Below, piece by piece: positions 1-64,000 of a stretch of 64,000 bases of DNA. Origin of the DNA: Bacteroidaceae bacterium (GTDB lineage: Bacteria; Bacteroidota; Bacteroidia; Bacteroidales; Bacteroidaceae); assembly GCA_017522915.1 (NCBI GenBank), contig JAFWXX010000035.1, forward strand, positions 1-64,000, written 5' to 3'. Within the stretch, counting starts at the first letter, position 1, and every line of letters begins with the position of its first letter. A program made the translations under genes and the position numbers. The notes under the pieces were generated by a model, which did not search any database, was not told where the DNA came from, and saw only the letters and a list, made by a program, of their open reading frames with translations.

Positions 1-1
1 T

Positions 2-133
2 AACAAGAAAAAAAGCAATTATGTCATTAACAATAACCAAAAGAAAGAAGAACTCTTTAGGTTTTTTGACAACTACGGACATAATGGAATAAAAATAAAC
101 GTCGGCCCCGATTTAGAAGATTGGTATAAATAG
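2..133 (+). CDS. C-terminal end of a gene truncated by the window edge
   Basis: An open frame runs in from the left edge and stops at TAG 131-133, giving 43 residues that end in EDWYK. Only 7 nt separate this stop from the ATG at 141, so it is probably the upstream partner of the next gene in an operon. The composition is Asn/Lys-rich like its neighbours. The fragment is too short to assign a family. Confidence 0.55.
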   Translation, partial: NKKKSNYVINNNQKKEELFRFFDNYGHNGIKINVGPDLEDWYK

Positions 134-140
134 CAATAAT

Positions 141-833
141 ATGAAACGAATAACCTTTACAATGCTATTGCTTACAGTACTATTTGCTGCAAAAGCCCAG
201 TACTTTCCCATTGATACGGCAAGGCTGAACAGTGCATATAGAGCAATAATAAGTGGAGAGCGCAATATAAAGACCGAGATGGAGTTTTTGGAGACCTACC
301 CGACTACTTGGTTGGAGTTCTATATGACATACAACTATGTAGATGACAAGGAATACGACATCGAGATGAGCCAACTGTGCACAGAGCATATCTCTACGCT
401 GTTTGGGCTGTCACGCATAAATGACACAGTTAAATGCAAGAAGATAGTAGACCTAACGATTGGAATGAAAGAAAGCGGTGAGTGTACTGGAGTTTATCAA
501 GATTATCTGGTCGGTTACATTTTAAGCAACGAAGAACTGGTACTTGATTACCTCTCGAAATTAAAGAAAGGACATCAAATGGAATTTTGGCAATTCTGCT
601 GGTCCACAGTAACAGAGTGTTCAAGAGCAGAGGCCTTCAATGAGATATACAACCGCATGAGAAACAGGTTCCCAAGAGAGATGGAAATTTCCCGTAATGC
701 ATTCAGATATTTTTACAATGGAATAAACTACCCGACTTTATTGCCACACAAAGAAGAGGAATATCAACGTAAGTTCATTGACAGTAATCACAAAAAAATA
801 TTCAATGGTTATTTAGACAGTCAGGAAGATTAG
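141..833 (+). CDS. Exported protein of unknown function
   Basis: A 230-residue protein with an N-terminal signal peptide (hydrophobic residues 5-17, cleavage expected after AKA at 17-19), so it is probably periplasmic. I do not recognise a family. The mature part is rich in Tyr, Phe and charged residues and looks helical, with a WLEFYMTYNYVDD segment near residue 55. That segment has a second, degraded copy at 1650-1715, so parts of this gene have been duplicated nearby. It starts 7 nt after an upstream gene and is followed 20 nt later by another exported protein, so the three may form one transcript. The AT-rich codon use differs from the housekeeping genes further right and fits accessory DNA. 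Confidence 0.75.
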   Translation: MKRITFTMLLLTVLFAAKAQYFPIDTARLNSAYRAIISGERNIKTEMEFLETYPTTWLEFYMTYNYVDDKEYDIEMSQLCTEHISTLFGLSRINDTVKCKKIVDLTIGMKESGECTGVYQDYLVGYILSNEELVLDYLSKLKKGHQMEFWQFCWSTVTECSRAEAFNEIYNRMRNRFPREMEISRNAFRYFYNGINYPTLLPHKEEEYQRKFIDSNHKKIFNGYLDSQED

Positions 834-853
834 ATTTACAAATACAGCAAACA

Positions 854-1345
854 ATGGGAAACTTAAAATCGGGCTTTAGGAGCATAATCTTTGCTTTTGC
901 TATATTGTTTATCAGCTGTAGCGAAGACACAAAACGTAATATCTATTTTGCCTTAGATATGGCAGGAGTTCTTATTCCAAGTGAAACAAGAATTGATTTA
1001 CCGCTCAATAAGGAACATATAGAAAAGATATTTTCATTTCAAGATTACTACAAAGAGGAATGTGATAGTCTATTTTTGGTATATCCTTATTTCAACACAA
1101 AATGTAAAGACTTTCTTAGCATAAGGATGTCGAATATATTAAGAAGAAAGTGCGATAACAATACAAATTTTGATTCATTCTCTACACTTCTTTTTATTAA
1201 GGGAAACACAGTTAAAGCTTATTCTATAATAGAATCTGTTGACGCAGATTTTGATTCAGAAGAGGTAGAAAAACATTATATCTTCCCAATCGACCAGAAG
1301 TTTATAATAGACAAGGAAAAGAATATTCATTTATACAAAGAATAG
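854..1345 (+). CDS. Putative lipoprotein of unknown function
   Basis: A 163-residue protein with a short charged N-terminus, a hydrophobic stretch (residues 10-20) and a lipobox LFISC with Cys22 as the likely lipidated residue. The mature domain has alternating hydrophobic segments compatible with a small beta-rich fold. No known family is recognised. It begins 20 nt after the previous exported protein and is very AT-rich, like the rest of the first 2 kb. No terminator follows directly; the next clear one is at 1744-1791. Confidence 0.7.
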   Translation: MGNLKSGFRSIIFAFAILFISCSEDTKRNIYFALDMAGVLIPSETRIDLPLNKEHIEKIFSFQDYYKEECDSLFLVYPYFNTKCKDFLSIRMSNILRRKCDNNTNFDSFSTLLFIKGNTVKAYSIIESVDADFDSEEVEKHYIFPIDQKFIIDKEKNIHLYKE

Positions 1346-1557
1346 TATTTCTGCACATTTTAGCGTAAAATAAACTTGTTTATCCATGTTTTTGCTTGTT
1401 TTTAAGTAGAGACTGCATGCTATAAATCAACAGTTCACATTTCTTCAAAAGCATCTGCTTGTCTAAACAGAACTGCGTTTAAAAATCCTTGTCAATATCA
1501 GAACCGACTCTATTGTTCATTAAAAAACAGTTCTCTCACTGCTTGTACGCGCCATCA

Positions 1558-1649
1558 CAGCCCTATTTGCAGGTTATGACCGACTTCGTTTTGTGGCGTA
1601 CGGACATCACCGCAAAAGGAACGTACAAATATAATGACAAGCTATTCTT
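1558..1649 (+). repeat. Direct repeat, left copy (porP segment)
   Basis: This 92-bp segment is 95 percent identical to 18961-19052 and in direct orientation. The two copies bracket the ten-gene operon at 2094-18224. Recombination between them would remove about 17.4 kb. Confidence 0.85.
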
Positions 1650-1719
1650 GGAGGCCTACTCTACTATCTGGTTGGAGTTCTATATGACATACAGCTATGT
1701 AGATGACGAGGAATATTAA
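1558..1719 (+). pseudogene. Chimeric remnant: porP fragment joined to a fragment of the gene at 141
   Basis: Bases 1558-1649 match 18961-19052 inside the intact porP/sprF gene at 87 of 92 positions, in the same orientation and reading frame (peptide PYLQVMTDFV...). From 1650 to about 1715 the sequence instead matches 290-355 of the exported-protein gene at roughly 58 of 66 positions (WLEFYMTYSYVDD). The frame stays open across the join and ends at TAA 1717-1719. The frame can only be extended back to a TTG at 1489, with no credible start region. I read it as a non-functional product of recombination; the junction falls where both parents share a TT-GGAG-like short match. Confidence 0.8.
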
Positions 1720-1743
1720 TTACAAACAAAGAAACAAGCACAT

Positions 1744-1791
1744 AAACACCTGTGAGATAAACGATGTTGTTTGTTTATCTCACAGGTGTTT
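1744..1791 (+). terminator. Intrinsic terminator
   Basis: A perfect 19-bp inverted repeat (1744-1762 with 1773-1791, loop of 10) is followed by a T-rich run. It should end transcription from the 141-1345 genes and insulate the downstream operon. Confidence 0.85.
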
Positions 1792-1846
1792 TATTCTCTT
1801 TTGCTGCCAAATCTGTATATCTAAAATCAACGGTTTTTGATTCTAA

Positions 1847-2020
1847 GAATTAGCATGTATCCCTAAATCACAAAGGGACAAGAAATACGGAACTTGCTTC
1901 GATATTTATCACGACACGAAAGAGAATCATTTACTATTATATTGTGGAAGAGCAATATTTGCGGATGCGGTTACTTTAACGCCTTGTCTGTACAGCATTG
2001 TAAACAAGAATTATAAATAA
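1847..2020 (+). pseudogene. Start-less open fragment, possible gene remnant
   Basis: A frame open from 1847 to TAA 2018-2020 encodes about 57 residues, including a KYGTCFDIYHD segment and a cysteine-rich middle. It has no start codon and directly abuts the promoter of the next operon. It may be the tail of a lost gene; the call rests only on the open frame and protein-like composition. Confidence 0.25.
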
Positions 2021-2022
2021 AT

Positions 2023-2053
2023 TTTGATAATGTTTTAATTTTTTATACATTCG
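2023..2053 (+). promoter_or_regulatory. Promoter of the ten-gene GTPase/tubulin/TIR operon
   Basis: Bacteroidetes-type -33 TTTG (2023-2026), a 19-nt spacer and -7 TACATTCG (2046-2053, one mismatch to TAnnTTTG). Transcription should start near 2057, giving a leader of about 37 nt to the ATG at 2094. Confidence 0.7.
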
Positions 2054-2093
2054 CAGATTGTAACATGCTATACTACTTTTTCACCAAAAGAAT

Positions 2094-2276
2094 ATGAATG
2101 CAGCAATAACACTCATAATCATAGGGCTACTGGTTTCCTATATTCTGCCTGGCTTCCTGCCAAAAGGCAAAAACAAAAAGGCCAGCAAAAAGAACGCTTT
2201 GATATGCAAAGCAATAGGATGGCTTCTTATATTCCTTGGAGCATATAATGCAATAAGCATACTTTTGGAGTTTTAA
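2094..2276 (+). CDS. Small two-helix membrane protein, first gene of the operon
   Basis: A 60-residue protein with two hydrophobic helices (about 4-22 and 40-58) joined by a strongly basic loop (KGKNKKASKK), so the loop is probably cytoplasmic and both termini periplasmic. No family is recognised. It lies 41 nt after the predicted -7 element and 18 nt before the vWA lipoprotein, so it is translated from the start of the operon mRNA. It may be a small membrane subunit or a leader-type regulator of the complex. The clean start, the promoter fit and the clear transmembrane pattern support a real gene despite its size. Confidence 0.7.
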   Translation: MNAAITLIIIGLLVSYILPGFLPKGKNKKASKKNALICKAIGWLLIFLGAYNAISILLEF

Positions 2277-2294
2277 AAAATAAATACATAGACA

Positions 2295-3614
2295 ATGAAA
2301 AGAATAACAAAATCTCTCAGCACATTATGCGCTGTTATTATGATCGTGACCGCCACGGTATCCTGTACATACAGAGTTGAAGATTTGGTACGGATAGGTG
2401 AGTTCCACAAGGCTTCATTGAATGATTCCGGCAACAAAGCAATGAACGAAGAAACAAAGGTGGATTTGTATATCGATTATTCCGATTGTATGATTACAGC
2501 CACAAAGTCACCCTATTACACTAGTGTACAGCCTGCAATCATCGCATGCAATCCCAATTACTACTCAATCAAGGGAAATGAAATAAAGTTCGAGACAAAC
2601 GACAAGATGAAAATCCATCAGCTCCTGAACACAATAAGGAATGTTGATTACTCCAACATCAAGGGTGCTGTTGACAGCATAATCGCCAACAAGAACCAGG
2701 CTATCATCATCACCGATGGAGAATTCTACCAGAAAGGAGTTGGCGCAAACCTCAACAACCCTTATCTTGCCGATGAATTCAAGGAATGGCTCACTATGGG
2801 ATACGACATCTATATATACAGCGAGCCTTATACCTTCCAGGGATATACAAAGAACAGATATTATATGCTGTTTACCGACAATAAGCTGGAGGACAACATA
2901 CAGAAGATATTCTCACGCAACGCTCCCAAACAGGACGATGTCAAGATGGTGCACCTTTATAGCGGAACCCCGACTGTAAAGTTCGCAAACGGCAAAACAG
3001 AATTCAACGAACAGATGTTGGTTACAGAAGATGCAGAGGTCAATGCAAGCCTCTCATACGAGTGCCATACCGTTGATGCATATTGGGATGATATGCATAA
3101 TTACATATTGAATGCAACTGATGACGAAGGAAACCTAATAAAGGGAGGAGAGCCTGTCATTAAGGGCATATCCATAAACACCACCGACGAAGATGCATAC
3201 AAGCCGGCAGAACTAGAACTGAAGTGCTATGAGATTAGCGACATGTATATGGCAAGCGATTCTTCTTTCGGCAAAGTAACATTGCCTGCAGCTATAAAGG
3301 ACCTCTTTGTCCTTGATGAAGAGGAATGGAAGAATGGGGAGATTGTCATAAAACTGCATCCCGACTTTGACGGCTCATGCCTTACAGGAGGAGAAGGAAA
3401 CCTCATCAGAGTTGACATTTGTGTAAAGAAATCGGAAGAGAACTTTACAAACAAGCCGGAAATTGGCGGCAACTTCAAGTTCGATTCTCCTTGGGGATTC
3501 AACACATCTGTATATGAGAGTCTCAAACAGGTTCTTCTAGACCCAGCTATCAGCCCGGAGAACAGCGGCAGCCCAATCATTTACACAATCTACCTGTCAA
3601 CATACACAATCTAA
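2295..3614 (+). CDS. von Willebrand factor A-like lipoprotein
   Basis: A 439-residue protein with a lipoprotein signal (TATVSC, Cys24). The region after residue 55 resembles a vWA fold: a beta strand ending in D61-Y-S-D-C65, similar to a MIDAS DxSxS motif with Cys in the last position; then a strand IIITDGE with D141; and a further strand YDIYIYSE. The remainder (about 230-439) is beta-rich. vWA domains usually bind a partner through a metal ion, so it may recognise a ligand or another subunit at the membrane surface. It is the second gene of the operon, 18 nt after the small membrane protein. The vWA call rests on pattern only; the rest of the protein is unassigned. Confidence 0.7.
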   Translation: MKRITKSLSTLCAVIMIVTATVSCTYRVEDLVRIGEFHKASLNDSGNKAMNEETKVDLYIDYSDCMITATKSPYYTSVQPAIIACNPNYYSIKGNEIKFETNDKMKIHQLLNTIRNVDYSNIKGAVDSIIANKNQAIIITDGEFYQKGVGANLNNPYLADEFKEWLTMGYDIYIYSEPYTFQGYTKNRYYMLFTDNKLEDNIQKIFSRNAPKQDDVKMVHLYSGTPTVKFANGKTEFNEQMLVTEDAEVNASLSYECHTVDAYWDDMHNYILNATDDEGNLIKGGEPVIKGISINTTDEDAYKPAELELKCYEISDMYMASDSSFGKVTLPAAIKDLFVLDEEEWKNGEIVIKLHPDFDGSCLTGGEGNLIRVDICVKKSEENFTNKPEIGGNFKFDSPWGFNTSVYESLKQVLLDPAISPENSGSPIIYTIYLSTYTI

Positions 3615-3650
3615 CAGACAATTCAATAATTAAATCAAATATCAAAGACT

Positions 3651-4034
3651 ATGGTTTCAAAAATCACAACAGCAGTCCAGCTGCATCAGGCCGAAATGGC
3701 CACTTATATGACAGATGCTATTATTGGCATAGCATTCATTGTATTGATCATTATCATCGCAAACATGATTTCATGGCAGCCTGGTGCTCATGACGGTTCT
3801 CCAGCAAAGCGCAGAGTATGGTTCTGGATCATGGCAGTCACATGCCTTTTCACAAGCCTGGGAGTGAATTATTTCTCATGGCTACGCCACATCAGCAAGG
3901 CACAGTTCGTTACTGAATATATTATACACATGATTGCAGCAGCTGTTGTTGGCAGTTTGATATATGCCGGCATTACTTACATTATTTGCAAAATGCAGAA
4001 GAAGGATACAAAGCTTGCATCCATATTCAAATAA
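3651..4034 (+). CDS. Three-helix inner-membrane protein
   Basis: A 127-residue protein with three predicted transmembrane helices (about 22-45, 58-80 and 90-115) and short polar ends. No family is recognised. It sits between the vWA lipoprotein and the tubulin-like gene, 36 nt and 30 nt away. It could anchor the cytoplasmic tubulin-like or actin-like subunits at the inner membrane, but that is inference from position alone. Confidence 0.7.
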   Translation: MVSKITTAVQLHQAEMATYMTDAIIGIAFIVLIIIIANMISWQPGAHDGSPAKRRVWFWIMAVTCLFTSLGVNYFSWLRHISKAQFVTEYIIHMIAAAVVGSLIYAGITYIICKMQKKDTKLASIFK

Positions 4035-4064
4035 TGCTGCACAAACTATAAAATATCCAAAGTT

Positions 4065-5639
4065 ATGAATACATACAATGTCATAGCAATAGGAGGCACT
4101 GGAATGAGGTGTGCAGAAAGCCTTGTACAATTGTGCGCTATGGGAATGTTTGACAACACCGAAATAAATCTGCTGGCTCTTGATACGGATTTCGAGAACG
4201 GCAATTTCAAGAGACTCAAGACTCTTGTCGATAACTACAACCGTATTACCGCCGACCGTGACGGAGTAGCATCGGACACACTGTTCTCGGCAAAGATAAA
4301 CTACTTCACATTCTCCCCTACATACACATCAGGCACATGCTTCGATATCATATCACGTTACAGCGAAGCACAAACCAACACACATGATGATGATGGGGTA
4401 AAATGGCAGGACAGCGACCTGGTTGACCTGTTCCTTACACCTGAAATGAGGAAAATGGACCTTCAGCACGGTTATAGAGCACAGACACAAATGGGCTCAA
4501 TGCTGATGTATCATGCAATAAAAGAAGAGGCATTGAACAACAAGCAGAGGGGTTCGGATCTAGTGCGTTACGTCGAGCAGCTGATGTCGAATCCAGGCAG
4601 CATAGTATTCATGTTCGGCTCAGTTTTTGGTGGAACCGGTGCATCATCGATACCCATCCTTCCCCATGCGTTGCAAGAGGCTGCAAGAATCATATCAAAG
4701 GACGGACAAGGTGATCTTCTGAGCAAAAACTATTTCGGAACTGTAATGCTGACCAACTACTTCAGCTTTGATTCACCAAATACTAAGGATGAGGTGTATG
4801 CGACTTCGGACAAGTTTGCATTGAACTCTCAAGCTGCATTATCATTCTATGACGAGGATGAAACAGTAAAGTCAACATACAAACGTCTTTATCTGATAGG
4901 ACGAGAAAGGCCACGCAACGTATCACGCAAAGAAACAGAGAGCGTTACAGGTGGTGCTGCTCAACGCAATCCGGAAGATTACATTGAACTGGCAGCAGCT
5001 TCGGCCGCCTATGACTTCTATCATTGGGTTCAAGAACACTTGGCTAAAACAATAAGCAACAAAAATCTGGGAGCGGCAACAGCAGAAATATATTATCGCA
5101 CAATTTCATCGGACGAGGAGGACTGTCTTTCATTTGAATCGTTCTTCGGAGCAGACAAGGATAAGTTCGCACAAAAATGCGGAATCATGATGGCTTCTGC
5201 TTTCCTGTTCGGACCACAGGACTTTGCGACTAACCGCAGGAATCACTCGTCATTCAGTGCTTTGACCGAAGCCGATGTCAAGAATATAAGAGACTTCTTC
5301 CGCCATTTCTATGACCTGGAAGGAATTGATGAGCAGGAACCCGGCAGCGGTTGGATCAGACAGATGCAGGAATCTGCCATAGAGCAGGGTTATCAGGGTT
5401 TCCTGTTTAACCAGGCTGCATACAATACAACCCCGAATTCTGCAAGAAAGTTCAAATACAACGAGCAGATGTATCCTGAAAAATCGGCATTCAAGTTCGA
5501 CACATCACTATTAAGCAATGCGTACGATACATTCAAGAAGGAGTTCGGAGACATGGTATTCAGCGACAGCGACAAGAGCGCAGTCTCTGCTCTGCTCAAA
5601 CGTACGTATGATACTTTTTCAAAACTTTATGGTTTTTAA
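4065..5639 (+). CDS. Tubulin/FtsZ-superfamily protein
   Basis: A 524-residue protein. The N-terminus (strand VIAIGGTGMR, glycines 10, 11 and 13) resembles the first nucleotide-binding loop of tubulin and FtsZ. The LLALDTD segment follows, as in that fold. The signature loop appears as FGGTGA at 188-193, matching GGGTGSG of FtsZ with a reduced glycine run. Length and motif spacing fit the tubulin-like family found in bacterial conflict-type operons rather than cell-division FtsZ. The C-terminal half has no obvious match to the catalytic T7 loop of FtsZ, so polymer-stimulated GTP hydrolysis is uncertain. It lies 18 nt before the actin-fold gene. It probably binds GTP and assembles in response to a signal. 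Confidence 0.8.
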   Translation: MNTYNVIAIGGTGMRCAESLVQLCAMGMFDNTEINLLALDTDFENGNFKRLKTLVDNYNRITADRDGVASDTLFSAKINYFTFSPTYTSGTCFDIISRYSEAQTNTHDDDGVKWQDSDLVDLFLTPEMRKMDLQHGYRAQTQMGSMLMYHAIKEEALNNKQRGSDLVRYVEQLMSNPGSIVFMFGSVFGGTGASSIPILPHALQEAARIISKDGQGDLLSKNYFGTVMLTNYFSFDSPNTKDEVYATSDKFALNSQAALSFYDEDETVKSTYKRLYLIGRERPRNVSRKETESVTGGAAQRNPEDYIELAAASAAYDFYHWVQEHLAKTISNKNLGAATAEIYYRTISSDEEDCLSFESFFGADKDKFAQKCGIMMASAFLFGPQDFATNRRNHSSFSALTEADVKNIRDFFRHFYDLEGIDEQEPGSGWIRQMQESAIEQGYQGFLFNQAAYNTTPNSARKFKYNEQMYPEKSAFKFDTSLLSNAYDTFKKEFGDMVFSDSDKSAVSALLKRTYDTFSKLYGF

Positions 5640-5657
5640 CAATAGACTACTTGACTC

Positions 5658-8600
5658 ATGGCTATAACAAAAAATCTATTGCCTAAGTGTGTCAAAGGGC
5701 ATGAAACACAGCAAGCAAAGCCCAACACTTGGGAAAGCATGAAACAACCGAAGCAATTCATTGACAGCATAGACACTACTGGCGGCGAGTTGAATGATGC
5801 AGCAAAGTTCAACCTGCTTGTATCCAGCGTACCTTCACCGTGGGCACGTGTACATTTGACACAACATGCCCTTATACAGTGTGCCGACAAGACAGACAAC
5901 GGAATTTTGTCGAAGTTCTACTCATTCCTTTATAGCGAGTGGAGAGGACTTATTGCAGCATATGTCCTCTATCCTGAATATTTTGAACTGACCAATCCTA
6001 TTGAGCTTGTTTCAAAGGACATCAGTACAAAATCGGGGAAATTCGATATTCTCAGCACATACTCAGAGATGCTTTTTGAGAATGCACCTCTATGGAAATA
6101 CGAAAAGGGTAAGCTCGAACATCCTAAAATACAGTTGCTATATTACCATAATGGAGATCAGCGTTTTGTTGTTGGCGGTACATCACCTTTCAGTATACTC
6201 TTCACAGGCATGAATTACAGAATGCCTGAAGACGAGCAAAGAATCTATTGGATTGAGGACGGCAAGTTCCAGGACCCGGCAGATGTAAAGTATGAAACAT
6301 ACTACAAAGAAGGAGAAACCAAATACAATGACAAGCACTTCAATAACTTAAAGAAACTGTACTCGTTCCTTAACGGAGTTCAGAAGAACTGCTCGGCATA
6401 CATTTCAACACTTAAAAGCATATGGGAAAGTATTCACGATAAAGAAGAAATCACCACCGACAACAGATATGACATTGTGGAGAACGTGCTCTCTACGGGT
6501 ATATCTACGTGGATGGACGAAATAAAGAAAGTGCTTGGCAATGATGCTGAAAAATCAAAGAACATACCAGTAAACCACAAACGGCCGGAAGGTCCTCTCG
6601 GTGAGCTGTTAAATATAAAATCTGTCTATTACTGGCGTAACAATGCATTCTATACCCGTCCATTCGACGTTAACGAAAAGTTGGCAGACAACCATGAAGA
6701 GAAAGTTGAGGATGTAGAGAATCTGTTTATCAACAGCGACTATCTTGCAATATGGCGGGATTGTGCAATTGGTGTGACAGACCAGTTTGGCAACTCAAAC
6801 ACACAAAAAGAGCACGACTACAGTTTATCCCCAGTACATTTTATTAAGACTGAGGAGAACGGAAAGACATGGTTCCTGGCCGTTCCGCTAAGCGAATATG
6901 CACTTAAGAGCGTATTCAAGCAGGAATTTGTCCCAATCATTGAAGATTCAAACGAGAATGTAAAAATCATTGCAGAAAAGAACGGCAAGAAAGTTGACGT
7001 TTATCTGAAAGCACGTATTGACGCCGAAGGAGATTGGGTCAATATCAGAAACCGCTCTTTCAATGTGGAGACCCCAAATCAAGGCAAGAAAGTATTTGCA
7101 TGGCCGAACTTCTGCTCTTCGAAATGGCAGAAGTACTATTACTACAGCGAGTTTCCGATGAATGCCACAGGTGATGTCCAGATGGTTCCGGTCTTTGAAG
7201 ATATGGCCGATATTGAAAATCCACAAAGTACAGAACACTGGGATAAGGATGCATTCCTCAGAATGATTAAGTATCCGGCAAATGCGACTACAGATGCACA
7301 TGCATACGAAATCATCAGAACAAACAAGCCTTTACGCCGTATCAAGATACGCAAACGCATCGGAAACGGTATCTATGATTTGGGGTGGCTAGTCCTGAGA
7401 CAAGTCAATTACAAAGTCGGTCCAAACCAGCCACAAGGAATGCAGATGATTCCAGATTCGGATACACTTTCACCGACAACCGTAGGCTTCGACTTCGGAA
7501 GCACTAACTCATGTGCATATTATTGCGGACAAGGCACTAATGATATCCGCCCTATACCATTCTCAAACAGAAGACTCGCTATTATAGGTTTCGACAACAA
7601 GGAGATGAATACAGCAGAACCTAACGAATTGTTATTCATTTCCAACGAAAAGCCTATTAACGATAATGGACAGATAAAGTCATGGCTTCATGAGCATGAC
7701 CAGATGTTCATCGACCCGTCAAAAATGGGAGAAGAGCTAGTTGGTGGCGTTCCTGTCAACGAGACAAATATCAATGTAAAGAGTATGAACCGTTACGACA
7801 TTACTACAAATGCCGGAAAGCTTCATTACAACATGAAATGGCTTGTTGACAACGATGGCTCACGCCGTAAGAAAGCATTCATGAAGATGGTATGGATACA
7901 GATTTGTGCCGACCTCTTTGCTGAGAACATGTATCCTAGAACCTTGAACTGGTCATACCCAAGTGCTATGGGTTCAAAGGATATGAGTGCTCTTGAAGAC
8001 ATCTTTGCCGATATTCCTTCTCCATCACCAAATCACAAGATAGAAGAAAAGAATTCATATACAGAGGCGGAAGCAGTATGTTCATACTTTTTGGACAAAA
8101 ACATATCACTGGAAGAATATAATCTTTTTGTAGGTATGGACATCGGCGGTTCTACATCTGACATTCTGGTACTCGGCAAAGAGGCTTCTGCAACACAGCA
8201 GGCGGCTGTTAAGCCTGAAGTACAGGCCGTGGAAAACAAACCGGCTCCAGCTTCGGTTGATTATGATGAACTGGGCAGAAAGGAACTATGCGACCTTGTG
8301 CGCCAACGCGGACTCGCAGGAAAGGTGGACCTGGACGAACTGAGCAGAGGCGAAATTGCAGAGTTCCTAAAGGCAAACGAAGCTGGTGCAGTTGATTATG
8401 ACGAACTGAGCAGAAAGGAACTGTGTGAACTTGTACGCCAGCGCGGACTCGCAGGCAAGGTTGACCTGGACGAATTGAGCAGAGGTGAAATTGTCGAGTT
8501 CCTAAGAGCGAATGAAGCGGGTGCCGTTGATTATGATGAGCTGAGCAGAAAGGAACTCTGTGACCTTGCAAGCCAACGTGGTGTTGCAAACCAAGCAAAA

Positions 8601-9821
8601 CTGGACGATATGGGACGGGCAGAAATTGTCGAGTTGCTTAAGAACTCTTCAGCAACGATTGCCGCACCGACACATGAGGCTCCCAGAACGACAACATTGA
8701 GTGCATCCAACAATAGCACGGAGAGAGGAGGTACCGACCGCAGACTCTTTACACAATGCTCCGTAAGAATGGCAGCAGGAGTATTCTTTGATGCAATCAT
8801 CGGTTCCAAGAAGTTCCGTGATTGCATAAGGAATTTCCATGCATCAAAGGAGACACGCATTAAAGTCGAAGGCATTGACAGCATTGATGTTGATCCATTA
8901 AGAGCACCTTACTACCTTAACAACATATTTGACCAGCTACGCGGTGACAATGAGTTCAAGAAGTTCTACGGATACCTAAAGAATGATGTTCCGTTCGTAT
9001 TCTCGCTCCCGGCATATATTCTGGGTGCGCTTATGACCTACTCAGGAATGCTGGTACGCAATGCAATCATAACCCACAAGCTGAACAAGATTGAAGATAT
9101 TCATCTCCGTTACTTCGGAAAGGGAGGACGATTGTTCGAATGGCTGTTCTTTACATTCAAAAAGGATGAGGTTGATGCATACTTGAATGCTTGTTTTGAG
9201 GTAGGACTCAAGAGTACAGAGATAGACAAGGCATTCGGACGCTCTGAAAACAAGCCGATACGTTGTACATTCGACAATTGCAATGACACACACTATGGCG
9301 ACAGCGAGAACTCCGAAAACAAGTCAGAAGTTGCTAGAGGCCTTGTATCTCGACACGAAATCAAGGGCATAGACGCCAATAGGCGCAATGTCTATGGCAA
9401 GCGAGGCCAGAACCAGGCAGGGAAGTACGACGCAAGAAAGCAGGAGGTTATTGGAGAGGTCGGAATCTCAAGGAATGGAATCAAGCTCAACGAACTGGAC
9501 CTTGTTGATGACAATTTCTACGAGCACGAAGGAAGTATTTCAATGCCACGCAACTTTGAAAACTTTACTGAATTCATGGAAACATTCATCCTTTTCGTAG
9601 GACAAGCGACGAACGTATATCCAAAGACAAACAATCTGAAGAACAGAATTAAGGATGTAAGCAATGTCCGCAATTTCATTGTTAAGGATACTGAATTCCG
9701 TAAATACACGGAAAATATCCGTTCCGGCAATGAGGATTCGTATCGCATGCCTGTATTTATTGCAACTGCGCTCTACTATCTTGAGGAAGTTCTTCTAAAG
9801 GAAGTATTCTCAAACAACTAG
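5658..9821 (+). CDS. Giant actin/Hsp70-fold ATPase-like protein with internal helical repeats
   Basis: A 1387-residue protein. Residues 1-600 are unassigned. An actin/Hsp70-type ATPase core starts with the phosphate-1 motif FDFGSTN at 611-617. The phosphate-2 motif MDIGGST follows at 827-833, with a possible adenosine motif in the PAYILGALMTYSG segment near 1118. Directly after phosphate-2 sits an insertion of three tandem 45-residue units (867-1001). Each has the pattern YDELSRKELCxLxxQRGL, similar to SAP/HeH-type helix-extended-loop-helix modules. The protein is far larger than DnaK (about 640 residues), so it is not a general chaperone. It is encoded 18 nt after the tubulin-like gene and 19 nt before the coiled-coil gene. 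It is likely a central ATP-dependent switch or scaffold. Confidence 0.8.
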   Translation: MAITKNLLPKCVKGHETQQAKPNTWESMKQPKQFIDSIDTTGGELNDAAKFNLLVSSVPSPWARVHLTQHALIQCADKTDNGILSKFYSFLYSEWRGLIAAYVLYPEYFELTNPIELVSKDISTKSGKFDILSTYSEMLFENAPLWKYEKGKLEHPKIQLLYYHNGDQRFVVGGTSPFSILFTGMNYRMPEDEQRIYWIEDGKFQDPADVKYETYYKEGETKYNDKHFNNLKKLYSFLNGVQKNCSAYISTLKSIWESIHDKEEITTDNRYDIVENVLSTGISTWMDEIKKVLGNDAEKSKNIPVNHKRPEGPLGELLNIKSVYYWRNNAFYTRPFDVNEKLADNHEEKVEDVENLFINSDYLAIWRDCAIGVTDQFGNSNTQKEHDYSLSPVHFIKTEENGKTWFLAVPLSEYALKSVFKQEFVPIIEDSNENVKIIAEKNGKKVDVYLKARIDAEGDWVNIRNRSFNVETPNQGKKVFAWPNFCSSKWQKYYYYSEFPMNATGDVQMVPVFEDMADIENPQSTEHWDKDAFLRMIKYPANATTDAHAYEIIRTNKPLRRIKIRKRIGNGIYDLGWLVLRQVNYKVGPNQPQGMQMIPDSDTLSPTTVGFDFGSTNSCAYYCGQGTNDIRPIPFSNRRLAIIGFDNKEMNTAEPNELLFISNEKPINDNGQIKSWLHEHDQMFIDPSKMGEELVGGVPVNETNINVKSMNRYDITTNAGKLHYNMKWLVDNDGSRRKKAFMKMVWIQICADLFAENMYPRTLNWSYPSAMGSKDMSALEDIFADIPSPSPNHKIEEKNSYTEAEAVCSYFLDKNISLEEYNLFVGMDIGGSTSDILVLGKEASATQQAAVKPEVQAVENKPAPASVDYDELGRKELCDLVRQRGLAGKVDLDELSRGEIAEFLKANEAGAVDYDELSRKELCELVRQRGLAGKVDLDELSRGEIVEFLRANEAGAVDYDELSRKELCDLASQRGVANQAKLDDMGRAEIVELLKNSSATIAAPTHEAPRTTTLSASNNSTERGGTDRRLFTQCSVRMAAGVFFDAIIGSKKFRDCIRNFHASKETRIKVEGIDSIDVDPLRAPYYLNNIFDQLRGDNEFKKFYGYLKNDVPFVFSLPAYILGALMTYSGMLVRNAIITHKLNKIEDIHLRYFGKGGRLFEWLFFTFKKDEVDAYLNACFEVGLKSTEIDKAFGRSENKPIRCTFDNCNDTHYGDSENSENKSEVARGLVSRHEIKGIDANRRNVYGKRGQNQAGKYDARKQEVIGEVGISRNGIKLNELDLVDDNFYEHEGSISMPRNFENFTEFMETFILFVGQATNVYPKTNNLKNRIKDVSNVRNFIVKDTEFRKYTENIRSGNEDSYRMPVFIATALYYLEEVLLKEVFSNN
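8256..8660 (+). repeat. Three in-frame 135-bp tandem repeats
   Basis: Units start at 8256, 8391 and 8526, exactly 135 bp (45 codons) apart. Units 1 and 2 differ at only 4 of 45 residues; unit 3 is more diverged, mainly in its second half. The period is a multiple of three, so copy number can change without breaking the frame. Confidence 0.9.
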
Positions 9822-9840
9822 TATCAATGATTGATATACT

Positions 9841-11877
9841 ATGGCAAAATACATTCAGCTATATCTGGACACCGACTTCATTCTCCCGATTGGAGTCGGT
9901 GAATCAGGAGACTTTCAGAAATATATAGACCAACAGGCATCAAGACGTCTCTGGCTATACTTCAACAAGGCGGCCAACGGCATGTATGAATCGAATGAGG
10001 CAAACAAGGCTAATTTCGAAGCCGGACGCGATGGATTCTACGGAGATTTCTGGAATAATCTTGAGAAAGGTAATAAGGTTATAGGAACATCGTACGATTA
10101 CATAGAACTGCTTGACCTTTCACGCATCATCACCAAGATACGTGATTGGTCCGAAGTTACATTATTTACCAAATCACCCGAATTTGTTCTTAACTTCTCT
10201 ACCGTCATTCCATTGAAAGCCAGGCGGACTTTTATTGACTATATAGAAAGTAAATTAGGTAAAGTACGCAGCTATAGTATTGAAATGAACGACCTGCTTT
10301 CTTCTAAGATAATGCACGACTACCGTAGTCTGGCCCCATCCTTTGGAGACCAACTGCTTATAGTGCAGTCGGCAGGACGTGATATATTATTGTCCGTACA
10401 GACATGGTGTGGAGATATGTTTATGCAAGGGGATGACTGCCATAAACTTGAGAAGAAAGGCAGCGAACACCTTAAGTACGAGCTGGCAAAGATGGTAGTC
10501 ACCCACTTCGAGAAAACCTACAACATGTTGGCACCAAAGGATCTGGAGGAAGAATATTCGTACCAGATGCAATTTGTCGAAAACTGGATGAAAGAAAGAC
10601 GCGGAGATGAAAACTTCTGGATTGACAACTTCCACTATAAAGGTAGCCCGGATAAGATTTACCCACCTTTTGAGGTCGATGGCAAGCAACTTGATCTAAA
10701 AGAACGGGACTCTATAAGTACAACGATCAGACTGATAAACAAGTTCTATGGAGAAAATATCAGGAATCACCACCTGCATACAATACTTCTAGGTGACGTA
10801 TTCAAGGAAGAGGTATTTTTGAGGGCGTGTATCGAGGAGACTTCAAGTGACGGCAAATATACCTACTTTAATGACAATGCAACACAAGAAGCCTTAGGAA
10901 GATACCATTCCAGGTATTCTACTCTAGAAGAAGATACAAAGGACCTTGAACGCAAGTATAATGACAAATCCAACGAACGCGAGAGGATAAGAACATACGT
11001 CAGGAACGCAGAACTTCTAGGTTCTCTTCTGGCAGAGCTTAAAGAAAGCATATCCAGCCTTAAAAACGCTACAGAAAGTGCGACAAACCGCAGCTCCGAC
11101 CTCAAGAAGTCATGGGAAGCCTTTATGAGGCGAAGCGACTTTAAACAAGCAGAAGAAAAAGTTGATGAAATATCTAAGGCCTGTACCCAATCGGTTGGCC
11201 TTGAGAAATACAAGGAGAGTGTCAGAAAAGTAGAAAGGCAAAATTCGCTGCTTGAAGAAGTACATGAACTAAAGGAGGTGGCAAAGACAGTTAGCGACAT
11301 CAGGTCCTGCGAGAATGAGCTCAATGAACTGATTGCACATGCAGAAGGATTGGAGAGACTCCCTAAGGAACTTCAAGAGAAGACACAAAAGTACAAGGAT
11401 TGTTATGGCAGGTATCAGGAGACAAGAAGAAAGTTTGAAAAAGAACCGACACTGACTATTCGCAGAAACCTTATCAAAGAAATGGAAGAGCTTACAATGG
11501 AAGAGCTTCCTGTCATTGATATCAGCCCTATACACGGCAGCATTGTCGTAAAAGCCGAGAACACCGGAGGCTTCTTGGGTTTCGGTTCACGCAAAATAAT
11601 CTCATTACGGCTTAACATACATGAGCCACTGCCTTGTAAAGGAGTTTTGGTAATATCACCGAAGCCAATATCATCTATACCTCCAGGCAGAACAGGAGTT
11701 TACTGCATTGATGTCGAAAAGGGCGAGGAAGGTGAAGTGATAAACATTACGGAAGAATCCACTGCATTGAACCTGGGGAAAGCACCTAATTCACTGTTTG
11801 TGAAGTTCTGGCCTCACGAGAACGAGAAAGTACCTATTAACCTTTTTGAGATAAAAGGAGGAACAATAACAATATAA
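9841..11877 (+). CDS. Coiled-coil protein with N-terminal globular and C-terminal beta-rich domains
   Basis: A 678-residue soluble protein. Residues 1-340 form a globular region with many aromatic residues and no recognised motif. Residues about 355-560 are highly charged (Glu/Lys/Arg) with heptad-like spacing, indicating a long coiled coil. Residues 565-678 look beta-rich and contain a glycine-rich GGFLGFGSR turn. No family is recognised. It is placed between the actin-fold gene and the zinc-ribbon GTPase (19 and 10 nt gaps). A coiled-coil linker or effector-recruiting scaffold within the complex is plausible but unproven. Confidence 0.7.
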   Translation: MAKYIQLYLDTDFILPIGVGESGDFQKYIDQQASRRLWLYFNKAANGMYESNEANKANFEAGRDGFYGDFWNNLEKGNKVIGTSYDYIELLDLSRIITKIRDWSEVTLFTKSPEFVLNFSTVIPLKARRTFIDYIESKLGKVRSYSIEMNDLLSSKIMHDYRSLAPSFGDQLLIVQSAGRDILLSVQTWCGDMFMQGDDCHKLEKKGSEHLKYELAKMVVTHFEKTYNMLAPKDLEEEYSYQMQFVENWMKERRGDENFWIDNFHYKGSPDKIYPPFEVDGKQLDLKERDSISTTIRLINKFYGENIRNHHLHTILLGDVFKEEVFLRACIEETSSDGKYTYFNDNATQEALGRYHSRYSTLEEDTKDLERKYNDKSNERERIRTYVRNAELLGSLLAELKESISSLKNATESATNRSSDLKKSWEAFMRRSDFKQAEEKVDEISKACTQSVGLEKYKESVRKVERQNSLLEEVHELKEVAKTVSDIRSCENELNELIAHAEGLERLPKELQEKTQKYKDCYGRYQETRRKFEKEPTLTIRRNLIKEMEELTMEELPVIDISPIHGSIVVKAENTGGFLGFGSRKIISLRLNIHEPLPCKGVLVISPKPISSIPPGRTGVYCIDVEKGEEGEVINITEESTALNLGKAPNSLFVKFWPHENEKVPINLFEIKGGTITI

Positions 11878-11887
11878 AACAGGAAAA

Positions 11888-13126
11888 ATGGGAATATCAA
11901 TATTATGTCCATATTGCTTTGAATCATTCGACAACACCGATGTCATGGTTCAATGCGAGAACTATTCAACACGCACAATAGACGGGAAACCCACTGAAAC
12001 ATGCGAGCGTGAAGAGAACGAAAAGTTCAACAGGCACTGGGATGAAAAAGTCATGTCAAAGCATGTTTTTTCTCCTTCCATCGGATTCTTTGAAAGACTC
12101 TTAGGGTATAAGCCAAAAGCCGCAAAATGCGACAAATGCGGTGCTAGTTCAACAAGATTCGTTTGTCCGCATTGCAATAACTGGCTCCCTACTGAGATGA
12201 TAGAGAAAGGCTCTGAAATCATATCAATCATTGGAGGACCGGCAAGCGGTAAGTCAAATTATATCGTTGCACTCATACACCAGCTTCAGAAGTATGGATA
12301 TAAACTGCAGCTTTCGCAGATTCTGCCACAGTTGGTCGGAAGGAATAAGAAGGAGTACACAAGAGCACTTTACGAGAAAGGCAAAGAGTCCATCTTCAAG
12401 GACCATACACCTGTTTCAAAGACTGCAAAGACATCACACCCAATTCCTTGGATATTCCGTTTAGAGAGCCATGCTACCAAGAAAGCTGTTTATCTGGTAT
12501 TCTATGATACGGCTGGCGAAAGTTTCAAAGATCCGGAGGAGATTAAACGCAATGCAAAATATCTGGAGAAATCCAAAGCCGTTATCGTTGTGCTGGATAC
12601 ATTGTCCATACCGTACGTACAGAACATCCTTGAATCAAAGAATATTGTAAATCAGGATATTGCAACCCCATTTATGGAGACAATGGATGCACTTAACAAC
12701 TTTGCTACGGAGAATCCTCATCTTTACAAGACACCTTTTGCCTTTGTCATGAGCAAGTTCGATTCCATAATCTCAAATAAAGAGGATTTGGAATTCGACA
12801 TTGAGCCTTTCAAGACAAACAGTTCATTCATCACTACCGGAAAATTCTCGTTGAGACAGATAGATGAATCAAGCGAGATGATAAAGAGCTATATGGAGAG
12901 CCATTGGGAAAGCGACAGTGAGGCATACGGTCAAATGGCTTATGACATTTTCAACAAATGGGGTGACAACGCTCGCTTTTTCGGAGTATCGGCATTGGGT
13001 GCTATGACAAACTCAGACTTGAAGATAAATATCCCAGACAACCAGGATATAAAGCCATTCCGCGTTATGGACCCGCTAATATGGGTTCTTCACAAGCTCG
13101 GAGGCTACGGAATACCTGTTGAATAA
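11888..13126 (+). CDS. Zinc-ribbon GTPase, soluble (DO-GTPase-like)
   Basis: A 412-residue protein. The N-terminus carries cysteine pairs at 7/10, 81/84 and 93/96, suggesting one or two zinc ribbons. A P-loop GTPase domain follows: Walker A GGPASGKS at 116-123, switch-II-like DTAGE at 207-211, strand VIVVLD at 232-237, and a base-recognition SKFD at 289-292 in place of NKxD. This arrangement matches GTPases paired with GAP1-like proteins in predicted NTP-dependent conflict systems, as I remember the family. No transmembrane helix is seen, so it is cytosolic. The GAP1-like gene follows 15 nt later and a membrane GTPase of similar layout is two genes on, so the two GTPases may work together. 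Confidence 0.85.
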   Translation: MGISILCPYCFESFDNTDVMVQCENYSTRTIDGKPTETCEREENEKFNRHWDEKVMSKHVFSPSIGFFERLLGYKPKAAKCDKCGASSTRFVCPHCNNWLPTEMIEKGSEIISIIGGPASGKSNYIVALIHQLQKYGYKLQLSQILPQLVGRNKKEYTRALYEKGKESIFKDHTPVSKTAKTSHPIPWIFRLESHATKKAVYLVFYDTAGESFKDPEEIKRNAKYLEKSKAVIVVLDTLSIPYVQNILESKNIVNQDIATPFMETMDALNNFATENPHLYKTPFAFVMSKFDSIISNKEDLEFDIEPFKTNSSFITTGKFSLRQIDESSEMIKSYMESHWESDSEAYGQMAYDIFNKWGDNARFFGVSALGAMTNSDLKINIPDNQDIKPFRVMDPLIWVLHKLGGYGIPVE

Positions 13127-13141
13127 CAAAAAAATGCATAT

Positions 13142-15622
13142 ATGAAGTATTATCACATAATCTATAACTCTTCTGAGAGATATATGGATGGCGGAGTCGG
13201 CTTCGGTATCCGCACTGCAACAGAAGGCACACCCGAAAACCTGCTTAAGGCCATAAAGGAGATAACATTCTTCACTGATGACTGGGAAGATTATGAGACA
13301 AAGCCCACACCATCACAATTGAAGGATGACCCTGCTAAAATAGAACAAGTACCTATGAACTATGCCGTCACTCAACTGACAGACGAGGAGGGAAAGAGGT
13401 ACTTTATTGTTGCCAGAAGAGCATATGTCGGCTTTGACTACGGATTCTACAAGAACGGCATGCCGACACGCCCCGGAAACTATGTAATAGACTATTATGC
13501 ATTTGATTCTGTTCCGTCAAGAGACGTGTACGAGATTCTGTATGAGAACGCTCTCCCAGGATCGAACCATTTCATACCGGAATCGGTACGTCCTACAACC
13601 GATAATGAAGAGATGATTGCAATCTCTGTAGGTGCGCAAGGCCCATTGGCAGTAGAGGAAAAGCCTTTCAGTGCCAACACACAGGATGAGCTGACAAAGG
13701 ATGCAGTAAAACTATTTTTCTACTATTTGCAGGCTAAAAGCGCAAACCAGAAACTGGTGGTCAAGGTTAGCCGTAAAAACTCAAACAGGCTGCTTGCCGA
13801 TTTCTACAGGATGTTAGGGCCCGTGCTTTCTTCTGAAATACGCACCTATGTTAACCTACGCAGCCAAGGTACAAACGACAACTTTGATATCTATTTCATC
13901 CACGAGGACTATCCGCATCAGATATATCCAGGCCTGTATAACTATATAGAAATGGATTCTGCAGAAATACCGGACACATTCGAAGCAAAGACTTTTGCGA
14001 ATGACATAATGAACCGTGTATGCAGTTCATATGAAGAGAACAAGGAAGATGCGGACGACCTGTTGAAATGGGTTACTATGCCCGAACATGACTTGGTGAA
14101 AAACATGTCAAAAGAGACCAACGACGCATTCTTCAGCTATTGTGTACAGCCAGGTAATTTCACATATGCCTCTCTAAAGGAGAGCAATGGCATACTGAAC
14201 CGTGAACTGCTGGATACTCTATGCTCTTACACAAGTAAAAGCACCGCAAATGCTATGCGCTTTAACGAAGTTGTTACTGAGGTTATGAGCGATATTGCCC
14301 CAGATTCTGTCATCAGCCTTATCAAAGACTACAACGAGCTTGAGAATATCGGTTTCTCTTTAGATACAGTCACCTTAAGCATAAAGAAAAAGGTTTGTTC
14401 AGTCTTTTTATCCGACATATCTATTTTCCGTAAATTACTGGACGAGGTACATCCCGAGAACATCTCCAAGTTCTTCTGCAAGGAGTTGTTCGAAGAAAAG
14501 CACGATTACCTCGATTCACCATTCCTGGACAAGTACATGACAAAGTTGTACAACTTGTTCTATACCGAAGAGGAACTCCAGAAAAAAGGACAATGCTTGT
14601 GGCGTTTTATGAGACGTGATATCGACAAAGGCATCATGTTCGACTTGATAGATAACATTTATCAGGAACAGGAGCAGAAGATTAAATTCCTCATTAACAT
14701 ACTTCATAAGGAGCTCAAACCTTTCAATGCCGTATGGGAATATCTGGAGCACTATTTGAATAACGGTGCCTACAACACCGATTTCATATCGGAATTCCGC
14801 GAAAAGACAACTGATGAATCATATGCTCCAATTTTCTACTATAGCCTTAAAAAGAACAGAAATGGACTTGATTCGCTGGAAAAGATAACACAAACAAGCG
14901 AGTTGCTGGCACACAATAAGGCCCTTAAGACACTTGTTGAAAAAGGCTTCTCATCAGATGACATATACAGCGCATACTACAAGTTTATTGATGCACAATG
15001 TGATGAGAAACCGGATAAATGTCTTGAACATATCAAGAACAACATATTCTGTTTCCTGAATGTCAATGACAACAAATGGAATGTACTTAAAGAGTACATT
15101 GAGCTTGTAATAAACATAAATGAAGGAAAAGAGATCGGCAAGCTAAGCAAGGATAGACAAGTTGACATATTCAACAAGATAGCAGAACATAAAAACACGA
15201 CGGTGTTCAATACCATGCTGAATGATTTCATATCATTAGTAAGGAACAACCGTATTCATGTAAAGGCTTTAGCTGCAATCTATAAGAAGATGAACCCGCA
15301 ACATGATTGCATAACCACATTGGCCAATCTCGATTCACACAAAGACTGGCTGGAGATGGCCGAAGCTGTCATTATAGACAATTTCGAAATGGGATTCGTC
15401 GATGCAACACAGTTGCTGGAAGAGTTCGGTTACCCGAACCAGCTTCAGGAACGTTTCCTGAGCGACCATTACAAGAAAGAGTACAAGCGCTATAGGTTAA
15501 AACACAAGATAAAAAGCTTCTTTAAGCCAATTATATCGCTTTTTAAACGAAAGGACAAGGAAAAAGGAAGTTCTAAAGAGAACAAAACCGAGAGGAAGTC
15601 AAAAATAAATAAGAAAGCATAA
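13142..15622 (+). CDS. GTPase-associated (GAP1-like) protein
   Basis: An 826-residue protein. The N-terminus (IIYNSSERYMDGGVGFGIR, residues 6-24) fits my recollection of the GAP1 N-terminal domain, whose hallmark is a short strand followed by a GxGFxxRxxT/S loop. The central and C-terminal parts (about 300-780) are helix-rich and repetitive in pattern, like a solenoid, and the last 60 residues are strongly basic. It sits between two GTPase genes (15 nt after one, 8 nt before the other), which strongly supports a role as partner or regulator of them. Enzymatic activity is not evident; family assignment is from motif memory. Confidence 0.75.
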   Translation: MKYYHIIYNSSERYMDGGVGFGIRTATEGTPENLLKAIKEITFFTDDWEDYETKPTPSQLKDDPAKIEQVPMNYAVTQLTDEEGKRYFIVARRAYVGFDYGFYKNGMPTRPGNYVIDYYAFDSVPSRDVYEILYENALPGSNHFIPESVRPTTDNEEMIAISVGAQGPLAVEEKPFSANTQDELTKDAVKLFFYYLQAKSANQKLVVKVSRKNSNRLLADFYRMLGPVLSSEIRTYVNLRSQGTNDNFDIYFIHEDYPHQIYPGLYNYIEMDSAEIPDTFEAKTFANDIMNRVCSSYEENKEDADDLLKWVTMPEHDLVKNMSKETNDAFFSYCVQPGNFTYASLKESNGILNRELLDTLCSYTSKSTANAMRFNEVVTEVMSDIAPDSVISLIKDYNELENIGFSLDTVTLSIKKKVCSVFLSDISIFRKLLDEVHPENISKFFCKELFEEKHDYLDSPFLDKYMTKLYNLFYTEEELQKKGQCLWRFMRRDIDKGIMFDLIDNIYQEQEQKIKFLINILHKELKPFNAVWEYLEHYLNNGAYNTDFISEFREKTTDESYAPIFYYSLKKNRNGLDSLEKITQTSELLAHNKALKTLVEKGFSSDDIYSAYYKFIDAQCDEKPDKCLEHIKNNIFCFLNVNDNKWNVLKEYIELVININEGKEIGKLSKDRQVDIFNKIAEHKNTTVFNTMLNDFISLVRNNRIHVKALAAIYKKMNPQHDCITTLANLDSHKDWLEMAEAVIIDNFEMGFVDATQLLEEFGYPNQLQERFLSDHYKKEYKRYRLKHKIKSFFKPIISLFKRKDKEKGSSKENKTERKSKINKKA

Positions 15623-15630
15623 TAACGATT

Positions 15631-17280
15631 ATGGGCACCAATTTTATATTGTTAACGTCTGAGCACAACTATCAGGATTCACCACACCACATTGTTTTCT
15701 GGTCTTTCATATTGCTGACCATTGCAAGTTTCATATATTTTCAGCTAAAGCCATGGAGCAAGAATATGTGGAAGAATATCAGAGGTGAATTCGACAAGAA
15801 CGGCATGCGTCGCCAGTTCGTATATAACAAGCAACCTTATATAATGGTGATGTATGTTGCTCTGACTATTGTCCTGTCGGGGTGTATTGCAGCACTGGCA
15901 TTATTTGCTTTAGGCGGTACAGGATTCCTGCTACTATGGTTATTGAAAGTAATTGTCTGGTGCATTATCATTATCGGATGGATATGTGCTATCGTTGGTG
16001 CATTAGGATTATTTGCTGGAGGAGCCGGAATTATTCCTCTCATAATCGGAATCATAATTCTTGTATTCGAAGAAGAAATGGTGAATTTCGGCGAACTCTG
16101 TGTGAATACAGGACTAGAATTCTACAATACACTGAATATTTGGGAGTATTGCTTATATCTATTTGATAATTATGGCATTATTTTTGGTATAACAGCCTTG
16201 GCACCAATCATTATAGGCATTGTAATAATATTGGGAGCTACGCTATGCTCGCTAATTTTCTGGATTGTAGAGACTTTGATGACAAGAAGATACAATATAA
16301 AACACCCTTGCCCGTTCTGCCATAACCCGTCTGAACCGGCCATATATCTTTCGGACAATCAGGAGCTGCCGGTAAAATTGAGACCTGGAGTATATGGATT
16401 GTTCCACATTACACACCCTGTAACAGGCGAGAAGATGCCGACAATGCTTCTGAACGGTAGAGATAACCTCCCACGCCGGTGCCCGCACTGCGGTCACACC
16501 ATAAGCTACAAGACCGGTGTAGAAAAGCATCTTGCCTTTGTAGGACTTCCGGAATCGGGAAAGACATGTCTTACATATCGATTTGTCGGCAACCTGATGA
16601 GAAATTATCCAGACATCAGGTTTACCGATGAGGTCAACAATGAAGCACAAAGGATAATAACCGACATTAAAGATGGCAAGGAACAAGAACTTGCATCAAA
16701 GACCAGTGTTGCAGATATGCGTAGAAGCCTCCAGATTCTCGCTCAAGGAAACGGTTCGATGCCATACCATATCTTCATAAACGATGTGGGAGGTGAGTTG
16801 TTTACAACATCAGGGATTGAAGCCACCTATGTACAGTTCTTCAAGGATGTTGAATCCGTTTCTATCATAATCGACCCGTTTACAATGGACTTCAGCGAAT
16901 ATGAACTAGGCAATGATTTTGCAACATGGTACAATAAGAATGTTGCAAGCCAGGATGCTGGAGCAAGAAAAGAGAAAGTATCAAATGTCATAAATACCAT
17001 AAAGACGATGTCGGACCAGTTCATGCACAAGACAAAGAAAATGCACATGAACATCATTCTTGTTAAGATTGATTCCGGTTATGTACCGAATGACATCGTA
17101 GGAGACGAAGCTAGAATAAAGGATTTTGTAACCAACCAGATGAACCTTATTGCAGAGGTGGCTGATTTGGAAAGCACCTACGCATCTCTTCATTTCTATG
17201 CAGTGTCTGCACTGAAGAATATAGGAATCGAAGAGCTTATATCAGGCATATCTGAGGAATTAAAAATCAAACTATCGTAA
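15631..17280 (+). CDS. Polytopic membrane zinc-ribbon GTPase (DO-GTPase-like)
   Basis: A 549-residue protein. Residues about 20-215 contain four or five transmembrane helices. A zinc ribbon follows, with cysteines 227/230 and 284/287. The P-loop GLPESGKT is at 305-312, a DVGGE switch-II-like motif at 385-389, and a KID base-recognition-like segment (IILVKID) near 470. This places the GTPase domain in the cytoplasm at the membrane. It resembles the soluble GTPase two genes upstream in having a zinc ribbon directly before the P-loop, so the two probably form a pair. The stop codon overlaps the TIR gene start by one base (TAATG), suggesting translational coupling. Confidence 0.85.
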   Translation: MGTNFILLTSEHNYQDSPHHIVFWSFILLTIASFIYFQLKPWSKNMWKNIRGEFDKNGMRRQFVYNKQPYIMVMYVALTIVLSGCIAALALFALGGTGFLLLWLLKVIVWCIIIIGWICAIVGALGLFAGGAGIIPLIIGIIILVFEEEMVNFGELCVNTGLEFYNTLNIWEYCLYLFDNYGIIFGITALAPIIIGIVIILGATLCSLIFWIVETLMTRRYNIKHPCPFCHNPSEPAIYLSDNQELPVKLRPGVYGLFHITHPVTGEKMPTMLLNGRDNLPRRCPHCGHTISYKTGVEKHLAFVGLPESGKTCLTYRFVGNLMRNYPDIRFTDEVNNEAQRIITDIKDGKEQELASKTSVADMRRSLQILAQGNGSMPYHIFINDVGGELFTTSGIEATYVQFFKDVESVSIIIDPFTMDFSEYELGNDFATWYNKNVASQDAGARKEKVSNVINTIKTMSDQFMHKTKKMHMNIILVKIDSGYVPNDIVGDEARIKDFVTNQMNLIAEVADLESTYASLHFYAVSALKNIGIEELISGISEELKIKLS

Positions 17281-18224
17281 TGAAAGATTTTTCTGACAAA
17301 ATATTTTTATGCTATGCCTGGGAAGACACAGCAGAGGTAAAACGTATTGTAACAGATTGGGAGAATGAGTTAGATGCCCAAATGGCATCACCAGACGCTT
17401 TTACCATAAAAAACAAGTTCGAAGCAGATGAAAAAACCTTAAGGCAAATAGAAGATGCCAGTATCTTCATTCTGTTTATCAGTAATGCATCGAAAAAGAC
17501 CGACTACGTTAAGGATTTCATTGTAAGAGCCCAGAATATAAACAAGAATATCCTGCCGGTAGAAATTGGAAAGAATTATTTTCCATTAGGCAATTCCATG
17601 CCGGCCGAGTTCAGTTTCAGAACAAAGCCTTACTCTTATAATGACAAGGATTCAAGAGCAAAGCTGCTGGCCCAATTAAAGGCGACGCTAGGCATTAATA
17701 TTGAGAATGGCGATGAATTCGGTTCTTTGGTTCATATTGTCACAGATATGAATGCCATCGTTCTACGTTATGGACAAAGGCTTGAGACAGCAAAAGTGAA
17801 TGAAGACAACAAAATCAGGCTTAAAAAAGGAATGCACTTGCTTGATTTTGTATCTGAAGATGATCTCGACATAAGATGTAGCATGCCATGCGAAGTAAAA
17901 GACAACGAAGGAGAACTGTTTCTGAATGTTTCACTGGCCGAGCTATACAGAAAGAAGGAAGAAGAGAGAAAAGTTGCAGAGATGAAGGCCAAGGTAAGGA
18001 TGCAACAAGCAGAAGAGCAGTACAGAAAGGAACTGTTGGAGCAACAAAGGGCTAAAGAAGAAGAAGAAGAAAGAAGGATTGCAAGAGTTCAAAAAGAACA
18101 GCAAGAAAAATCAGGAATGTCGGGCTGTGCAATATTCTTTATTATAATTTTAGGTATTGCATTGCCTTTTACACTTATCTTCACAATACCCTATCTTATC
18201 TACAAATATAGCAATAAAAAATGA
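17280..18224 (+). CDS. TIR-domain protein with C-terminal membrane anchor
   Basis: A 314-residue protein. The N-terminus begins like a TIR domain (strand KIFLCYAWED at 7-16; ASIFILFIS at 60-68; ILPVEI at 91-96). Where NAD-cleaving TIR domains usually carry Glu in a pattern like WVxxEIxxA, this protein has YVKDFIVRA with Phe80 and a neighbouring Asp79, so catalysis is doubtful. Residues about 215-275 are a charged coiled coil, and 283-308 form one or two transmembrane helices ending in a basic tail. It is the last gene of the operon and is coupled to the membrane GTPase by a one-base overlap. It is most likely the effector or an adaptor arm. Confidence 0.8.
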   Translation: MKDFSDKIFLCYAWEDTAEVKRIVTDWENELDAQMASPDAFTIKNKFEADEKTLRQIEDASIFILFISNASKKTDYVKDFIVRAQNINKNILPVEIGKNYFPLGNSMPAEFSFRTKPYSYNDKDSRAKLLAQLKATLGINIENGDEFGSLVHIVTDMNAIVLRYGQRLETAKVNEDNKIRLKKGMHLLDFVSEDDLDIRCSMPCEVKDNEGELFLNVSLAELYRKKEEERKVAEMKAKVRMQQAEEQYRKELLEQQRAKEEEEERRIARVQKEQQEKSGMSGCAIFFIIILGIALPFTLIFTIPYLIYKYSNKK

Positions 18225-18286
18225 TATGTAGTAAAATTTCTGATTAAAGAAATACATAAATACAATGCTGCAAATAATATCGCACA

Positions 18287-18294
18287 TATTTTCG
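18287..18294 (+). promoter_or_regulatory. Weak -7 element before porP-gldKLMN
   Basis: TATTTTCG has one mismatch to TAnnTTTG and lies 19 nt before the porP start. No convincing -33 element is seen. No terminator was found between the TIR gene and porP, so read-through from the upstream operon is possible. Confidence 0.3.
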
Positions 18295-18312
18295 CGTTGA
18301 TAAAAGAGCAAA

Positions 18313-19263
18313 ATGCCGATAATGAGAAAGTGGTTACTGATAATTGTACTTGCAATTGGAGCGTTCGCTGATGTACGCGCCCAATTCGATGCGCACTTCA
18401 CTCACTACTGGGAAATGCTGAGCTTCTACAACCCGGCAGCATCAGGCTCAACAAAGAAGATGAATATCTATGCAGCATACAGCAACCAGTTTACCGGTTT
18501 TGAGAACAACCCGAAGAGCATGCTGCTGAACGTTGATGCACCCATTCCATTCGTAAAAGGCGACCACAACCTTGGAATAGGCGTAATAAACGATGCTATC
18601 GGTCTTTTCACCAACCAGCACTTGTATCTCAACTATGCATACGGCTTCAAGCTGTTCAAGGGGCGTATGGTCGTTGGTGCACAACTGGGGCTTGTAAACA
18701 GCAGCTTCGACGGCAGCGACATTATTCTCGGCGGAGACAGCAATGACCCGGCATTCCCTTCGGGAAAGGTCAACGGAAACACTTTCGACGTCGGTGCCGG
18801 AATATTCTACCAGCATAAATATTTCTATGCCGGAATATCGGGTCTGCATCTCAACTCACCGCTTATTCTTCTTGGTGAAAAAAATGAGATTCAGATTGAC
18901 CCGTTCTACAATTTTACTGCCGGAGGCAATATACCGATAAAAAATACGTTAATAACAATACAGCCCTATCTGCAGGTAATGACCGACTTCGTTTCGTGGC
19001 GTACGGACATCACAGCAAAAGGAACGTACAAATATAATGACAAGCTGTTCTTCGGAGGAATAACATACAGCCCCAGCACCTCTGTAACAGTGTTCTTAGG
19101 GGCAGAGATGCTAAACATCACATTGAGTTACGGATATGAGATATTTACATCGGGTATTGGGGTAAAGAACGGAAACCATGATATCTTTTTGGGCTATAAG
19201 CTCAATTTGGACATGTTTAAGAAAGAAAGGAATAAACATAATAGTATAAGAGTATTGCAATGA
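18313..19263 (+). CDS. porP: PorP/SprF family T9SS outer-membrane protein
   Basis: A 316-residue protein with a signal peptide (cleavage near VRAQ) and a beta-barrel-like mature sequence. The opening QFDAHFTHYWEMLSFYNPAA is typical of the PorP/SprF family. In T9SS this protein connects surface-exposed partners to the periplasmic GldK-GldN ring through PorE-type proteins. It is the first gene of the gld operon and overlaps gldK by 4 bases. An alternative start at 18322 (MRKWLL) would shorten the signal peptide by three residues. Bases 18961-19052 are duplicated far upstream at 1558-1649. Confidence 0.9.
   Translation: MPIMRKWLLIIVLAIGAFADVRAQFDAHFTHYWEMLSFYNPAASGSTKKMNIYAAYSNQFTGFENNPKSMLLNVDAPIPFVKGDHNLGIGVINDAIGLFTNQHLYLNYAYGFKLFKGRMVVGAQLGLVNSSFDGSDIILGGDSNDPAFPSGKVNGNTFDVGAGIFYQHKYFYAGISGLHLNSPLILLGEKNEIQIDPFYNFTAGGNIPIKNTLITIQPYLQVMTDFVSWRTDITAKGTYKYNDKLFFGGITYSPSTSVTVFLGAEMLNITLSYGYEIFTSGIGVKNGNHDIFLGYKLNLDMFKKERNKHNSIRVLQ
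18961..19052 (+). repeat. Direct repeat, right copy (inside porP)
   Basis: This segment of the intact porP/sprF gene is the partner of 1558-1649, with five mismatches in 92 bases. Confidence 0.85.
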
Positions 19264-20744
19264 TGAAGAAAATATTTTTTCTATCGATGATTGTACTGTC
19301 ATTGACTACAGTGTCTTGCTCAAGCATTCGCGGAACATTAGGGAATGTTAAGGATAAAATCGGCAGCATGCTTGGCGTAGGCAGCAAGATGGCCAAGACA
19401 ACCGGCGGAGAGGTCACCGGAATAAGCGGCACACCGGTAAACGAGCCGACTCCCTATGGAATGACACTCGTGCAGAGAGGCTCCATAAGGGTTGGAGACG
19501 AGAAGAACGACTCGCTGTGGGGAACAGGAGCTCCATCGCGTGACATCTCTGTAGAGGCATTCTGGATGGATGAGACAGAGGTTTCAAACGCGAAGTACAG
19601 ACAGTTCGTATTCTGGGTAAGAGACTCCATTATCCGCGAACGCCTTGCCGACCCTGCATACGGCGGTGACGAAACATACAAGATTACAGAGGACGAGTAT
19701 GGCGAACCGATAACACCATACCTTAACTGGAAGAAGCCCATCCCCTGGAAAAAACCGAGCGAGGATGAACAGCGTGCTATCGAGAGCGTTTACATCACAA
19801 ATCCTATTACCGGAGAAAAGATGCTCGATGCATCACAGATGAACTACCGTTACGAAATATACGACCATACACAGGCAGCTCTGCGCAAGAACCGTCTGAA
19901 CCCGGAAGAACGTAACAGAAACACAGATATTCCTGTTGACTATGATGCAGTAGTGACAATCTCAAAGGACACTGCATACGTTGACGACGAAGGCGGCATT
20001 GTAAGAGAGACTATCAACCGTCCTCTTTCCGGGCCTTACGACTTCCTCAACACATATATCGTAAACGTTTATCCCGACACGACATGTTGGGTTAATGATT
20101 TCCCCAATGCAAACAACGAGACATACATGCAACTCTACTTCAGCCACCCGAACTACGACAACTACCCTGTTGTAGGAGTAACATGGGAACAGGCAAACGC
20201 GTTCTGCGCATGGCGTACCGATTATCTGCTTGCAGGCATGGGTCCTCAGGCCAAATGGATACAGCGTTACCGCTTGCCGTCCGAAGCTGAGTGGGAGTTT
20301 GCTGCACGCGGCAAGGATGGCAACCGTTTCCCGTGGGAGCAGAGCGATACCAAAAGCGAGGCCGGCTGCTACTATGCGAACTACAAACCGGACGAAGGTA
20401 ACTACACCAAGGACGGTAGCCTTATAACATCGCGTTGCGGAATATTCTCAGCCAATACAAACGGTCTCTACGACATGGCCGGAAACGTGGCAGAATGGAC
20501 CTCTACAGTCTATACCGAGGCCGGAGTGCTGCAAATGAGCGACATGAACCCCGATCTTCAGTACCGTGCCGCAAAGGAAGACCCTTACAGCCTTAAGAAG
20601 AAAACCACACGTGGCGGTTCATGGAAAGACCCCGCAAAGTATATACAGGGTGCAACACGTTCATACGAATACCAGAATGAGGCACGTTCATATATAGGTT
20701 TCCGTTGCGTACGTACATACACAGGAACCGACCGCAGGAAATAA
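19260..20744 (+). CDS. gldK: T9SS ring lipoprotein GldK/PorK
   Basis: A 494-residue lipoprotein (lipobox TTVSC, Cys20) with an FGE/SUMF1-like domain: the segments VEAFWMDETEVSNAKYRQF, YRLPSEAEWEFAARG and GLYDMAGNVAEW are characteristic. With GldN it forms the large periplasmic ring beneath the outer membrane in T9SS. Gene order and length match the family. The start overlaps the porP stop; a second ATG three bases later (19263) is equally possible. Confidence 0.95.
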   Translation: MMKKIFFLSMIVLSLTTVSCSSIRGTLGNVKDKIGSMLGVGSKMAKTTGGEVTGISGTPVNEPTPYGMTLVQRGSIRVGDEKNDSLWGTGAPSRDISVEAFWMDETEVSNAKYRQFVFWVRDSIIRERLADPAYGGDETYKITEDEYGEPITPYLNWKKPIPWKKPSEDEQRAIESVYITNPITGEKMLDASQMNYRYEIYDHTQAALRKNRLNPEERNRNTDIPVDYDAVVTISKDTAYVDDEGGIVRETINRPLSGPYDFLNTYIVNVYPDTTCWVNDFPNANNETYMQLYFSHPNYDNYPVVGVTWEQANAFCAWRTDYLLAGMGPQAKWIQRYRLPSEAEWEFAARGKDGNRFPWEQSDTKSEAGCYYANYKPDEGNYTKDGSLITSRCGIFSANTNGLYDMAGNVAEWTSTVYTEAGVLQMSDMNPDLQYRAAKEDPYSLKKKTTRGGSWKDPAKYIQGATRSYEYQNEARSYIGFRCVRTYTGTDRRK

Positions 20745-20780
20745 CAGGAACAATAACGAAAAGAAAAAATCAAAAAAGAT

Positions 20781-21545
20781 ATGAAAAAGGCTAAAGGCAT
20801 ATTAAGAGCCATTCAGGCATTCATGGACTCACCAAGAGGCAAGACTTTGCTGAACTATTTTTACAGTTGGGGTGCTGCAATTGTCATTCTGGGTACTCTG
20901 TTCAAGCTTACACACCTTGCCGGTGCCAACCTGATGCTTTTCATTGGTATGGGTACTGAGGTTATCGTGTTCTTCTTCTCGGCATTCGAGCGTGCCTATG
21001 ACGTAATCGAGGATGAGAAGAAAGAGGAGGCCGCAGAAGAAGCTATGATGAACGGTACAGCTGTTGCCGGACAACCGATAATAATAGGCGGAGCTGTAAT
21101 GGCCGGAACAACATCGGAAAGTACAGCACAAGCACAATCTGTCACAGGCAATGTTTCAGGCGGTGTTGGCGGAGGTACAGTAATACTCGGCGGCGGAACT
21201 GTCGGAGGACAGACAATGAACCCTGAAACAGCCGAAAAGATGGGAAATGTTACAGAGGAATATGTTGAGCAGGTACGCGCATTAAACAAGGCTATCCAGC
21301 GTATATCACAGCAGAGCGAGGCTCTTGGACACAACCTTGAAGAGATGGATATACTGAGCCGCAACCTCACAGGCATGAATGCAGTCTATGAGATTCAGTT
21401 GCGCAATGCCAGCGGACATCTTGATGCTGTGAGCCAGGTCAACGAACAGACCAAGAAGATGGCACAGCAGATTGAGGAACTCAACAACATCTACGCACGC
21501 ATGATTGAGGCTATGACCACAACCATGAGCCGCCCACAAATCTAA
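20781..21545 (+). CDS. gldL: T9SS inner-membrane motor subunit GldL/PorL
   Basis: A 254-residue protein with two N-terminal transmembrane helices (about 28-46 and 50-70). A glutamate in the second helix (Glu60) matches the conserved charged residue that carries proton-driven rotation in GldL. A Gly-rich low-complexity linker (residues about 95-145) leads to a C-terminal coiled-coil cytoplasmic domain. With GldM it forms the rotary motor that powers T9SS and, in gliding species, motility. It is 36 nt after gldK and 12 nt before gldM. Confidence 0.95.
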   Translation: MKKAKGILRAIQAFMDSPRGKTLLNYFYSWGAAIVILGTLFKLTHLAGANLMLFIGMGTEVIVFFFSAFERAYDVIEDEKKEEAAEEAMMNGTAVAGQPIIIGGAVMAGTTSESTAQAQSVTGNVSGGVGGGTVILGGGTVGGQTMNPETAEKMGNVTEEYVEQVRALNKAIQRISQQSEALGHNLEEMDILSRNLTGMNAVYEIQLRNASGHLDAVSQVNEQTKKMAQQIEELNNIYARMIEAMTTTMSRPQI

Positions 21546-21557
21546 CAACATTCAACG

Positions 21558-23135
21558 ATGAAAATTAAGAAACAGAGAGTCTCACCACGTCAGAAGATGA
21601 TTAACCTGATGTACGTTCTTCTGATGGCGATGCTTGCACTGAATGTCTCTTCGGACGTTCTGAACGGCTTTACGCTCGTTGACGAGAGCCTGTCAAAGAG
21701 TTCAAGCAATGCAAGCAAACAGAACGAGACACTATACAAGACATTTGCTGACAACATGCTGCAGAACCCCGAAAAGGTAAGGGAGTGGTACAACCGTGCA
21801 AGCGAAGTCAAGGAGATGTCCGACTCTATGTGCAACCTTGCAGAAAGGCTCAAGGAGCGTATCATAAAGAAAGCTGATGGAAGTGATGCCGACCTTAACG
21901 ACCTGAAGAACCGCGAAGACCTTGAAGCAGCAACATTCGTTATGCTTGCACCAGGCAGCGGCGAAGGACAGGCTTTGTATGATGCTATAACCGAATACAG
22001 GGAGAAGATGCTTGCCATGGTTGATGACCAGGCAGAAAAAGAGATGATTGCAGCAAGTCTCAGTACAGATGTTCCCAGAAGAGACATATCGCTTTTGAAG
22101 AACTGGCAGGAGTACCATTTCGAGAATATGCCGGCGATTGCAGCTGTCACATTGCTCACAAAGATACAGAACGACGTACGCTATGTAGAGGGCGAGGTTC
22201 TTCACGTATTGTCAAAGAACATAGACATGGGCGACCTGCGTGTGAACCAGATACGCGCATTGGTGATTCCTACTTCTAAGAATGTCGTACGTGGCGGCGA
22301 CTTCACTGCAGAGATTATCCTTGCAGCAGTTGACTCGACACAACGTCCTCAGATATTCATCGAGGACAAGTTGCTTGAAAGTGAGAACGGCGAATATGCG
22401 ATAAGATGTACCCGTAGCGGAGACTATAATCTGAACGGATACATGCTTGTGAATGACGGAGCAGGCGAGCAGACACGATATGACTTCTCCCAGAGTTACA
22501 CAGTTGTTGAACCGACAGCAACCGTTAGCGCATCGCTCATGAACGTACTGTATGCAGGTTTTGAGAACCCTATCAGCATCTCAGTTCCCGGTGTAGCCGC
22601 TAACAGGATATCGGCAACCATTGCGCAGGGTAGCGGTACAATAAAGAGTGACGGCAAAGGCGGATATATAGTTGTTCCACGCAAGATTGGAGAAGAGATA
22701 AAGATTGGAGTCACTGCACGCAATGAGGAAGGCAGAAGCCAGAGCATGGGAGAATACTCATTCCGTGTACGCCAGCTTCCCGACCCGATGCCATTGCTTG
22801 AATACAAGGACAAGGATGGCAACACACAGCGTTACCGTGGCGGCAAGCCTTTCAGCAAACAGGCACTAATGAGTACAAACGGTATTGTGGCAGCAATTGA
22901 CGACGGATTGCTTAACATTGGATTCAAGGTACTCTCGTTCGAGACAGTATTCTATGACAACATGGGCAATGCAGTACCGCTCATCTCACAGGGAGCAGCC
23001 TTCTCACCAAGACAGAAAGAGATGTTCCGCAATCTGGGCCGCGGCAAGAGATTCTACATATCTCATGTAAGAGCTATTGGACCTGACAATGTAGAACGCC
23101 TGTTGCCTACTACACTTGAAGTTATAATAAACTAA
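21558..23135 (+). CDS. gldM: T9SS motor shaft subunit GldM/PorM
   Basis: A 525-residue protein with a single N-terminal transmembrane helix (MINLMYVLLMAMLALNVS region, 14-31) followed by a long periplasmic part, the usual arrangement of GldM with four stacked periplasmic domains. The dimer threads through the GldL pentamer and contacts the GldK/GldN ring, transmitting energy to the outer membrane. Length is normal for the family. It follows gldL by 12 nt and precedes gldN by 22 nt. Confidence 0.95.
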   Translation: MKIKKQRVSPRQKMINLMYVLLMAMLALNVSSDVLNGFTLVDESLSKSSSNASKQNETLYKTFADNMLQNPEKVREWYNRASEVKEMSDSMCNLAERLKERIIKKADGSDADLNDLKNREDLEAATFVMLAPGSGEGQALYDAITEYREKMLAMVDDQAEKEMIAASLSTDVPRRDISLLKNWQEYHFENMPAIAAVTLLTKIQNDVRYVEGEVLHVLSKNIDMGDLRVNQIRALVIPTSKNVVRGGDFTAEIILAAVDSTQRPQIFIEDKLLESENGEYAIRCTRSGDYNLNGYMLVNDGAGEQTRYDFSQSYTVVEPTATVSASLMNVLYAGFENPISISVPGVAANRISATIAQGSGTIKSDGKGGYIVVPRKIGEEIKIGVTARNEEGRSQSMGEYSFRVRQLPDPMPLLEYKDKDGNTQRYRGGKPFSKQALMSTNGIVAAIDDGLLNIGFKVLSFETVFYDNMGNAVPLISQGAAFSPRQKEMFRNLGRGKRFYISHVRAIGPDNVERLLPTTLEVIIN

Positions 23136-23157
23136 ACAGATAAATATAGATACAATT

Positions 23158-24294
23158 ATGCAATACATCGGCAAATTATTCTTAATCGTAGCATTGTTGT
23201 TTGTGGCAGAAAGTGCTGTGTCACAACCGCCCGCACGCAAAAGGGAGCAAGCGAAAAGAGAGAAGAAAGCAGCTTCCGGCTTCGCAAACGTACAGCTGAC
23301 AGAAAGAGCGAAAAGCCAATTCCCTACAACCTTGATTCCACAGGAGGTTGACTGGAAACGTGACGTATATCGTTCTCTCGACCTCGAAAAGGAGAGCAAC
23401 GCTTCGCTGTACTACCCTATCGAGCCATTGGCAGGAAGAATGAACCTGTTCACATACCTCTTCCACCATATAATAAACGGCAACATCACTGCATATTCAT
23501 ATAACCTTGACGGATATGAACAGTTCACCGATGACAACATTGTAAAGCCGATGGATATCCTTGAGAACTACAGAATATATTTCGAGGAGAAGAATGGAGA
23601 GATTATAGTAGGCAAAAGCGATGTACCAAGTGCAGAGGTTCTGAGCTATTACATTAAGGAGAGCCACTTCTACGACCAGAGGACCGGCACATACAGCAAA
23701 CGTGTGACAGCGATATGCCCGGTATTGCACCGTTCGGGAGAATTCTCGTACGAGGTTACAAAATATCCTATGTTCTGGCTGAACTACAACGACATAGAGC
23801 AGTTGCTGAAACAGCATACGGTAATGACAAGCAGCCTCAACAACGTAACCTCAATGACATTTGACGATTACTTCAAGAAGGGATGCTACAGCGGTGACAT
23901 ATACAAGACAACCAATACACGCAACCTTGCATTGGCACAATACTGCAAGGACTCTATCGAGGTAAAGAAAGAGCAGAAGAAGATAGAGAAGCAGCTCGGT
24001 GACTTCCACACAAACCTATGGAATACAAAAACTATTGCCGAGATTCAGCAGGATTCTATAGATGCTGCAGCAAAGGCTTTGAAAGACAGCATCGAAGGCG
24101 TAGAACCGGAAAAGGTAGAGAAGAAAGGAACCAGTATCTGGAAGAGAGTTGTCGGCAAGTTCCGCAAGGATAGCGGCACAAAAACCGAAAAGAAGAGCAA
24201 GGAGAAGAAAGTAGGCAAAAAGGAGAAGAAAAGCAAGTCTTCGGGCAGTTCATCGGGTGCAGCACGCATATCTGTCAGACGTACAAGAAGATAA
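23158..24294 (+). CDS. gldN: T9SS ring protein GldN/PorN
   Basis: A 378-residue protein with a signal peptide (cleavage near AVSQ). The conserved body (about residues 50-260) contains the DWKRDVYRSLDLEK and DNIVKPMDILENYRIYFEE segments of the GldN family. It joins GldK in the periplasmic ring. The C-terminal 60 residues are unusually Lys/Ser-rich and basic, ending SVRRTRR, and are probably disordered. It is the last gene of the operon, with a hairpin terminator 75 nt downstream. Confidence 0.93.
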   Translation: MQYIGKLFLIVALLFVAESAVSQPPARKREQAKREKKAASGFANVQLTERAKSQFPTTLIPQEVDWKRDVYRSLDLEKESNASLYYPIEPLAGRMNLFTYLFHHIINGNITAYSYNLDGYEQFTDDNIVKPMDILENYRIYFEEKNGEIIVGKSDVPSAEVLSYYIKESHFYDQRTGTYSKRVTAICPVLHRSGEFSYEVTKYPMFWLNYNDIEQLLKQHTVMTSSLNNVTSMTFDDYFKKGCYSGDIYKTTNTRNLALAQYCKDSIEVKKEQKKIEKQLGDFHTNLWNTKTIAEIQQDSIDAAAKALKDSIEGVEPEKVEKKGTSIWKRVVGKFRKDSGTKTEKKSKEKKVGKKEKKSKSSGSSSGAARISVRRTRR

Positions 24295-24368
24295 TTTGCA
24301 GAACATTTTATCAATAATTTTGTTATTTAATTAATTTTATTGTTTTTTTGTAGCAAATTAGATAACAG

Positions 24369-24406
24369 AACAGCATTGCTTTAATCTAATTTTCAGCAAT
24401 GCTGTT
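24369..24406 (+). terminator. Terminator of the gld operon
   Basis: A 12-bp inverted repeat (24369-24380 with 24395-24406) is followed by TTTA. An ATG at 24399 lies inside this hairpin, which argues that the next gene starts at 24435 instead. Confidence 0.8.
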
Positions 24407-24434
24407 TTTATTAGTAACCGTAAAATTGAATGAC

Positions 24435-25055
24435 ATGAAAAAATTATTTACCCTTATTCTGGCTATATGCCTATTTTCATCTGCACCTGTTGCAGCACAG
24501 CTCAATTGGGGTATCAAGGCCGGTATGAACCTGGCAGAGAAACCTTCAAAACTCAGCGATCTTGACGCAAAGGGAAAGACAGGATGGTTCTTCGGACCTA
24601 CAGCAAAGGTTATGCTCCCTATTGTAGGATTGGGAATTGAAGCAAATCTTCTCTATTCACAGAGCAAGACAGAAATTGCAGGAGAGGGCTTTACAAGAAA
24701 AAGCATAGAACTCCCTATCTATCTCCGTTATGAGTTCTCTTTGCCGGTTATAAACAAGTTTCTTGAGCCGTTCGTAGCAGTCGGCCCGCAATGGGGTTGG
24801 AATTTGGGTGACAAGGATCTTGACTGGGACCTTGGAACTATTAAAACAGAATATAAGCTCAAGAACAGCAACCTGAGCCTGAATCTTGGTCTTGGTGCAA
24901 TAATCGTTGACCATATCCAGTTCCACATCAACTACAACATTGCACTTGGCAAGACAAGCGAATACAGTGCTGTAGATAAAGCAGCCGGACAGGTTCTTGA
25001 TGTTATAAAATCCAGAACAAACACCTGGCAGGTTTCTGTTGCCTACATCTTCTAA
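24435..25055 (+). CDS. Outer-membrane beta-barrel protein (porin family)
   Basis: A 206-residue protein with a signal peptide (MKKLFTLILAICLF..., cleavage near VAAQ). The mature part has alternating strands (WGIKAGMNLA, GLGIEANLLYSQS, IELPIYLRYEFSL) and ends in AYIF, a typical aromatic barrel C-terminus, consistent with an eight- to ten-stranded barrel of the OMP_b-brl type. The function is unknown. The upstream ATG at 24399 is rejected because it lies inside the terminator. Its position next to the T9SS operon could be coincidental, since a terminator separates them. Confidence 0.85.
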   Translation: MKKLFTLILAICLFSSAPVAAQLNWGIKAGMNLAEKPSKLSDLDAKGKTGWFFGPTAKVMLPIVGLGIEANLLYSQSKTEIAGEGFTRKSIELPIYLRYEFSLPVINKFLEPFVAVGPQWGWNLGDKDLDWDLGTIKTEYKLKNSNLSLNLGLGAIIVDHIQFHINYNIALGKTSEYSAVDKAAGQVLDVIKSRTNTWQVSVAYIF

Positions 25056-25077
25056 GAAACAGGAAATACACAATCTT

Positions 25078-25110
25078 ACCGATGGGGACAGATGTCTCCG
25101 TCGGTTTTAT
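25078..25110 (+). terminator. Terminator after the barrel protein gene
   Basis: A 12-bp hairpin (25078-25089 with 25094-25105, two G-T pairs, AGAT loop) is followed by TTTAT. Confidence 0.75.
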
Positions 25111-25120
25111 TTGAACAGAC

Positions 25121-26299
25121 ATGAAAAACGGACTCTACAACATGATGGAACAGGCCGGTATCGGCTGCAACATATACATATATTGGCTTGTTGTCATAGC
25201 ATGCACAATATTCCTTTTCTATCTGAGCGCATTGATTTGCCGCAGGATTGTTACACCGATAATAAGGGTGCTGACAAGAAAGACAAAGAAAAATTGGGAT
25301 GACATTATACTTAACGACAAGGCAATAAGCAGTGTATGCAACCTTGTTCCTGCCGTAGTCCTGATAGTTCTGTTACCCTTGCTTGCAGAACCCGGCACCA
25401 CAATATACATTATAGCAGCAAGGCTATGCTGGGTATATGTAACGGCACTTGTCGTGAGACTGGCATGTGTAGTACTCTCATCACTCTATATCATAACGAA
25501 CAGTTCAGAAAGAACAAAGAACCACACTCTTCAAGGAGTATTCCAGATGCTGAAGATTGTGGCAATATGCATTGGAGCAATAATAATTGTCGCCATACTC
25601 ATCGACAAGGACCCCAGCAACCTTCTCACTGGATTAGGAGCATCGGCAGCAGTGCTTATGCTCGTCTTCAAGGACAGTATAATGGGACTGGTTGCAGGAG
25701 TACAGCTATCGGCAAATGACATGCTGCGCCCAGGCGACTGGATACAGATGCCAAAGTATGGTGCCGACGGAACAGTCATAGACGTAACCCTCACTACCGT
25801 AAAGGTTCAGAACTGGGACAATACCATTACAACCATTCCCCCGTATGCTCTTGTCAGCGATTCTTTCCAAAACTGGCGCGGAATGACCGACAGTGGCGGC
25901 AGACGTATAAAGCGTTCTATCTGCATCGACATGAACAGTATCTGTTTCTGCGACAAGAAGATGTTGGATGATTTCAAGGAAAAAGGATTCATCGCCGAAG
26001 AGGAAAGAAAGGAGGTTGCCAATCTTACATTATTCCGTGAATGGCTTGACAGATGGCTTGCCGAACATCCTCTTGTAAACAAGAAGATGACTCTTATGGT
26101 ACGCCAGTTGCAGCCTACACCGCAAGGATTGCCGCTTGAACTATACTTTTTCTATGACGGTGTTCAATGGATACCATACGAAAACCTTCAGTCGGAAGTC
26201 TTCGAGTACATACTTGCCAAGCTCCCGGAATTCGGGCTAAAGGTATTCCAAAGCCCTACCGGCAACGACTTTCAATATCTAAGGAATATAAAATCATAA
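25121..26299 (+). CDS. YbdG-type MscS mechanosensitive channel
   Basis: A 392-residue protein with about five transmembrane helices in the first 170 residues, then the MscS pore and beta domain. The pore-lining helix is GASAAVLMLVFKDSIMGLVA and the beta-domain signature is LRPGDWIQMP followed by GTVIDVTLTTVKVQNWDN. The insert before the C-terminal domain resembles E. coli YbdG, a channel responding to mild osmotic shock. It acts in the inner membrane as an emergency release valve. The start at 25121 is 11 nt after the preceding terminator; an internal Met8 is an alternative. Confidence 0.9.
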   Translation: MKNGLYNMMEQAGIGCNIYIYWLVVIACTIFLFYLSALICRRIVTPIIRVLTRKTKKNWDDIILNDKAISSVCNLVPAVVLIVLLPLLAEPGTTIYIIAARLCWVYVTALVVRLACVVLSSLYIITNSSERTKNHTLQGVFQMLKIVAICIGAIIIVAILIDKDPSNLLTGLGASAAVLMLVFKDSIMGLVAGVQLSANDMLRPGDWIQMPKYGADGTVIDVTLTTVKVQNWDNTITTIPPYALVSDSFQNWRGMTDSGGRRIKRSICIDMNSICFCDKKMLDDFKEKGFIAEEERKEVANLTLFREWLDRWLAEHPLVNKKMTLMVRQLQPTPQGLPLELYFFYDGVQWIPYENLQSEVFEYILAKLPEFGLKVFQSPTGNDFQYLRNIKS

Positions 26300-26341
26300 A
26301 TAAAAGCATCGGAGCGTGCTCCGATGCTTTTATTTATGATT
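26292..26341. terminator. Bidirectional terminator between convergent genes
   Basis: A perfect 24-bp inverted repeat (26292-26315 with 26318-26341) has A-rich and T-rich ends on both sides. It includes the stop codon of the channel gene and ends 45 nt before the stop of the minus-strand lipoprotein gene. Confidence 0.9.
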
Positions 26342-26385
26342 ACAACAAGAATTGCTCCATATCAAACGATACAGCTTTACATCAA

Positions 26386-26751
26386 TCAGAGTTGCTCTAT
26401 TTCAAAACCAGCTGCCTTCTTCTCTGCCGCCAAAGAGTTGAAACCGGCCATCATGCTGTCGAGCCTGCTTACAAAAATCTCGGCTTCATCGGTATTCTCG
26501 TTCATCTCTTTTTCATGCTCCAGAAAGAAATTTACAAGATCCATAGCCAATCGCTGTTCTATTTCGTGAACCTTGTCCACAGATTCTGCAGCAGCAAGCT
26601 CGTCTGTCGCACTCTGCACCATAGCATACGCCAAATCGGTATATACAGGCTTTGCTATTGGTTCTTCTGCAGCACTGCCAACCTTTCCGCTATTGCCGTT
26701 GCATGAGATGAACATCAGCAACATTGCTATTATATAGAAACTTTTTTTCAT
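26386..26751 (-). CDS. Small lipoprotein, third of a three-gene set
   Basis: A 121-residue lipoprotein (lipobox MFISC, Cys17). The mature part is helical and acidic (VHEIEQRLAMDLVNFFLEHEK) with no recognised family. It lies 15 nt after the next lipoprotein gene on the same strand. All three encoded proteins have the same size, a lipobox and a charged two-helix pattern, so they may be old duplicates. Confidence 0.75.
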   Translation of the reverse strand: MKKSFYIIAMLLMFISCNGNSGKVGSAAEEPIAKPVYTDLAYAMVQSATDELAAAESVDKVHEIEQRLAMDLVNFFLEHEKEMNENTDEAEIFVSRLDSMMAGFNSLAAEKKAAGFEIEQL

Positions 26752-26766
26752 AATCGGCTAATATAC

Positions 26767-27102
26767 TTATTTAATCTTGAACTGCTTTCTTTTGTCACGG
26801 CAGACAGCACCATATCTCTTTATCACAGACATAAGACTGTCGGTTTGCCTTACAGCTTCAGGCTCTTTCATGAATGCATTCCATCTTATATCGCTCAGTT
26901 CCTCTTTGTTCGCCTCCTTTATAGCCTTGATTTCATCCTTTATTTCCTGACGTACAAGTTTGAGTTCCTTTATATTATTTGCATCCGACGCTCTCTCGAT
27001 TCCGACCAGATAGACATCAATCTCCTTTTCTATCACACTCTTCTGTTCACTGCACGACATGGCAGATAGAAACAGAAGCAAAGCAAAAAATATCTTTTTC
27101 AT
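26767..27102 (-). CDS. Small lipoprotein, second of a three-gene set
   Basis: A 111-residue lipoprotein (lipobox SAMSC, Cys17). The mature region is a strongly charged helix rich in Lys, Glu and Ile (KELKLVRQEIKDEIKAIKE) and ends in a basic tail. No family is recognised. It is 10 nt downstream of the first lipoprotein gene of the set and 15 nt upstream of the third. Confidence 0.75.
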   Translation of the reverse strand: MKKIFFALLLFLSAMSCSEQKSVIEKEIDVYLVGIERASDANNIKELKLVRQEIKDEIKAIKEANKEELSDIRWNAFMKEPEAVRQTDSLMSVIKRYGAVCRDKRKQFKIK

Positions 27103-27112
27103 TCCTTATCGT

Positions 27113-27451
27113 TTATTTCTTATTACCCATTGATACGTAAAAACCAATCTCCTGCTGCAACAGTTTATCTTCAAAGCTTCTGCGCGCACCGTCTATTGCT
27201 TCAATCTGCTCCTTGCACGACTCGTCGCCGGAGGATGCCAAACGGGCTACACTGTCCAGCGAACCCAGTTCTGCATCCAATGCAGCCAGCTCATAATGAA
27301 GGTCGTATGATATTCTTACAAGTTCATCGGATGCCGTTGCCTCTGAAATCTTTGATTCTGCCCTTGAATAAGCCTCAACCCGTTTGTCAACAAACTCGTT
27401 GCTGCATGCAACAAGCATCAGTACCGCCAGAATAGACAGGGATTTTTTCAT
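27113..27451 (-). CDS. Small lipoprotein, first of a three-gene set
   Basis: A 112-residue lipoprotein (lipobox LMLVAC, Cys16) with a helical, acidic mature domain (AYSRAESKISEATASDELVR). No family is recognised. It is the promoter-proximal gene of the minus-strand trio; a TACTTTTG -7 element lies 32 nt upstream. It is divergent from priA. Confidence 0.75.
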   Translation of the reverse strand: MKKSLSILAVLMLVACSNEFVDKRVEAYSRAESKISEATASDELVRISYDLHYELAALDAELGSLDSVARLASSGDESCKEQIEAIDGARRSFEDKLLQQEIGFYVSMGNKK

Positions 27452-27482
27452 AACACACTATAGCCGAACCTGTAAAACTTTA

Positions 27483-27490
27483 CAAAAGTA
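27483..27490 (-). promoter_or_regulatory. -7 element for the small-lipoprotein operon
   Basis: On the minus strand the sequence reads TACTTTTG, a perfect TAnnTTTG. The expected transcript start near 27479 leaves a leader of about 28 nt. No clear -33 element was found. Confidence 0.5.
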
Positions 27491-27528
27491 TAATTTTTTC
27501 CTTTCAATAGAGAGCTATAAGGATATTT

Positions 27529-27559
27529 TTTGCCGTTTGGATGCTTTTTAATAACTTCG
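27529..27559 (+). promoter_or_regulatory. Promoter of priA, near-leaderless
   Basis: -33 TTTG (27529-27532), a 19-nt spacer and -7 TAACTTCG (27552-27559). Transcription would begin about 4 nt before the ATG at 27567, or 10 nt before an in-frame ATG at 27573. Confidence 0.65.
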
Positions 27560-27566
27560 CAAAACC

Positions 27567-29813
27567 ATGAGCATGTTTGCCGATGTCATATTGCCTTTGC
27601 CCCTGCCCGGTACATTTACGTACAGCATACCGGCGGAAATGGAGAGAACGATTCTCCCAGGCTGCCGAGTGACTGTTCCGCTTGGCAGCAAGAAGAGCTA
27701 TACGGCACTTGTAGTGGCCCTGCATGACAAAAAACCAGAAGAATATGAGGTAAAGGAGATAAAGGAACTACTCGATGAAATCCCTATAGTCACCAGCATG
27801 CAGACAAGGCTCTGGGAATGGATCTCGAGATATTATCTCTGTTCATTGGGAGACATATACAAAGCCGCGATTCCTCAAGGTCTTAAAGGAGAATTCAGGC
27901 CACGTACAGAGCAGAGAGTGCGCATAACGGCAAGATGCAATGACAAGAAAGCTATCGGCTTGTTGTTGCAGTCGCTTTCACGTGCTCCGCGGCAAAGGCG
28001 CTTGCTTGATATATACATACAGATTGCAGAACCATTCTCCGGCGAGCCGAAAGAGATATCCAAGCACAAGCTGATTGAGACTGCTCAAGTATCGCCGGTT
28101 ATATACAATCAGCTAAGGGAGAAAGGAATCCTGGAGACATACGAAGTAGAGATTGGGAGACTTAACAAAGAGTTGCATCCCGTAGTTCCTCAAAACAGCC
28201 TCAACAAGGCACAGCAAAAGGCTTTTGAGGAGATTAAGGAAGGTTTTGCAAGGAAGAACGTGACACTGCTTCATGGAGTGACATCGGCAGGAAAGACCGA
28301 GATATACATTCATCTCATAACAGAAGCTCTGGAACGTGGAGAACAAGTGCTTTACATGCTCCCTGAGATAGCCCTGACAAAACAGATAATAGAAAGGCTG
28401 CAACGTGTATTCGGCAACCGGATCGGGCTCTATCACTCGAAGTTCTCCGATGCCGAAAGGGTTGAGATATGGAAGAAACAGCTTAGCGACACGCCATACG
28501 ATGTTATCTTGGGAGTACGTTCATCGGTATTCCTGCCGTTCAGGAATCTTGGGCTTGTCATTGTCGATGAGGAGCATGAAAACAGCTACAAGCAGCAGGA
28601 GCCTGCACCGCGCTACAATGCAAGGAATGCAGCCATGGTATTGGCTTCTTTCTTCGGAGCAAAAACCTTGCTCGGAACAGCAACGCCATCCATCGAGAGC
28701 TACTACAATGCAACGACAGGCAAATATGCGCTTGTAAGCCTCACGACACGCCATAGAGAAGTGAAAATGCCCGAAATAGAGGTCATCGACATGATTGAGT
28801 ACAGCCGTAAGAAACTCACTACAGGCCCATTCTCCGACCCTCTTACAGAGGCGATGAGAAAAGCCTTGCAAGAGAAGCAGCAGATAATTCTCTTCCAGAA
28901 CAGGCGGGGCTATTCTCCACTGCTGGAGTGCAAGACATGCGGCTGGGTACCGAAGTGCAAGCATTGCGACGTTAGCCTCACATTGCACAAGAGTGCAGGC
29001 AAACTCACATGCCACTACTGCGGATATACCATTCCGGCACCGGTCCACTGCCCTAACTGCGAAAGCCGCAGTTTCATGAACTTGGGGTACGGCACGGAGA
29101 AGATTGAGGATGACCTGCAGAACATGTTCCCAGAAGCACGTATCGTGCGGATGGACCTTGACACCACACGCACTCGCACAGCATACGAAAGAATCATAAG
29201 CGATTTCCAGAACGGCAAGACCGATATTCTCATCGGTACACAGATGGTATCCAAAGGACTTGACTTTGACAATGTGGCCGTTGTGGGCATAATCAATGCC
29301 GACACATTACTGAACTACCCCGACTTCAGAGCCATGGAGAGGGCCTTTCAGCTAATGTCCCAGGTAGCAGGCCGCGCCGGACGCAAGAACGGGCAAGGCA
29401 AAGTATTCCTGCAGACAAGAATGAGTGATGCTCCGGTCATTCCGCAGATAGTAAGGAACGACTACATGCAGTTCTACGACCAGCAGCTCTCGGAGCGTAT
29501 GCTATTCCATTATCCGCCTTTTTATCGGCTGGTTTACATATATATCAAGCACCGCTATGTACGTGTCCTTGAGGAGTTTTCAGAGATATTCGGTAAGCAG
29601 ATGCGCGAAATCTTCGACTATAGGGTTCTTGGCCCCGACCTGCCGCCCATTGCGCGCATAAAACAGCTTTACATAAGGAAGATTGTGCTCAAAGTCGAGA
29701 ATTCGCTTTCGCAGTACAAGGTAAATGAGGTGCTCCAGAACCTGCAACAAGCTTATTGCAACATGCCGCGCTACCGCTCAATAGTCATGTTCTATGATAT
29801 CGACCCGCTTTAA
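27567..29813 (+). CDS. priA: Primosomal protein N' (replication restart helicase PriA)
   Basis: A 748-residue superfamily 2 DNA helicase that reloads the replisome at stalled forks. The N-terminal DNA-binding domain starts FADVILPLPLPGTFTYSIP. Walker A is GVTSAGKT at 237-244 and the DEEH box at 334-337. Eight zinc-binding cysteines form CKTC, CKHC, CHYC and CPNC pairs near 460-500, characteristic of PriA. The C-terminal helicase lobe contains GTQMVSKGLDFDNV. Length is normal. The start could also be the ATG at 27573, which begins MFADV like relatives; the promoter lies immediately upstream. Confidence 0.95.
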   Translation: MSMFADVILPLPLPGTFTYSIPAEMERTILPGCRVTVPLGSKKSYTALVVALHDKKPEEYEVKEIKELLDEIPIVTSMQTRLWEWISRYYLCSLGDIYKAAIPQGLKGEFRPRTEQRVRITARCNDKKAIGLLLQSLSRAPRQRRLLDIYIQIAEPFSGEPKEISKHKLIETAQVSPVIYNQLREKGILETYEVEIGRLNKELHPVVPQNSLNKAQQKAFEEIKEGFARKNVTLLHGVTSAGKTEIYIHLITEALERGEQVLYMLPEIALTKQIIERLQRVFGNRIGLYHSKFSDAERVEIWKKQLSDTPYDVILGVRSSVFLPFRNLGLVIVDEEHENSYKQQEPAPRYNARNAAMVLASFFGAKTLLGTATPSIESYYNATTGKYALVSLTTRHREVKMPEIEVIDMIEYSRKKLTTGPFSDPLTEAMRKALQEKQQIILFQNRRGYSPLLECKTCGWVPKCKHCDVSLTLHKSAGKLTCHYCGYTIPAPVHCPNCESRSFMNLGYGTEKIEDDLQNMFPEARIVRMDLDTTRTRTAYERIISDFQNGKTDILIGTQMVSKGLDFDNVAVVGIINADTLLNYPDFRAMERAFQLMSQVAGRAGRKNGQGKVFLQTRMSDAPVIPQIVRNDYMQFYDQQLSERMLFHYPPFYRLVYIYIKHRYVRVLEEFSEIFGKQMREIFDYRVLGPDLPPIARIKQLYIRKIVLKVENSLSQYKVNEVLQNLQQAYCNMPRYRSIVMFYDIDPL

Positions 29814-29852
29814 CAACAATAAACAGTTGAAAATCTTTTTTGAGGACAATAT

Positions 29853-29884
29853 TTTGTCTGTCTCCTATATATTAGGTAAATTTG
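29853..29884 (+). promoter_or_regulatory. Promoter of the DUF2723-pda-queG cluster
   Basis: -33 TTTG (29853-29856), a 20-nt spacer and a perfect -7 TAAATTTG (29877-29884). The leader to the ATG at 29952 is about 64 nt. Confidence 0.75.
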
Positions 29885-29951
29885 CACGATTTTGGGATTT
29901 TTGCACAGCATATTCCCAAATGCCGGCAAACAAACAAAATAACTCAAGATA

Positions 29952-32900
29952 ATGAAACAATTCAGACTATTGAACAACACGCTAGGGTGGCTGACGTTCC
30001 TTGTTGCAGCATTCACATACTGCATGACAGTCGAGCCGACAGCGAGTTTCTGGGACTGTCCCGAATTCATCCTTTCAGGAAACAAGCTGGAAATAGGTCA
30101 CCCGCCCGGCGCACCTTTCTTCATGCTTACAGCAAATTTCTTTTCGATGTTTGCCGGCCCGGCAAAGGTTGCACTAATGGTGAATGTCATGTCGGCGATT
30201 CTCAGCGCACTGGGAATCCTGTTCCTTTTCTGGAGCATCACACACCTAACGCGCAAGCTCATTGTAGGCAACAGCACCGAAATGACAAGAGCGCAGATGA
30301 CGACCATACTTGCTTCGGGCCTTGTAGGTGCACTGGCATATACCTGGAGCGATACATACTGGTTCAGTGCAGTGGAGGGTGAGGTTTACGGCTACTCTTC
30401 GCTGTTCACCGCTGTTGTGTTTTGGCTTATCCTGAAGTGGGAGGACAATGCAGAATCGCCGCACAGCGACCGCTGGCTGATTCTTATAGCATACCTTGTA
30501 GGCCTTTCCATAGGCGTACACCTGCTTAATCTGCTCTGTATTCCGGCAATTGTACTGGTGATATACTACAAGAAGTACCCCAATGCGAACTGGAAAGGCT
30601 CCTTGGCCGCACTCTGCCTATCCGGCATGATTGTTGCAATAGTGCTTTACGGCATCGTTCCGGGAGTCGTTAAAGTCGGCGGATGGTTCGAGCTGCTGTT
30701 TGTCAATGTGCTTGGCATGCCGTTCAACACCGGACTTATCGTATATATAATTCTGCTTGCAGCCGTACTTGTCGCCGGAGTTTACTACAGCCACAACGGC
30801 ACAAGACGTACATTGGTTGCAGCATTATTTACCGGAACTGTTGCATTGCTCGGCATTCCGTTCTACGGCCATAGCGTTTCGGCAAGCATACTGCTTGGAG
30901 CGATTGTACTTGCAGCAATCTATATAGCGGCAACACGCAGCAAGAGCGTGACAACAGTACAGAACAAACGCACGACAACAGCAAGGCAATATCTTGTAAG
31001 CTTCAGAGCTCTCAATACAGCGTTCCTGTGCATGCTCCTCATCATGATAGGCTACTCTTCGTACGCGCTTATCGTAATCCGTTCGGCGGCCAACACGCCT
31101 ATGGACCAGAACTCGCCTGAGGACATCTTCACACTGGGCACATACCTTAACCGTGAGCAGTACGGTACACGACCGTTGCTTTGGGGGCAGGGTTTCGATT
31201 CAGAACTGAAGATAGACCACAACAAGAGAAGGTACGACTTTACCGAGACCAGCCCTATCTACTCAAAGGTTGAGAAAAAGAGCCCGGACGAACCGGACAG
31301 ATATGAGATACTCGGATATAACAAAGACTATAAGTATGTTCAGAACATGCTCTTCCCGCGCATGTACAGCGACCAGCATGCACACCTGTACGAAAACTGG
31401 GTGGGAGAACCTATAACAAATATCGTTCCTGCCGAGAATTATGAATATACCGGCAAGGAGTACATAAAGATGCCGACACAGTGGGACAACCTCCGTTTCT
31501 TCATAAACTACCAGGTGAACCACATGTATTGGAGATATTTCCTATGGAACTTCGTAGGCCGCCAGAACGACATACAGAGCAAGGGAGAGATAGAATACGG
31601 AAACTGGATTACAGGCTTCCCGTTCATAGACAGTTTCCTTGTCGGGAACCAGGAACAGACACCGACAGACCTTAAGGAAAACAAGGGACGTAATGTATTC
31701 TTTGCATTGCCCTTCATACTCGGCATCCTTGGCATGATATGGCAATACAAGAGAGGAAAGGAAGGCAAACAGCAGTTCTGGATAGTATTCATGCTCTTCT
31801 TTATGACCGGACTCGCTATTGTCCTCTACCTTAACCAGACTCCTAACCAGCCGCGTGAACGCGACTATGCCTATGCAGGTTCATTCTACGCCTTTGCAAT
31901 ATGGATTGGAATGGGCGTAGCAGCACTTGCACAGTACGTGAGGAACTTGACAAAGAAGGAGACATTCGGAATGAATATTGCTGTAGCGGCAGTATGCCTG
32001 CTTGTTCCGTTGCAGATGGTTTCTCAGACATGGGACGACCATGACAGAAGCGGACGCTATGCATGCCGTGACTTCGGACAGAACTATCTCAATACCATGC
32101 CTGACAAGGGATGCCCTATAATATTCACTTGCGGCGACAACGATACTTTCCCTCTATGGTACAACCAGGAAGTTGAGGGCGAACGCACAGACGCACGAGT
32201 ATGCAACCTCTCATATCTGCAGACCGACTGGTACATCGACCAGATGAAAAGACCGGCATACGACTCTCCCAGCCTGCCTATAACATGGCAGAGAATAGAC
32301 TATGCCGGCAACAACAACGGTGCGGTAGAGATAATCCCTATGGAAGAGTTCATCGAGGGCTACAGAGATGCAAATCCAGAGGAGTTCTATAAGGCTTTCG
32401 GCGACAATCCGTTCGAAATGAACAAGATTACGAAACACTGGATTCTTGAAGCCGATGCAAAGGAGAAATCATTTGCAAGAAGCGTTGTTGAAGATATCAT
32501 AGAGCAATATGAGCGTACTCTCAACACAATGAGAGCACAGAGAGGCTATGAGCCTATAACAATACCGGACAAGTTCATACCGGCAAGCACTGTTTACATA
32601 CCTATAGACGAAGAGGCTGTAATCAGATCAGGCATGCTTATTCCTGCTGAATATTCCGACAGCCTGCCGGAATATATGGAGATTAGCCTCGACGGTATCA
32701 TAAACAGCAACAGAAGCCTTCACAAATATGAACTGATTATCTTCGACATGCTGGCAAATGCGAATTGGGAACGTCCGATATACATGTCAATGACTGTCGG
32801 AACAGACAACTACCCGGCAGTATTGCAGAACTTCTTCGTACATGAAGGACTCGCATACAGGATAACCCCGTTCAACTGGAAGGAACTTGGATACAGCAGC

Positions 32901-33851
32901 AATGATGCGCCTGTTGACATAGAGAAGTTCTATGACAATGTCATGAACCGCTTCAAATGGGGAGGTGTCAAGGAGAACAAGGATTACTATGCCGATGAGA
33001 CGGTAAGAAGAATGATATACACTCACCGTAACCTCATCGCAAACCTTGCCCAGACAATGTATGACAATAGAGAGCCGGACATCAAGGTAATGAACGTGCT
33101 TGAAAAGTGGTATGAGGAGTTCCCTAACGGCATCATAGCATACGATGCCCTTCGTGACAACAGCATAACAATTGCCAATGTTTACCGTATGCTCTATCTC
33201 AAGCAGCACTACGACAAGGAAGACGGGCTTGAACCGCAGTTGACCGAAGAGCAGAAGAAGATACTTGAAGAGAGAATATTCGAGATTGCCGGTGCCATTG
33301 TCAAGGAGCAGTTTGAGTATATCAAGTGGTACAACACAATGGGAGCAAGACACAGAAGCGACATGATGACATACGCACGTGCATCTCTCCTCAGAGAGGC
33401 ATGGATGATTATCGGCAATGCTCCTGTAGGAGATATCGATTCGGACAAGATTGCCAATGAAATAGCCAAGAGCATATACAAGGAGTGTGATGTACTGAAG
33501 AGAAGCGATGCTTCTGTTCTGGAGAATACAAAGCATGTGGATACTAAGCTGCAGCTTATAAATAACCTCAACACTTTCCTGAGGGAGATTGCAAAGAGCG
33601 AAGAGCTGGACAAGGCCATTGCAACGACAATTGAGCATCTTGCCAAGTTCGAAGAGAGGAAACTCAAGAGATATAATGTGAACAGGCTCAGCGACAGCCA
33701 GAAGCAGGAGATTCTCTCGGTTCTTAGACTTATTGCCACAATGGGCGAGATGTCGAACAGGCTCGGAGAGAATAACGAGAATACAAAGATTCTTGTAAAC
33801 AAGCTCTACAGCAGCAGCGTGGAGAAATATGCATCACATGTGATAGATTGA
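29952..33851 (+). CDS. DUF2723 membrane glycosyltransferase (GT-C fold, TMEM260-like)
   Basis: A 1299-residue protein. The N-terminal half has about a dozen transmembrane helices. The first periplasmic loop carries the family motif FWDCPEFI (Asp35, Glu38) and GHPPGAPFF, matching the catalytic loop of GT-C enzymes that use lipid-linked sugars. DUF2723 proteins are related to the human O-mannosyltransferase TMEM260, so this may glycosylate exported proteins. The C-terminal 450 residues are soluble and helix-rich, and the protein is somewhat longer than many family members. A polysaccharide deacetylase gene begins 3 nt after the stop. The substrate is not deducible. Confidence 0.85.
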   Translation: MKQFRLLNNTLGWLTFLVAAFTYCMTVEPTASFWDCPEFILSGNKLEIGHPPGAPFFMLTANFFSMFAGPAKVALMVNVMSAILSALGILFLFWSITHLTRKLIVGNSTEMTRAQMTTILASGLVGALAYTWSDTYWFSAVEGEVYGYSSLFTAVVFWLILKWEDNAESPHSDRWLILIAYLVGLSIGVHLLNLLCIPAIVLVIYYKKYPNANWKGSLAALCLSGMIVAIVLYGIVPGVVKVGGWFELLFVNVLGMPFNTGLIVYIILLAAVLVAGVYYSHNGTRRTLVAALFTGTVALLGIPFYGHSVSASILLGAIVLAAIYIAATRSKSVTTVQNKRTTTARQYLVSFRALNTAFLCMLLIMIGYSSYALIVIRSAANTPMDQNSPEDIFTLGTYLNREQYGTRPLLWGQGFDSELKIDHNKRRYDFTETSPIYSKVEKKSPDEPDRYEILGYNKDYKYVQNMLFPRMYSDQHAHLYENWVGEPITNIVPAENYEYTGKEYIKMPTQWDNLRFFINYQVNHMYWRYFLWNFVGRQNDIQSKGEIEYGNWITGFPFIDSFLVGNQEQTPTDLKENKGRNVFFALPFILGILGMIWQYKRGKEGKQQFWIVFMLFFMTGLAIVLYLNQTPNQPRERDYAYAGSFYAFAIWIGMGVAALAQYVRNLTKKETFGMNIAVAAVCLLVPLQMVSQTWDDHDRSGRYACRDFGQNYLNTMPDKGCPIIFTCGDNDTFPLWYNQEVEGERTDARVCNLSYLQTDWYIDQMKRPAYDSPSLPITWQRIDYAGNNNGAVEIIPMEEFIEGYRDANPEEFYKAFGDNPFEMNKITKHWILEADAKEKSFARSVVEDIIEQYERTLNTMRAQRGYEPITIPDKFIPASTVYIPIDEEAVIRSGMLIPAEYSDSLPEYMEISLDGIINSNRSLHKYELIIFDMLANANWERPIYMSMTVGTDNYPAVLQNFFVHEGLAYRITPFNWKELGYSSNDAPVDIEKFYDNVMNRFKWGGVKENKDYYADETVRRMIYTHRNLIANLAQTMYDNREPDIKVMNVLEKWYEEFPNGIIAYDALRDNSITIANVYRMLYLKQHYDKEDGLEPQLTEEQKKILEERIFEIAGAIVKEQFEYIKWYNTMGARHRSDMMTYARASLLREAWMIIGNAPVGDIDSDKIANEIAKSIYKECDVLKRSDASVLENTKHVDTKLQLINNLNTFLREIAKSEELDKAIATTIEHLAKFEERKLKRYNVNRLSDSQKQEILSVLRLIATMGEMSNRLGENNENTKILVNKLYSSSVEKYASHVID

Positions 33852-33854
33852 CGT

Positions 33855-34466
33855 ATGCTCATAGAACAGGTACCAGAGTTTATCCGCAGCCTATACCCGA
33901 AAGCGTTGTGGCGCATGGACCCTAACGATAAAGCCATATACTTGACTTTCGATGACGGGCCCATACCGGTCATAACCCCTTGGATTGTGGAGCTGCTGGA
34001 ACGCTATGACATAAAAGCGACATTCTTCATGGTCGGAGACAACGTGCACAAGTTCCCTCAGGAATTCATGCAGGTAGTTGAAGGCGGACACCGTTTGGGC
34101 AACCATACATTCAACCACCTTAAGGGATTGTTCACACGTACAAAAGAGTATATAGAGAACGTTGACCAGGCCGATGCATTCATACACAGCAACCTGTTCC
34201 GTCCTCCGCATGGGCTATTGCGCAGGTCACAGTATAAGGAACTGAGCAAAAGATACCAGTTTGTGATGTGGGACCTTGTCACACGCGACTACAGTTTCCG
34301 CCTATATGGAGAGGATGTGCTTGCCAATGTGAAGAAGTTCACAAGAAACGGCTCGATAATAACGTTCCACGATTCAATGCGTTCGGAGAGTAACCTTCGT
34401 TATGCCCTACCCCGTGCCATAGACTGGCTGTTAGAGCAAGGATACAGCTTCAAGATTTTTGAATGA
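33855..34466 (+). CDS. Polysaccharide deacetylase (NodB homology, CE4)
   Basis: A 203-residue protein with the NodB motifs: TFDDGP near residue 31 (catalytic base and metal Asp), HTFNH near 82 (metal histidines), RPPHG near 117 and a late FHDS near 172. It removes N- or O-acetyl groups from a sugar polymer such as peptidoglycan or a lipid-linked glycan. There is no signal peptide, so it may act in the cytoplasm. It is 3 nt after the glycosyltransferase gene and overlaps queG by 4 nt, but a functional link is only suggested by position. Confidence 0.9.
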   Translation: MLIEQVPEFIRSLYPKALWRMDPNDKAIYLTFDDGPIPVITPWIVELLERYDIKATFFMVGDNVHKFPQEFMQVVEGGHRLGNHTFNHLKGLFTRTKEYIENVDQADAFIHSNLFRPPHGLLRRSQYKELSKRYQFVMWDLVTRDYSFRLYGEDVLANVKKFTRNGSIITFHDSMRSESNLRYALPRAIDWLLEQGYSFKIFE

Positions 34467-35377
34467 TGGACAAGAAAGAAATTTCAACATATATCAAAGC
34501 CGAGGCCGAACGCCTTGGCTTTGATATATGCGGAATAGCCCAGGCTATGCCTGTAAACAGCGAGACTATAAGATACTGCAACGATTGGCTCAAAGAGGGA
34601 AACAACGGGAGCATGGGCTACCTTGAACGCAACTGCGACAAGCGGTACGACCCGACACTGCTTGTCGATGGATGCCGCAGTATCATTGTCGTAGCCATGA
34701 ACTATACCCCTGCCGTACAGATAAATGGCATTTCGGACTATGCACAAGGGCATGACTACCACAAGGCAGTAAAGGAGAGATTATTCAGACTCTTGAAGAT
34801 CATAAATGACATTATACCATGCAACGGCAGAGCATTCTGCGATTCAGCACCCGTGCTTGAACGGTACTGGGCCGTACAGGCCGGGCTCGGATGGATAGGA
34901 AAGAACCGCCAGCTTATAATTCCGGGCAGAGGGCCACAATTCTTTATAGGAGAACTGCTGGTGGACATTGAACTCGACTATGACCGGCCATTCGAAGGGG
35001 AACGCTGCGGAGAGTGCCGGAGGTGCCTTGAGCAATGCCCTACCGCAGCATTGTCGTCACATGGGTTCGATGCACGAAAATGTTTGTCATACCTTACGAT
35101 TGAGCACCGCGGAGAACTCCCGGAAAACATCGGTAAAAAGATGAAAAACAGCTTCTACGGTTGTGACTGTTGCCAAAAGGCATGCCCGCATAGCCGTTTT
35201 GCCGTTCCCAACAGCATTGCAGAACTCCAACCGTCACCAGAGCTGATGCGGATGAATGACGACGACTGGAAAAACCTCACAGAGGAGCAGTACAAGAGGC
35301 TGTTTGCCCATAGTGCAGTAGAGAGATGCGGATATGAGCAACTTAGAAGGAATATAAAGGCTTTAGAGAGTAAATGA
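34463..35377 (+). CDS. queG: Epoxyqueuosine reductase QueG
   Basis: A 304-residue protein that catalyses the last step of queuosine tRNA modification, reducing epoxyqueuosine to queuosine with cobalamin and iron-sulfur clusters. Two 4Fe-4S motifs are visible: CGECRRCLEQCP near 187-198 and CDCCQKACPHS near 234-244. The N-terminal domain has GSMGYLERN and the central AVQAGLGWIGKN motif typical of the family. Length is close to the Bacteroidetes norm (about 305-320). The start overlaps the deacetylase stop (ATGA). It is convergent with dacB, with 3 nt between the stops. Confidence 0.95.
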   Translation: MMDKKEISTYIKAEAERLGFDICGIAQAMPVNSETIRYCNDWLKEGNNGSMGYLERNCDKRYDPTLLVDGCRSIIVVAMNYTPAVQINGISDYAQGHDYHKAVKERLFRLLKIINDIIPCNGRAFCDSAPVLERYWAVQAGLGWIGKNRQLIIPGRGPQFFIGELLVDIELDYDRPFEGERCGECRRCLEQCPTAALSSHGFDARKCLSYLTIEHRGELPENIGKKMKNSFYGCDCCQKACPHSRFAVPNSIAELQPSPELMRMNDDDWKNLTEEQYKRLFAHSAVERCGYEQLRRNIKALESK

Positions 35378-35380
35378 CGG

Positions 35381-36751
35381 TTACTTGCACAAAAGGTTAC
35401 ATACCTTGTCCTGCCATTCACGTACCGGACGTGAACTCTGCATTCCGGTATTCATCAGCACAAAGGCGTATCTATGGCCATTGGCTGCGTCCAGATAGCC
35501 GGCCAGGGAGCAGACAGCCTTTACCGTTCCTGTTTTGGCATGCACCTTGCCATAAGCGGCGGTACCCTTTGTACGGTTCCTCAGAGTACCAGACATTCCC
35601 GACCTCGGCATAGCATTGTAAAGTGTCTTTCCAACCCACTTTCTCTTATGTGCATAACGCAATGTACGGAACAGGATATCTGCCGTAACATAGTTATATA
35701 ACGACAGGCCCGAACCGTCGGCAACAGCATAATCGGTGGTTACACCAAGCTTGCTCTTTACAAAACGGCTGATAACAGCGCATCCGTCACTCATGGAGAC
35801 AGTTCCTTTTGCAACAGGCTTGCCCAGATGATATACCAACGCCTCGGCACATATATTCTCGCTGTCAAGCAAGGCACGTTTTACGACAGACCCTACAGAC
35901 CTTGAACATGTATATACGGTATCGCAACCGGCAGGAACGGTATCGAATGCAATGTTCTTTACCTCAATACCCATAGAATCGAGTTTTTCCGCAAGTGCGG
36001 CCATAAAGAAATCGGCCGACCTGTACATATTCATCTTCTCCTTCTTCTCACGTGTGCAGTTACCCTTTATGCGTATGACATTGCTGTCTTCGAGCCAATC
36101 ACGCAGAATAGAGAGCTTGCCCAGCTCACTGTTTCCGCATTCGGCCTCATTCACAACAGAGTAGAATGAAGAATTGGGATTCACGGTAACCTCAGGAGCC
36201 ATGCCCTTTTCCTTAGGCTTGACAACAACCTCAACAGCACCGCCACAATACATGAGCGGAGAGAGATATGGCTGATATCCGTATGGATTATCGTCCCACG
36301 ACCAGCCGGGACCCCAATAAAGGGAGTCTATCATCGAGCAGTCGGCATAGAGAGTGTCTATCACACTGCCTTGAGGGATGCTGGCAGCCATGGCTATCAT
36401 ATCCTTCTCACCGAAAAGAGGGTCCATTTCACCTCTTACGTATATGTTCAATGAACTGTCGGTACGGTTCTCGTACATTGTAGTGTTTATCTTGTAACCG
36501 GCTCCAAGACGGTCAAGCGCAACCACCGATGTAAGCACTTTCATTACAGAAGCCGGACGTACAAGCTTATGGGCACGGTGTTCGAACAGCATGGAATCGG
36601 CAGTAAGGTCATAAACCACTACCGAAGCATCGCTGCTTTCGAACATCTTGTCCTGCAACAACTGCTCAAGCCCCCCGACAATACCGGTCTGTGCAGAGAC
36701 AGGGGGCAGGAAAAGCAACAGCGATATATATGTCAACAAACGTGTTTTCAT
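35381..36751 (-). CDS. dacB: D-alanyl-D-alanine carboxypeptidase/endopeptidase (PBP4, DacB)
   Basis: A 456-residue periplasmic penicillin-binding protein with a signal peptide (cleavage near VSAQ). The three active-site motifs are present: SxxK as SVMK at 68-71, SxN as SEN in LDSENICAEAL near 300, and KTG in HAKTGTV near 400. The class C PBP4 family trims peptide stems and cleaves cross-links in peptidoglycan. Length and motif spacing are normal. It is transcribed alone, toward queG and away from nadB. Confidence 0.93.
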   Translation of the reverse strand: MKTRLLTYISLLLFLPPVSAQTGIVGGLEQLLQDKMFESSDASVVVYDLTADSMLFEHRAHKLVRPASVMKVLTSVVALDRLGAGYKINTTMYENRTDSSLNIYVRGEMDPLFGEKDMIAMAASIPQGSVIDTLYADCSMIDSLYWGPGWSWDDNPYGYQPYLSPLMYCGGAVEVVVKPKEKGMAPEVTVNPNSSFYSVVNEAECGNSELGKLSILRDWLEDSNVIRIKGNCTREKKEKMNMYRSADFFMAALAEKLDSMGIEVKNIAFDTVPAGCDTVYTCSRSVGSVVKRALLDSENICAEALVYHLGKPVAKGTVSMSDGCAVISRFVKSKLGVTTDYAVADGSGLSLYNYVTADILFRTLRYAHKRKWVGKTLYNAMPRSGMSGTLRNRTKGTAAYGKVHAKTGTVKAVCSLAGYLDAANGHRYAFVLMNTGMQSSRPVREWQDKVCNLLCK

Positions 36752-36774
36752 AATAGCATTAAATTAAAATTGCG

Positions 36775-36782
36775 CAAAAATA
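36775..36782 (-). promoter_or_regulatory. -7 element for dacB
   Basis: The minus strand reads TATTTTTG, a perfect TAnnTTTG, 24 nt before the dacB ATG. No convincing -33 element at the expected distance. Confidence 0.5.
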
Positions 36783-36924
36783 AAGATAAAGCGCGAAATG
36801 TTCTGTCAAAAAGACTTTTTGTTTTATTTTTTTGTACTTTTACACTCCAAAGGAGAAAGAGGGCACATCAATGAGCTGCTAACAACCCATTACCCCCATT
36901 TCGCATAAAAGAGACAATGGTAAG

Positions 36925-38496
36925 ATGGTCAAGAAATTTGATTTTCTCGTAATAGGTTCCGGAATTGCCGGAATGAGTTTCGCGCTGAAGGTTGCCGGGC
37001 ACGGCAAGGTTGCGCTTGTATGCAAGACAACATTAGAGGATGCAAACACCTATTTTGCACAAGGTGGTGTTGCATCGGTAACGAACTTGCAGGTAGATAA
37101 CTTTGAGAAACATATCGAGGACACCATGATTGCAGGCGACTGGATAAGCGACCGCAATGCTGTGGAAAAGGTTGTCCGTGAAGCCCCCTCGCAGATACAG
37201 GCCCTTATAGACTGGGGAGTCGATTTCGACAAGAACGAAAACGGCGAGTTCGACCTTCACCGTGAAGGAGGACATTCGGAATTCCGCATTCTGCACCATG
37301 CCGACAATACCGGTGCCGAGATTCAGGAGTCGCTTATCAAAGCCGTGCGCAAGCACCCGAACATAACAATCTTCGACAACCATTTTGCAATCGAGATTCT
37401 CACCCAACACCACCTGGGAATTGAGGTGACACGTCAGACACCCGACATAGAGTGCTACGGAGCATACGTGCTGAACATTGCAACCAATGAGGTTGATACC
37501 TTCCTTAGCAAAGTTACGCTCATGGCAACGGGAGGCTGCGGTGCTGTTTACAAGACAACGACAAACCCGCTTGTAGCAACAGGCGACGGCATTGCAATGG
37601 TATATCGTGCCAAAGGAACCGTGAAGGACATGGAATTCATACAGTTTCACCCGACAGCTCTCTACAACCCAGGTGACAGGCCCTCGTTCCTGATTACAGA
37701 GGCCATGCGCGGATACGGCGGCATCCTGCGCACCATTGACGGAAAAGAGTTCATGCAGAAGTACGACCCTCGTCTCTCTCTTGCTCCGCGTGACATCGTT
37801 GCCCGTGCCATAGACAATGAGATGAAGACACGCGGTGACGACCATGTATATCTCGATGTTACGCACAAGGATCCGGAAGAGACAAAACGTCACTTCCCCA
37901 ACATATACGAGAAATGTCTCTCTCTTGGCATAGACATAACAAAGGACTACATACCCGTTGCACCCGCTGCACACTACCTGTGCGGAGGCATCAAGGTTGA
38001 CTTGAACGCAGCATCAAGCATACACAGGCTATATGCTGTCGGCGAGTGCTCGTGCACCGGGCTTCATGGCGGCAACCGTCTTGCCAGCAACTCGTTGATT
38101 GAGGCCGTAGTATATGCCGATGCGGCAGCAAAGCACTCCCTGGAACACTTTGAAGAGTACAGCTACAAGGAGGAGATTCCAGAGTGGAACGACGAAGGCA
38201 CCAAGATGAACGAAGAGATGGTGCTAATTTCGCAGGACGCCAAAGAGGTGCAGCAGATTATGAGTACATACGTCGGCATTGTACGTACCGATTTGCGCCT
38301 CAAACGTGCGTGGAACCGCCTTGACCTGCTCTTTGAGGAGACCGAGGAACTGTTCAAGCAGAGCGTAGTGAGCCGTGAGTTATGCGAACTCCGCAACATC
38401 ATCAATGTAGGCTACCTTATCATGCGCCAGGCAATGGAACGCAAGGAGAGCCGAGGCCTTCACTACAACATCGACCACCCAAGAAGGAAAGATTAA
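36925..38496 (+). CDS. nadB: L-aspartate oxidase NadB
   Basis: A 523-residue FAD flavoprotein that oxidises L-aspartate to iminoaspartate for NAD synthesis. The N-terminal dinucleotide-binding motif is VIGSGIAGMSFALKV (about 9-23). Further hallmarks are YFAQGGVASV, the FHPTALY segment near 243, HYLCGGI near 350, and GLHGGNRLASNSLIE near 380. Length matches bacterial NadB. An out-of-frame ATG lies 8 nt upstream of the start. No nadA or nadC lies next to it in this window. Confidence 0.94.
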   Translation: MVKKFDFLVIGSGIAGMSFALKVAGHGKVALVCKTTLEDANTYFAQGGVASVTNLQVDNFEKHIEDTMIAGDWISDRNAVEKVVREAPSQIQALIDWGVDFDKNENGEFDLHREGGHSEFRILHHADNTGAEIQESLIKAVRKHPNITIFDNHFAIEILTQHHLGIEVTRQTPDIECYGAYVLNIATNEVDTFLSKVTLMATGGCGAVYKTTTNPLVATGDGIAMVYRAKGTVKDMEFIQFHPTALYNPGDRPSFLITEAMRGYGGILRTIDGKEFMQKYDPRLSLAPRDIVARAIDNEMKTRGDDHVYLDVTHKDPEETKRHFPNIYEKCLSLGIDITKDYIPVAPAAHYLCGGIKVDLNAASSIHRLYAVGECSCTGLHGGNRLASNSLIEAVVYADAAAKHSLEHFEEYSYKEEIPEWNDEGTKMNEEMVLISQDAKEVQQIMSTYVGIVRTDLRLKRAWNRLDLLFEETEELFKQSVVSRELCELRNIINVGYLIMRQAMERKESRGLHYNIDHPRRKD

Positions 38497-38666
38497 AAAC
38501 AAATACTATACGATACTATACCGGACGGGCTGCCTATGCAGCCCGTCCGCTGCTTCAATAGAGGGCAGACATCAGCAGTAACACTTAAAACGTATCTTTA
38601 AATATTTTATATTTAACTGTTGATAAATAAGAGGGTTTTTATAGTGCAGAATCGCATAAAAAAAGC

Positions 38667-38674
38667 TAACTTCG
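38667..38674 (+). promoter_or_regulatory. -7 element for the purH-mre cluster
   Basis: TAACTTCG is identical to the priA -7 element. It leaves a leader of about 80 nt to purH. The -33 region is weak. Confidence 0.45.
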
Positions 38675-38756
38675 CGAGAAAATAGGGCACCCTGTCCCGT
38701 TTTTCCGACTAACACATTTGCAGTCAACAAAATAAACTATAAAATACAGAATAAAC

Positions 38757-40280
38757 ATGTCAACAAAGAGAATCAAATCGGCATTGGTTTCCGTTTTCCA
38801 TAAAGACGGCCTTGATGAGATTATAAAGCTCCTGCACTCGAATGGTGTCCAGTTGATTTCAACCGGCGGAACACAGCAGTTCATCGAGTCATTGGATATT
38901 CCTTGTACTGCAGTGGAGAGCCTTACCGGCTATCCGTCAATCCTCGGCGGCCGCGTAAAGACGCTGCACCCTAAGGTATTCGGCGGAATACTCGGACGCA
39001 GAGAGCTCGAAAAGGACCAGCAGCAGATGGCTGAGTATGAGATACCGGAAATCGACCTTGTAATAGTTGACCTCTATCCGTTCGAGCAGACTGTTGCATC
39101 GGGTGCTTCTGATGCCGATATCATCGAGAAGATTGACATAGGCGGCATATCACTCATCCGTGGTGCTGCAAAGAACTTCAACGATGTTGTCATTGTTGCA
39201 AGCAAGGCACAGTATGCACCGCTCCACGAGATTCTAAAGAGCAAAGGTGCAGAGACAACGCTTGAAGAGCGTCGTTTCTTTGCACGTGAGGCATTTGCAG
39301 TGTCATCGGCCTACGATTCTGCAATCTTCAACTGGTTCGACAAGGAAGAGAAGAGCGCGTTCCGCCAGACAAACGACACTCCGATGTCGCTCCGCTACGG
39401 CGAGAACCCACACCAGAAGGGTGCATTCTACGGCAATTTCGCCGACATGCTGGAGCAGGTTCACGGAAAGGAGATTTCGTACAACAACCTGCTTGACATA
39501 AACGCGGCCGTTGAGCTTATAAACGACTTCGCCGGCGAAACGACATTCGCAATCCTGAAGCACAACAATGCATGCGGTCTTGCATCACGCCCCACATTGG
39601 CCGAGGCTTGGGATGCGGCACTTGCAGGAGACCCGGTATCGGCTTTCGGCGGTGTACTCATTGCCAACGCAAATGTTGACAAGGCTACAGCAGAGAAGGT
39701 AAACGAAATTTTCTTTGAGGTGATAATCGCTCCTTCATATGATGCCGACGCACTTGAGGTACTCAAACAGAAGAAGAACCGCATCATCCTCATCCAGAAG
39801 GCTACAGAGATGCCGGAGAAGACATTCCGCAGCGTTCTCAACGGTGTACTTGTACAGGACCGCGACACAAAGGTCGAGGTTGCCTCTGAACTTCAGGTTG
39901 TCTCCAAGGTTGCTCCGAAGGAGGACGAGATTGAGGATATGCTCTTTGCGAACAAGATTGTAAAGCACAGCAAGAGCAATGCAATCGTGCTCGCAAAGAA
40001 CAAGCAGCTCATAGCAAGCGGTGTAGGCCAGACATCACGTGTCGATTCCCTTCGTCATGCCATAGAGAAAGCCGGCAACTTCGGTTTCTCACTTGAGGGC
40101 AGCGTAATGGCAAGCGACGCATTCTTCCCGTTCCCCGACTGCGTGCAGATTGCACATGAGGCCGGAGTTACAGCAGTGATACATCCGGGAGGTTCTATCA
40201 GAGACAAGGAGTCGGTAGATTATTGCGACGAGAATGGCGTGGCAATGGTCATCACCGGATTCCGCCATTTTAAACATTAA
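38757..40280 (+). CDS. purH: Bifunctional AICAR transformylase/IMP cyclohydrolase PurH
   Basis: A 507-residue enzyme that carries out the last two steps of de novo IMP synthesis. The N-terminal cyclohydrolase domain shows ISTGGT and GGRVKTLHPKVFGGIL; the transformylase domain shows LRYGENPHQKGAFY, LKHNNACG and DAFFPFPDCV. Length is close to the 505-530 norm. It precedes mreB by 21 nt and is probably cotranscribed with the cell-shape genes, a frequent order in Bacteroidales. Confidence 0.95.
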   Translation: MSTKRIKSALVSVFHKDGLDEIIKLLHSNGVQLISTGGTQQFIESLDIPCTAVESLTGYPSILGGRVKTLHPKVFGGILGRRELEKDQQQMAEYEIPEIDLVIVDLYPFEQTVASGASDADIIEKIDIGGISLIRGAAKNFNDVVIVASKAQYAPLHEILKSKGAETTLEERRFFAREAFAVSSAYDSAIFNWFDKEEKSAFRQTNDTPMSLRYGENPHQKGAFYGNFADMLEQVHGKEISYNNLLDINAAVELINDFAGETTFAILKHNNACGLASRPTLAEAWDAALAGDPVSAFGGVLIANANVDKATAEKVNEIFFEVIIAPSYDADALEVLKQKKNRIILIQKATEMPEKTFRSVLNGVLVQDRDTKVEVASELQVVSKVAPKEDEIEDMLFANKIVKHSKSNAIVLAKNKQLIASGVGQTSRVDSLRHAIEKAGNFGFSLEGSVMASDAFFPFPDCVQIAHEAGVTAVIHPGGSIRDKESVDYCDENGVAMVITGFRHFKH

Positions 40281-40301
40281 TTCTAAAAAACAGCAGACAG
40301 A

Positions 40302-41318
40302 ATGGGTTTATTTTCATTCACACAGGACGTTGCCATTGACTTGGGTACAGCCAACACCATCATATCGTACAACGGTAAGATAGTTGTTGACGAGCCTTCG
40401 GTTGTGGCAATCGACGGACAGAAAAAGATGATTGCGGTTGGTGAAAAGGCAAAGCAGATGCACGAGAAGACCAACCCCAACATACAGACAATCCGCCCGC
40501 TGAGAGACGGTGTCATCGCCGACTTCTATGCGTGCGAGATGATGATGAGAGGCTTCATCGACAAGGTAAATATGGGCAGCAAGTTCTTCACGCCTTCACT
40601 GCGCATGGTAATCGGAGTCCCCTACGGTTCTACCGAAGTTGAGCTTCGTGCCGTACGCGACTCTGCTGAGCATGCAGGAGGACGTGACGTCTATCTCATC
40701 TATGAGCCAATGGCTTCGGCACTCGGTATCGGCCTCGATGTACAGGCACCTGAGGGAAACATGGTAGTTGACATAGGTGGCGGTTCTACCGAGATTGCAG
40801 TAATCTCTCTCGGCGGCATCGTCTCTAACGGTTCGCTCCGTACTGCCGGCGACGACTTTACAGCCGACATCCAGGACTACATGAGCCGCCAGCACAATGT
40901 ACGTGTCAGCGAGCGCATGGCAGAGCGTATCAAGATACATGTAGGTTCGGCACTTACCGACCTTGGCGACGAGGCTCCCCAGGATTACATCGTGCATGGT
41001 CCTAACCGAATAACTGCAATGCCTATTGAGGTGCCTGTATGCTACCAGGAGATTGCACACTGTATCGACAAGTCAATCATAAAGATTGAGAATGCCATCA
41101 TCAGCGCACTGGAGCATACACCGCCCGAACTTTATGCCGATATCGTACACAACGGCATCTACCTTGCCGGAGGAGGCGCATTGCTGAGAGGCCTTGACAA
41201 GCGTTTGTCGAACAAGATAAACATTCCGTTCCACATTGCAGAGAACCCTCTCTACTGTGTGGCAAAGGGTACAGCACTCGCACTCAACGATCTTACATAT
41301 CCGTTCTTGATGAGATAA
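40302..41318 (+). CDS. mreB: Rod-shape actin homologue MreB
   Basis: A 338-residue bacterial actin that forms membrane-bound filaments guiding lateral wall synthesis. Phosphate-1 motif IDLGTANT near 12, phosphate-2 VVDIGGGSTE near 160, adenosine motif GIYLAGGGALLRGL near 285. Length is typical. It heads the mreBCD-mrdA-rodA series, 21 nt after purH and 11 nt before mreC. Confidence 0.96.
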   Translation: MGLFSFTQDVAIDLGTANTIISYNGKIVVDEPSVVAIDGQKKMIAVGEKAKQMHEKTNPNIQTIRPLRDGVIADFYACEMMMRGFIDKVNMGSKFFTPSLRMVIGVPYGSTEVELRAVRDSAEHAGGRDVYLIYEPMASALGIGLDVQAPEGNMVVDIGGGSTEIAVISLGGIVSNGSLRTAGDDFTADIQDYMSRQHNVRVSERMAERIKIHVGSALTDLGDEAPQDYIVHGPNRITAMPIEVPVCYQEIAHCIDKSIIKIENAIISALEHTPPELYADIVHNGIYLAGGGALLRGLDKRLSNKINIPFHIAENPLYCVAKGTALALNDLTYPFLMR

Positions 41319-41329
41319 AATAAGATACC

Positions 41330-42178
41330 TTGCAAACGATACTGAATTTTCTTATAAAGCACAATCACTGGTTCCTTTTCATTCTTTTGGAAGGAATCAG
41401 TTTTGTGCTTATTGTCAGTTTCAACAACTATCAGAACGCCGCAATGTTCACTTCGGCAAACAGCATTGCCGGAAACATGTACGAGACTTTGAGCGACATA
41501 GACAGATACTTCGGCCTGAAGAGCGAGAACGATGCGCTTGTAGAACAGAACGCCGTGCTGCTTAACGAAATCCAGGCACTGAAGGAGGAACTGAAGGGGT
41601 ACCAGGACAGCACAATGCTTGCAGAGCACGTAGCGATAGCGGGTGGCCGTCAAGGCTACAGGTACATGAGTGCAAGGGTCGTCAACAGCAGTTACAACAA
41701 GGTTGACAACTACATGACACTCGACAAGGGAGCTGCCCAAGGAGTGAAACCGGAGATGGGAGTCATTGGCAAGGACGGCGTTGTAGGCATAATATACCAG
41801 ACATCGGACAATTTCTCGCTTGTCATCCCCCTACTCAACAGCAAGAGCAACATCAACTGCAGGGTCAAGGGTACCGGAAGCTACAGTGCATTGCACTGGG
41901 AAGGCGGCGATGCACGTTACTCGTATCTGATAGACCTGCCGCGTTATGCCGTTTTCGAGAAAGGCGATACCGTTGTGACAAGCGGCTTCTCGTCAATATT
42001 CCCAGCAGACATTCCGGTAGGCGTAATAGATTACCTCGAAGACTCCAAAGACGGGCTTTTCTACCGTGCAAGAGTTGAACTGTTTGTCGATTTCACCAAT
42101 ATCGGCAATGTATTCATTATCGGCAATGACGGCAAGGAGGAACAATCCGAACTTGAAAAGAAGGGAGAAAAAGAATGA
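41330..42178 (+). CDS. mreC: Rod-shape protein MreC, TTG start
   Basis: A 282-residue protein with one N-terminal transmembrane helix (about 12-30), a coiled coil (about 55-85) and the periplasmic beta domain that organises the elongasome. The only start that gives the full family N-terminus (MQTILNFLIKHNHWFLFILL) is TTG at 41330; the next in-frame ATG lies beyond the membrane helix. The rare start codon may lower MreC output relative to MreB. The stop overlaps mreD by 4 nt. Confidence 0.92.
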   Translation: MQTILNFLIKHNHWFLFILLEGISFVLIVSFNNYQNAAMFTSANSIAGNMYETLSDIDRYFGLKSENDALVEQNAVLLNEIQALKEELKGYQDSTMLAEHVAIAGGRQGYRYMSARVVNSSYNKVDNYMTLDKGAAQGVKPEMGVIGKDGVVGIIYQTSDNFSLVIPLLNSKSNINCRVKGTGSYSALHWEGGDARYSYLIDLPRYAVFEKGDTVVTSGFSSIFPADIPVGVIDYLEDSKDGLFYRARVELFVDFTNIGNVFIIGNDGKEEQSELEKKGEKE

Positions 42179-42678
42179 CCAGCAACACACTTATACGTAC
42201 ACGCAACTTTGCGATGCTTGCCTTGGTACAAGTATTGATATTCAGTCAGATACATCTGTTTGGATATGCAACGGCATGCGTATATCTGATATTCCTTCTC
42301 AAGCTTCCCCGGCACACGTCGCAGAACGAGCTGCTTGTGTGGAGCTTTCTTTTCGGGCTCACGGTTGACATATTCTGCAACACGCCCGGCCTGAATGCAG
42401 CAGCAGCTACAGCCATGGGATTCATACGCAATACCATTCTGGCCATATTCACACACAAGGGACTGCCCGATGACTTTGTTCCGGGAGCAAGAAGCCTCAA
42501 ATGGGGTGGATACATAGTGTATTCTCTGGCATGCATAGGCATATTCTATACAGTACTTTTCATTCTTGAACTGTTCACAATAAGCTATGCATCGGAACTC
42601 TTCCTCAGTGTCACAAGCAGCACTCTGCTTACTATGCTTTTCGTAACCGTAATCGAATGTTTCTCCCGAACCAGATGA
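42175..42678 (+). CDS. mreD: Rod-shape protein MreD
   Basis: A 167-residue integral membrane protein with five or six hydrophobic helices, the usual size and topology of MreD. It contains the family-like segment FGLTVDIFCNTPGLNAAAAT. It acts with MreC and RodA in the elongasome. It overlaps mreC by 4 nt and precedes mrdA by 4 nt. Confidence 0.88.
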   Translation: MTSNTLIRTRNFAMLALVQVLIFSQIHLFGYATACVYLIFLLKLPRHTSQNELLVWSFLFGLTVDIFCNTPGLNAAAATAMGFIRNTILAIFTHKGLPDDFVPGARSLKWGGYIVYSLACIGIFYTVLFILELFTISYASELFLSVTSSTLLTMLFVTVIECFSRTR

Positions 42679-42682
42679 CAAG

Positions 42683-44530
42683 ATGAAGGATTACACATAC
42701 GACAAGCGCAAATATATCATGGCAGGTACAGTACTGTTTGTACTGGCCGTATATGTAATACAGCTGTTCAATCTGCAGATAAACAGCGATGAATACAAGA
42801 GCAAGGCCGACAGCAATGCATTCTACAAGAAGACCGTTTACCCGGCACGCGGACTCATGTACGACCGTAACGGAAAGCTTGTGGTATATAACCAGCCCTC
42901 ATACGACATCACATTTGTTCCGCGAGAGATAAAAGGCATAGACACACTGGAGCTATGCAAGGCCCTTGACATCACGCTCGAAGAGTTTGATGCGAGAATG
43001 AAGGTCATAAAGGACAAAAGACACAATCCGGGATATTCCCAATATACAGAACAGGAATTCCTAACCCAGCTTTCGGGAGAGGAATTCGCAAAATTCCAGG
43101 AGAAGATGTTCCGTTTCCCGGGATTCTATGTAAGGAAACGCTCTATCAGGCAATACAACTACAAGGCTGCAGGCGTTCTGCTTGGTGACATAGGCGAGGT
43201 TTCACAGAAAAGAATTGACAAGGACCCCTACTACCGCCGTGGCGACTATATCGGTACGCAAGGCCTTGAGTCGTCATACGAAGAGGTTCTAAGAGGCAAG
43301 AAGGGTGTAGAAGTACTCCTGCGCGATGCACGCGGAAGAATACAGGGCAAGTACCGCAACGGTGAACTTGACACGCTTGCCGAGCGCGGAAAAGACCTTA
43401 CGTTAAGCCTCGACATTGAGCTGCAGGAGCTGGGCGAGCGGCTAATGAAGAACAAGATTGGCAGCATCGTTGCCATAGAGCCATCCACAGGAGAAATTCT
43501 CTGCATGGTTTCTGCCCCGTCATACGACCCGGCACTGCTTACCGGACGACAGAGGGGAAAGAACCACCAGCTGTTGTCGAAGAACAAGAACAAACCCCTG
43601 CTCAACCGTGCAATAATGGGTACATACCCTCCCGGCTCTACATTCAAGACCTCCCAGGCTGCAACATTCCTGCAGGAGGGAATCATAACGCCGGAGACAG
43701 CCTTCCCATGCAGCGGCGGTTTCATATTCAACAACTTCAAACTGGGATGCCATGCCCACTCGTCGCCGACCCAGCTCAAGCCGGCTATTGCAACATCCTG
43801 CAATGCCTATTTCTGCTGGGGACTGCACAGGATGTTCGGTTCAAGCAAATACAAGGGCGGAACAAAAGAGGCCATGGACCGCTGGCGCGACTATATGGTA
43901 TCGATGGGATTCGGATACAAGCTTGGCATAGACCTCCCCGGCGAAGTACGTGGCATGATACCGAATGCCGACTACTACACGAAGCACTACGGTAACTACT
44001 GGCGTGCAGTAACTGTCATAAGCATAGCTATCGGCCAGGGCGAGGTTACTCTTACACCGTTGCAGATAGCAAACCTGGGAGCTACCATAGCCAACCGCGG
44101 AACATACATTCCTCCACACATAGTCAAGGGAATTGAAGACGGAGAAATCGATTCGCTCTACCTTACACCTAAGAGCACAATGGTGACTCCACGTGTATAT
44201 CAGCAGATAGCAGAGGGCATGAGAGAAGCCGTTACAGACGGCACATGCCGTGCGGCAAACATCCCAGGGCTTGATGTATGCGGAAAGACCGGTACGGCAC
44301 AGAATAAAGGCAGAGACCACTCCGCATTCATGGGATTCGCGCCTATGGACAACCCAAAGATTGCCGTTGCCGTCTATGTCGAGAACGGAGGTTTCGGCGC
44401 AACATTCGGCGTTCCGATTGGAGCATTGCTGATGGAGAAATACCTGACAGGAACATTGTCACCAGAGAGCGAACAGAAGGCAAAGGATATACAAAACAGG
44501 ACTATATACTATGGATCAGGGGAGAGATAG
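42683..44530 (+). CDS. mrdA: Penicillin-binding protein 2 (peptidoglycan transpeptidase)
   Basis: A 615-residue class B PBP that cross-links lateral wall peptidoglycan with RodA. One N-terminal transmembrane helix (about 12-30), a dimerisation domain, then the transpeptidase with SxxK as STFK at 319-322, SxN as SCN near 374, and KTG at 535-537. Length is typical of Bacteroidales PBP2. The last 20 nt overlap the rodA start. Confidence 0.95.
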   Translation: MKDYTYDKRKYIMAGTVLFVLAVYVIQLFNLQINSDEYKSKADSNAFYKKTVYPARGLMYDRNGKLVVYNQPSYDITFVPREIKGIDTLELCKALDITLEEFDARMKVIKDKRHNPGYSQYTEQEFLTQLSGEEFAKFQEKMFRFPGFYVRKRSIRQYNYKAAGVLLGDIGEVSQKRIDKDPYYRRGDYIGTQGLESSYEEVLRGKKGVEVLLRDARGRIQGKYRNGELDTLAERGKDLTLSLDIELQELGERLMKNKIGSIVAIEPSTGEILCMVSAPSYDPALLTGRQRGKNHQLLSKNKNKPLLNRAIMGTYPPGSTFKTSQAATFLQEGIITPETAFPCSGGFIFNNFKLGCHAHSSPTQLKPAIATSCNAYFCWGLHRMFGSSKYKGGTKEAMDRWRDYMVSMGFGYKLGIDLPGEVRGMIPNADYYTKHYGNYWRAVTVISIAIGQGEVTLTPLQIANLGATIANRGTYIPPHIVKGIEDGEIDSLYLTPKSTMVTPRVYQQIAEGMREAVTDGTCRAANIPGLDVCGKTGTAQNKGRDHSAFMGFAPMDNPKIAVAVYVENGGFGATFGVPIGALLMEKYLTGTLSPESEQKAKDIQNRTIYYGSGER

Positions 44531-45977
44531 CATATTAAGCCGAATTGACAAACCGGCATTATTACTGTATGCCTTGCTCGCCGTAATGGGATGGCTTGCC
44601 ATTTGCGGTGCAAGCCACAGCTACATAGAGACAAGCTTTCTCGAATTCTTCAGCCAGGATGAGAGAAGCGGCAAGCAGGCATTGTGGATGGGCGTGTCTG
44701 TAATGTTCGGAATATTCCTGCTCTGCATAAAGAAGCACACATACCGCAACCTGTCGGGGATAATATATCTGTTAATGCTTGCAGTATGCATAATAACGAT
44801 ATTTATCGCCAAAGACACCAAGGGCTCATACTCTTGGATTGCCATCGGCAGTTTCAAGATACAGCCGGCCGAATTCATGAAGTTCGCGACAGCACTCACA
44901 TTGGCAGCATTCATGGGAAGAAGAGGCTTCGACATCAAGAACAACAGCGACTTCATGAAGTGCGCAGCCATAATAGTGGTTCCTTTGCTTGTTATTGTAG
45001 CGCAGAACGAAACAGGAAGCGCGCTTGTATATCTTTCGCTTTTCCTTGTCATGTACCGCGAAGGAATGACAGGAATATTCCTGCTTATGGCTATAAGCGC
45101 CGTTGTCTATTTCGTTGTAGGAATAAAGTTCAATGAGGAGATGTTCGACAATCTTAGCCAGGCAATAGGACCTTATGCAGTAACCGTACTGATACAGCTG
45201 TTCTCCATTGCAATGGTCAAATTCTGGTGCAAGAACAACAGGACCTTTATAGTTCTTCTCGCAGTAAACCTTGCCACTACACTGGCTTCGTACTGGATTG
45301 CTGTCTATCTCATAGAGTTCAACATATTAACAGTACAGTACCTTCTGCTCACCTTCGACATCGCATACCTCCTTATACGCACAAGGTTGAACAAGGAGAA
45401 CAAGAACTTGTGGATAGCCATATACATAGTAGGCTCAATCGCCTTCTACAACTCCTGCGAGTATGTAATGCACAACGTGCTTGAAAAGCATCAGAGGACT
45501 AGAATTGAGGTGTTGTTAGGATTGAAGGACGACCTTGCCGGAGCAGGTTACAACGTGCACCAGTCGAAGATTGCTATCGGTTCGGGAGGCTTCTTGGGCA
45601 AAGGATTCCTCAACGGTACACAGACGAAACTGAAGTATGTTCCGGAACAGGACACCGACTTCATATTCTGCACCATAGGCGAAGAACAGGGATTCTTGGG
45701 CTCAACATTCGTGCTGACAGTCTTCGTATTGTTCATACTCAGACTTGTAAAGCTTGCCGAACGGCAAGGAGACATATTCGGAAGGGTATTCGGCTATGCT
45801 CTGGCCTCGATATTCTTCTTCCACTTTACCATAAACATAGGCATGGTGATTGGAATAATGCCTGTAATCGGAATACCGCTGCCATTCTTCAGCTACGGCG
45901 GCTCGTCATTCCTGGGATTCTCCATACTGCTGTTCACCTTCCTTAGGATTGATGCCGACCGCGACGGAGCAAGATAA
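44511..45977 (+). CDS. rodA: Peptidoglycan glycosyltransferase RodA
   Basis: A 488-residue SEDS-family membrane protein with about ten to twelve helices that polymerises lipid II during elongation. Conserved segments: GSYSWIAIGSFKIQPAEFMK, AQNETGSALVY (with the essential Asp position occupied by Glu-containing sequence) and GIPLPFFSYGGSSFLGF near the end. It is longer than E. coli RodA (370) because of an extended loop, as is usual in Bacteroidetes. It overlaps mrdA by 20 nt. It is convergent with gldH, with 3 nt between the stops. Confidence 0.93.
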   Translation: MDQGRDSILSRIDKPALLLYALLAVMGWLAICGASHSYIETSFLEFFSQDERSGKQALWMGVSVMFGIFLLCIKKHTYRNLSGIIYLLMLAVCIITIFIAKDTKGSYSWIAIGSFKIQPAEFMKFATALTLAAFMGRRGFDIKNNSDFMKCAAIIVVPLLVIVAQNETGSALVYLSLFLVMYREGMTGIFLLMAISAVVYFVVGIKFNEEMFDNLSQAIGPYAVTVLIQLFSIAMVKFWCKNNRTFIVLLAVNLATTLASYWIAVYLIEFNILTVQYLLLTFDIAYLLIRTRLNKENKNLWIAIYIVGSIAFYNSCEYVMHNVLEKHQRTRIEVLLGLKDDLAGAGYNVHQSKIAIGSGGFLGKGFLNGTQTKLKYVPEQDTDFIFCTIGEEQGFLGSTFVLTVFVLFILRLVKLAERQGDIFGRVFGYALASIFFFHFTINIGMVIGIMPVIGIPLPFFSYGGSSFLGFSILLFTFLRIDADRDGAR

Positions 45978-45980
45978 TGC

Positions 45981-46466
45981 TCACTCCTTACGGCGCATCA
46001 GTTTAAGACCTACATTGGCAATGCCGTCCAGAGCATCCTCCTCCATTATATGCGAAACCTTGAAAGTGAGCGTATCGCCTACGAGTTCCGGCAGGAACTT
46101 CACTTCGCTCTCTACCTGATAGAGCAATCCTGCCGTAGAGCCTTTTCGCCTGCCACCACCGTCGTACACCTCACACAAGAGCGTATCGACAGCCTGAGGG
46201 AGGGTATCGCCTGAAGCAAAAGCCTCAACACGCACAACCATATTCCTGTATTTGTAACCGGCTGTTGTACGTGCCTCGATACAAATGGAGTACATGTGCC
46301 CGTTACGCTTTGAAGAAGAGTTGTCGAAGCGATAGCAAAGCGTATCGGCCCTATTCCATATCCTGCTCTCAAAGGAAGCATAACGATGGAACACAGTGCT
46401 GTCACATGCTGCAAACAGCATCACAAGCAGCAACAACAGCCATTTATTCGCTTTTAGGCGCACCAT
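45981..46466 (-). CDS. gldH: Gliding-motility lipoprotein GldH
   Basis: A 161-residue lipoprotein. The start MVRLKANKWLLLLLV at 46466 gives a clean lipobox LFAAC (Cys21); a longer frame back to 46652 overlaps the upstream gene and lacks a signal. The mature domain has the GldH pattern: YRNMVVRVEAF, GSTAGLLYQV, then IMEEDALDGIANVGLKLMR at the C-terminus. In Flavobacterium GldH is needed for gliding; its role in non-gliding Bacteroidales is unclear. It overlaps the ricT gene by 23 nt and ends the metF-holB-ricT-gldH series. Confidence 0.85.
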   Translation of the reverse strand: MVRLKANKWLLLLLVMLFAACDSTVFHRYASFESRIWNRADTLCYRFDNSSSKRNGHMYSICIEARTTAGYKYRNMVVRVEAFASGDTLPQAVDTLLCEVYDGGGRRKGSTAGLLYQVESEVKFLPELVGDTLTFKVSHIMEEDALDGIANVGLKLMRRKE

Positions 46467-47613
46467 TACGTCCTTTATCTCTCTTGACATTGCTGTTCTT
46501 CTTCTGTTCGGGACGGCTTCCGTTACGGCCTCGGCGACGCTTGTTGTTCTTCGAAGCTGCATCGAAACGGTTGATGTTATCCTGTTCAAGCAGATCGACA
46601 GGACGTTTTGTCTCATGCGTGCCGTCGGGCTGGAGAGCATCGGGGCGTTCACCTCGCTTGTTCATTTCGATTACCGCATGCGCACGGCGTGTAGATATTG
46701 TAACAAGGTTGGCCGGGATATGCTTGTCGGTTGAATATGTAACCTCCCCGCGCATTATATCGCACTTGAAGAAGTAGTAAGTGCCATCCTTTGTCTCTAA
46801 CTCAGTATCACGCGAAGGAAGATGGCGCGAAGCCTCAACATAGGCATCTACCTCGTAGTTGAGACAACACTTGAGCTTTGCGCACTGGCCTGCCAGCTTC
46901 TGCGGATTGAGTGATATATCCTGGAAACGCGCAGCAGAGGTTGATACTGATACAAAATTTGTTGTAAAGGTTGCGCAGCACAGTTCACGGCCGCAAGGAC
47001 CGATTCCGCCTATACGGCCAGCCTCCTGACGCGCACCAATCTGCTTCATCTCAATCTTTATCTTGAATACATCGGCAAGAACCTTTATAAGCTGACGGAA
47101 ATCGACACGGTTGTCGGCAATGTAGTAGAAAATCGCTTTCTGGCCGTCACCTTGATACTCCACATCACCTATTTTCATGTCAAGATTGAGGTCCTTTGAA
47201 ATCTGACGTGAACGTATCATCGTATCATGCTCGCGCGCTTTTGCCTCTTCATACTTCTCCATATCTACAGGACGGGCCTTGCGGTAGATGCGCTTGAACT
47301 CGCTTTCCGGTGTCAAGCGGGTCTTCTTCAGCTGCAGCAACACAAGACGGCCGGTCATCGTAACCTTGCCGATATCATGCCCTGGAGTAGCCTCTACTGC
47401 AACTATGTCGCCCTTTTGCAGAGGTATGTTGTTGCTGTTCCTGTAATATCCCTTGCGGGTATTCTTGAACTGGACCTCAACAATGTCGGTATATTCTTCG
47501 TTTCCCGGCACGCATGCAAGCCAGTCAAAGGTATTCAATGGTGCATCCATCTTGCCGCATCCCTTGCAGCAGATACCAGCACAGCCGTTGTTCTCCATAT
47601 ATTTCTTATCCAT
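46444..47613 (-). CDS. ricT: PSP1-domain protein, RicT family
   Basis: A 389-residue protein with the PSP1 domain (about 40-280). Cysteine clusters are characteristic of RicT/YaaT: CAGICCKGCGK at 11-21, CGRELCC near 209 and CAKLKCCLNYE near 247. In Bacillus RicT is part of an Fe-S complex that controls RNase Y and phosphorelays; the function in Bacteroidetes is unproven. The C-terminal 80 residues are basic and disordered. It is directly adjacent to holB (stop-start junction at 47613/47614) and overlaps gldH. Confidence 0.9.
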   Translation of the reverse strand: MDKKYMENNGCAGICCKGCGKMDAPLNTFDWLACVPGNEEYTDIVEVQFKNTRKGYYRNSNNIPLQKGDIVAVEATPGHDIGKVTMTGRLVLLQLKKTRLTPESEFKRIYRKARPVDMEKYEEAKAREHDTMIRSRQISKDLNLDMKIGDVEYQGDGQKAIFYYIADNRVDFRQLIKVLADVFKIKIEMKQIGARQEAGRIGGIGPCGRELCCATFTTNFVSVSTSAARFQDISLNPQKLAGQCAKLKCCLNYEVDAYVEASRHLPSRDTELETKDGTYYFFKCDIMRGEVTYSTDKHIPANLVTISTRRAHAVIEMNKRGERPDALQPDGTHETKRPVDLLEQDNINRFDAASKNNKRRRGRNGSRPEQKKNSNVKRDKGRNGAPKSE

Positions 47614-48753
47614 TTATCTGTTTTTTATCCAAACAATCATTCTCAACGACATGTCGAAAAAGACCATTTTTGCATTTACGTTCTGTTCAATATGCCTCTG
47701 GGCTTCGGAGAGTTCCTCCATTATGCCGAATATGTTACGCTCGTTAACAAACGGAGAGAACCTTACCGAGAAGTTGCGTTCGGCCTGCGACATATATACT
47801 ATTGAATCGTCCTTGAAGTTCATGACGAAGTTCTCGCGTATCATGCGCTGGCAATAGTCGAGCAAGCGTTTCTGACGCTCGCGGCCCATAGCAGCAACCT
47901 CTTCGCTCCATGCTTTCATATCACGTATGTTGCGTGCATACGCAACACGCATGAGCTGCATGAAAAGTTCAAGATAACGGGCCTTTTCCTCGCTCAGAGA
48001 GAGCATCTCCTCGGCTTTCTCCCAATTGCCCCCGCTCTGCTGAGCAATAGTCTTGGCATCATCGTAGGAAAGACCCATGCGTTTTTCCAGAGCATTTTCC
48101 ATATCCTCGTATGAGATACGCGGAATCTCAACCCTTTGGGTGCGGCTGAGTATGGTAGGGATTATCTTCTCCGGCTCCTCGGAAACAAGAATGAAAAGGG
48201 TATCCTTAGGAGGCTCCTCTATTACCTTGAGGAGCTTGTTGGAGCAGGCCTCCTTCATCTTCTCGGGAAGCCATATTATGACAATCTTCCAGCCTCCCTC
48301 GCGCGACTGCATCGATAGCTTGTGCAGTATCTCGCTGCTCTCGCGCTCATATATCATCGGCTGCTGATTTTCGACATCGAGCTTCTGGAGCCAGTCGTCA
48401 TAGCTGAAATAGGCACTCTTTGAGAGCAGCTCGCGCCATTCGGTTATATAATCGTCACTTATAGGAGCTGTATCGCTTGAACTGCCTTTCTTCTTCTTTA
48501 CGGGATATACAAAATGGAGGTCGCTGTGTATGAACTTGTCGAGTTTAGTGCATGCAGGACAATTACCGCACACATCACCGCTGCGATTATTGCACAGCAG
48601 ATAGTTGGCAAGAGCTACCGCTATCGCCAGCTTTCCGTTGCCGCGCGGACCAGTAAAGAGCAATGCATGCGCAAGACGGTTCTCATCGACACTGCGCCTC
48701 AACTGCCCGACAACACCTTTCTGTCCTATTATATCCTTGAAATAAACTCCCAT
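47614..48753 (-). CDS. holB: DNA polymerase III delta-prime subunit
   Basis: A 379-residue clamp-loader ATPase-fold subunit. It begins FKDIIGQKGVVGQLRRSV, has a Walker-A-like FTGPRGNGKLAIA near 35-47, four zinc cysteines in CNNRSGDVCGNCPAC near 55-68, and an RCIEEPP-like KVIEEPPKDTLFILVS segment near 174. Sensor and arginine-finger-like SRTQRV follows. Length is within the family range. It overlaps the metF stop by one base and runs into ricT. Confidence 0.9.
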   Translation of the reverse strand: MGVYFKDIIGQKGVVGQLRRSVDENRLAHALLFTGPRGNGKLAIAVALANYLLCNNRSGDVCGNCPACTKLDKFIHSDLHFVYPVKKKKGSSSDTAPISDDYITEWRELLSKSAYFSYDDWLQKLDVENQQPMIYERESSEILHKLSMQSREGGWKIVIIWLPEKMKEACSNKLLKVIEEPPKDTLFILVSEEPEKIIPTILSRTQRVEIPRISYEDMENALEKRMGLSYDDAKTIAQQSGGNWEKAEEMLSLSEEKARYLELFMQLMRVAYARNIRDMKAWSEEVAAMGRERQKRLLDYCQRMIRENFVMNFKDDSIVYMSQAERNFSVRFSPFVNERNIFGIMEELSEAQRHIEQNVNAKMVFFDMSLRMIVWIKNR

Positions 48754-49706
48754 CAGTATATCGCTTTTGCTATATCATAGACACTATCAAAAGCATTGAT
48801 AGTGTAGAAATGAATACTCGGAACGCCATGTTCCATAAGCTCGCGGCACTGTTTTATACCCCACTCGCGACCAACTTGCGCAACAGACGCATCGTCCTTG
48901 CATTTCCCGATTTCGGCAACCAGCTCTCCCGGCAAATCTACGCGGAAGGTCTTGGGAAGCACATTGAGCTGCGAGAGACGGTGGATAGGCTTTATACCCG
49001 GTATTATTGGGATATCAATGCCCATTGCACGAGCACGCTCCACAAAAGAGAAATACTTTTTGTTATCGAAAAACATCTGCGTTACAGCATACTCTGCACC
49101 GGCATCGGCCTTCATCTTGAGAACAGCAAGGTCGCTCTCCATGTTAGGAGCTTCTTCGTGCTTTTCGGGGTAGCATGCCACTCCGAATGAGAACGGCTTG
49201 CCACACTCCTTCATTGCGGAGCCGTCAACAAAGAAACCTTCATTAAAACGGTTTACCTGACGTATCAGGTCTATTGCGTTCTTGTTGCCGCATTTTGCCG
49301 GAGCAGTATTGGCATCGCCCTTGCATTTGTCGCCACGCAGCAGAAGTATATCGTTTATGCCCGACAGCTGGAGGTCTATAAGGACATACTCCGTATCTTC
49401 AAGGGTATATCCGTTGCACAATATATGCGGCACGACCGGTACATTATAGCGATGGTGTATTGCAGTAGCTATTGCCACAGTACCGGGACGGCGACGTATA
49501 GAGCTGAGGCTGAACATGCCGTTTCCCATATCACGATAAACAGGCTCGCTATGGTGGGTCGTTATATTTATATAGCCGGGGTTGAACTCCATCAAGCGGT
49601 CGATGTTGCCGAAAAGCCTTTCGGCACATGTACCCTTCAGCGGAGGCAACACCTCGAACGAGAAAGCCGTTTCCTTTGACGATTTTATGTAGTCTATTAC
49701 TCGCAT
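48753..49706 (-). CDS. metF: 5,10-methylenetetrahydrofolate reductase
   Basis: A 317-residue flavin-dependent TIM-barrel enzyme that makes 5-methyltetrahydrofolate for methionine synthesis. Hallmarks: FSFEVLPPLKG near 17, ITTHHSE, GINDILLLRGD near 120, FGVACYPEKHEEAPN and VTQMFFDN. I chose the ATG at 49706 (MRVIDYIKSS) over 49721 because a TAACTTTG -7 element at 49726-49733 would put the transcript start at about 49722, making the longer form leaderless. It is the first gene of the minus-strand operon with holB, ricT and gldH. Confidence 0.94.
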   Translation of the reverse strand: MRVIDYIKSSKETAFSFEVLPPLKGTCAERLFGNIDRLMEFNPGYINITTHHSEPVYRDMGNGMFSLSSIRRRPGTVAIATAIHHRYNVPVVPHILCNGYTLEDTEYVLIDLQLSGINDILLLRGDKCKGDANTAPAKCGNKNAIDLIRQVNRFNEGFFVDGSAMKECGKPFSFGVACYPEKHEEAPNMESDLAVLKMKADAGAEYAVTQMFFDNKKYFSFVERARAMGIDIPIIPGIKPIHRLSQLNVLPKTFRVDLPGELVAEIGKCKDDASVAQVGREWGIKQCRELMEHGVPSIHFYTINAFDSVYDIAKAIY

Positions 49707-49725
49707 TTTAATAATATTCAATCAA

Positions 49726-49733
49726 CAAAGTTA
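49726..49733 (-). promoter_or_regulatory. -7 element for the metF-holB-ricT-gldH operon
   Basis: The minus strand reads TAACTTTG, a perfect TAnnTTTG. It decides the metF start (16-nt leader to 49706). Confidence 0.6.
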
Positions 49734-49831
49734 CTACAACGGGATGAAAAATCCTACCATAAAGGAAAACTTTTGCATTGCCGGCGGCATTCTGAAGGCA
49801 AAAAACGACAGACAACATAAGGAGACATATA

Positions 49832-49871
49832 AAAGAGATACAGCCCCGGATTTCCGGAACCGTATCTCTTT
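49832..49871 (-). terminator. Terminator after the PepSY-like genes
   Basis: A 10-bp outer stem (49832-49841 with 49862-49871) encloses an inner CCGG/CCGG pairing; on the minus strand it is followed by TTATAT. It ends the 51223-to-49922 transcript before the metF promoter region. Confidence 0.65.
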
Positions 49872-49921
49872 ACAATCGCTTTCAACACCCTCTTAAGCCT
49901 TGCCGGCTTATGGGAAACAGG

Positions 49922-50737
49922 TTACTGTGTAATGACCGTACCGTCTGGTGCCATATATACCATCTGCTCTACGCCGGCCTTCTCCAGAGTCAATTCATAG
50001 AACACAATTTCAGGACGCTCAACATATTCCGCATCGTCGATAGTGTATTCCGGATAGTTCGATGCAACGGAGGCTGTCACCTCTGCAGGGAGAGCAGCGA
50101 CTGCCACATCCCAATCCGTCTGCACCCAATTGTCGTTTGAGTCGAAATATACATCCTTCTCAATACCGCCATCTACGATATCCACCTCAAACATGCCGTT
50201 TGCATTGCTTCCATAATCAGTAATTGTAGCATTGGGGTATTTCTCCTTGATAAAGTTACGTACTGCATCGCTTATCACCGGCTTTGTACCAGGCTCGCCT
50301 GTCGATGAGTCAAGTATAACTCCTTCGGGCGAAACAAACACCACGATTTCTGATGCACCCTTCTTTAAATCTACCTCGTAATAGGTGTTGTCGCCACGTT
50401 CGATGAAGTCGGCCTCATCCAGCGTAAAGTCGGGATATGCAGCCACTAACGACTCTTTCACTATTGCAGGTATCTCGTCAAGCTTAAGATCCCAAGTAGT
50501 ATATACCCACTCGTTGGCCGAGTTGAAATAGACATCCTTCAGGCGCGAGTCGTGGAGAATCTCCACTTCAATAAGCCCGTTCCCGTCATATTCGGCATGG
50601 CGTATGTCGGCACCGTTATACTTGCTCTTAATGAACTCAACTACACTGTCACTGAGCGCAATGCTCTTGTCATCATCATCACTACATGCCACAAAAGCAA
50701 ATAGAGAGAGAATAAAAATTGGAATCAGTTTTTTCAT
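49922..50737 (-). CDS. PepSY-like (BLIP-like) repeat lipoprotein
   Basis: A 271-residue lipoprotein (FAFVAC, Cys18) with two tandem copies of a roughly 115-residue unit. Each contains VxxFIKxKYxxAxI, an EVEIxxxxxxKDVYF strand pair and a late YPxxTxDxAxxxER segment; this is the PepSY-like (formerly DUF2874) fold. Such proteins are common in the Bacteroidetes envelope and their ligands are mostly unknown. The start of the mature part is very acidic (SDDDDK). It follows the single-unit PepSY-like gene by 45 nt, likely in one operon. Confidence 0.85.
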   Translation of the reverse strand: MKKLIPIFILSLFAFVACSDDDDKSIALSDSVVEFIKSKYNGADIRHAEYDGNGLIEVEILHDSRLKDVYFNSANEWVYTTWDLKLDEIPAIVKESLVAAYPDFTLDEADFIERGDNTYYEVDLKKGASEIVVFVSPEGVILDSSTGEPGTKPVISDAVRNFIKEKYPNATITDYGSNANGMFEVDIVDGGIEKDVYFDSNDNWVQTDWDVAVAALPAEVTASVASNYPEYTIDDAEYVERPEIVFYELTLEKAGVEQMVYMAPDGTVITQ

Positions 50738-50782
50738 TTCAGTTTTCTTTTAGTTGTTATAGTATTGTTGGAAGCTGTATTG

Positions 50783-51223
50783 TCAATCATCGATGTCGAT
50801 TATTCTGAAGTTCTCATCGAAAGTGAGCTCAAGACGGTTCGAGAGCTTTAGTTCGTATCTGTTGCGCTCACGCTCGATTTTAAGAACCCTCTCACCCGGA
50901 TAGTTCGATTTGATATACTCCTTAATCGGTTGCGGGATTATCGCTGCCGGCACTTCTCCATATCTGCAATCAACATCCTCCCAAGTACCTTTGCTGGAGA
51001 ATTCGAGCTTCGCGCCGTTGGCAAGCATCACTTCGTATGAGTTCTCAAGGAAATCACGTTCGAGCTTTGCATAAGAGAGCTTCACGCCATTGAAGTGCTC
51101 GTTGATAAACTGCTGCGCCTGAGCAGGCAACTCGTTCTTGCTGATGATTTTGTCGTTATCGGCCTTTACTGCTGAAACACCGAATGAAAGGAAAGCCACA
51201 AGGGCAAATAGAATCTTTTTCAT
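50783..51223 (-). CDS. PepSY-like periplasmic protein, single unit
   Basis: A 146-residue secreted protein with a signal peptide (cleavage near VKAD). The mature part is one PepSY-like unit: LPAQAQQFINEHF, SYEVMLANGAKLEFSS, then IKEYIKSNYPGERV and YELKLSNRLELTF. It lies 45 nt upstream of the two-unit lipoprotein and is probably cotranscribed. It may be a periplasmic inhibitor-like or calcium-responsive binder, but no function is demonstrated for this type. Confidence 0.85.
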   Translation of the reverse strand: MKKILFALVAFLSFGVSAVKADNDKIISKNELPAQAQQFINEHFNGVKLSYAKLERDFLENSYEVMLANGAKLEFSSKGTWEDVDCRYGEVPAAIIPQPIKEYIKSNYPGERVLKIERERNRYELKLSNRLELTFDENFRIIDIDD

Positions 51224-51371
51224 AATCTTCGCTTTATATTTTAATGGTTAAACATCAAAACAATAATTTGGTTTGCCAAATACTGTTATTTACACTGCAA
51301 AGATTATATGTGATTCTGAAATGAAATTGAAATTTTTAGAAAAAACGGATTTTTTTGAAAAAAAGTTACGA

Positions 51372-52325
51372 TTATTCTTTCATCCAACGTCTGTACAGCC
51401 ATGAAGTGAGGTAGTAAAGCATTGTTCCCGACAAGAGGCCGGCAATGGCATCGACAAGATAATGTGCCTTTATATATACTGTAGCACAGCAGAGCAGCAG
51501 AAATACCGGCAGCATGCCTGCAAAGATTCTGCGGTTGATTCTGTATGCAAGCATCACTATTATAAGGGAAATACCGATATGCGAGCTTGGGAATGCGGCT
51601 GTAGGACGTTCGCCGGAGCTTTGCGCCATGCCTACAAGTTCGGTAAAGAATACTCCCTTTCCCTCCTGTGCTATGGTTATTTCGGGGTTCAGGTTGAAAT
51701 AGTTGCCTATTTCGGGGTACGGGCCTGTGGCAGCAAGCCCGTCGCCTATCGCCGGGAAATAGAACTGCGGCCCGGCAACCGGAACGAATATATATATGAA
51801 ATAGTATATGAAGAACGAGCACATTATGACGAATGTGCAACGCTCGACCTCGCGCGGACGTGCAAAGAATGTGTAGATTGATATCGTTGCTATCATTGGA
51901 TAGTAGAGCCAATATCCCATATTGAATGCCTCTCGCCAGAGAATTCCGCTGCAGACCTGGTCGAACAGCAGAGCCGGCTGACAGCCGAAGAGGTCATATT
52001 CCAGCGAAGCGAACAGATAGTCGAGATTCGGGAATATACGGTTGAACTCGAAAGTATCGGGATACCAGTAGCTCAGGAGAGACATCTGGTAAAGCACGCG
52101 CAGGAATGCAGTTGCCCTTGAAGGATACTTGGTATATAAATATATTAGGACAAAAGTGCCGGCAGCCACAAAGAAGCGGCCCAACAGCATCTCCTTAGGA
52201 TTATGCAGGTCGTTGAAAAAAACTATTATAAGCAGTGTAGTAATGAAATTGTACAGAAGCCCCAGCTTCTCCACTGCATAGTATGCCGTAACCGGCTCTT
52301 CGCGTTTGAATATATTCATAGCCAT
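51372..52325 (-). CDS. PAP2-superfamily membrane phosphatase/phosphotransferase
   Basis: A 317-residue protein with about six transmembrane helices. The C-terminal PAP2 motifs are PSSHIG near 245 and the HYLVD motif near 285, giving the catalytic histidines; the family uses a phospho-histidine mechanism on lipid phosphates. The layout (aromatic first half, motif pair late) resembles inositol-phosphorylceramide synthase-like members, so a role in sphingolipid or lipid-phosphate metabolism is possible. It overlaps the epimerase gene by 10 nt and is probably its operon partner. Confidence 0.8.
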   Translation of the reverse strand: MAMNIFKREEPVTAYYAVEKLGLLYNFITTLLIIVFFNDLHNPKEMLLGRFFVAAGTFVLIYLYTKYPSRATAFLRVLYQMSLLSYWYPDTFEFNRIFPNLDYLFASLEYDLFGCQPALLFDQVCSGILWREAFNMGYWLYYPMIATISIYTFFARPREVERCTFVIMCSFFIYYFIYIFVPVAGPQFYFPAIGDGLAATGPYPEIGNYFNLNPEITIAQEGKGVFFTELVGMAQSSGERPTAAFPSSHIGISLIIVMLAYRINRRIFAGMLPVFLLLCCATVYIKAHYLVDAIAGLLSGTMLYYLTSWLYRRWMKE

Positions 52326-53326
52326 CCCTCTTTTTTATACCATTCCATTGTCTCCCTCACTCCTCTATCAAGCGGATACTCGGCCACAAAACCGAGTTCT
52401 TTCTCCAGAGGCTCTGTATCGCAGAGCCAGTTGCGCTGTTTCATTATCCTGTACTTGTCGCTGTTGAGGGTAGAAGGTTTCCCTGTCACCTTTGAGAAGA
52501 GACCCGAAACGAGAGACACGGTCTTAAGCACCCACAACGGAGCCTTTATATGAAGCACTCTTTTTATTCCCAACTCCTTTTGTATGTAATCGCTGAAGGC
52601 ACGGCTCTCATACCCTGCTGGCTCGCTCACAAAATAGCATCTTCCGTTGGCACCTGATTCCGCAGCAAGATATGCTGCTTTGACAAGGTCCTTGACATAT
52701 ATGAATGTTATTGTCTGAGGCCTGTAGCCGACAGAGAAATCTATGTGCCGTTTTATCCCAGCAGCCATCTTGAAATAATCGCGCTCGCGCGGGCCATAGA
52801 CTCCTGTCGGGCGCAATATGACAAAGGGGAAGCCGGCACTCCTTTTCAGATACTCCTCGGCCAGCAGCTTGCTCTTTCCGTAAACAGTATCGGGCATAGG
52901 GGTATCGCTCTCCATAATCGGTGTATAAGGCATCTTCTCGCGTACCGGGCCGAAGACGCTCAGAGAACTTATATATACGAACATCCTCGGCTCCATGCCT
53001 TGCCTTGCAATAGCATCGGCAAAGTTTCTCGTACCCTCATAGTTGACCTTCATAAACTCCTTTTTATCGGTACATTTCGTTACTCCGGCAGCATGTATGA
53101 TGTAATCCCAACAGCCATGGGCAGCCTTGAACGCCGAAAGCGAGGCATCCAGTGCCGCAGATGAAGAGAAATCGAGCTCTACAAAGTTGATGCGCGCATC
53201 GCTCAGATACCTTCTGCTGCTGCCCTTGCGGATACCGGCCCATACATCATAGCCCAGTTCCAGGCCTTTTTCGACCAGGAAACTGCCAATAAAACCGCTT
53301 GCACCTGTTACCAGAACTTTCATCAA
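52316..53326 (-). CDS. NAD-dependent epimerase/dehydratase family protein
   Basis: A 336-residue extended short-chain dehydrogenase. Nucleotide-binding motif VTGASGFIGSFL at 6-17, catalytic YGKSK near 148-152 with the upstream ISSLSVFG strand. Substrate specificity is not deducible; family members act on nucleotide sugars, dihydroflavonol-like compounds or sterol-like lipids. The overlap with the PAP2 gene suggests a lipid-related or glycolipid substrate. A TACCTTTG promoter lies 24 nt upstream of the start. Met3-level alternatives (53326 or 53323) are equivalent. Confidence 0.88.
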   Translation of the reverse strand: MMKVLVTGASGFIGSFLVEKGLELGYDVWAGIRKGSSRRYLSDARINFVELDFSSSAALDASLSAFKAAHGCWDYIIHAAGVTKCTDKKEFMKVNYEGTRNFADAIARQGMEPRMFVYISSLSVFGPVREKMPYTPIMESDTPMPDTVYGKSKLLAEEYLKRSAGFPFVILRPTGVYGPRERDYFKMAAGIKRHIDFSVGYRPQTITFIYVKDLVKAAYLAAESGANGRCYFVSEPAGYESRAFSDYIQKELGIKRVLHIKAPLWVLKTVSLVSGLFSKVTGKPSTLNSDKYRIMKQRNWLCDTEPLEKELGFVAEYPLDRGVRETMEWYKKEGWL

Positions 53327-53350
53327 AGGATTTGTTTACAAAAGGGGTTA

Positions 53351-53381
53351 CAAAGGTAAACAAAAGGAACGGATTAATAAA
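53351..53381 (-). promoter_or_regulatory. Promoter of the epimerase-PAP2 operon
   Basis: Minus strand: -7 TACCTTTG (53351-53358), a 19-nt spacer, and TTTA at 53378-53381 (one mismatch to TTTG). The leader is about 20 nt. Confidence 0.65.
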
Positions 53382-53439
53382 AAACCGCACACAGAATCAT
53401 TTTCATATTAGGCACAAGGAACTTTCCGATACGATTTTA

Positions 53440-53447
53440 TATATTTG
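53440..53447 (+). promoter_or_regulatory. -7 element for the phosphopantetheinyl transferase gene
   Basis: A perfect TATATTTG. The expected transcript start near 53451 lies after the ATG-less frame opening at 53445 and supports the ATG at 53469 as the start. The -33 region is not clear. Confidence 0.55.
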
Positions 53448-53468
53448 CAATTACGAAAAACTGTATCT

Positions 53469-54116
53469 ATGCCTATTATCCATATTGAAACTGACAATGC
53501 AATAGATGCCGATATATATTTCTGGAAGATTGAGGAGAGCTGCGAAGAGCTGGCAAGGCTATTCGACAAAGGCGGCATCATGCTTGCCGATGCAGCTAAG
53601 CGTTTCAAGTCGGTAAAGAGACAACAGGAGTGGCTTGCCACGCGGGCTCTGCTGATGCATACACCTTACAAGGAACTGCAGATTCTCTACCATAGCAACG
53701 GGAAGCCCTATCTCTCGGACAAGAGCATGCACATAAGCATTAGCCATACACAGAGCCATGTGGCAATTGCAATATCCGGAGAACCCATAGGCATCGACAT
53801 TGAGACAAAGAGCCGCAACGCTCATTCTGCAGCAAAAGCGTATCTCCAGCCACAAGAGATTGAAACGGTGAACTCAAGCAAAGAACCGCATAAAGAGGCT
53901 CTTCGCCTATGGACGGCAAAGGAGGCCGCCTTCAAGCTTAATCCGGCATACTCTACAGTCATAAAGGATATTGCAACGAAGCGGATTGCTGAAAACGGCT
54001 CGTCAACTGTTTACCGTATTGCATACAAGAACGGGACAACCGCCCGGTGCCATACAAGCGAGCATGATAGTTTCATCTTGTCGTCATGCACGTTCAAGGA
54101 ATTGCCAAATCCATAA
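53469..54116 (+). CDS. 4'-phosphopantetheinyl transferase
   Basis: A 215-residue Sfp/AcpT-type enzyme that activates acyl or peptidyl carrier proteins with coenzyme A's phosphopantetheine arm. Motifs: ISHTQSHVAIAI near 99, GIDIETKSR near 114 (Mg-binding Asp/Glu) and LWTAKEAAFKL near 150 (KEA motif). I start it at 53469 because the promoter overlaps the longer frame. It has no carrier-protein partner nearby. Length fits the Sfp-like group (about 220) rather than AcpS (about 125). Confidence 0.9.
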   Translation: MPIIHIETDNAIDADIYFWKIEESCEELARLFDKGGIMLADAAKRFKSVKRQQEWLATRALLMHTPYKELQILYHSNGKPYLSDKSMHISISHTQSHVAIAISGEPIGIDIETKSRNAHSAAKAYLQPQEIETVNSSKEPHKEALRLWTAKEAAFKLNPAYSTVIKDIATKRIAENGSSTVYRIAYKNGTTARCHTSEHDSFILSSCTFKELPNP

Positions 54117-54131
54117 AAAAAACACATTTTT

Positions 54132-54158
54132 TGTAACATTTATGTTTTTTTGAACGTC
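54132..54158 (+). promoter_or_regulatory. Possible ECF-sigma promoter before the first macroglobulin-like gene
   Basis: TGTAAC (54132-54137), a 17-nt spacer and CGTC (54155-54158) match the AAC/CGTC pattern common to ECF sigma factors. A TAAGTTTG at 54185-54192 could serve as an alternative -7 element, but it lies only about 14 nt from the ATG and lacks a -33 partner. Confidence 0.4.
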
Positions 54159-54205
54159 ATTAATAATATAGAAGGGAAGTGATATAAGTTTGAAATAGGG
54201 GGGAA

Positions 54206-57200
54206 ATGTACAGATATATATGCATACTGGCTTTCTTGCTCTCGTGCATAGGGATTGCGGCACAGACAGCAACCGACAGCGCAGCACTGCGTGCGCTGCA
54301 GGTAGGGCGCATATTGCCTCAGGAAAGGGTATATCTCCATTTCGACAACACATCGTACTATCTTGGCGAGACAATCTGGTTCAAGGCCTTTGTGACATGC
54401 GACAACGACGACCGGCCTACTGCACTCAGCCGTATTCTCTATGTAGAGCTCGTAGCTCCGGAGGGTTATATCATAAAAACGGAGAAGTATAGAATCGGCG
54501 ATGACGGCACATGCAGCGGCGAGATATACATGGACCCGCTATACCTTTCGGGATATTATGAGATACGTGCCTATACACGTTACATGCTTAATTGGGGAGA
54601 GGAAGTCTTCTTCAGCCGCGTGTTCCCGGTCTTCGACAAGGTAAACGAAGGCGACTGGGGATTCCGCAACATGCTCGACCGCGGCACTACATTCTTTGCA
54701 AACAAGAACATGACTGAAGAAAAAAAGCCTGAGCTGCGTTTCTACCCCGAAAGCGGACACCTCATATACGGGATTGAGAGCCGGGTGGCATACGAGCTTA
54801 CCGGTTACGGCGGCAAGGAGGGGAAAGAAGAGGTAACGATACTGGCCGACGGAAAGCCGTTGCTCACGACTGCACCTGAGCACATGGGCAAAGGGTCGTT
54901 CATGATAAAGCCTGTCGAAGGCACCGATTACACCGCAAAGGTGAGCATTGCCGATAAAAAAGGCAAAAGCAAGACATTCCGCTTCGACCTCCCGGAGATA
55001 GAGGAAACGGGAGCTGTCATCGCCGTAAGGGAACTTTACGACAGCATCTGCTTCTCAATAAGCAACCGTTTATCCGATGAGAGCGAATTTGCGTTCGCCA
55101 TACTGCACCGCAGCAATCTGGGATTCTACAAGAGACTGGAGCGCGATTGCAATGCAATAAGCGTTGCAAAGGATGAAATGCCCGAAGGCGTGTGCCGTGC
55201 AATCATATTCAGCGGAGACACTCCGCTTGCAGAGAGGCTCTTCTTCGTGCGCCATGACAGCATACTCAAGAACGACCGCCAGACAGCAAAACTGAAAGTG
55301 ACCGGGAACGGCTACATGCTGCACAACCTTAACCCGAAACCGCATGAGAAGATTGCAATAACGGTAGAGCGTGAGGACGGGAAACCTATCGGGCAGGATG
55401 CATGCTTTGCAGTTTCCGTTACCGACCAGGGAGGCCGGATGACGACTTCATGGGGATACAACCTCTACACATACATGCTGCTTGGGTCGGAACTGAAAGG
55501 ATACATACCCGATGCACAGCAATACTTCGACCCGGATAATCCGATGCGTGCGAAACACCTCGACCTCATTATGCTCACACATGGCTGGACTGCATACGAC
55601 TGGAGCAAGCTTACAGCCCGGTCGCTGAAGGATGTCGTGCCGGCCGAAAAGAAGATAACTCTCAGAGGGGAGTTCGTATTGCGGGTGAGGAATGCGACAC
55701 CAGGGTGGTTGGGAACATACCGTATCACCTCGCAGCCATACAACCTGATACGTTTCGACTTTGCAGGAGATGGAAAGAAGATAACAGCAGAGACTTTCCG
55801 TACCGACAGTGCAGGCAGGTTCAGCATAACCGTTGACGACTTCTACGGCAAATATACCGCCGCACTCTCACCGAACACTCTCTTCAAGCATAGTGCAAGG
55901 ATAAACTACGGATTCTATCTCGACAGATATTTCTCCCCTCCTATAATGCCGCTCAGGTACTGGCAACGCAACATGGGGAGCAGTCTTGAACTTAAGGCAG
56001 ATACTACAGAACTGCTCAAGAAGATAAACACATACGAGTACCTGCTGTCCGATGTAAGCATTACTGCCAACAAGGAGACCAGCCGGTACTCTGTTCCGCC
56101 TATAAGCGAGCTGCGTCTCGATTATCTTGAAGAGTGGGAATATGCCATGGACATTACATACAGGCATGGACTGTATGACTATACCCAATTCGATAAATTG
56201 AAGAAAGAATACGAAGAAAATGGGCCGGAATACGATAAAAAGACCGAAATCGAAGAGGGCATTCTTGAAGAGCCGGAAGAGAGACTGTTCCTTGCCGAAG
56301 AGATTAGAGACCGGTACGAACTGAGCATTGGACTCATAGACGAACAGAGAAACAGAGTTGTTGGGTATGCCGGTGTGTTGTCGGTGCAGAATGTACTGAG
56401 AAGCATATACATGCGCTATAATCTTGGATGGCAGAACTGGGTATATCCGGCAGTGGTAAAGGGTGAATACAACAAGGACAGCATACCGGAGATAGACGAG
56501 AAATACCTCCATGGAATAAATCCGGAAGCAATGACCAACTTCAAGGAAGTAATCCTCACAAGCGACAAAAAGAAGAGAGAATCGATAGAAGGAAGCTGGG
56601 GCATTTGGGAACGCAGGGGAAATGTCCTGCAGTTCAAGTACCCTTACGGTTACCTGTACGAAGGTTTTCTCTCCCAGCTCAGCATAAGATATGCTTTAGA
56701 CAGCGAAAAACGCAACCTGAAACCCGACGCTGTAAGGGAGATGATAAGGTTAGCCACTTTTATGAAGCCTAAAGACATGAGTCACCCCAACAATGTAGCA
56801 TACCTTATACCCGAAAAACATGACAGCGGATACCCGATAAAGAACGACCTAAGCGTATCGAGCAGCACACGCCGCTACACCTCCGTCCAGGGATACAGCA
56901 GGGCAAAGCAGTTCTACTCACCCGACTACAGCACTATGAAGCCCGACGGCAAGGACTTCAGACGCACTATTATGTGGAACCCGGATATCAAGGCCGAGAA
57001 CGGCAAGCTGAATCTGGAGTTCTACAACAGCACCCTATGCAATGCCATAGCTGTCGATGTTATGGGTTACGACGGATACACCGTGTTCGGCAACAGCGAG
57101 GGAATGACAACACGCGAGAGAAAAGAGAAGAACAGCAGAGTACCACGCAGATACGAGAACGACTTTACAATAAAGGATGTCAAGGATTCCCTGTTCTGGG

Positions 57201-57973
57201 CACAATGCGACCAGGAATTCTCAAGAGCGGAGACATACTATATGAGAAAGAACTACAAGAGAGCACTTTCATCGTATATCGAACTGTCGCAGTACCAGTA
57301 CCCGGCAGCATTCTACCGGATAGGTGAGTTCTACTATAAAGGAATTTCGCTCAAGAAAAGATACGATTTGGCAGCAAAATTCTACGAAAGAGGCGCAGAA
57401 CTGGGCATGCCGGAATGTTATTACGAACTGTCCCGGATGCACCGCGACGGATTGCACTATGAGCAGAGCAGAGAAAAGGAGATTGAAATGCTGGAGATTG
57501 CAGCCGATCTGTCGGAGACAAGGGCACAACACCTGTTAGCAACATATCTCCTCGAAGGAAACATAATAGAGAAAGACACAGCCCGCGCGACAGAACTCTT
57601 CTACAAGGCATCGCTCAACGGCAACCCCGATGCAATGTACATGTATGCAGAACAGATGTTACGCAGCGGGATTGAAAACGACTCCATACTGGGCTCTCCT
57701 CTCGAATGTATAAGGGAGGCTATTAAAAAGGGCTCAAACAAGGCATCTCTATGGCTAATGAGACATGAGATTGATAACGGCAACCACAAGAAGGCCTACA
57801 AACTGGCAAAAGAATTGTACATTAAAGGAGATATTGAGGGCACACGCTCTCTGGCCGAATTCTACATGCTTGGAATTGGAGTAAGAAAAGACCGCAAGAC
57901 AGCAAAGGACCTTTACACAGAGGCGGCAAAAAAAGGAGACGAAGAGTCAAGAAGAATACTCAAGGAGTGGTAA
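54206..57973 (+). CDS. Macroglobulin-like envelope protein with C-terminal Sel1 repeats
   Basis: A 1255-residue protein with a signal peptide (cleavage near IAAQ). Residues about 35-135 form an MG2-like macroglobulin domain (ERVYLHFDNTSYYLGETIWF, then AYTRYMLNWGEE). The segment DLIMLTHGWTAYDW near 455 is shared with Bacteroidetes macroglobulin/TonB-plug-like proteins. Residues about 600-930 are an extra, partly acidic segment absent from the next gene. The C-terminal 240 residues are Sel1-like (TPR) repeats such as AAKFYERGAELGMPECYYELS. The protein is probably periplasmic or on the outer membrane. Its fusion of a macroglobulin core to Sel1 repeats is uncommon. Its function is unknown. Confidence 0.8.
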   Translation: MYRYICILAFLLSCIGIAAQTATDSAALRALQVGRILPQERVYLHFDNTSYYLGETIWFKAFVTCDNDDRPTALSRILYVELVAPEGYIIKTEKYRIGDDGTCSGEIYMDPLYLSGYYEIRAYTRYMLNWGEEVFFSRVFPVFDKVNEGDWGFRNMLDRGTTFFANKNMTEEKKPELRFYPESGHLIYGIESRVAYELTGYGGKEGKEEVTILADGKPLLTTAPEHMGKGSFMIKPVEGTDYTAKVSIADKKGKSKTFRFDLPEIEETGAVIAVRELYDSICFSISNRLSDESEFAFAILHRSNLGFYKRLERDCNAISVAKDEMPEGVCRAIIFSGDTPLAERLFFVRHDSILKNDRQTAKLKVTGNGYMLHNLNPKPHEKIAITVEREDGKPIGQDACFAVSVTDQGGRMTTSWGYNLYTYMLLGSELKGYIPDAQQYFDPDNPMRAKHLDLIMLTHGWTAYDWSKLTARSLKDVVPAEKKITLRGEFVLRVRNATPGWLGTYRITSQPYNLIRFDFAGDGKKITAETFRTDSAGRFSITVDDFYGKYTAALSPNTLFKHSARINYGFYLDRYFSPPIMPLRYWQRNMGSSLELKADTTELLKKINTYEYLLSDVSITANKETSRYSVPPISELRLDYLEEWEYAMDITYRHGLYDYTQFDKLKKEYEENGPEYDKKTEIEEGILEEPEERLFLAEEIRDRYELSIGLIDEQRNRVVGYAGVLSVQNVLRSIYMRYNLGWQNWVYPAVVKGEYNKDSIPEIDEKYLHGINPEAMTNFKEVILTSDKKKRESIEGSWGIWERRGNVLQFKYPYGYLYEGFLSQLSIRYALDSEKRNLKPDAVREMIRLATFMKPKDMSHPNNVAYLIPEKHDSGYPIKNDLSVSSSTRRYTSVQGYSRAKQFYSPDYSTMKPDGKDFRRTIMWNPDIKAENGKLNLEFYNSTLCNAIAVDVMGYDGYTVFGNSEGMTTRERKEKNSRVPRRYENDFTIKDVKDSLFWAQCDQEFSRAETYYMRKNYKRALSSYIELSQYQYPAAFYRIGEFYYKGISLKKRYDLAAKFYERGAELGMPECYYELSRMHRDGLHYEQSREKEIEMLEIAADLSETRAQHLLATYLLEGNIIEKDTARATELFYKASLNGNPDAMYMYAEQMLRSGIENDSILGSPLECIREAIKKGSNKASLWLMRHEIDNGNHKKAYKLAKELYIKGDIEGTRSLAEFYMLGIGVRKDRKTAKDLYTEAAKKGDEESRRILKEW

Positions 57974-58086
57974 CCGCATATTTTAAAGGTTCCACGTACC
58001 AATACGTTACAGCACAAAGTGTCGGTTCATTTTCAACACAACAGAAGTTAATTGCTTATATATTACACTCCTGCAGAATCTTTTTA

Positions 58087-58094
58087 TATATTTG
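58087..58094 (+). promoter_or_regulatory. -7 element before the second macroglobulin-like gene
   Basis: A perfect TATATTTG, about 100 nt before the ATG at 58196. It lies inside an upstream extension of the reading frame, which argues against a start at 58052. Confidence 0.5.
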
Positions 58095-58195
58095 CAACAA
58101 ACGTTAATACAGCCTGCACTCGCATGCAAAATGCCAAAGCAGGCTTTGTCCGTTCCGTTCATCATTCGGCAATAATATACTCAACAAGAGACGGC

Positions 58196-61006
58196 ATGAA
58201 ACTGTCAAGATATATATGCATCGCATTGGCAATGTTTGCCAACACCTTTGCTGTAAAGGCACAGATTACACATGATACTATTGCCCAACATGTGCTGCAT
58301 GCCGGGCAGATACTGATTCAGGAAAGAGTGTATATGCACTTTGACAATACATCCTACTATTCGGGTGACACAATATGGTTCAAGGCGCATGTCACAAGAT
58401 ACAACAACGACAAGCCGACAACACTCAGCAGATTGCTCTATGTAGAACTGCTATCCCCAGAGGGAAAGGTACTATGCAGGCATAAGAAGAAAATTGAGAG
58501 CAACGGCACATGCCACGGCTATTTTGAACTTGATCCGCTGTATATGTCGGGCTATTTCGAAGTGAGGGCATATACCAGATACATGCTCAACTGGGGTGAC
58601 GAAAGCATTTTCAGCCGGGTATTCCCGGTATTCGACACACCCAATGACTGGAAAGCAGATGAAGCGGACCTTATGGAACGCAGCAGGCTGGCCACTCCCG
58701 ATACTGCCGGATGCAAGCTCAGTTTCTACCCCGAAGGCGGTCACCTGGTATATGGACTGGAGAGCAAGGTGGCATTTGAGTTGACCGACAGCAAAGGGGC
58801 ATGGCTTCAAGAGGAGATATCCCTTTACGAGAATGATACCCTGCTGCTATGGAGCAAACCCGTACATAACGGAAAAGGCATATTCATATTTACGCCTGCC
58901 GAAGGTTCAAGATATACAGCAAAAGTATTGCATGACAACAAGGAGTTTGAGTTCGGACTGCCCGAAATAGAGAAACATGGAACTGTAATCTCTGTTAATA
59001 ACGGCAAGAACATCACCTTTACTGTACTATCCAACGATACCGCAAAACAGCAGATAGGGCTTGCCGTAATGCACCGCAGCACCCTGGCACTGTACAGGAA
59101 ACTGAGACTTGAAGGCGACACCTTAACAATATCTCCCGATGAACTCCCCGAAGGTGTGAACAGAGCCATACTGTTCCGCGACAGCATACCGCTTGCCGAA
59201 AGAATGTTCTTCGTGCATCACCAGGTAGCGTTGTTCGGCGGAAGGCAGACCATAAAACTGAATGCCAACGCAAACAGAGAGAGCATCGAGACATTCAAGG
59301 CAGAACCGTACGAAAAGGTTACAGTGTTCGTATGGCGCGAGGATAACAAGCCTTTGAACGAAGATATGGAATTCTCGGTTTCGGTCACCGACGCCGAAAG
59401 GAAGAAAGATTCTTCATGGGGATACAACATGTATTCCTACATGCTGCTCGGCTCCGAACTTAAAGGCTACATCCCGAATGCCAGCCAATATTTCGACACC
59501 AACAACGCCAACCGTAAAAGAGACCTTGATCTTATAATGCTTACTCACGGCTGGACCGCATTTGAGTGGAAAAGACTGGCCGGAAATGACTTCGGAGGCC
59601 TGATAATGCCGGAAATAGGCATTGTCATAAACGGTGCAATGTACAGAAAGACAACAAATGCTGAAAACGGCACGATAACATACAATAATGTATCCAAGTT
59701 CCCGTCAACAATAGAACTGGCCGGAGGGAACAGGAAAACCAGATTTGTCACCGACAATAAAGGGTTTTTCGAACTGCAGCTTCGGGAGGATTTCTATGGC
59801 GAGCGCGAAGCAACAATAACTGCGGATACAAAACCTATACGCTTTAAGAATGCTGTATATGGCTATAGGGTCTTTGAGAAGCCGGGACCTTCGGCCCGTA
59901 CCTACAGCTATCATGAAATCTGCAGTTCTCAAGATTCCGCAATGACCGGCCCATCGTTCATGGGTGGAATACAGCCATTGGCATTGGAAAATGCGGAGAA
60001 GTATGACGAGACACAGGAAGACAACAGGAAACCTGCATTCACTACCGTAATAACAGGCTACATGGCCGGCAAGAAATTCTACTCGCCCGACTATAGCAAG
60101 ATTACGCCTGATGCAGATGATTTCAGAAGGACACTCTACTGGAACCCTGAGATAAAGCCGATAGAGAACGGTATGCTGAAAATTACTTTCTACAGCAACG
60201 CAAAGGGAGGAAAAATAGATGTTGATGTGCTTGGACATATCGGAAGCACCACATACAGCAATGCTCCTGAAATAACGACCAGATTCATCAGCGGCGTAAA
60301 ATATGACGAGTATATTGCCGAAGGATACAAGGACGGAGTGCTTGTATATAAGCCTACGCAGGATGAACAGGAACTCACATATTGCCGCAAGAAGAACCAC
60401 GAGGGAATGGTACATTACAACCAGGGCGAGTTCGATGTTGCAATAAGCTGCTTTACCGAACTGACAGCATACCACTACCCTCCGGCACTGACCAATATCG
60501 GAATATCATTCATGAATGGAGCCGGCATAAGCCGAAGTACCAGACGTGCAACGCTTTTCTTCAAGATGGCATCGGAAATGGGTGAGCCTACAGCGCAGAT
60601 GCATCTGGGTGCGATGTATGCAAAAGGGATATTCCTGCAGCAGAACGACTCTCTGGCACTCTACTGGTACAGAAAATCGGCCGATAAGGGAGTAGCAGAA
60701 TCCATGGTTGCGGCAGGCAGACTGCTCATGTACAGCGACAATATCGAAAAGGACATAGATGCAGCCGGAGAATACTTCCGCAATGCGGCAATCAAGGAGA
60801 ATGCCGAAGGGTTGTATCTCTATGGTGCATATCTGCGCAAGCACAAGAGACGTTTCAGAGATCCGATACTTGGAGTGGCCGACGACTGTATTGTAAAGGC
60901 TGCACAGCTAGGATACAACGAAGCGGAGTTCGAACTTGAGATCGACCATATTAAACGCAACAGAGTCAGAGGCGGAGTAATTATACAAACTCAGGAAGAG
61001 GATTAG
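58196..61006 (+). CDS. Macroglobulin-like/Sel1 fusion protein, paralogue of the preceding gene
   Basis: A 936-residue protein with a signal peptide starting MKLSRYICIALAMF (cleavage near VKAQ). It repeats the layout of the preceding gene: an MG2-like domain (ERVYMHFDNTSYYSGDTIWF), DLIMLTHGWTAFEW near 450, a YSPDYSKITPDADDFRRT segment near 630, and Sel1 repeats in the last 200 residues. It lacks about 300 residues of the middle region of its paralogue, so one has gained or the other lost a segment. I chose the start at 58196 for the signal peptide and promoter; upstream in-frame codons are not conserved signal sequence. Confidence 0.82.
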   Translation: MKLSRYICIALAMFANTFAVKAQITHDTIAQHVLHAGQILIQERVYMHFDNTSYYSGDTIWFKAHVTRYNNDKPTTLSRLLYVELLSPEGKVLCRHKKKIESNGTCHGYFELDPLYMSGYFEVRAYTRYMLNWGDESIFSRVFPVFDTPNDWKADEADLMERSRLATPDTAGCKLSFYPEGGHLVYGLESKVAFELTDSKGAWLQEEISLYENDTLLLWSKPVHNGKGIFIFTPAEGSRYTAKVLHDNKEFEFGLPEIEKHGTVISVNNGKNITFTVLSNDTAKQQIGLAVMHRSTLALYRKLRLEGDTLTISPDELPEGVNRAILFRDSIPLAERMFFVHHQVALFGGRQTIKLNANANRESIETFKAEPYEKVTVFVWREDNKPLNEDMEFSVSVTDAERKKDSSWGYNMYSYMLLGSELKGYIPNASQYFDTNNANRKRDLDLIMLTHGWTAFEWKRLAGNDFGGLIMPEIGIVINGAMYRKTTNAENGTITYNNVSKFPSTIELAGGNRKTRFVTDNKGFFELQLREDFYGEREATITADTKPIRFKNAVYGYRVFEKPGPSARTYSYHEICSSQDSAMTGPSFMGGIQPLALENAEKYDETQEDNRKPAFTTVITGYMAGKKFYSPDYSKITPDADDFRRTLYWNPEIKPIENGMLKITFYSNAKGGKIDVDVLGHIGSTTYSNAPEITTRFISGVKYDEYIAEGYKDGVLVYKPTQDEQELTYCRKKNHEGMVHYNQGEFDVAISCFTELTAYHYPPALTNIGISFMNGAGISRSTRRATLFFKMASEMGEPTAQMHLGAMYAKGIFLQQNDSLALYWYRKSADKGVAESMVAAGRLLMYSDNIEKDIDAAGEYFRNAAIKENAEGLYLYGAYLRKHKRRFRDPILGVADDCIVKAAQLGYNEAEFELEIDHIKRNRVRGGVIIQTQEED

Positions 61007-61084
61007 CATCATACCGTCACAGCCCGTAGAGATGCCGTTTTCACATAGTTTAAGTTTTTCCGTATTCTGTTTTGCTGTCAAGAT

Positions 61085-61115
61085 GTTGGCAAATGCCATT
61101 TTATTGCTAATTTAG
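61085..61115 (+). promoter_or_regulatory. Possible promoter of rnr
   Basis: GTTG (61085-61088), a 19-nt spacer and TAATTTAG (61108-61115); each element has one mismatch to the consensus. Confidence 0.4.
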
Positions 61116-61137
61116 CAGAAATTAAAACAGGTGAGCT

Positions 61138-63285
61138 ATGGCAAAGAAAGGCGGAAAGGCGAAAGGCCGCATGAACAAGAACATGCTGGTTGAGATGTTG
61201 GTAGAGATGTTCAACCGCAATGAGGGCAGGACTATGAGCCCAAAGGAGATTTTCAAGGAGTTGAATCTTACTTCTACTTCGGCAAGGACATTATGCGTGC
61301 ATATACTCGACGAGATGGTATTCGACGGATACCTGATGGAGCCGGAATTCCGCAAATATGTGCTTGCAAACAACGTGTCGATGCTATACGGCACATTCTC
61401 GCGCAACAGGGACGGCTACAACGAGTTCTACCCTGAGGACGGCAGCGAGCCGGTACTTATCAGCGAACGCAATTCGGCACATGCGCTCACCGACGATATG
61501 GTACGCGTGGCACTGTTCGCAAAGCGCAGAGGGCGCGGGCGTGAAGGCGAAGTCGTAGAGATTGTCAAGCGGGTGCACGACACATTCGTTGGCGAACTGC
61601 ATGTAGAGAAACATTATGCTTTCCTCATTACCGAGAGCCGTATAATGCCTAACGACATATTCATCCCTAAGGATATGCTCAAAGGTGGAAAGAACGGCGA
61701 CAAGGCGGTGGTTAAGCTTCTCGAATGGCCGCTTGACAGCAAAAACCCTGTAGGAAAGGTCATCGACGTGCTTGGAAAGAGCGGCGACAACGACACCGAG
61801 ATGAATGCCATTCTTGCCGAATTCGGATTGCCGTACAAGTACCCCGAAGCCGTAGAGATTGCAGCATCGAAACTGCCATCGGACATAACTCCCGAAGAGA
61901 TTGCTTCGCGCGAGGATTTCCGTAACGTGACAACATTCACCATTGACCCTGCCGATGCAAAGGACTTCGACGATGCTCTGTCGATACGCAACGCCGGCAA
62001 CAACTGCTGGGAGATTGGTGTACACATTGCTGACGTGTCACACTACGTGACCGAAGGCAGCATTATTGACAAGGAGGCATTCAAGCGTGCCACTTCGATA
62101 TACCTTGTTGACCGCACCATACCGATGCTTCCGGAGCACCTGTGCAACTTCCTCTGCTCACTGCGCCCGAATGAGGAGAAGCTCACATACTCGGTAATTT
62201 TCACTATGAACGAGAAGGCCGAAGTAAAGAAGTTCCGCATAACACGCTCGGTAATAAACAGCGACAGGAGATTCAGCTACGAAGAGGTACAGGAGATTAT
62301 AGAGAAAGGAGAGGGTGAATACTTCGAGGAGATAAGCACCTTGAACATGCTGGCGCAGAAGATGCGAATCAAGAGGTTCCAGGGTGGAGCCATAGACTTC
62401 CAGCAGCCCGAAGTGCATTTTCGTCTCGACGACAAGGGCAAGCCGCTGTCGGTCTATTTCAGCGAGACAAACGAATCGCACCAGCTTATAGAGGAGTTCA
62501 TGCTTCTTGCCAACCGCACTGTAGCGGAGAAAATCGGGCGCAAGGCACCCGGTGGCCCGAACCCGAAGACCTTCGTATATCGAATACACGACGAGCCTAA
62601 CATGGAGAAGATATCGATGCTTGCCAAGTTTGTCAGCAAGCTCGGCTACAAGATGCGCAGCGCATCGGGGCGCACGACATCGGCAAGCGCGCTTAACGGG
62701 CTGCTCAAGGATGTGCATGGTACAAAGGAGCAGAATGTAATAGAACAGATTTCGCTCAGGGCAATGCAGAAGGCACGCTACTCTACCGGAAACATCGGTC
62801 ACTACGGACTGGCTTTCCGTTTCTACACCCACTTCACATCACCTATACGCCGTTATCCCGACCTTCTTGTGCACCGCCTGCTCAACCGCTATCTTACACA
62901 GGAGGCCCGTTCTGTAAGCCAACAGAAATACGAGGATTTCTGCGACCACTGCTCGGCTCAGGAACAGGTTGCGGCAAATGCCGAACGCGCCAGCATAAAA
63001 TACAAGCAGGTGGAGTTCATGAGCGAACATATCGGAGAGGAGTACGATGCTGTAATAAGCGGCGTTACCGAATGGGGATTCTATGCCGAAATAAACGAGA
63101 ACAAATGCGAGGGAATGGTACCTATCCGGACTCTGCAGGACGACTACTACGAATTTGACGATGCAAACTATTGCCTTATAGGACGACGCACAAAGCGCAA
63201 GTTCACGATAGGCGACCCGGTACGCATAAAGATTGTACGCGCCAATCTCGACCGCAAACAGCTCGATTTCGAACTGATGGAATAA
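61138..63285 (+). CDS. rnr: Ribonuclease R
   Basis: A 715-residue 3'-5' exoribonuclease that degrades structured RNA. An N-terminal helix-turn-helix-like region (about 12-75) is followed by cold-shock domains, the RNB catalytic domain with IDPADAKDFDDALS near 267-280 (metal-binding aspartates), HIADVSHYV and the SPIRRYPDLLVHRLL segment, and a C-terminal S1 domain (GVTEWGFYAEI). Length fits Bacteroidetes RNase R. Strongly basic N-terminus (MAKKGGKAKGR). Confidence 0.95.
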   Translation: MAKKGGKAKGRMNKNMLVEMLVEMFNRNEGRTMSPKEIFKELNLTSTSARTLCVHILDEMVFDGYLMEPEFRKYVLANNVSMLYGTFSRNRDGYNEFYPEDGSEPVLISERNSAHALTDDMVRVALFAKRRGRGREGEVVEIVKRVHDTFVGELHVEKHYAFLITESRIMPNDIFIPKDMLKGGKNGDKAVVKLLEWPLDSKNPVGKVIDVLGKSGDNDTEMNAILAEFGLPYKYPEAVEIAASKLPSDITPEEIASREDFRNVTTFTIDPADAKDFDDALSIRNAGNNCWEIGVHIADVSHYVTEGSIIDKEAFKRATSIYLVDRTIPMLPEHLCNFLCSLRPNEEKLTYSVIFTMNEKAEVKKFRITRSVINSDRRFSYEEVQEIIEKGEGEYFEEISTLNMLAQKMRIKRFQGGAIDFQQPEVHFRLDDKGKPLSVYFSETNESHQLIEEFMLLANRTVAEKIGRKAPGGPNPKTFVYRIHDEPNMEKISMLAKFVSKLGYKMRSASGRTTSASALNGLLKDVHGTKEQNVIEQISLRAMQKARYSTGNIGHYGLAFRFYTHFTSPIRRYPDLLVHRLLNRYLTQEARSVSQQKYEDFCDHCSAQEQVAANAERASIKYKQVEFMSEHIGEEYDAVISGVTEWGFYAEINENKCEGMVPIRTLQDDYYEFDDANYCLIGRRTKRKFTIGDPVRIKIVRANLDRKQLDFELME

Positions 63286-63300
63286 AAGCCCTGTTTCAGT

Positions 63301-63317
63301 TGCAATTCAGAATTGCA
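63301..63317 (+). promoter_or_regulatory. Inverted repeat between -33 and -7 of the response-regulator promoter
   Basis: TGCAATT CAG AATTGCA, a perfect 7-bp inverted repeat with a 3-nt centre, immediately upstream of the TATATTTG element. It could be an operator, perhaps for autoregulation, or simply a small hairpin after rnr. Confidence 0.35.
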
Positions 63318-63320
63318 TTG

Positions 63321-63328
63321 TATATTTG
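63321..63328 (+). promoter_or_regulatory. -7 element for the response-regulator gene
   Basis: A perfect TATATTTG, 19 nt before the ATG at 63348, giving a leader of about 16 nt. Confidence 0.5.
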
Positions 63329-63347
63329 CGTGTAAATATATATTACT

Positions 63348-64000
63348 ATGAAACTGCTTATTGTTGAAGATGATGCCTCCTTGCGTGAGATTATGCAACG
63401 TGCACTGCTTGCAGAGGGATATGTAGTTGAGTGTGCAGCGACATACTTCGACGCATGCGACAAGATTGCAGGCTACAGCTACGACTGCATAATGCTCGAC
63501 ATAATGCTGCCCGACGGCAACGGCCTGCGCCTGCTTGAACAGATAAAGAGCATGGGAAAGAACGACCGCGTGATAATAATATCGGCACGCGATTCCCTTG
63601 ATGACAAGATAGAAGGGCTGGACCTGGGAGCCGACGACTACCTGCCGAAACCGTTCTACATGGCAGAATTGTCGGCACGCATAAAGAGCGTGCTGAGAAG
63701 GGGCAACGGTGCTGTACAGAACAGCATGAATGCCGGCAACATATCGCTCGACCTGCAGAGCCGCCGCGTATCGGTTGGCGGAAAGGATGTACCGCTGCTC
63801 AAGAAAGAGTTCGACATATTGCTGTACTTCATGCAGCGTCCCGGACACATCGTTGACAAGGCTGTCCTTGCCGAAGCCGTCTGGGGCGACCACATAGACA
63901 TGGTCGATAACTTCCAGTTTGTATATGCGCAGATAAAGAACCTTAGAAAGAAAATCTCCGAGGCCGGGGCCGACATGAACATAAAGGCAGTATATGGTTT
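63348..64000 (+). CDS. OmpR/PhoB-family response regulator, 3' end beyond the window
   Basis: 217 residues visible. The receiver domain starts MKLLIVEDDAS (acidic pair 8-9), phosphoacceptor Asp51 in MLDIMLPDG, Ser79 in place of Thr, and Lys101 in KPF. A winged-helix DNA-binding domain begins near 135 (ISLDLQSRRV, LLKKEFDILLYFM) and its recognition helix region (NFQFVYAQIKNLRKKI) is included. Only the last few residues are missing. A histidine kinase gene probably follows outside the window. The regulon is unknown. Confidence 0.92.
   Translation, partial: MKLLIVEDDASLREIMQRALLAEGYVVECAATYFDACDKIAGYSYDCIMLDIMLPDGNGLRLLEQIKSMGKNDRVIIISARDSLDDKIEGLDLGADDYLPKPFYMAELSARIKSVLRRGNGAVQNSMNAGNISLDLQSRRVSVGGKDVPLLKKEFDILLYFMQRPGHIVDKAVLAEAVWGDHIDMVDNFQFVYAQIKNLRKKISEAGADMNIKAVYG

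Follow-up and report, generated by a model that had tools for sequence, protein, structure and literature searches.

Tubulin-like and Hsp70-fold proteins with paired GTPases in one Bacteroidota operon, a candidate anti-phage conflict system

In the window, by which I mean the whole stretch of 64,000 nucleotides of Bacteroidaceae DNA analysed here, ten open reading frames (g1 to g10) follow one another in the same orientation on the + strand between positions 2094 and 18224. The question raised by this array is what function could bring together a tubulin-like protein, a giant Hsp70-fold protein, two GTPases, a GAP1-like protein, a lipoprotein and a TIR-like protein.

The operon and its flanks

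The initial annotation described a ten-gene layout with gaps of 8-37 nt and one overlap, and the measured spacing from g1 to g10 agrees with it (18, 36, 30, 18, 19, 10, 15 and 8 nt, hence gaps of 8–36 nt, followed by a 1-nt overlap). A terminator-like hairpin with 20 counted pairs is located 5' of the operon on the + strand (1744–1791), and the hairpin sites on that strand within the operon have 5–7 pairs each. The scan for terminator-like hairpins returned 17 sites, with 13.9 expected, and the promoter scan, limited to sigma-70 sites, returned 57, with 42.6 expected.

On its 3' side the operon is flanked, from position 18313, by the type IX secretion genes porP, a gldK-like gene with an FGE domain, gldL, gldM and gldN, i.e. 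by a type IX secretion operon and not by a defence island. On the 5' side, self-similarity of the sequence reveals a chimeric scar (1557..1715, + strand), composed of a piece of porP and a piece of the open reading frame 141–833: its part 1557-1654 is 94% like porP 18960-19058, and its part 1645-1715 is 89% like 285-355, inside that reading frame. In 12 relatives of the same genus (among which L143 and L147 have shorter upstream sequence than the others compared), the gene upstream of porP varies by eye in length and start, and none of the operon genes found a match upstream of porP in these 12. In L143, homologues of the window genes 141–833 and 854–1345 lie on the left, followed by ~3.5 kb of other genes and then by porP. 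Together, the scar and the variable genes upstream of porP fit an interpretation of this position as a putative exchangeable site. The type IX secretion genes were also considered as a part of the unit themselves, and this was ruled out, as the same operon sits elsewhere in an uncultured Prevotella MAG (L053).

GTPases, cytoskeletal folds and membrane proteins

The gene g7 (11888..13126, + strand) encodes a soluble double-GTPase with N-terminal zinc ribbons and the motifs GGPASGKS, DTAGE and SKFD, and it matches DO-GTPase1 over the cutoff (1.3e-9). A second, membrane-bound double-GTPase is encoded by g9 (15631..17280, + strand), which has a zinc ribbon, the motifs GLPESGKT and DVGGE, and N-terminal transmembrane segments recognised by eye; its match to DO-GTPase2 is under the cutoff (3.1e-4), that of its homologue in L070 is over it (2.4e-9) and that in L071 just under (6.2e-6). 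Both proteins carry CxxC pairs and a Walker B glutamate, in DTAGE and DVGGE respectively, and the earlier call of one soluble and one membrane GTPase is supported. Against PADLOC, g9 matches only Csx3 (0.0076) and mad8 (0.02). The protein encoded by g8 (13142..15622, + strand, 826 aa) appears to be GAP1-like and of the GAP1-N2 type, in accordance with the partner proposed earlier: it sits downstream of a DO-GTPase, and GAP1-N2 is its best match, although under the cutoff (0.0036). Three homologues of g8 gave 5.4e-4, 1.4e-4 and, in L069, no match to GAP1-N2. HMMER, which may miss GAP1-M and GAP1-C, matched neither of them in g8 (to E 1) nor in the three homologues (to 0.05). When used as a query, the GAP1 protein found only its own genome among 295 genomes of the class, and among 61 relatives, beyond its own genome, one short match with internal stops.

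GTPase-centric conflict systems of the GAP1-N2 kind, predicted to be antiviral, were described by Kaur and co-workers in 2020 (PMC7159879). As far as the available part of that paper goes, it names DO-GTPases, GAP1-N1/N2 and themes with tubulin and with Hsp70, confines the tubulin theme to firmicutes and actinobacteria, treats its three themes as non-overlapping, and assigns TIR effectors to the related GAP1-N1 systems. The operon shares with the systems described there paired DO-GTPases, one of them with N-terminal membrane segments and a zinc ribbon, the Walker-B glutamate, a GAP1-N2-like gene right after a DO-GTPase, partners of the tubulin, Hsp70 and vWA kinds, and, in the g6 counterpart of another locus (L061), FNIII-like parts found with Foldseek. 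The resemblance to NTP-dependent conflict systems that had been noticed from the sequence is thus confirmed, on the basis of two DO-GTPases and a GAP1-N2-like gene accompanied by tubulin, Hsp70 and vWA genes. However, the present operon differs from those systems in belonging to Bacteroidota, in having the tubulin and Hsp70 folds within one operon, in the giant size of its Hsp70-fold protein, in a coiled coil that replaces FNIII in the window, and in a TIR-like protein without the glutamate. GrpE, a partner in the Hsp70 theme of the paper, was not matched in the nine operon proteins scanned with Pfam. What is new relative to the available text is a Bacteroidota form that unites the tubulin and Hsp70-fold proteins of separate themes. 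In two further papers, DO-GTPase is named once (PMC11237479) and tubulin occurs solely in a reference title (PMC12904381, on phage defence), and a word search of a third (PMC11890865, on Zorya) gave neither tubulin nor Hsp70 nor GTPase; among the open-licence papers listed I found none on this system, nor experiments on tubulin/Hsp70 partners of double-GTPases.

The operon could encode a membrane-anchored, nucleotide-gated GAP1-N2 double-GTPase conflict system, most likely directed against phages, and I put the probability of this reading at roughly one half.

The tubulin-like GTPase g4 (4065..5639, + strand, 524 aa) contains an FGGTGAS box and, at T7-like spacing, the invariant residues N302 and E308 (alignment A1). 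On its own, the window protein matches the tubulin Pfam family only at E 0.057, and within its family PF00091 is matched by 16/20 members (best 2.9e-8) and Tubulin_2 by 14/20 (E <= 0.01); the tubulin fold claimed earlier is therefore accepted for the window protein through its alignment with these members. Features shared with the tubulin/FtsZ superfamily (PF00091, PF13809) are the N-terminal GGTG loop, the FGGTG box and the N/E pair at T7-like spacing. Compared with FtsZ proper, the g4 profile reaches E 0.12 at best against 10 FtsZ sequences from Bacteroidia, and this match is local to the GGTG box.

Directly downstream, g5 (5658..9821, + strand, 1387 aa) encodes a giant ATPase of the Hsp70/actin superfamily, an assignment based on conserved residues and on the predicted fold of its homologue in L026, whose model bears out the actin/Hsp70 superfamily fold suggested before. 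The residues D612, K727, E803 and D828 are kept in 18/18 sequences. In the VIA list of structural neighbours of the giant, which spans residues 571–1003 only, the best rows for Hsp70 and for actin/MreB, the two candidates for its closest kin, differ by no more than one Z unit. It differs from Hsp70 and MreB by insertions and by an N-terminal region of about 570-600 aa (~570 residues in this comparison) that precedes the Hsp70-fold part. Within the gene, repeat analysis shows a unit of 45 aa that occurs about three times in tandem (8256..8643, + strand). By eye, these units look like small helical DNA-binding units.

The product of g6 (9841..11877, + strand, 678 aa) consists of an N-terminal domain, a coiled coil and a C-terminal region, and its fold was examined on its positional counterpart in L061, where the predicted structure contains a Hsp70/MreB-like domain and FNIII-like parts. 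The initial annotation had listed this gene simply as a coiled coil, which is present in the window protein but gives an incomplete description in view of the L061 counterpart. Foldseek aligned the FNIII-like parts, where the pLDDT is low, with the FNIII proteins 6tpw (9.1e-10) and 3t1w (2.2e-9), and Pfam FNIII did not match them; where they stand in L061, the window protein has its coiled coil, and a HMM of the FNIII-type g6 did not find it (E 41). The N-terminal domain of g6 is probably Hsp70-like, a fold modelled on the L061 counterpart and weakly supported for the window protein: hhalign joins the two sets of N-terminal domains at E 0.0013 and 7.4e-4 (the window set against unrelated families gives 0.013 or worse), a link that leans on L057_3 and drops to 0.043 and 0.088 without it. 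In contrast to Hsp70 and MreB, the g6 type seems by eye to be devoid of phosphate and catalytic motifs. The PADLOC matches of g6 to LmuB (best 4.7e-5) fall in the coiled coil.

The first three genes are small or exported. A 60-aa protein with two hydrophobic segments by eye is encoded by g1 (2094..2276, + strand); phmmer finds its homologues L053_10 (2.1e-18) and L061_9 (3.2e-7), and PADLOC does not match it. The next gene, g2 (2295..3614, + strand), encodes an exported vWA-like lipoprotein of 439 aa with a lipobox-like start ending in VSC and a D-x-S motif, and D-x-S-x-S is present in the consensus of the lipoprotein alignment A3. In Pfam, g2 has no match, vWA included, and a PDB search with the vWA alignment yielded no vWA protein among its matches. 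The lipoprotein families A and B are joined by hhalign only (E 5.6e-8, probability 94.7, compared with 0.019 or worse when this query is run on unrelated families), as the plain HMM of family B reaches 0.41 at best in family A (L027) and 19 for the window protein. The vWA lipoprotein proposed earlier is thus retained on the motif and the profile comparison only. A small membrane protein of 127 aa, with the homologue L028_6 (7.1e-12), is encoded by g3 (3651..4034, + strand). An association of the operon with the membrane, as had been expected, is visible in the lipobox-like start of g2, the hydrophobic segments of g1 and, again by eye, the transmembrane segments of g9 and g10.

The last gene, g10 (17280..18224, + strand), encodes a TIR-like domain (TIR_2, 4.1e-7) followed by a C-terminal transmembrane segment by eye. 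In the TIR_2 alignment, one column, which I take to be the catalytic position, holds a glutamate in 21/21 distinct domains of relatives, but a phenylalanine in the window and a cysteine in L053. The set of relatives comprised 20 loci for 50 rows, with the identical protein of L102 and L119 counted once; the TIR of L121 stops short of the column, and 5/21 domains were seeds of the alignment HMM. PDB sequence searches with the TIR proteins of the window and L053 returned no TIR, and g10 as a query found only its own genome among 61 relatives. Since the conserved glutamate is replaced in both proteins, g10 is probably a membrane-tethered adaptor and not an NADase. A standard TIR NADase was rejected as a candidate for g10 on the same substitutions. 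Alternatively, the GTPase and tubulin apparatus may gate an NAD+-destroying TIR that causes abortive infection, and the TIR_2 match, the C-terminal membrane segment and the TIR effectors of the related GAP1-N1 systems (in the available part of PMC7159879) agree with this, as does an acidic residue one place before the column (D in the window, E in L053), which keeps a shifted active site possible. However, I regard such a mechanism as improbable, given the phenylalanine and cysteine where all 21 relatives have glutamate, and given that the TIR gene is absent after g9 in L061/L070 and none is seen in L059/L071 within the ~530 bases left before the contig end. The working TIR arm that had been envisaged is not upheld either, with a TIR gene in 2/4 operons of the GTPase type and a domain lacking the glutamate of 21/21 others.

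Recurrence of the operon and of a core quartet

All ten genes recur in identical order at a different site in L053/L069, the uncultured Prevotella MAG mentioned above, where by eye it is bordered by thi genes at one end and by metH- and metF-like genes at the opposite end. Identity to the window is 44–76% over the ten genes, and in every gene differences at third codon positions are 1.5 to 4.8 times as frequent as those at first or second positions (for the tubulin gene 0.21, 0.14 and 0.61 at the first, second and third position, respectively). Because of this excess, all ten genes, including that of the TIR protein, look to be under purifying selection, and together with the recurring order it argues that the array is not due to chance. 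Two further Prevotella MAGs contain g1 to g9 (L061/L070, with g3 assigned by position and size only) and g2 to g9 (L059/L071); in L062 the contig stops inside g6. With the window genome and the three Prevotella MAGs, four operons of the GTPase type were seen, which lie in at least 3 different neighbourhoods, and the homologues stay together in L053/L069, L061/L070 and L059/L071, as expected of a conserved unit. Directly downstream of the operon, L061/L070 encodes Cas9 (RuvC_III 3.1e-52, HNH_4 1.4e-14) and Cas1 (3.8e-27), a CRISPR neighbour in 1/4 loci of this type only.

Four of these genes, encoding the vWA lipoprotein, the small membrane protein, the tubulin and the giant Hsp70-fold ATPase, form a core quartet. 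Relatives of the quartet, lacking the GTPases described above, are present in other Bacteroidota as well as on viral contigs and on plasmids of cyanobacteria; this recurrence is new. In 32/36 distinct loci (the window excluded) the giant, in the same orientation, is the first open reading frame of at least 100 aa after the tubulin; the exceptions are L030, L044 and, with the giant located further on, L058 and L065. On the upstream side, 24/36 loci with sequence there have the small membrane protein and the lipoprotein as the two reading frames closest to the tubulin, and in L034 a single reading frame of 514 aa matches both. The downstream count omits L031 and L063, where the contig ends after the tubulin, and the upstream count L030 and L055, where no sequence precedes it. 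Four rows were dropped, namely L060 (taken as the L027 contig, as both are 24,718 long with equal gene sizes), L073 (on the contig of L053), L056 (tubulin frame not picked) and L046 (unconfirmed match, E 8.9e-4). As the family HMMs were seeded from the same loci, the seeds match by construction, and the counts rest on position.

In the tubulin tree, where bootstrap is unsettled and branches are long, the five GTPase-type rows form two groups, the window with L053 and L059 with L061 and L062 (L062 being labelled by g6 only). Because L028, L064 and L029, in which no such GTPase was seen, share a fork with these groups (support 85/97, under the starred limit), the GTPase module would have been gained twice or lost in between. 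The tubulin is distributed patchily, in 8/61 relatives (G009 being weak and unconfirmed) and 15/295 genomes of the class, both counts including its own genome. Among cyanobacterial plasmid records, five encode a relative of the tubulin, and in the two that were examined a vWA-like gene, in one of them on the opposite strand, and a relative of the giant lie beside it, with the small protein recognised by position only. Four IMG/VR contigs also encode such a relative, three with the quartet and one with tubulin and giant, and the tubulin had no match among 50,697 phage records.

Tubulin- and actin-like proteins also segregate plasmid DNA, as in the TubZ and ParM systems. The occurrence on plasmids and viral contigs, and the resemblance by eye of the giant's repeats to helical DNA-binding units, would suit a module that segregates DNA in the same manner and thereby maintains a mobile element. 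However, the window copy is chromosomal and lies beside type IX secretion genes, an exported lipoprotein and a membrane protein accompany the tubulin in 24/36 loci, and integrase and replication domains are absent from the nine window proteins scanned with Pfam, so that I consider a maintenance role very unlikely.

Output modules and a possible role in defence

In the other large tubulin clade, 8 loci have a ZorA-like gene just after the quartet in the same orientation, and 7 of them a ZorB-like gene as well, the stretch of L041 ending after ZorA. All 7 ZorB-like genes match PADLOC ZorB (7.7e-11, 6.8e-13, 7.4e-8, 2.6e-18, 8.1e-15, 1.1e-16 and 1.9e-7), and 6/8 loci match ZorA at <=1e-3, with no match in L035 and L038 and with the best match of L043 partly in a coiled-coil tail. 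In L100, ZorB is followed by a gene that matches PDC-S14, a candidate for phage defence, with its C-terminus (1.6e-24), and in L027 a protein kinase (5.2e-19) is located at the quartet locus. The ZorA- and ZorB-like partners relate the quartet to the anti-phage system Zorya, from which the window operon differs in having no ZorAB: none of its ten proteins matches ZorA or ZorB or, convincingly, any other PADLOC family, and the scan of nine of them against NCBIfam gave no useful match.

Should the operon indeed be a conflict system, the lipoprotein and the small membrane proteins would report the state of the envelope, the tubulin and the Hsp70-fold giant would build or remodel an NTP-dependent assembly beneath the inner membrane, and the two GTPases and GAP1 would set its threshold. 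The assembly itself, with the TIR protein as a docking adaptor, might then contain the infection or arrest the cell, and in relatives the same core would act beside other output modules, above all the ZorAB-like ion-driven motor. Defence is favoured because of the ZorAB-like association, the patchy distribution, the different sites and the one CRISPR neighbour, and my confidence is held down because of the lack of a known phenotype, of a PADLOC match in the window and of a defence island around it.

Alternatively, the quartet may organise or repair the envelope (in shape, transport or stress) in a manner resembling housekeeping, driven by GTPases or ZorAB-like motors and with no role in conflict. 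Such a machine would combine cytoskeletal folds with a vWA lipoprotein, with membrane proteins and with partners of the ion-driven motor type, and the window operon adjoins the type IX secretion motor genes gldL and gldM. However, I consider this rather unlikely, in view of the patchy distribution over differing sites, the copies on plasmids and viral contigs, the CRISPR neighbour in L061, and the neighbours in L053, by eye unrelated to type IX secretion.

With regard to defence, I tentatively suggest, at less than even odds, that the quartet is a widespread immune core, which assembles beneath the membrane into a cytoskeletal complex driven by NTP and works with exchangeable outputs. In many Bacteroidota these would be ZorAB-like rotary motors, in Prevotella double-GTPase/GAP1 switches, and elsewhere kinase or GYF-like partners. 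If true, bacterial immunity would use a tubulin/Hsp70 apparatus with swappable outputs. The tubulin/Hsp70 partners of double-GTPases have been predicted conflict systems since 2020 (PMC7159879, in its available part), and the presence of the same core beside ZorAB-like genes argues independently for an anti-phage role, one that becomes testable in culturable Bacteroidota. The record of Xanthocytophaga flavus YF14B1 (L065), for example, holds both the tubulin and the giant.

The site upstream of porP

Among 12 same-genus relatives (L142-L153), the genes upstream of the T9SS gene porP, which in the window lies 3' of the operon, appear to differ from one genome to the next, and this region looks like a variable site. 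In the window, a short chimera composed of a piece of porP and a piece of the ORF at 141-833 is located upstream of the operon (1557-1715).

Neighbours of the quartet

Downstream of the quartet formed by the vWA lipoprotein, small membrane protein, tubulin-like and giant Hsp70-fold genes, ZorA-like and ZorB-like genes are both observed in the related loci L035, L036, L038, L039, L042, L043 and L100; L041 has the ZorA-like gene, and its available stretch ends before any ZorB-like position. On this side L100 carries an additional gene with a PDC-S14-like C-terminus.

In L028 (916-2166) and L064 (9395-10609), the quartet and a gene resembling g6 are followed by a membrane protein whose N-terminus is, by eye, GYF-like. 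Kaur et al. (PMC7159879) name GYF proteins as part of planctomycete GAP1-N2 systems.

Upstream of the quartet, L032 (1197-5135) and L033 (2092-6048) encode an additional protein of about 1315 aa, with an apparently exported N-terminus and, by eye, actin/Hsp70-like motifs; a Pfam search with the L032 protein gave no match.

Variants of the giant and the membrane GTPase

The giant Hsp70-fold gene contains about three tandem 45-aa units (window 8256-8643), which by eye resemble small helical SAP/HeH-like units. In L058 (11639-21569) other ORFs, including a 560-aa one, seem to interrupt the giant gene close to its beginning, the apparent order being a short giant-like ORF and then the remainder of the giant.

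The 809-aa membrane double-GTPases at L070:8271-10700 and L071:6447-8876 (Prevotella MAGs) carry a lipoprotein-like N-terminal extension, whereas that of the window does not.
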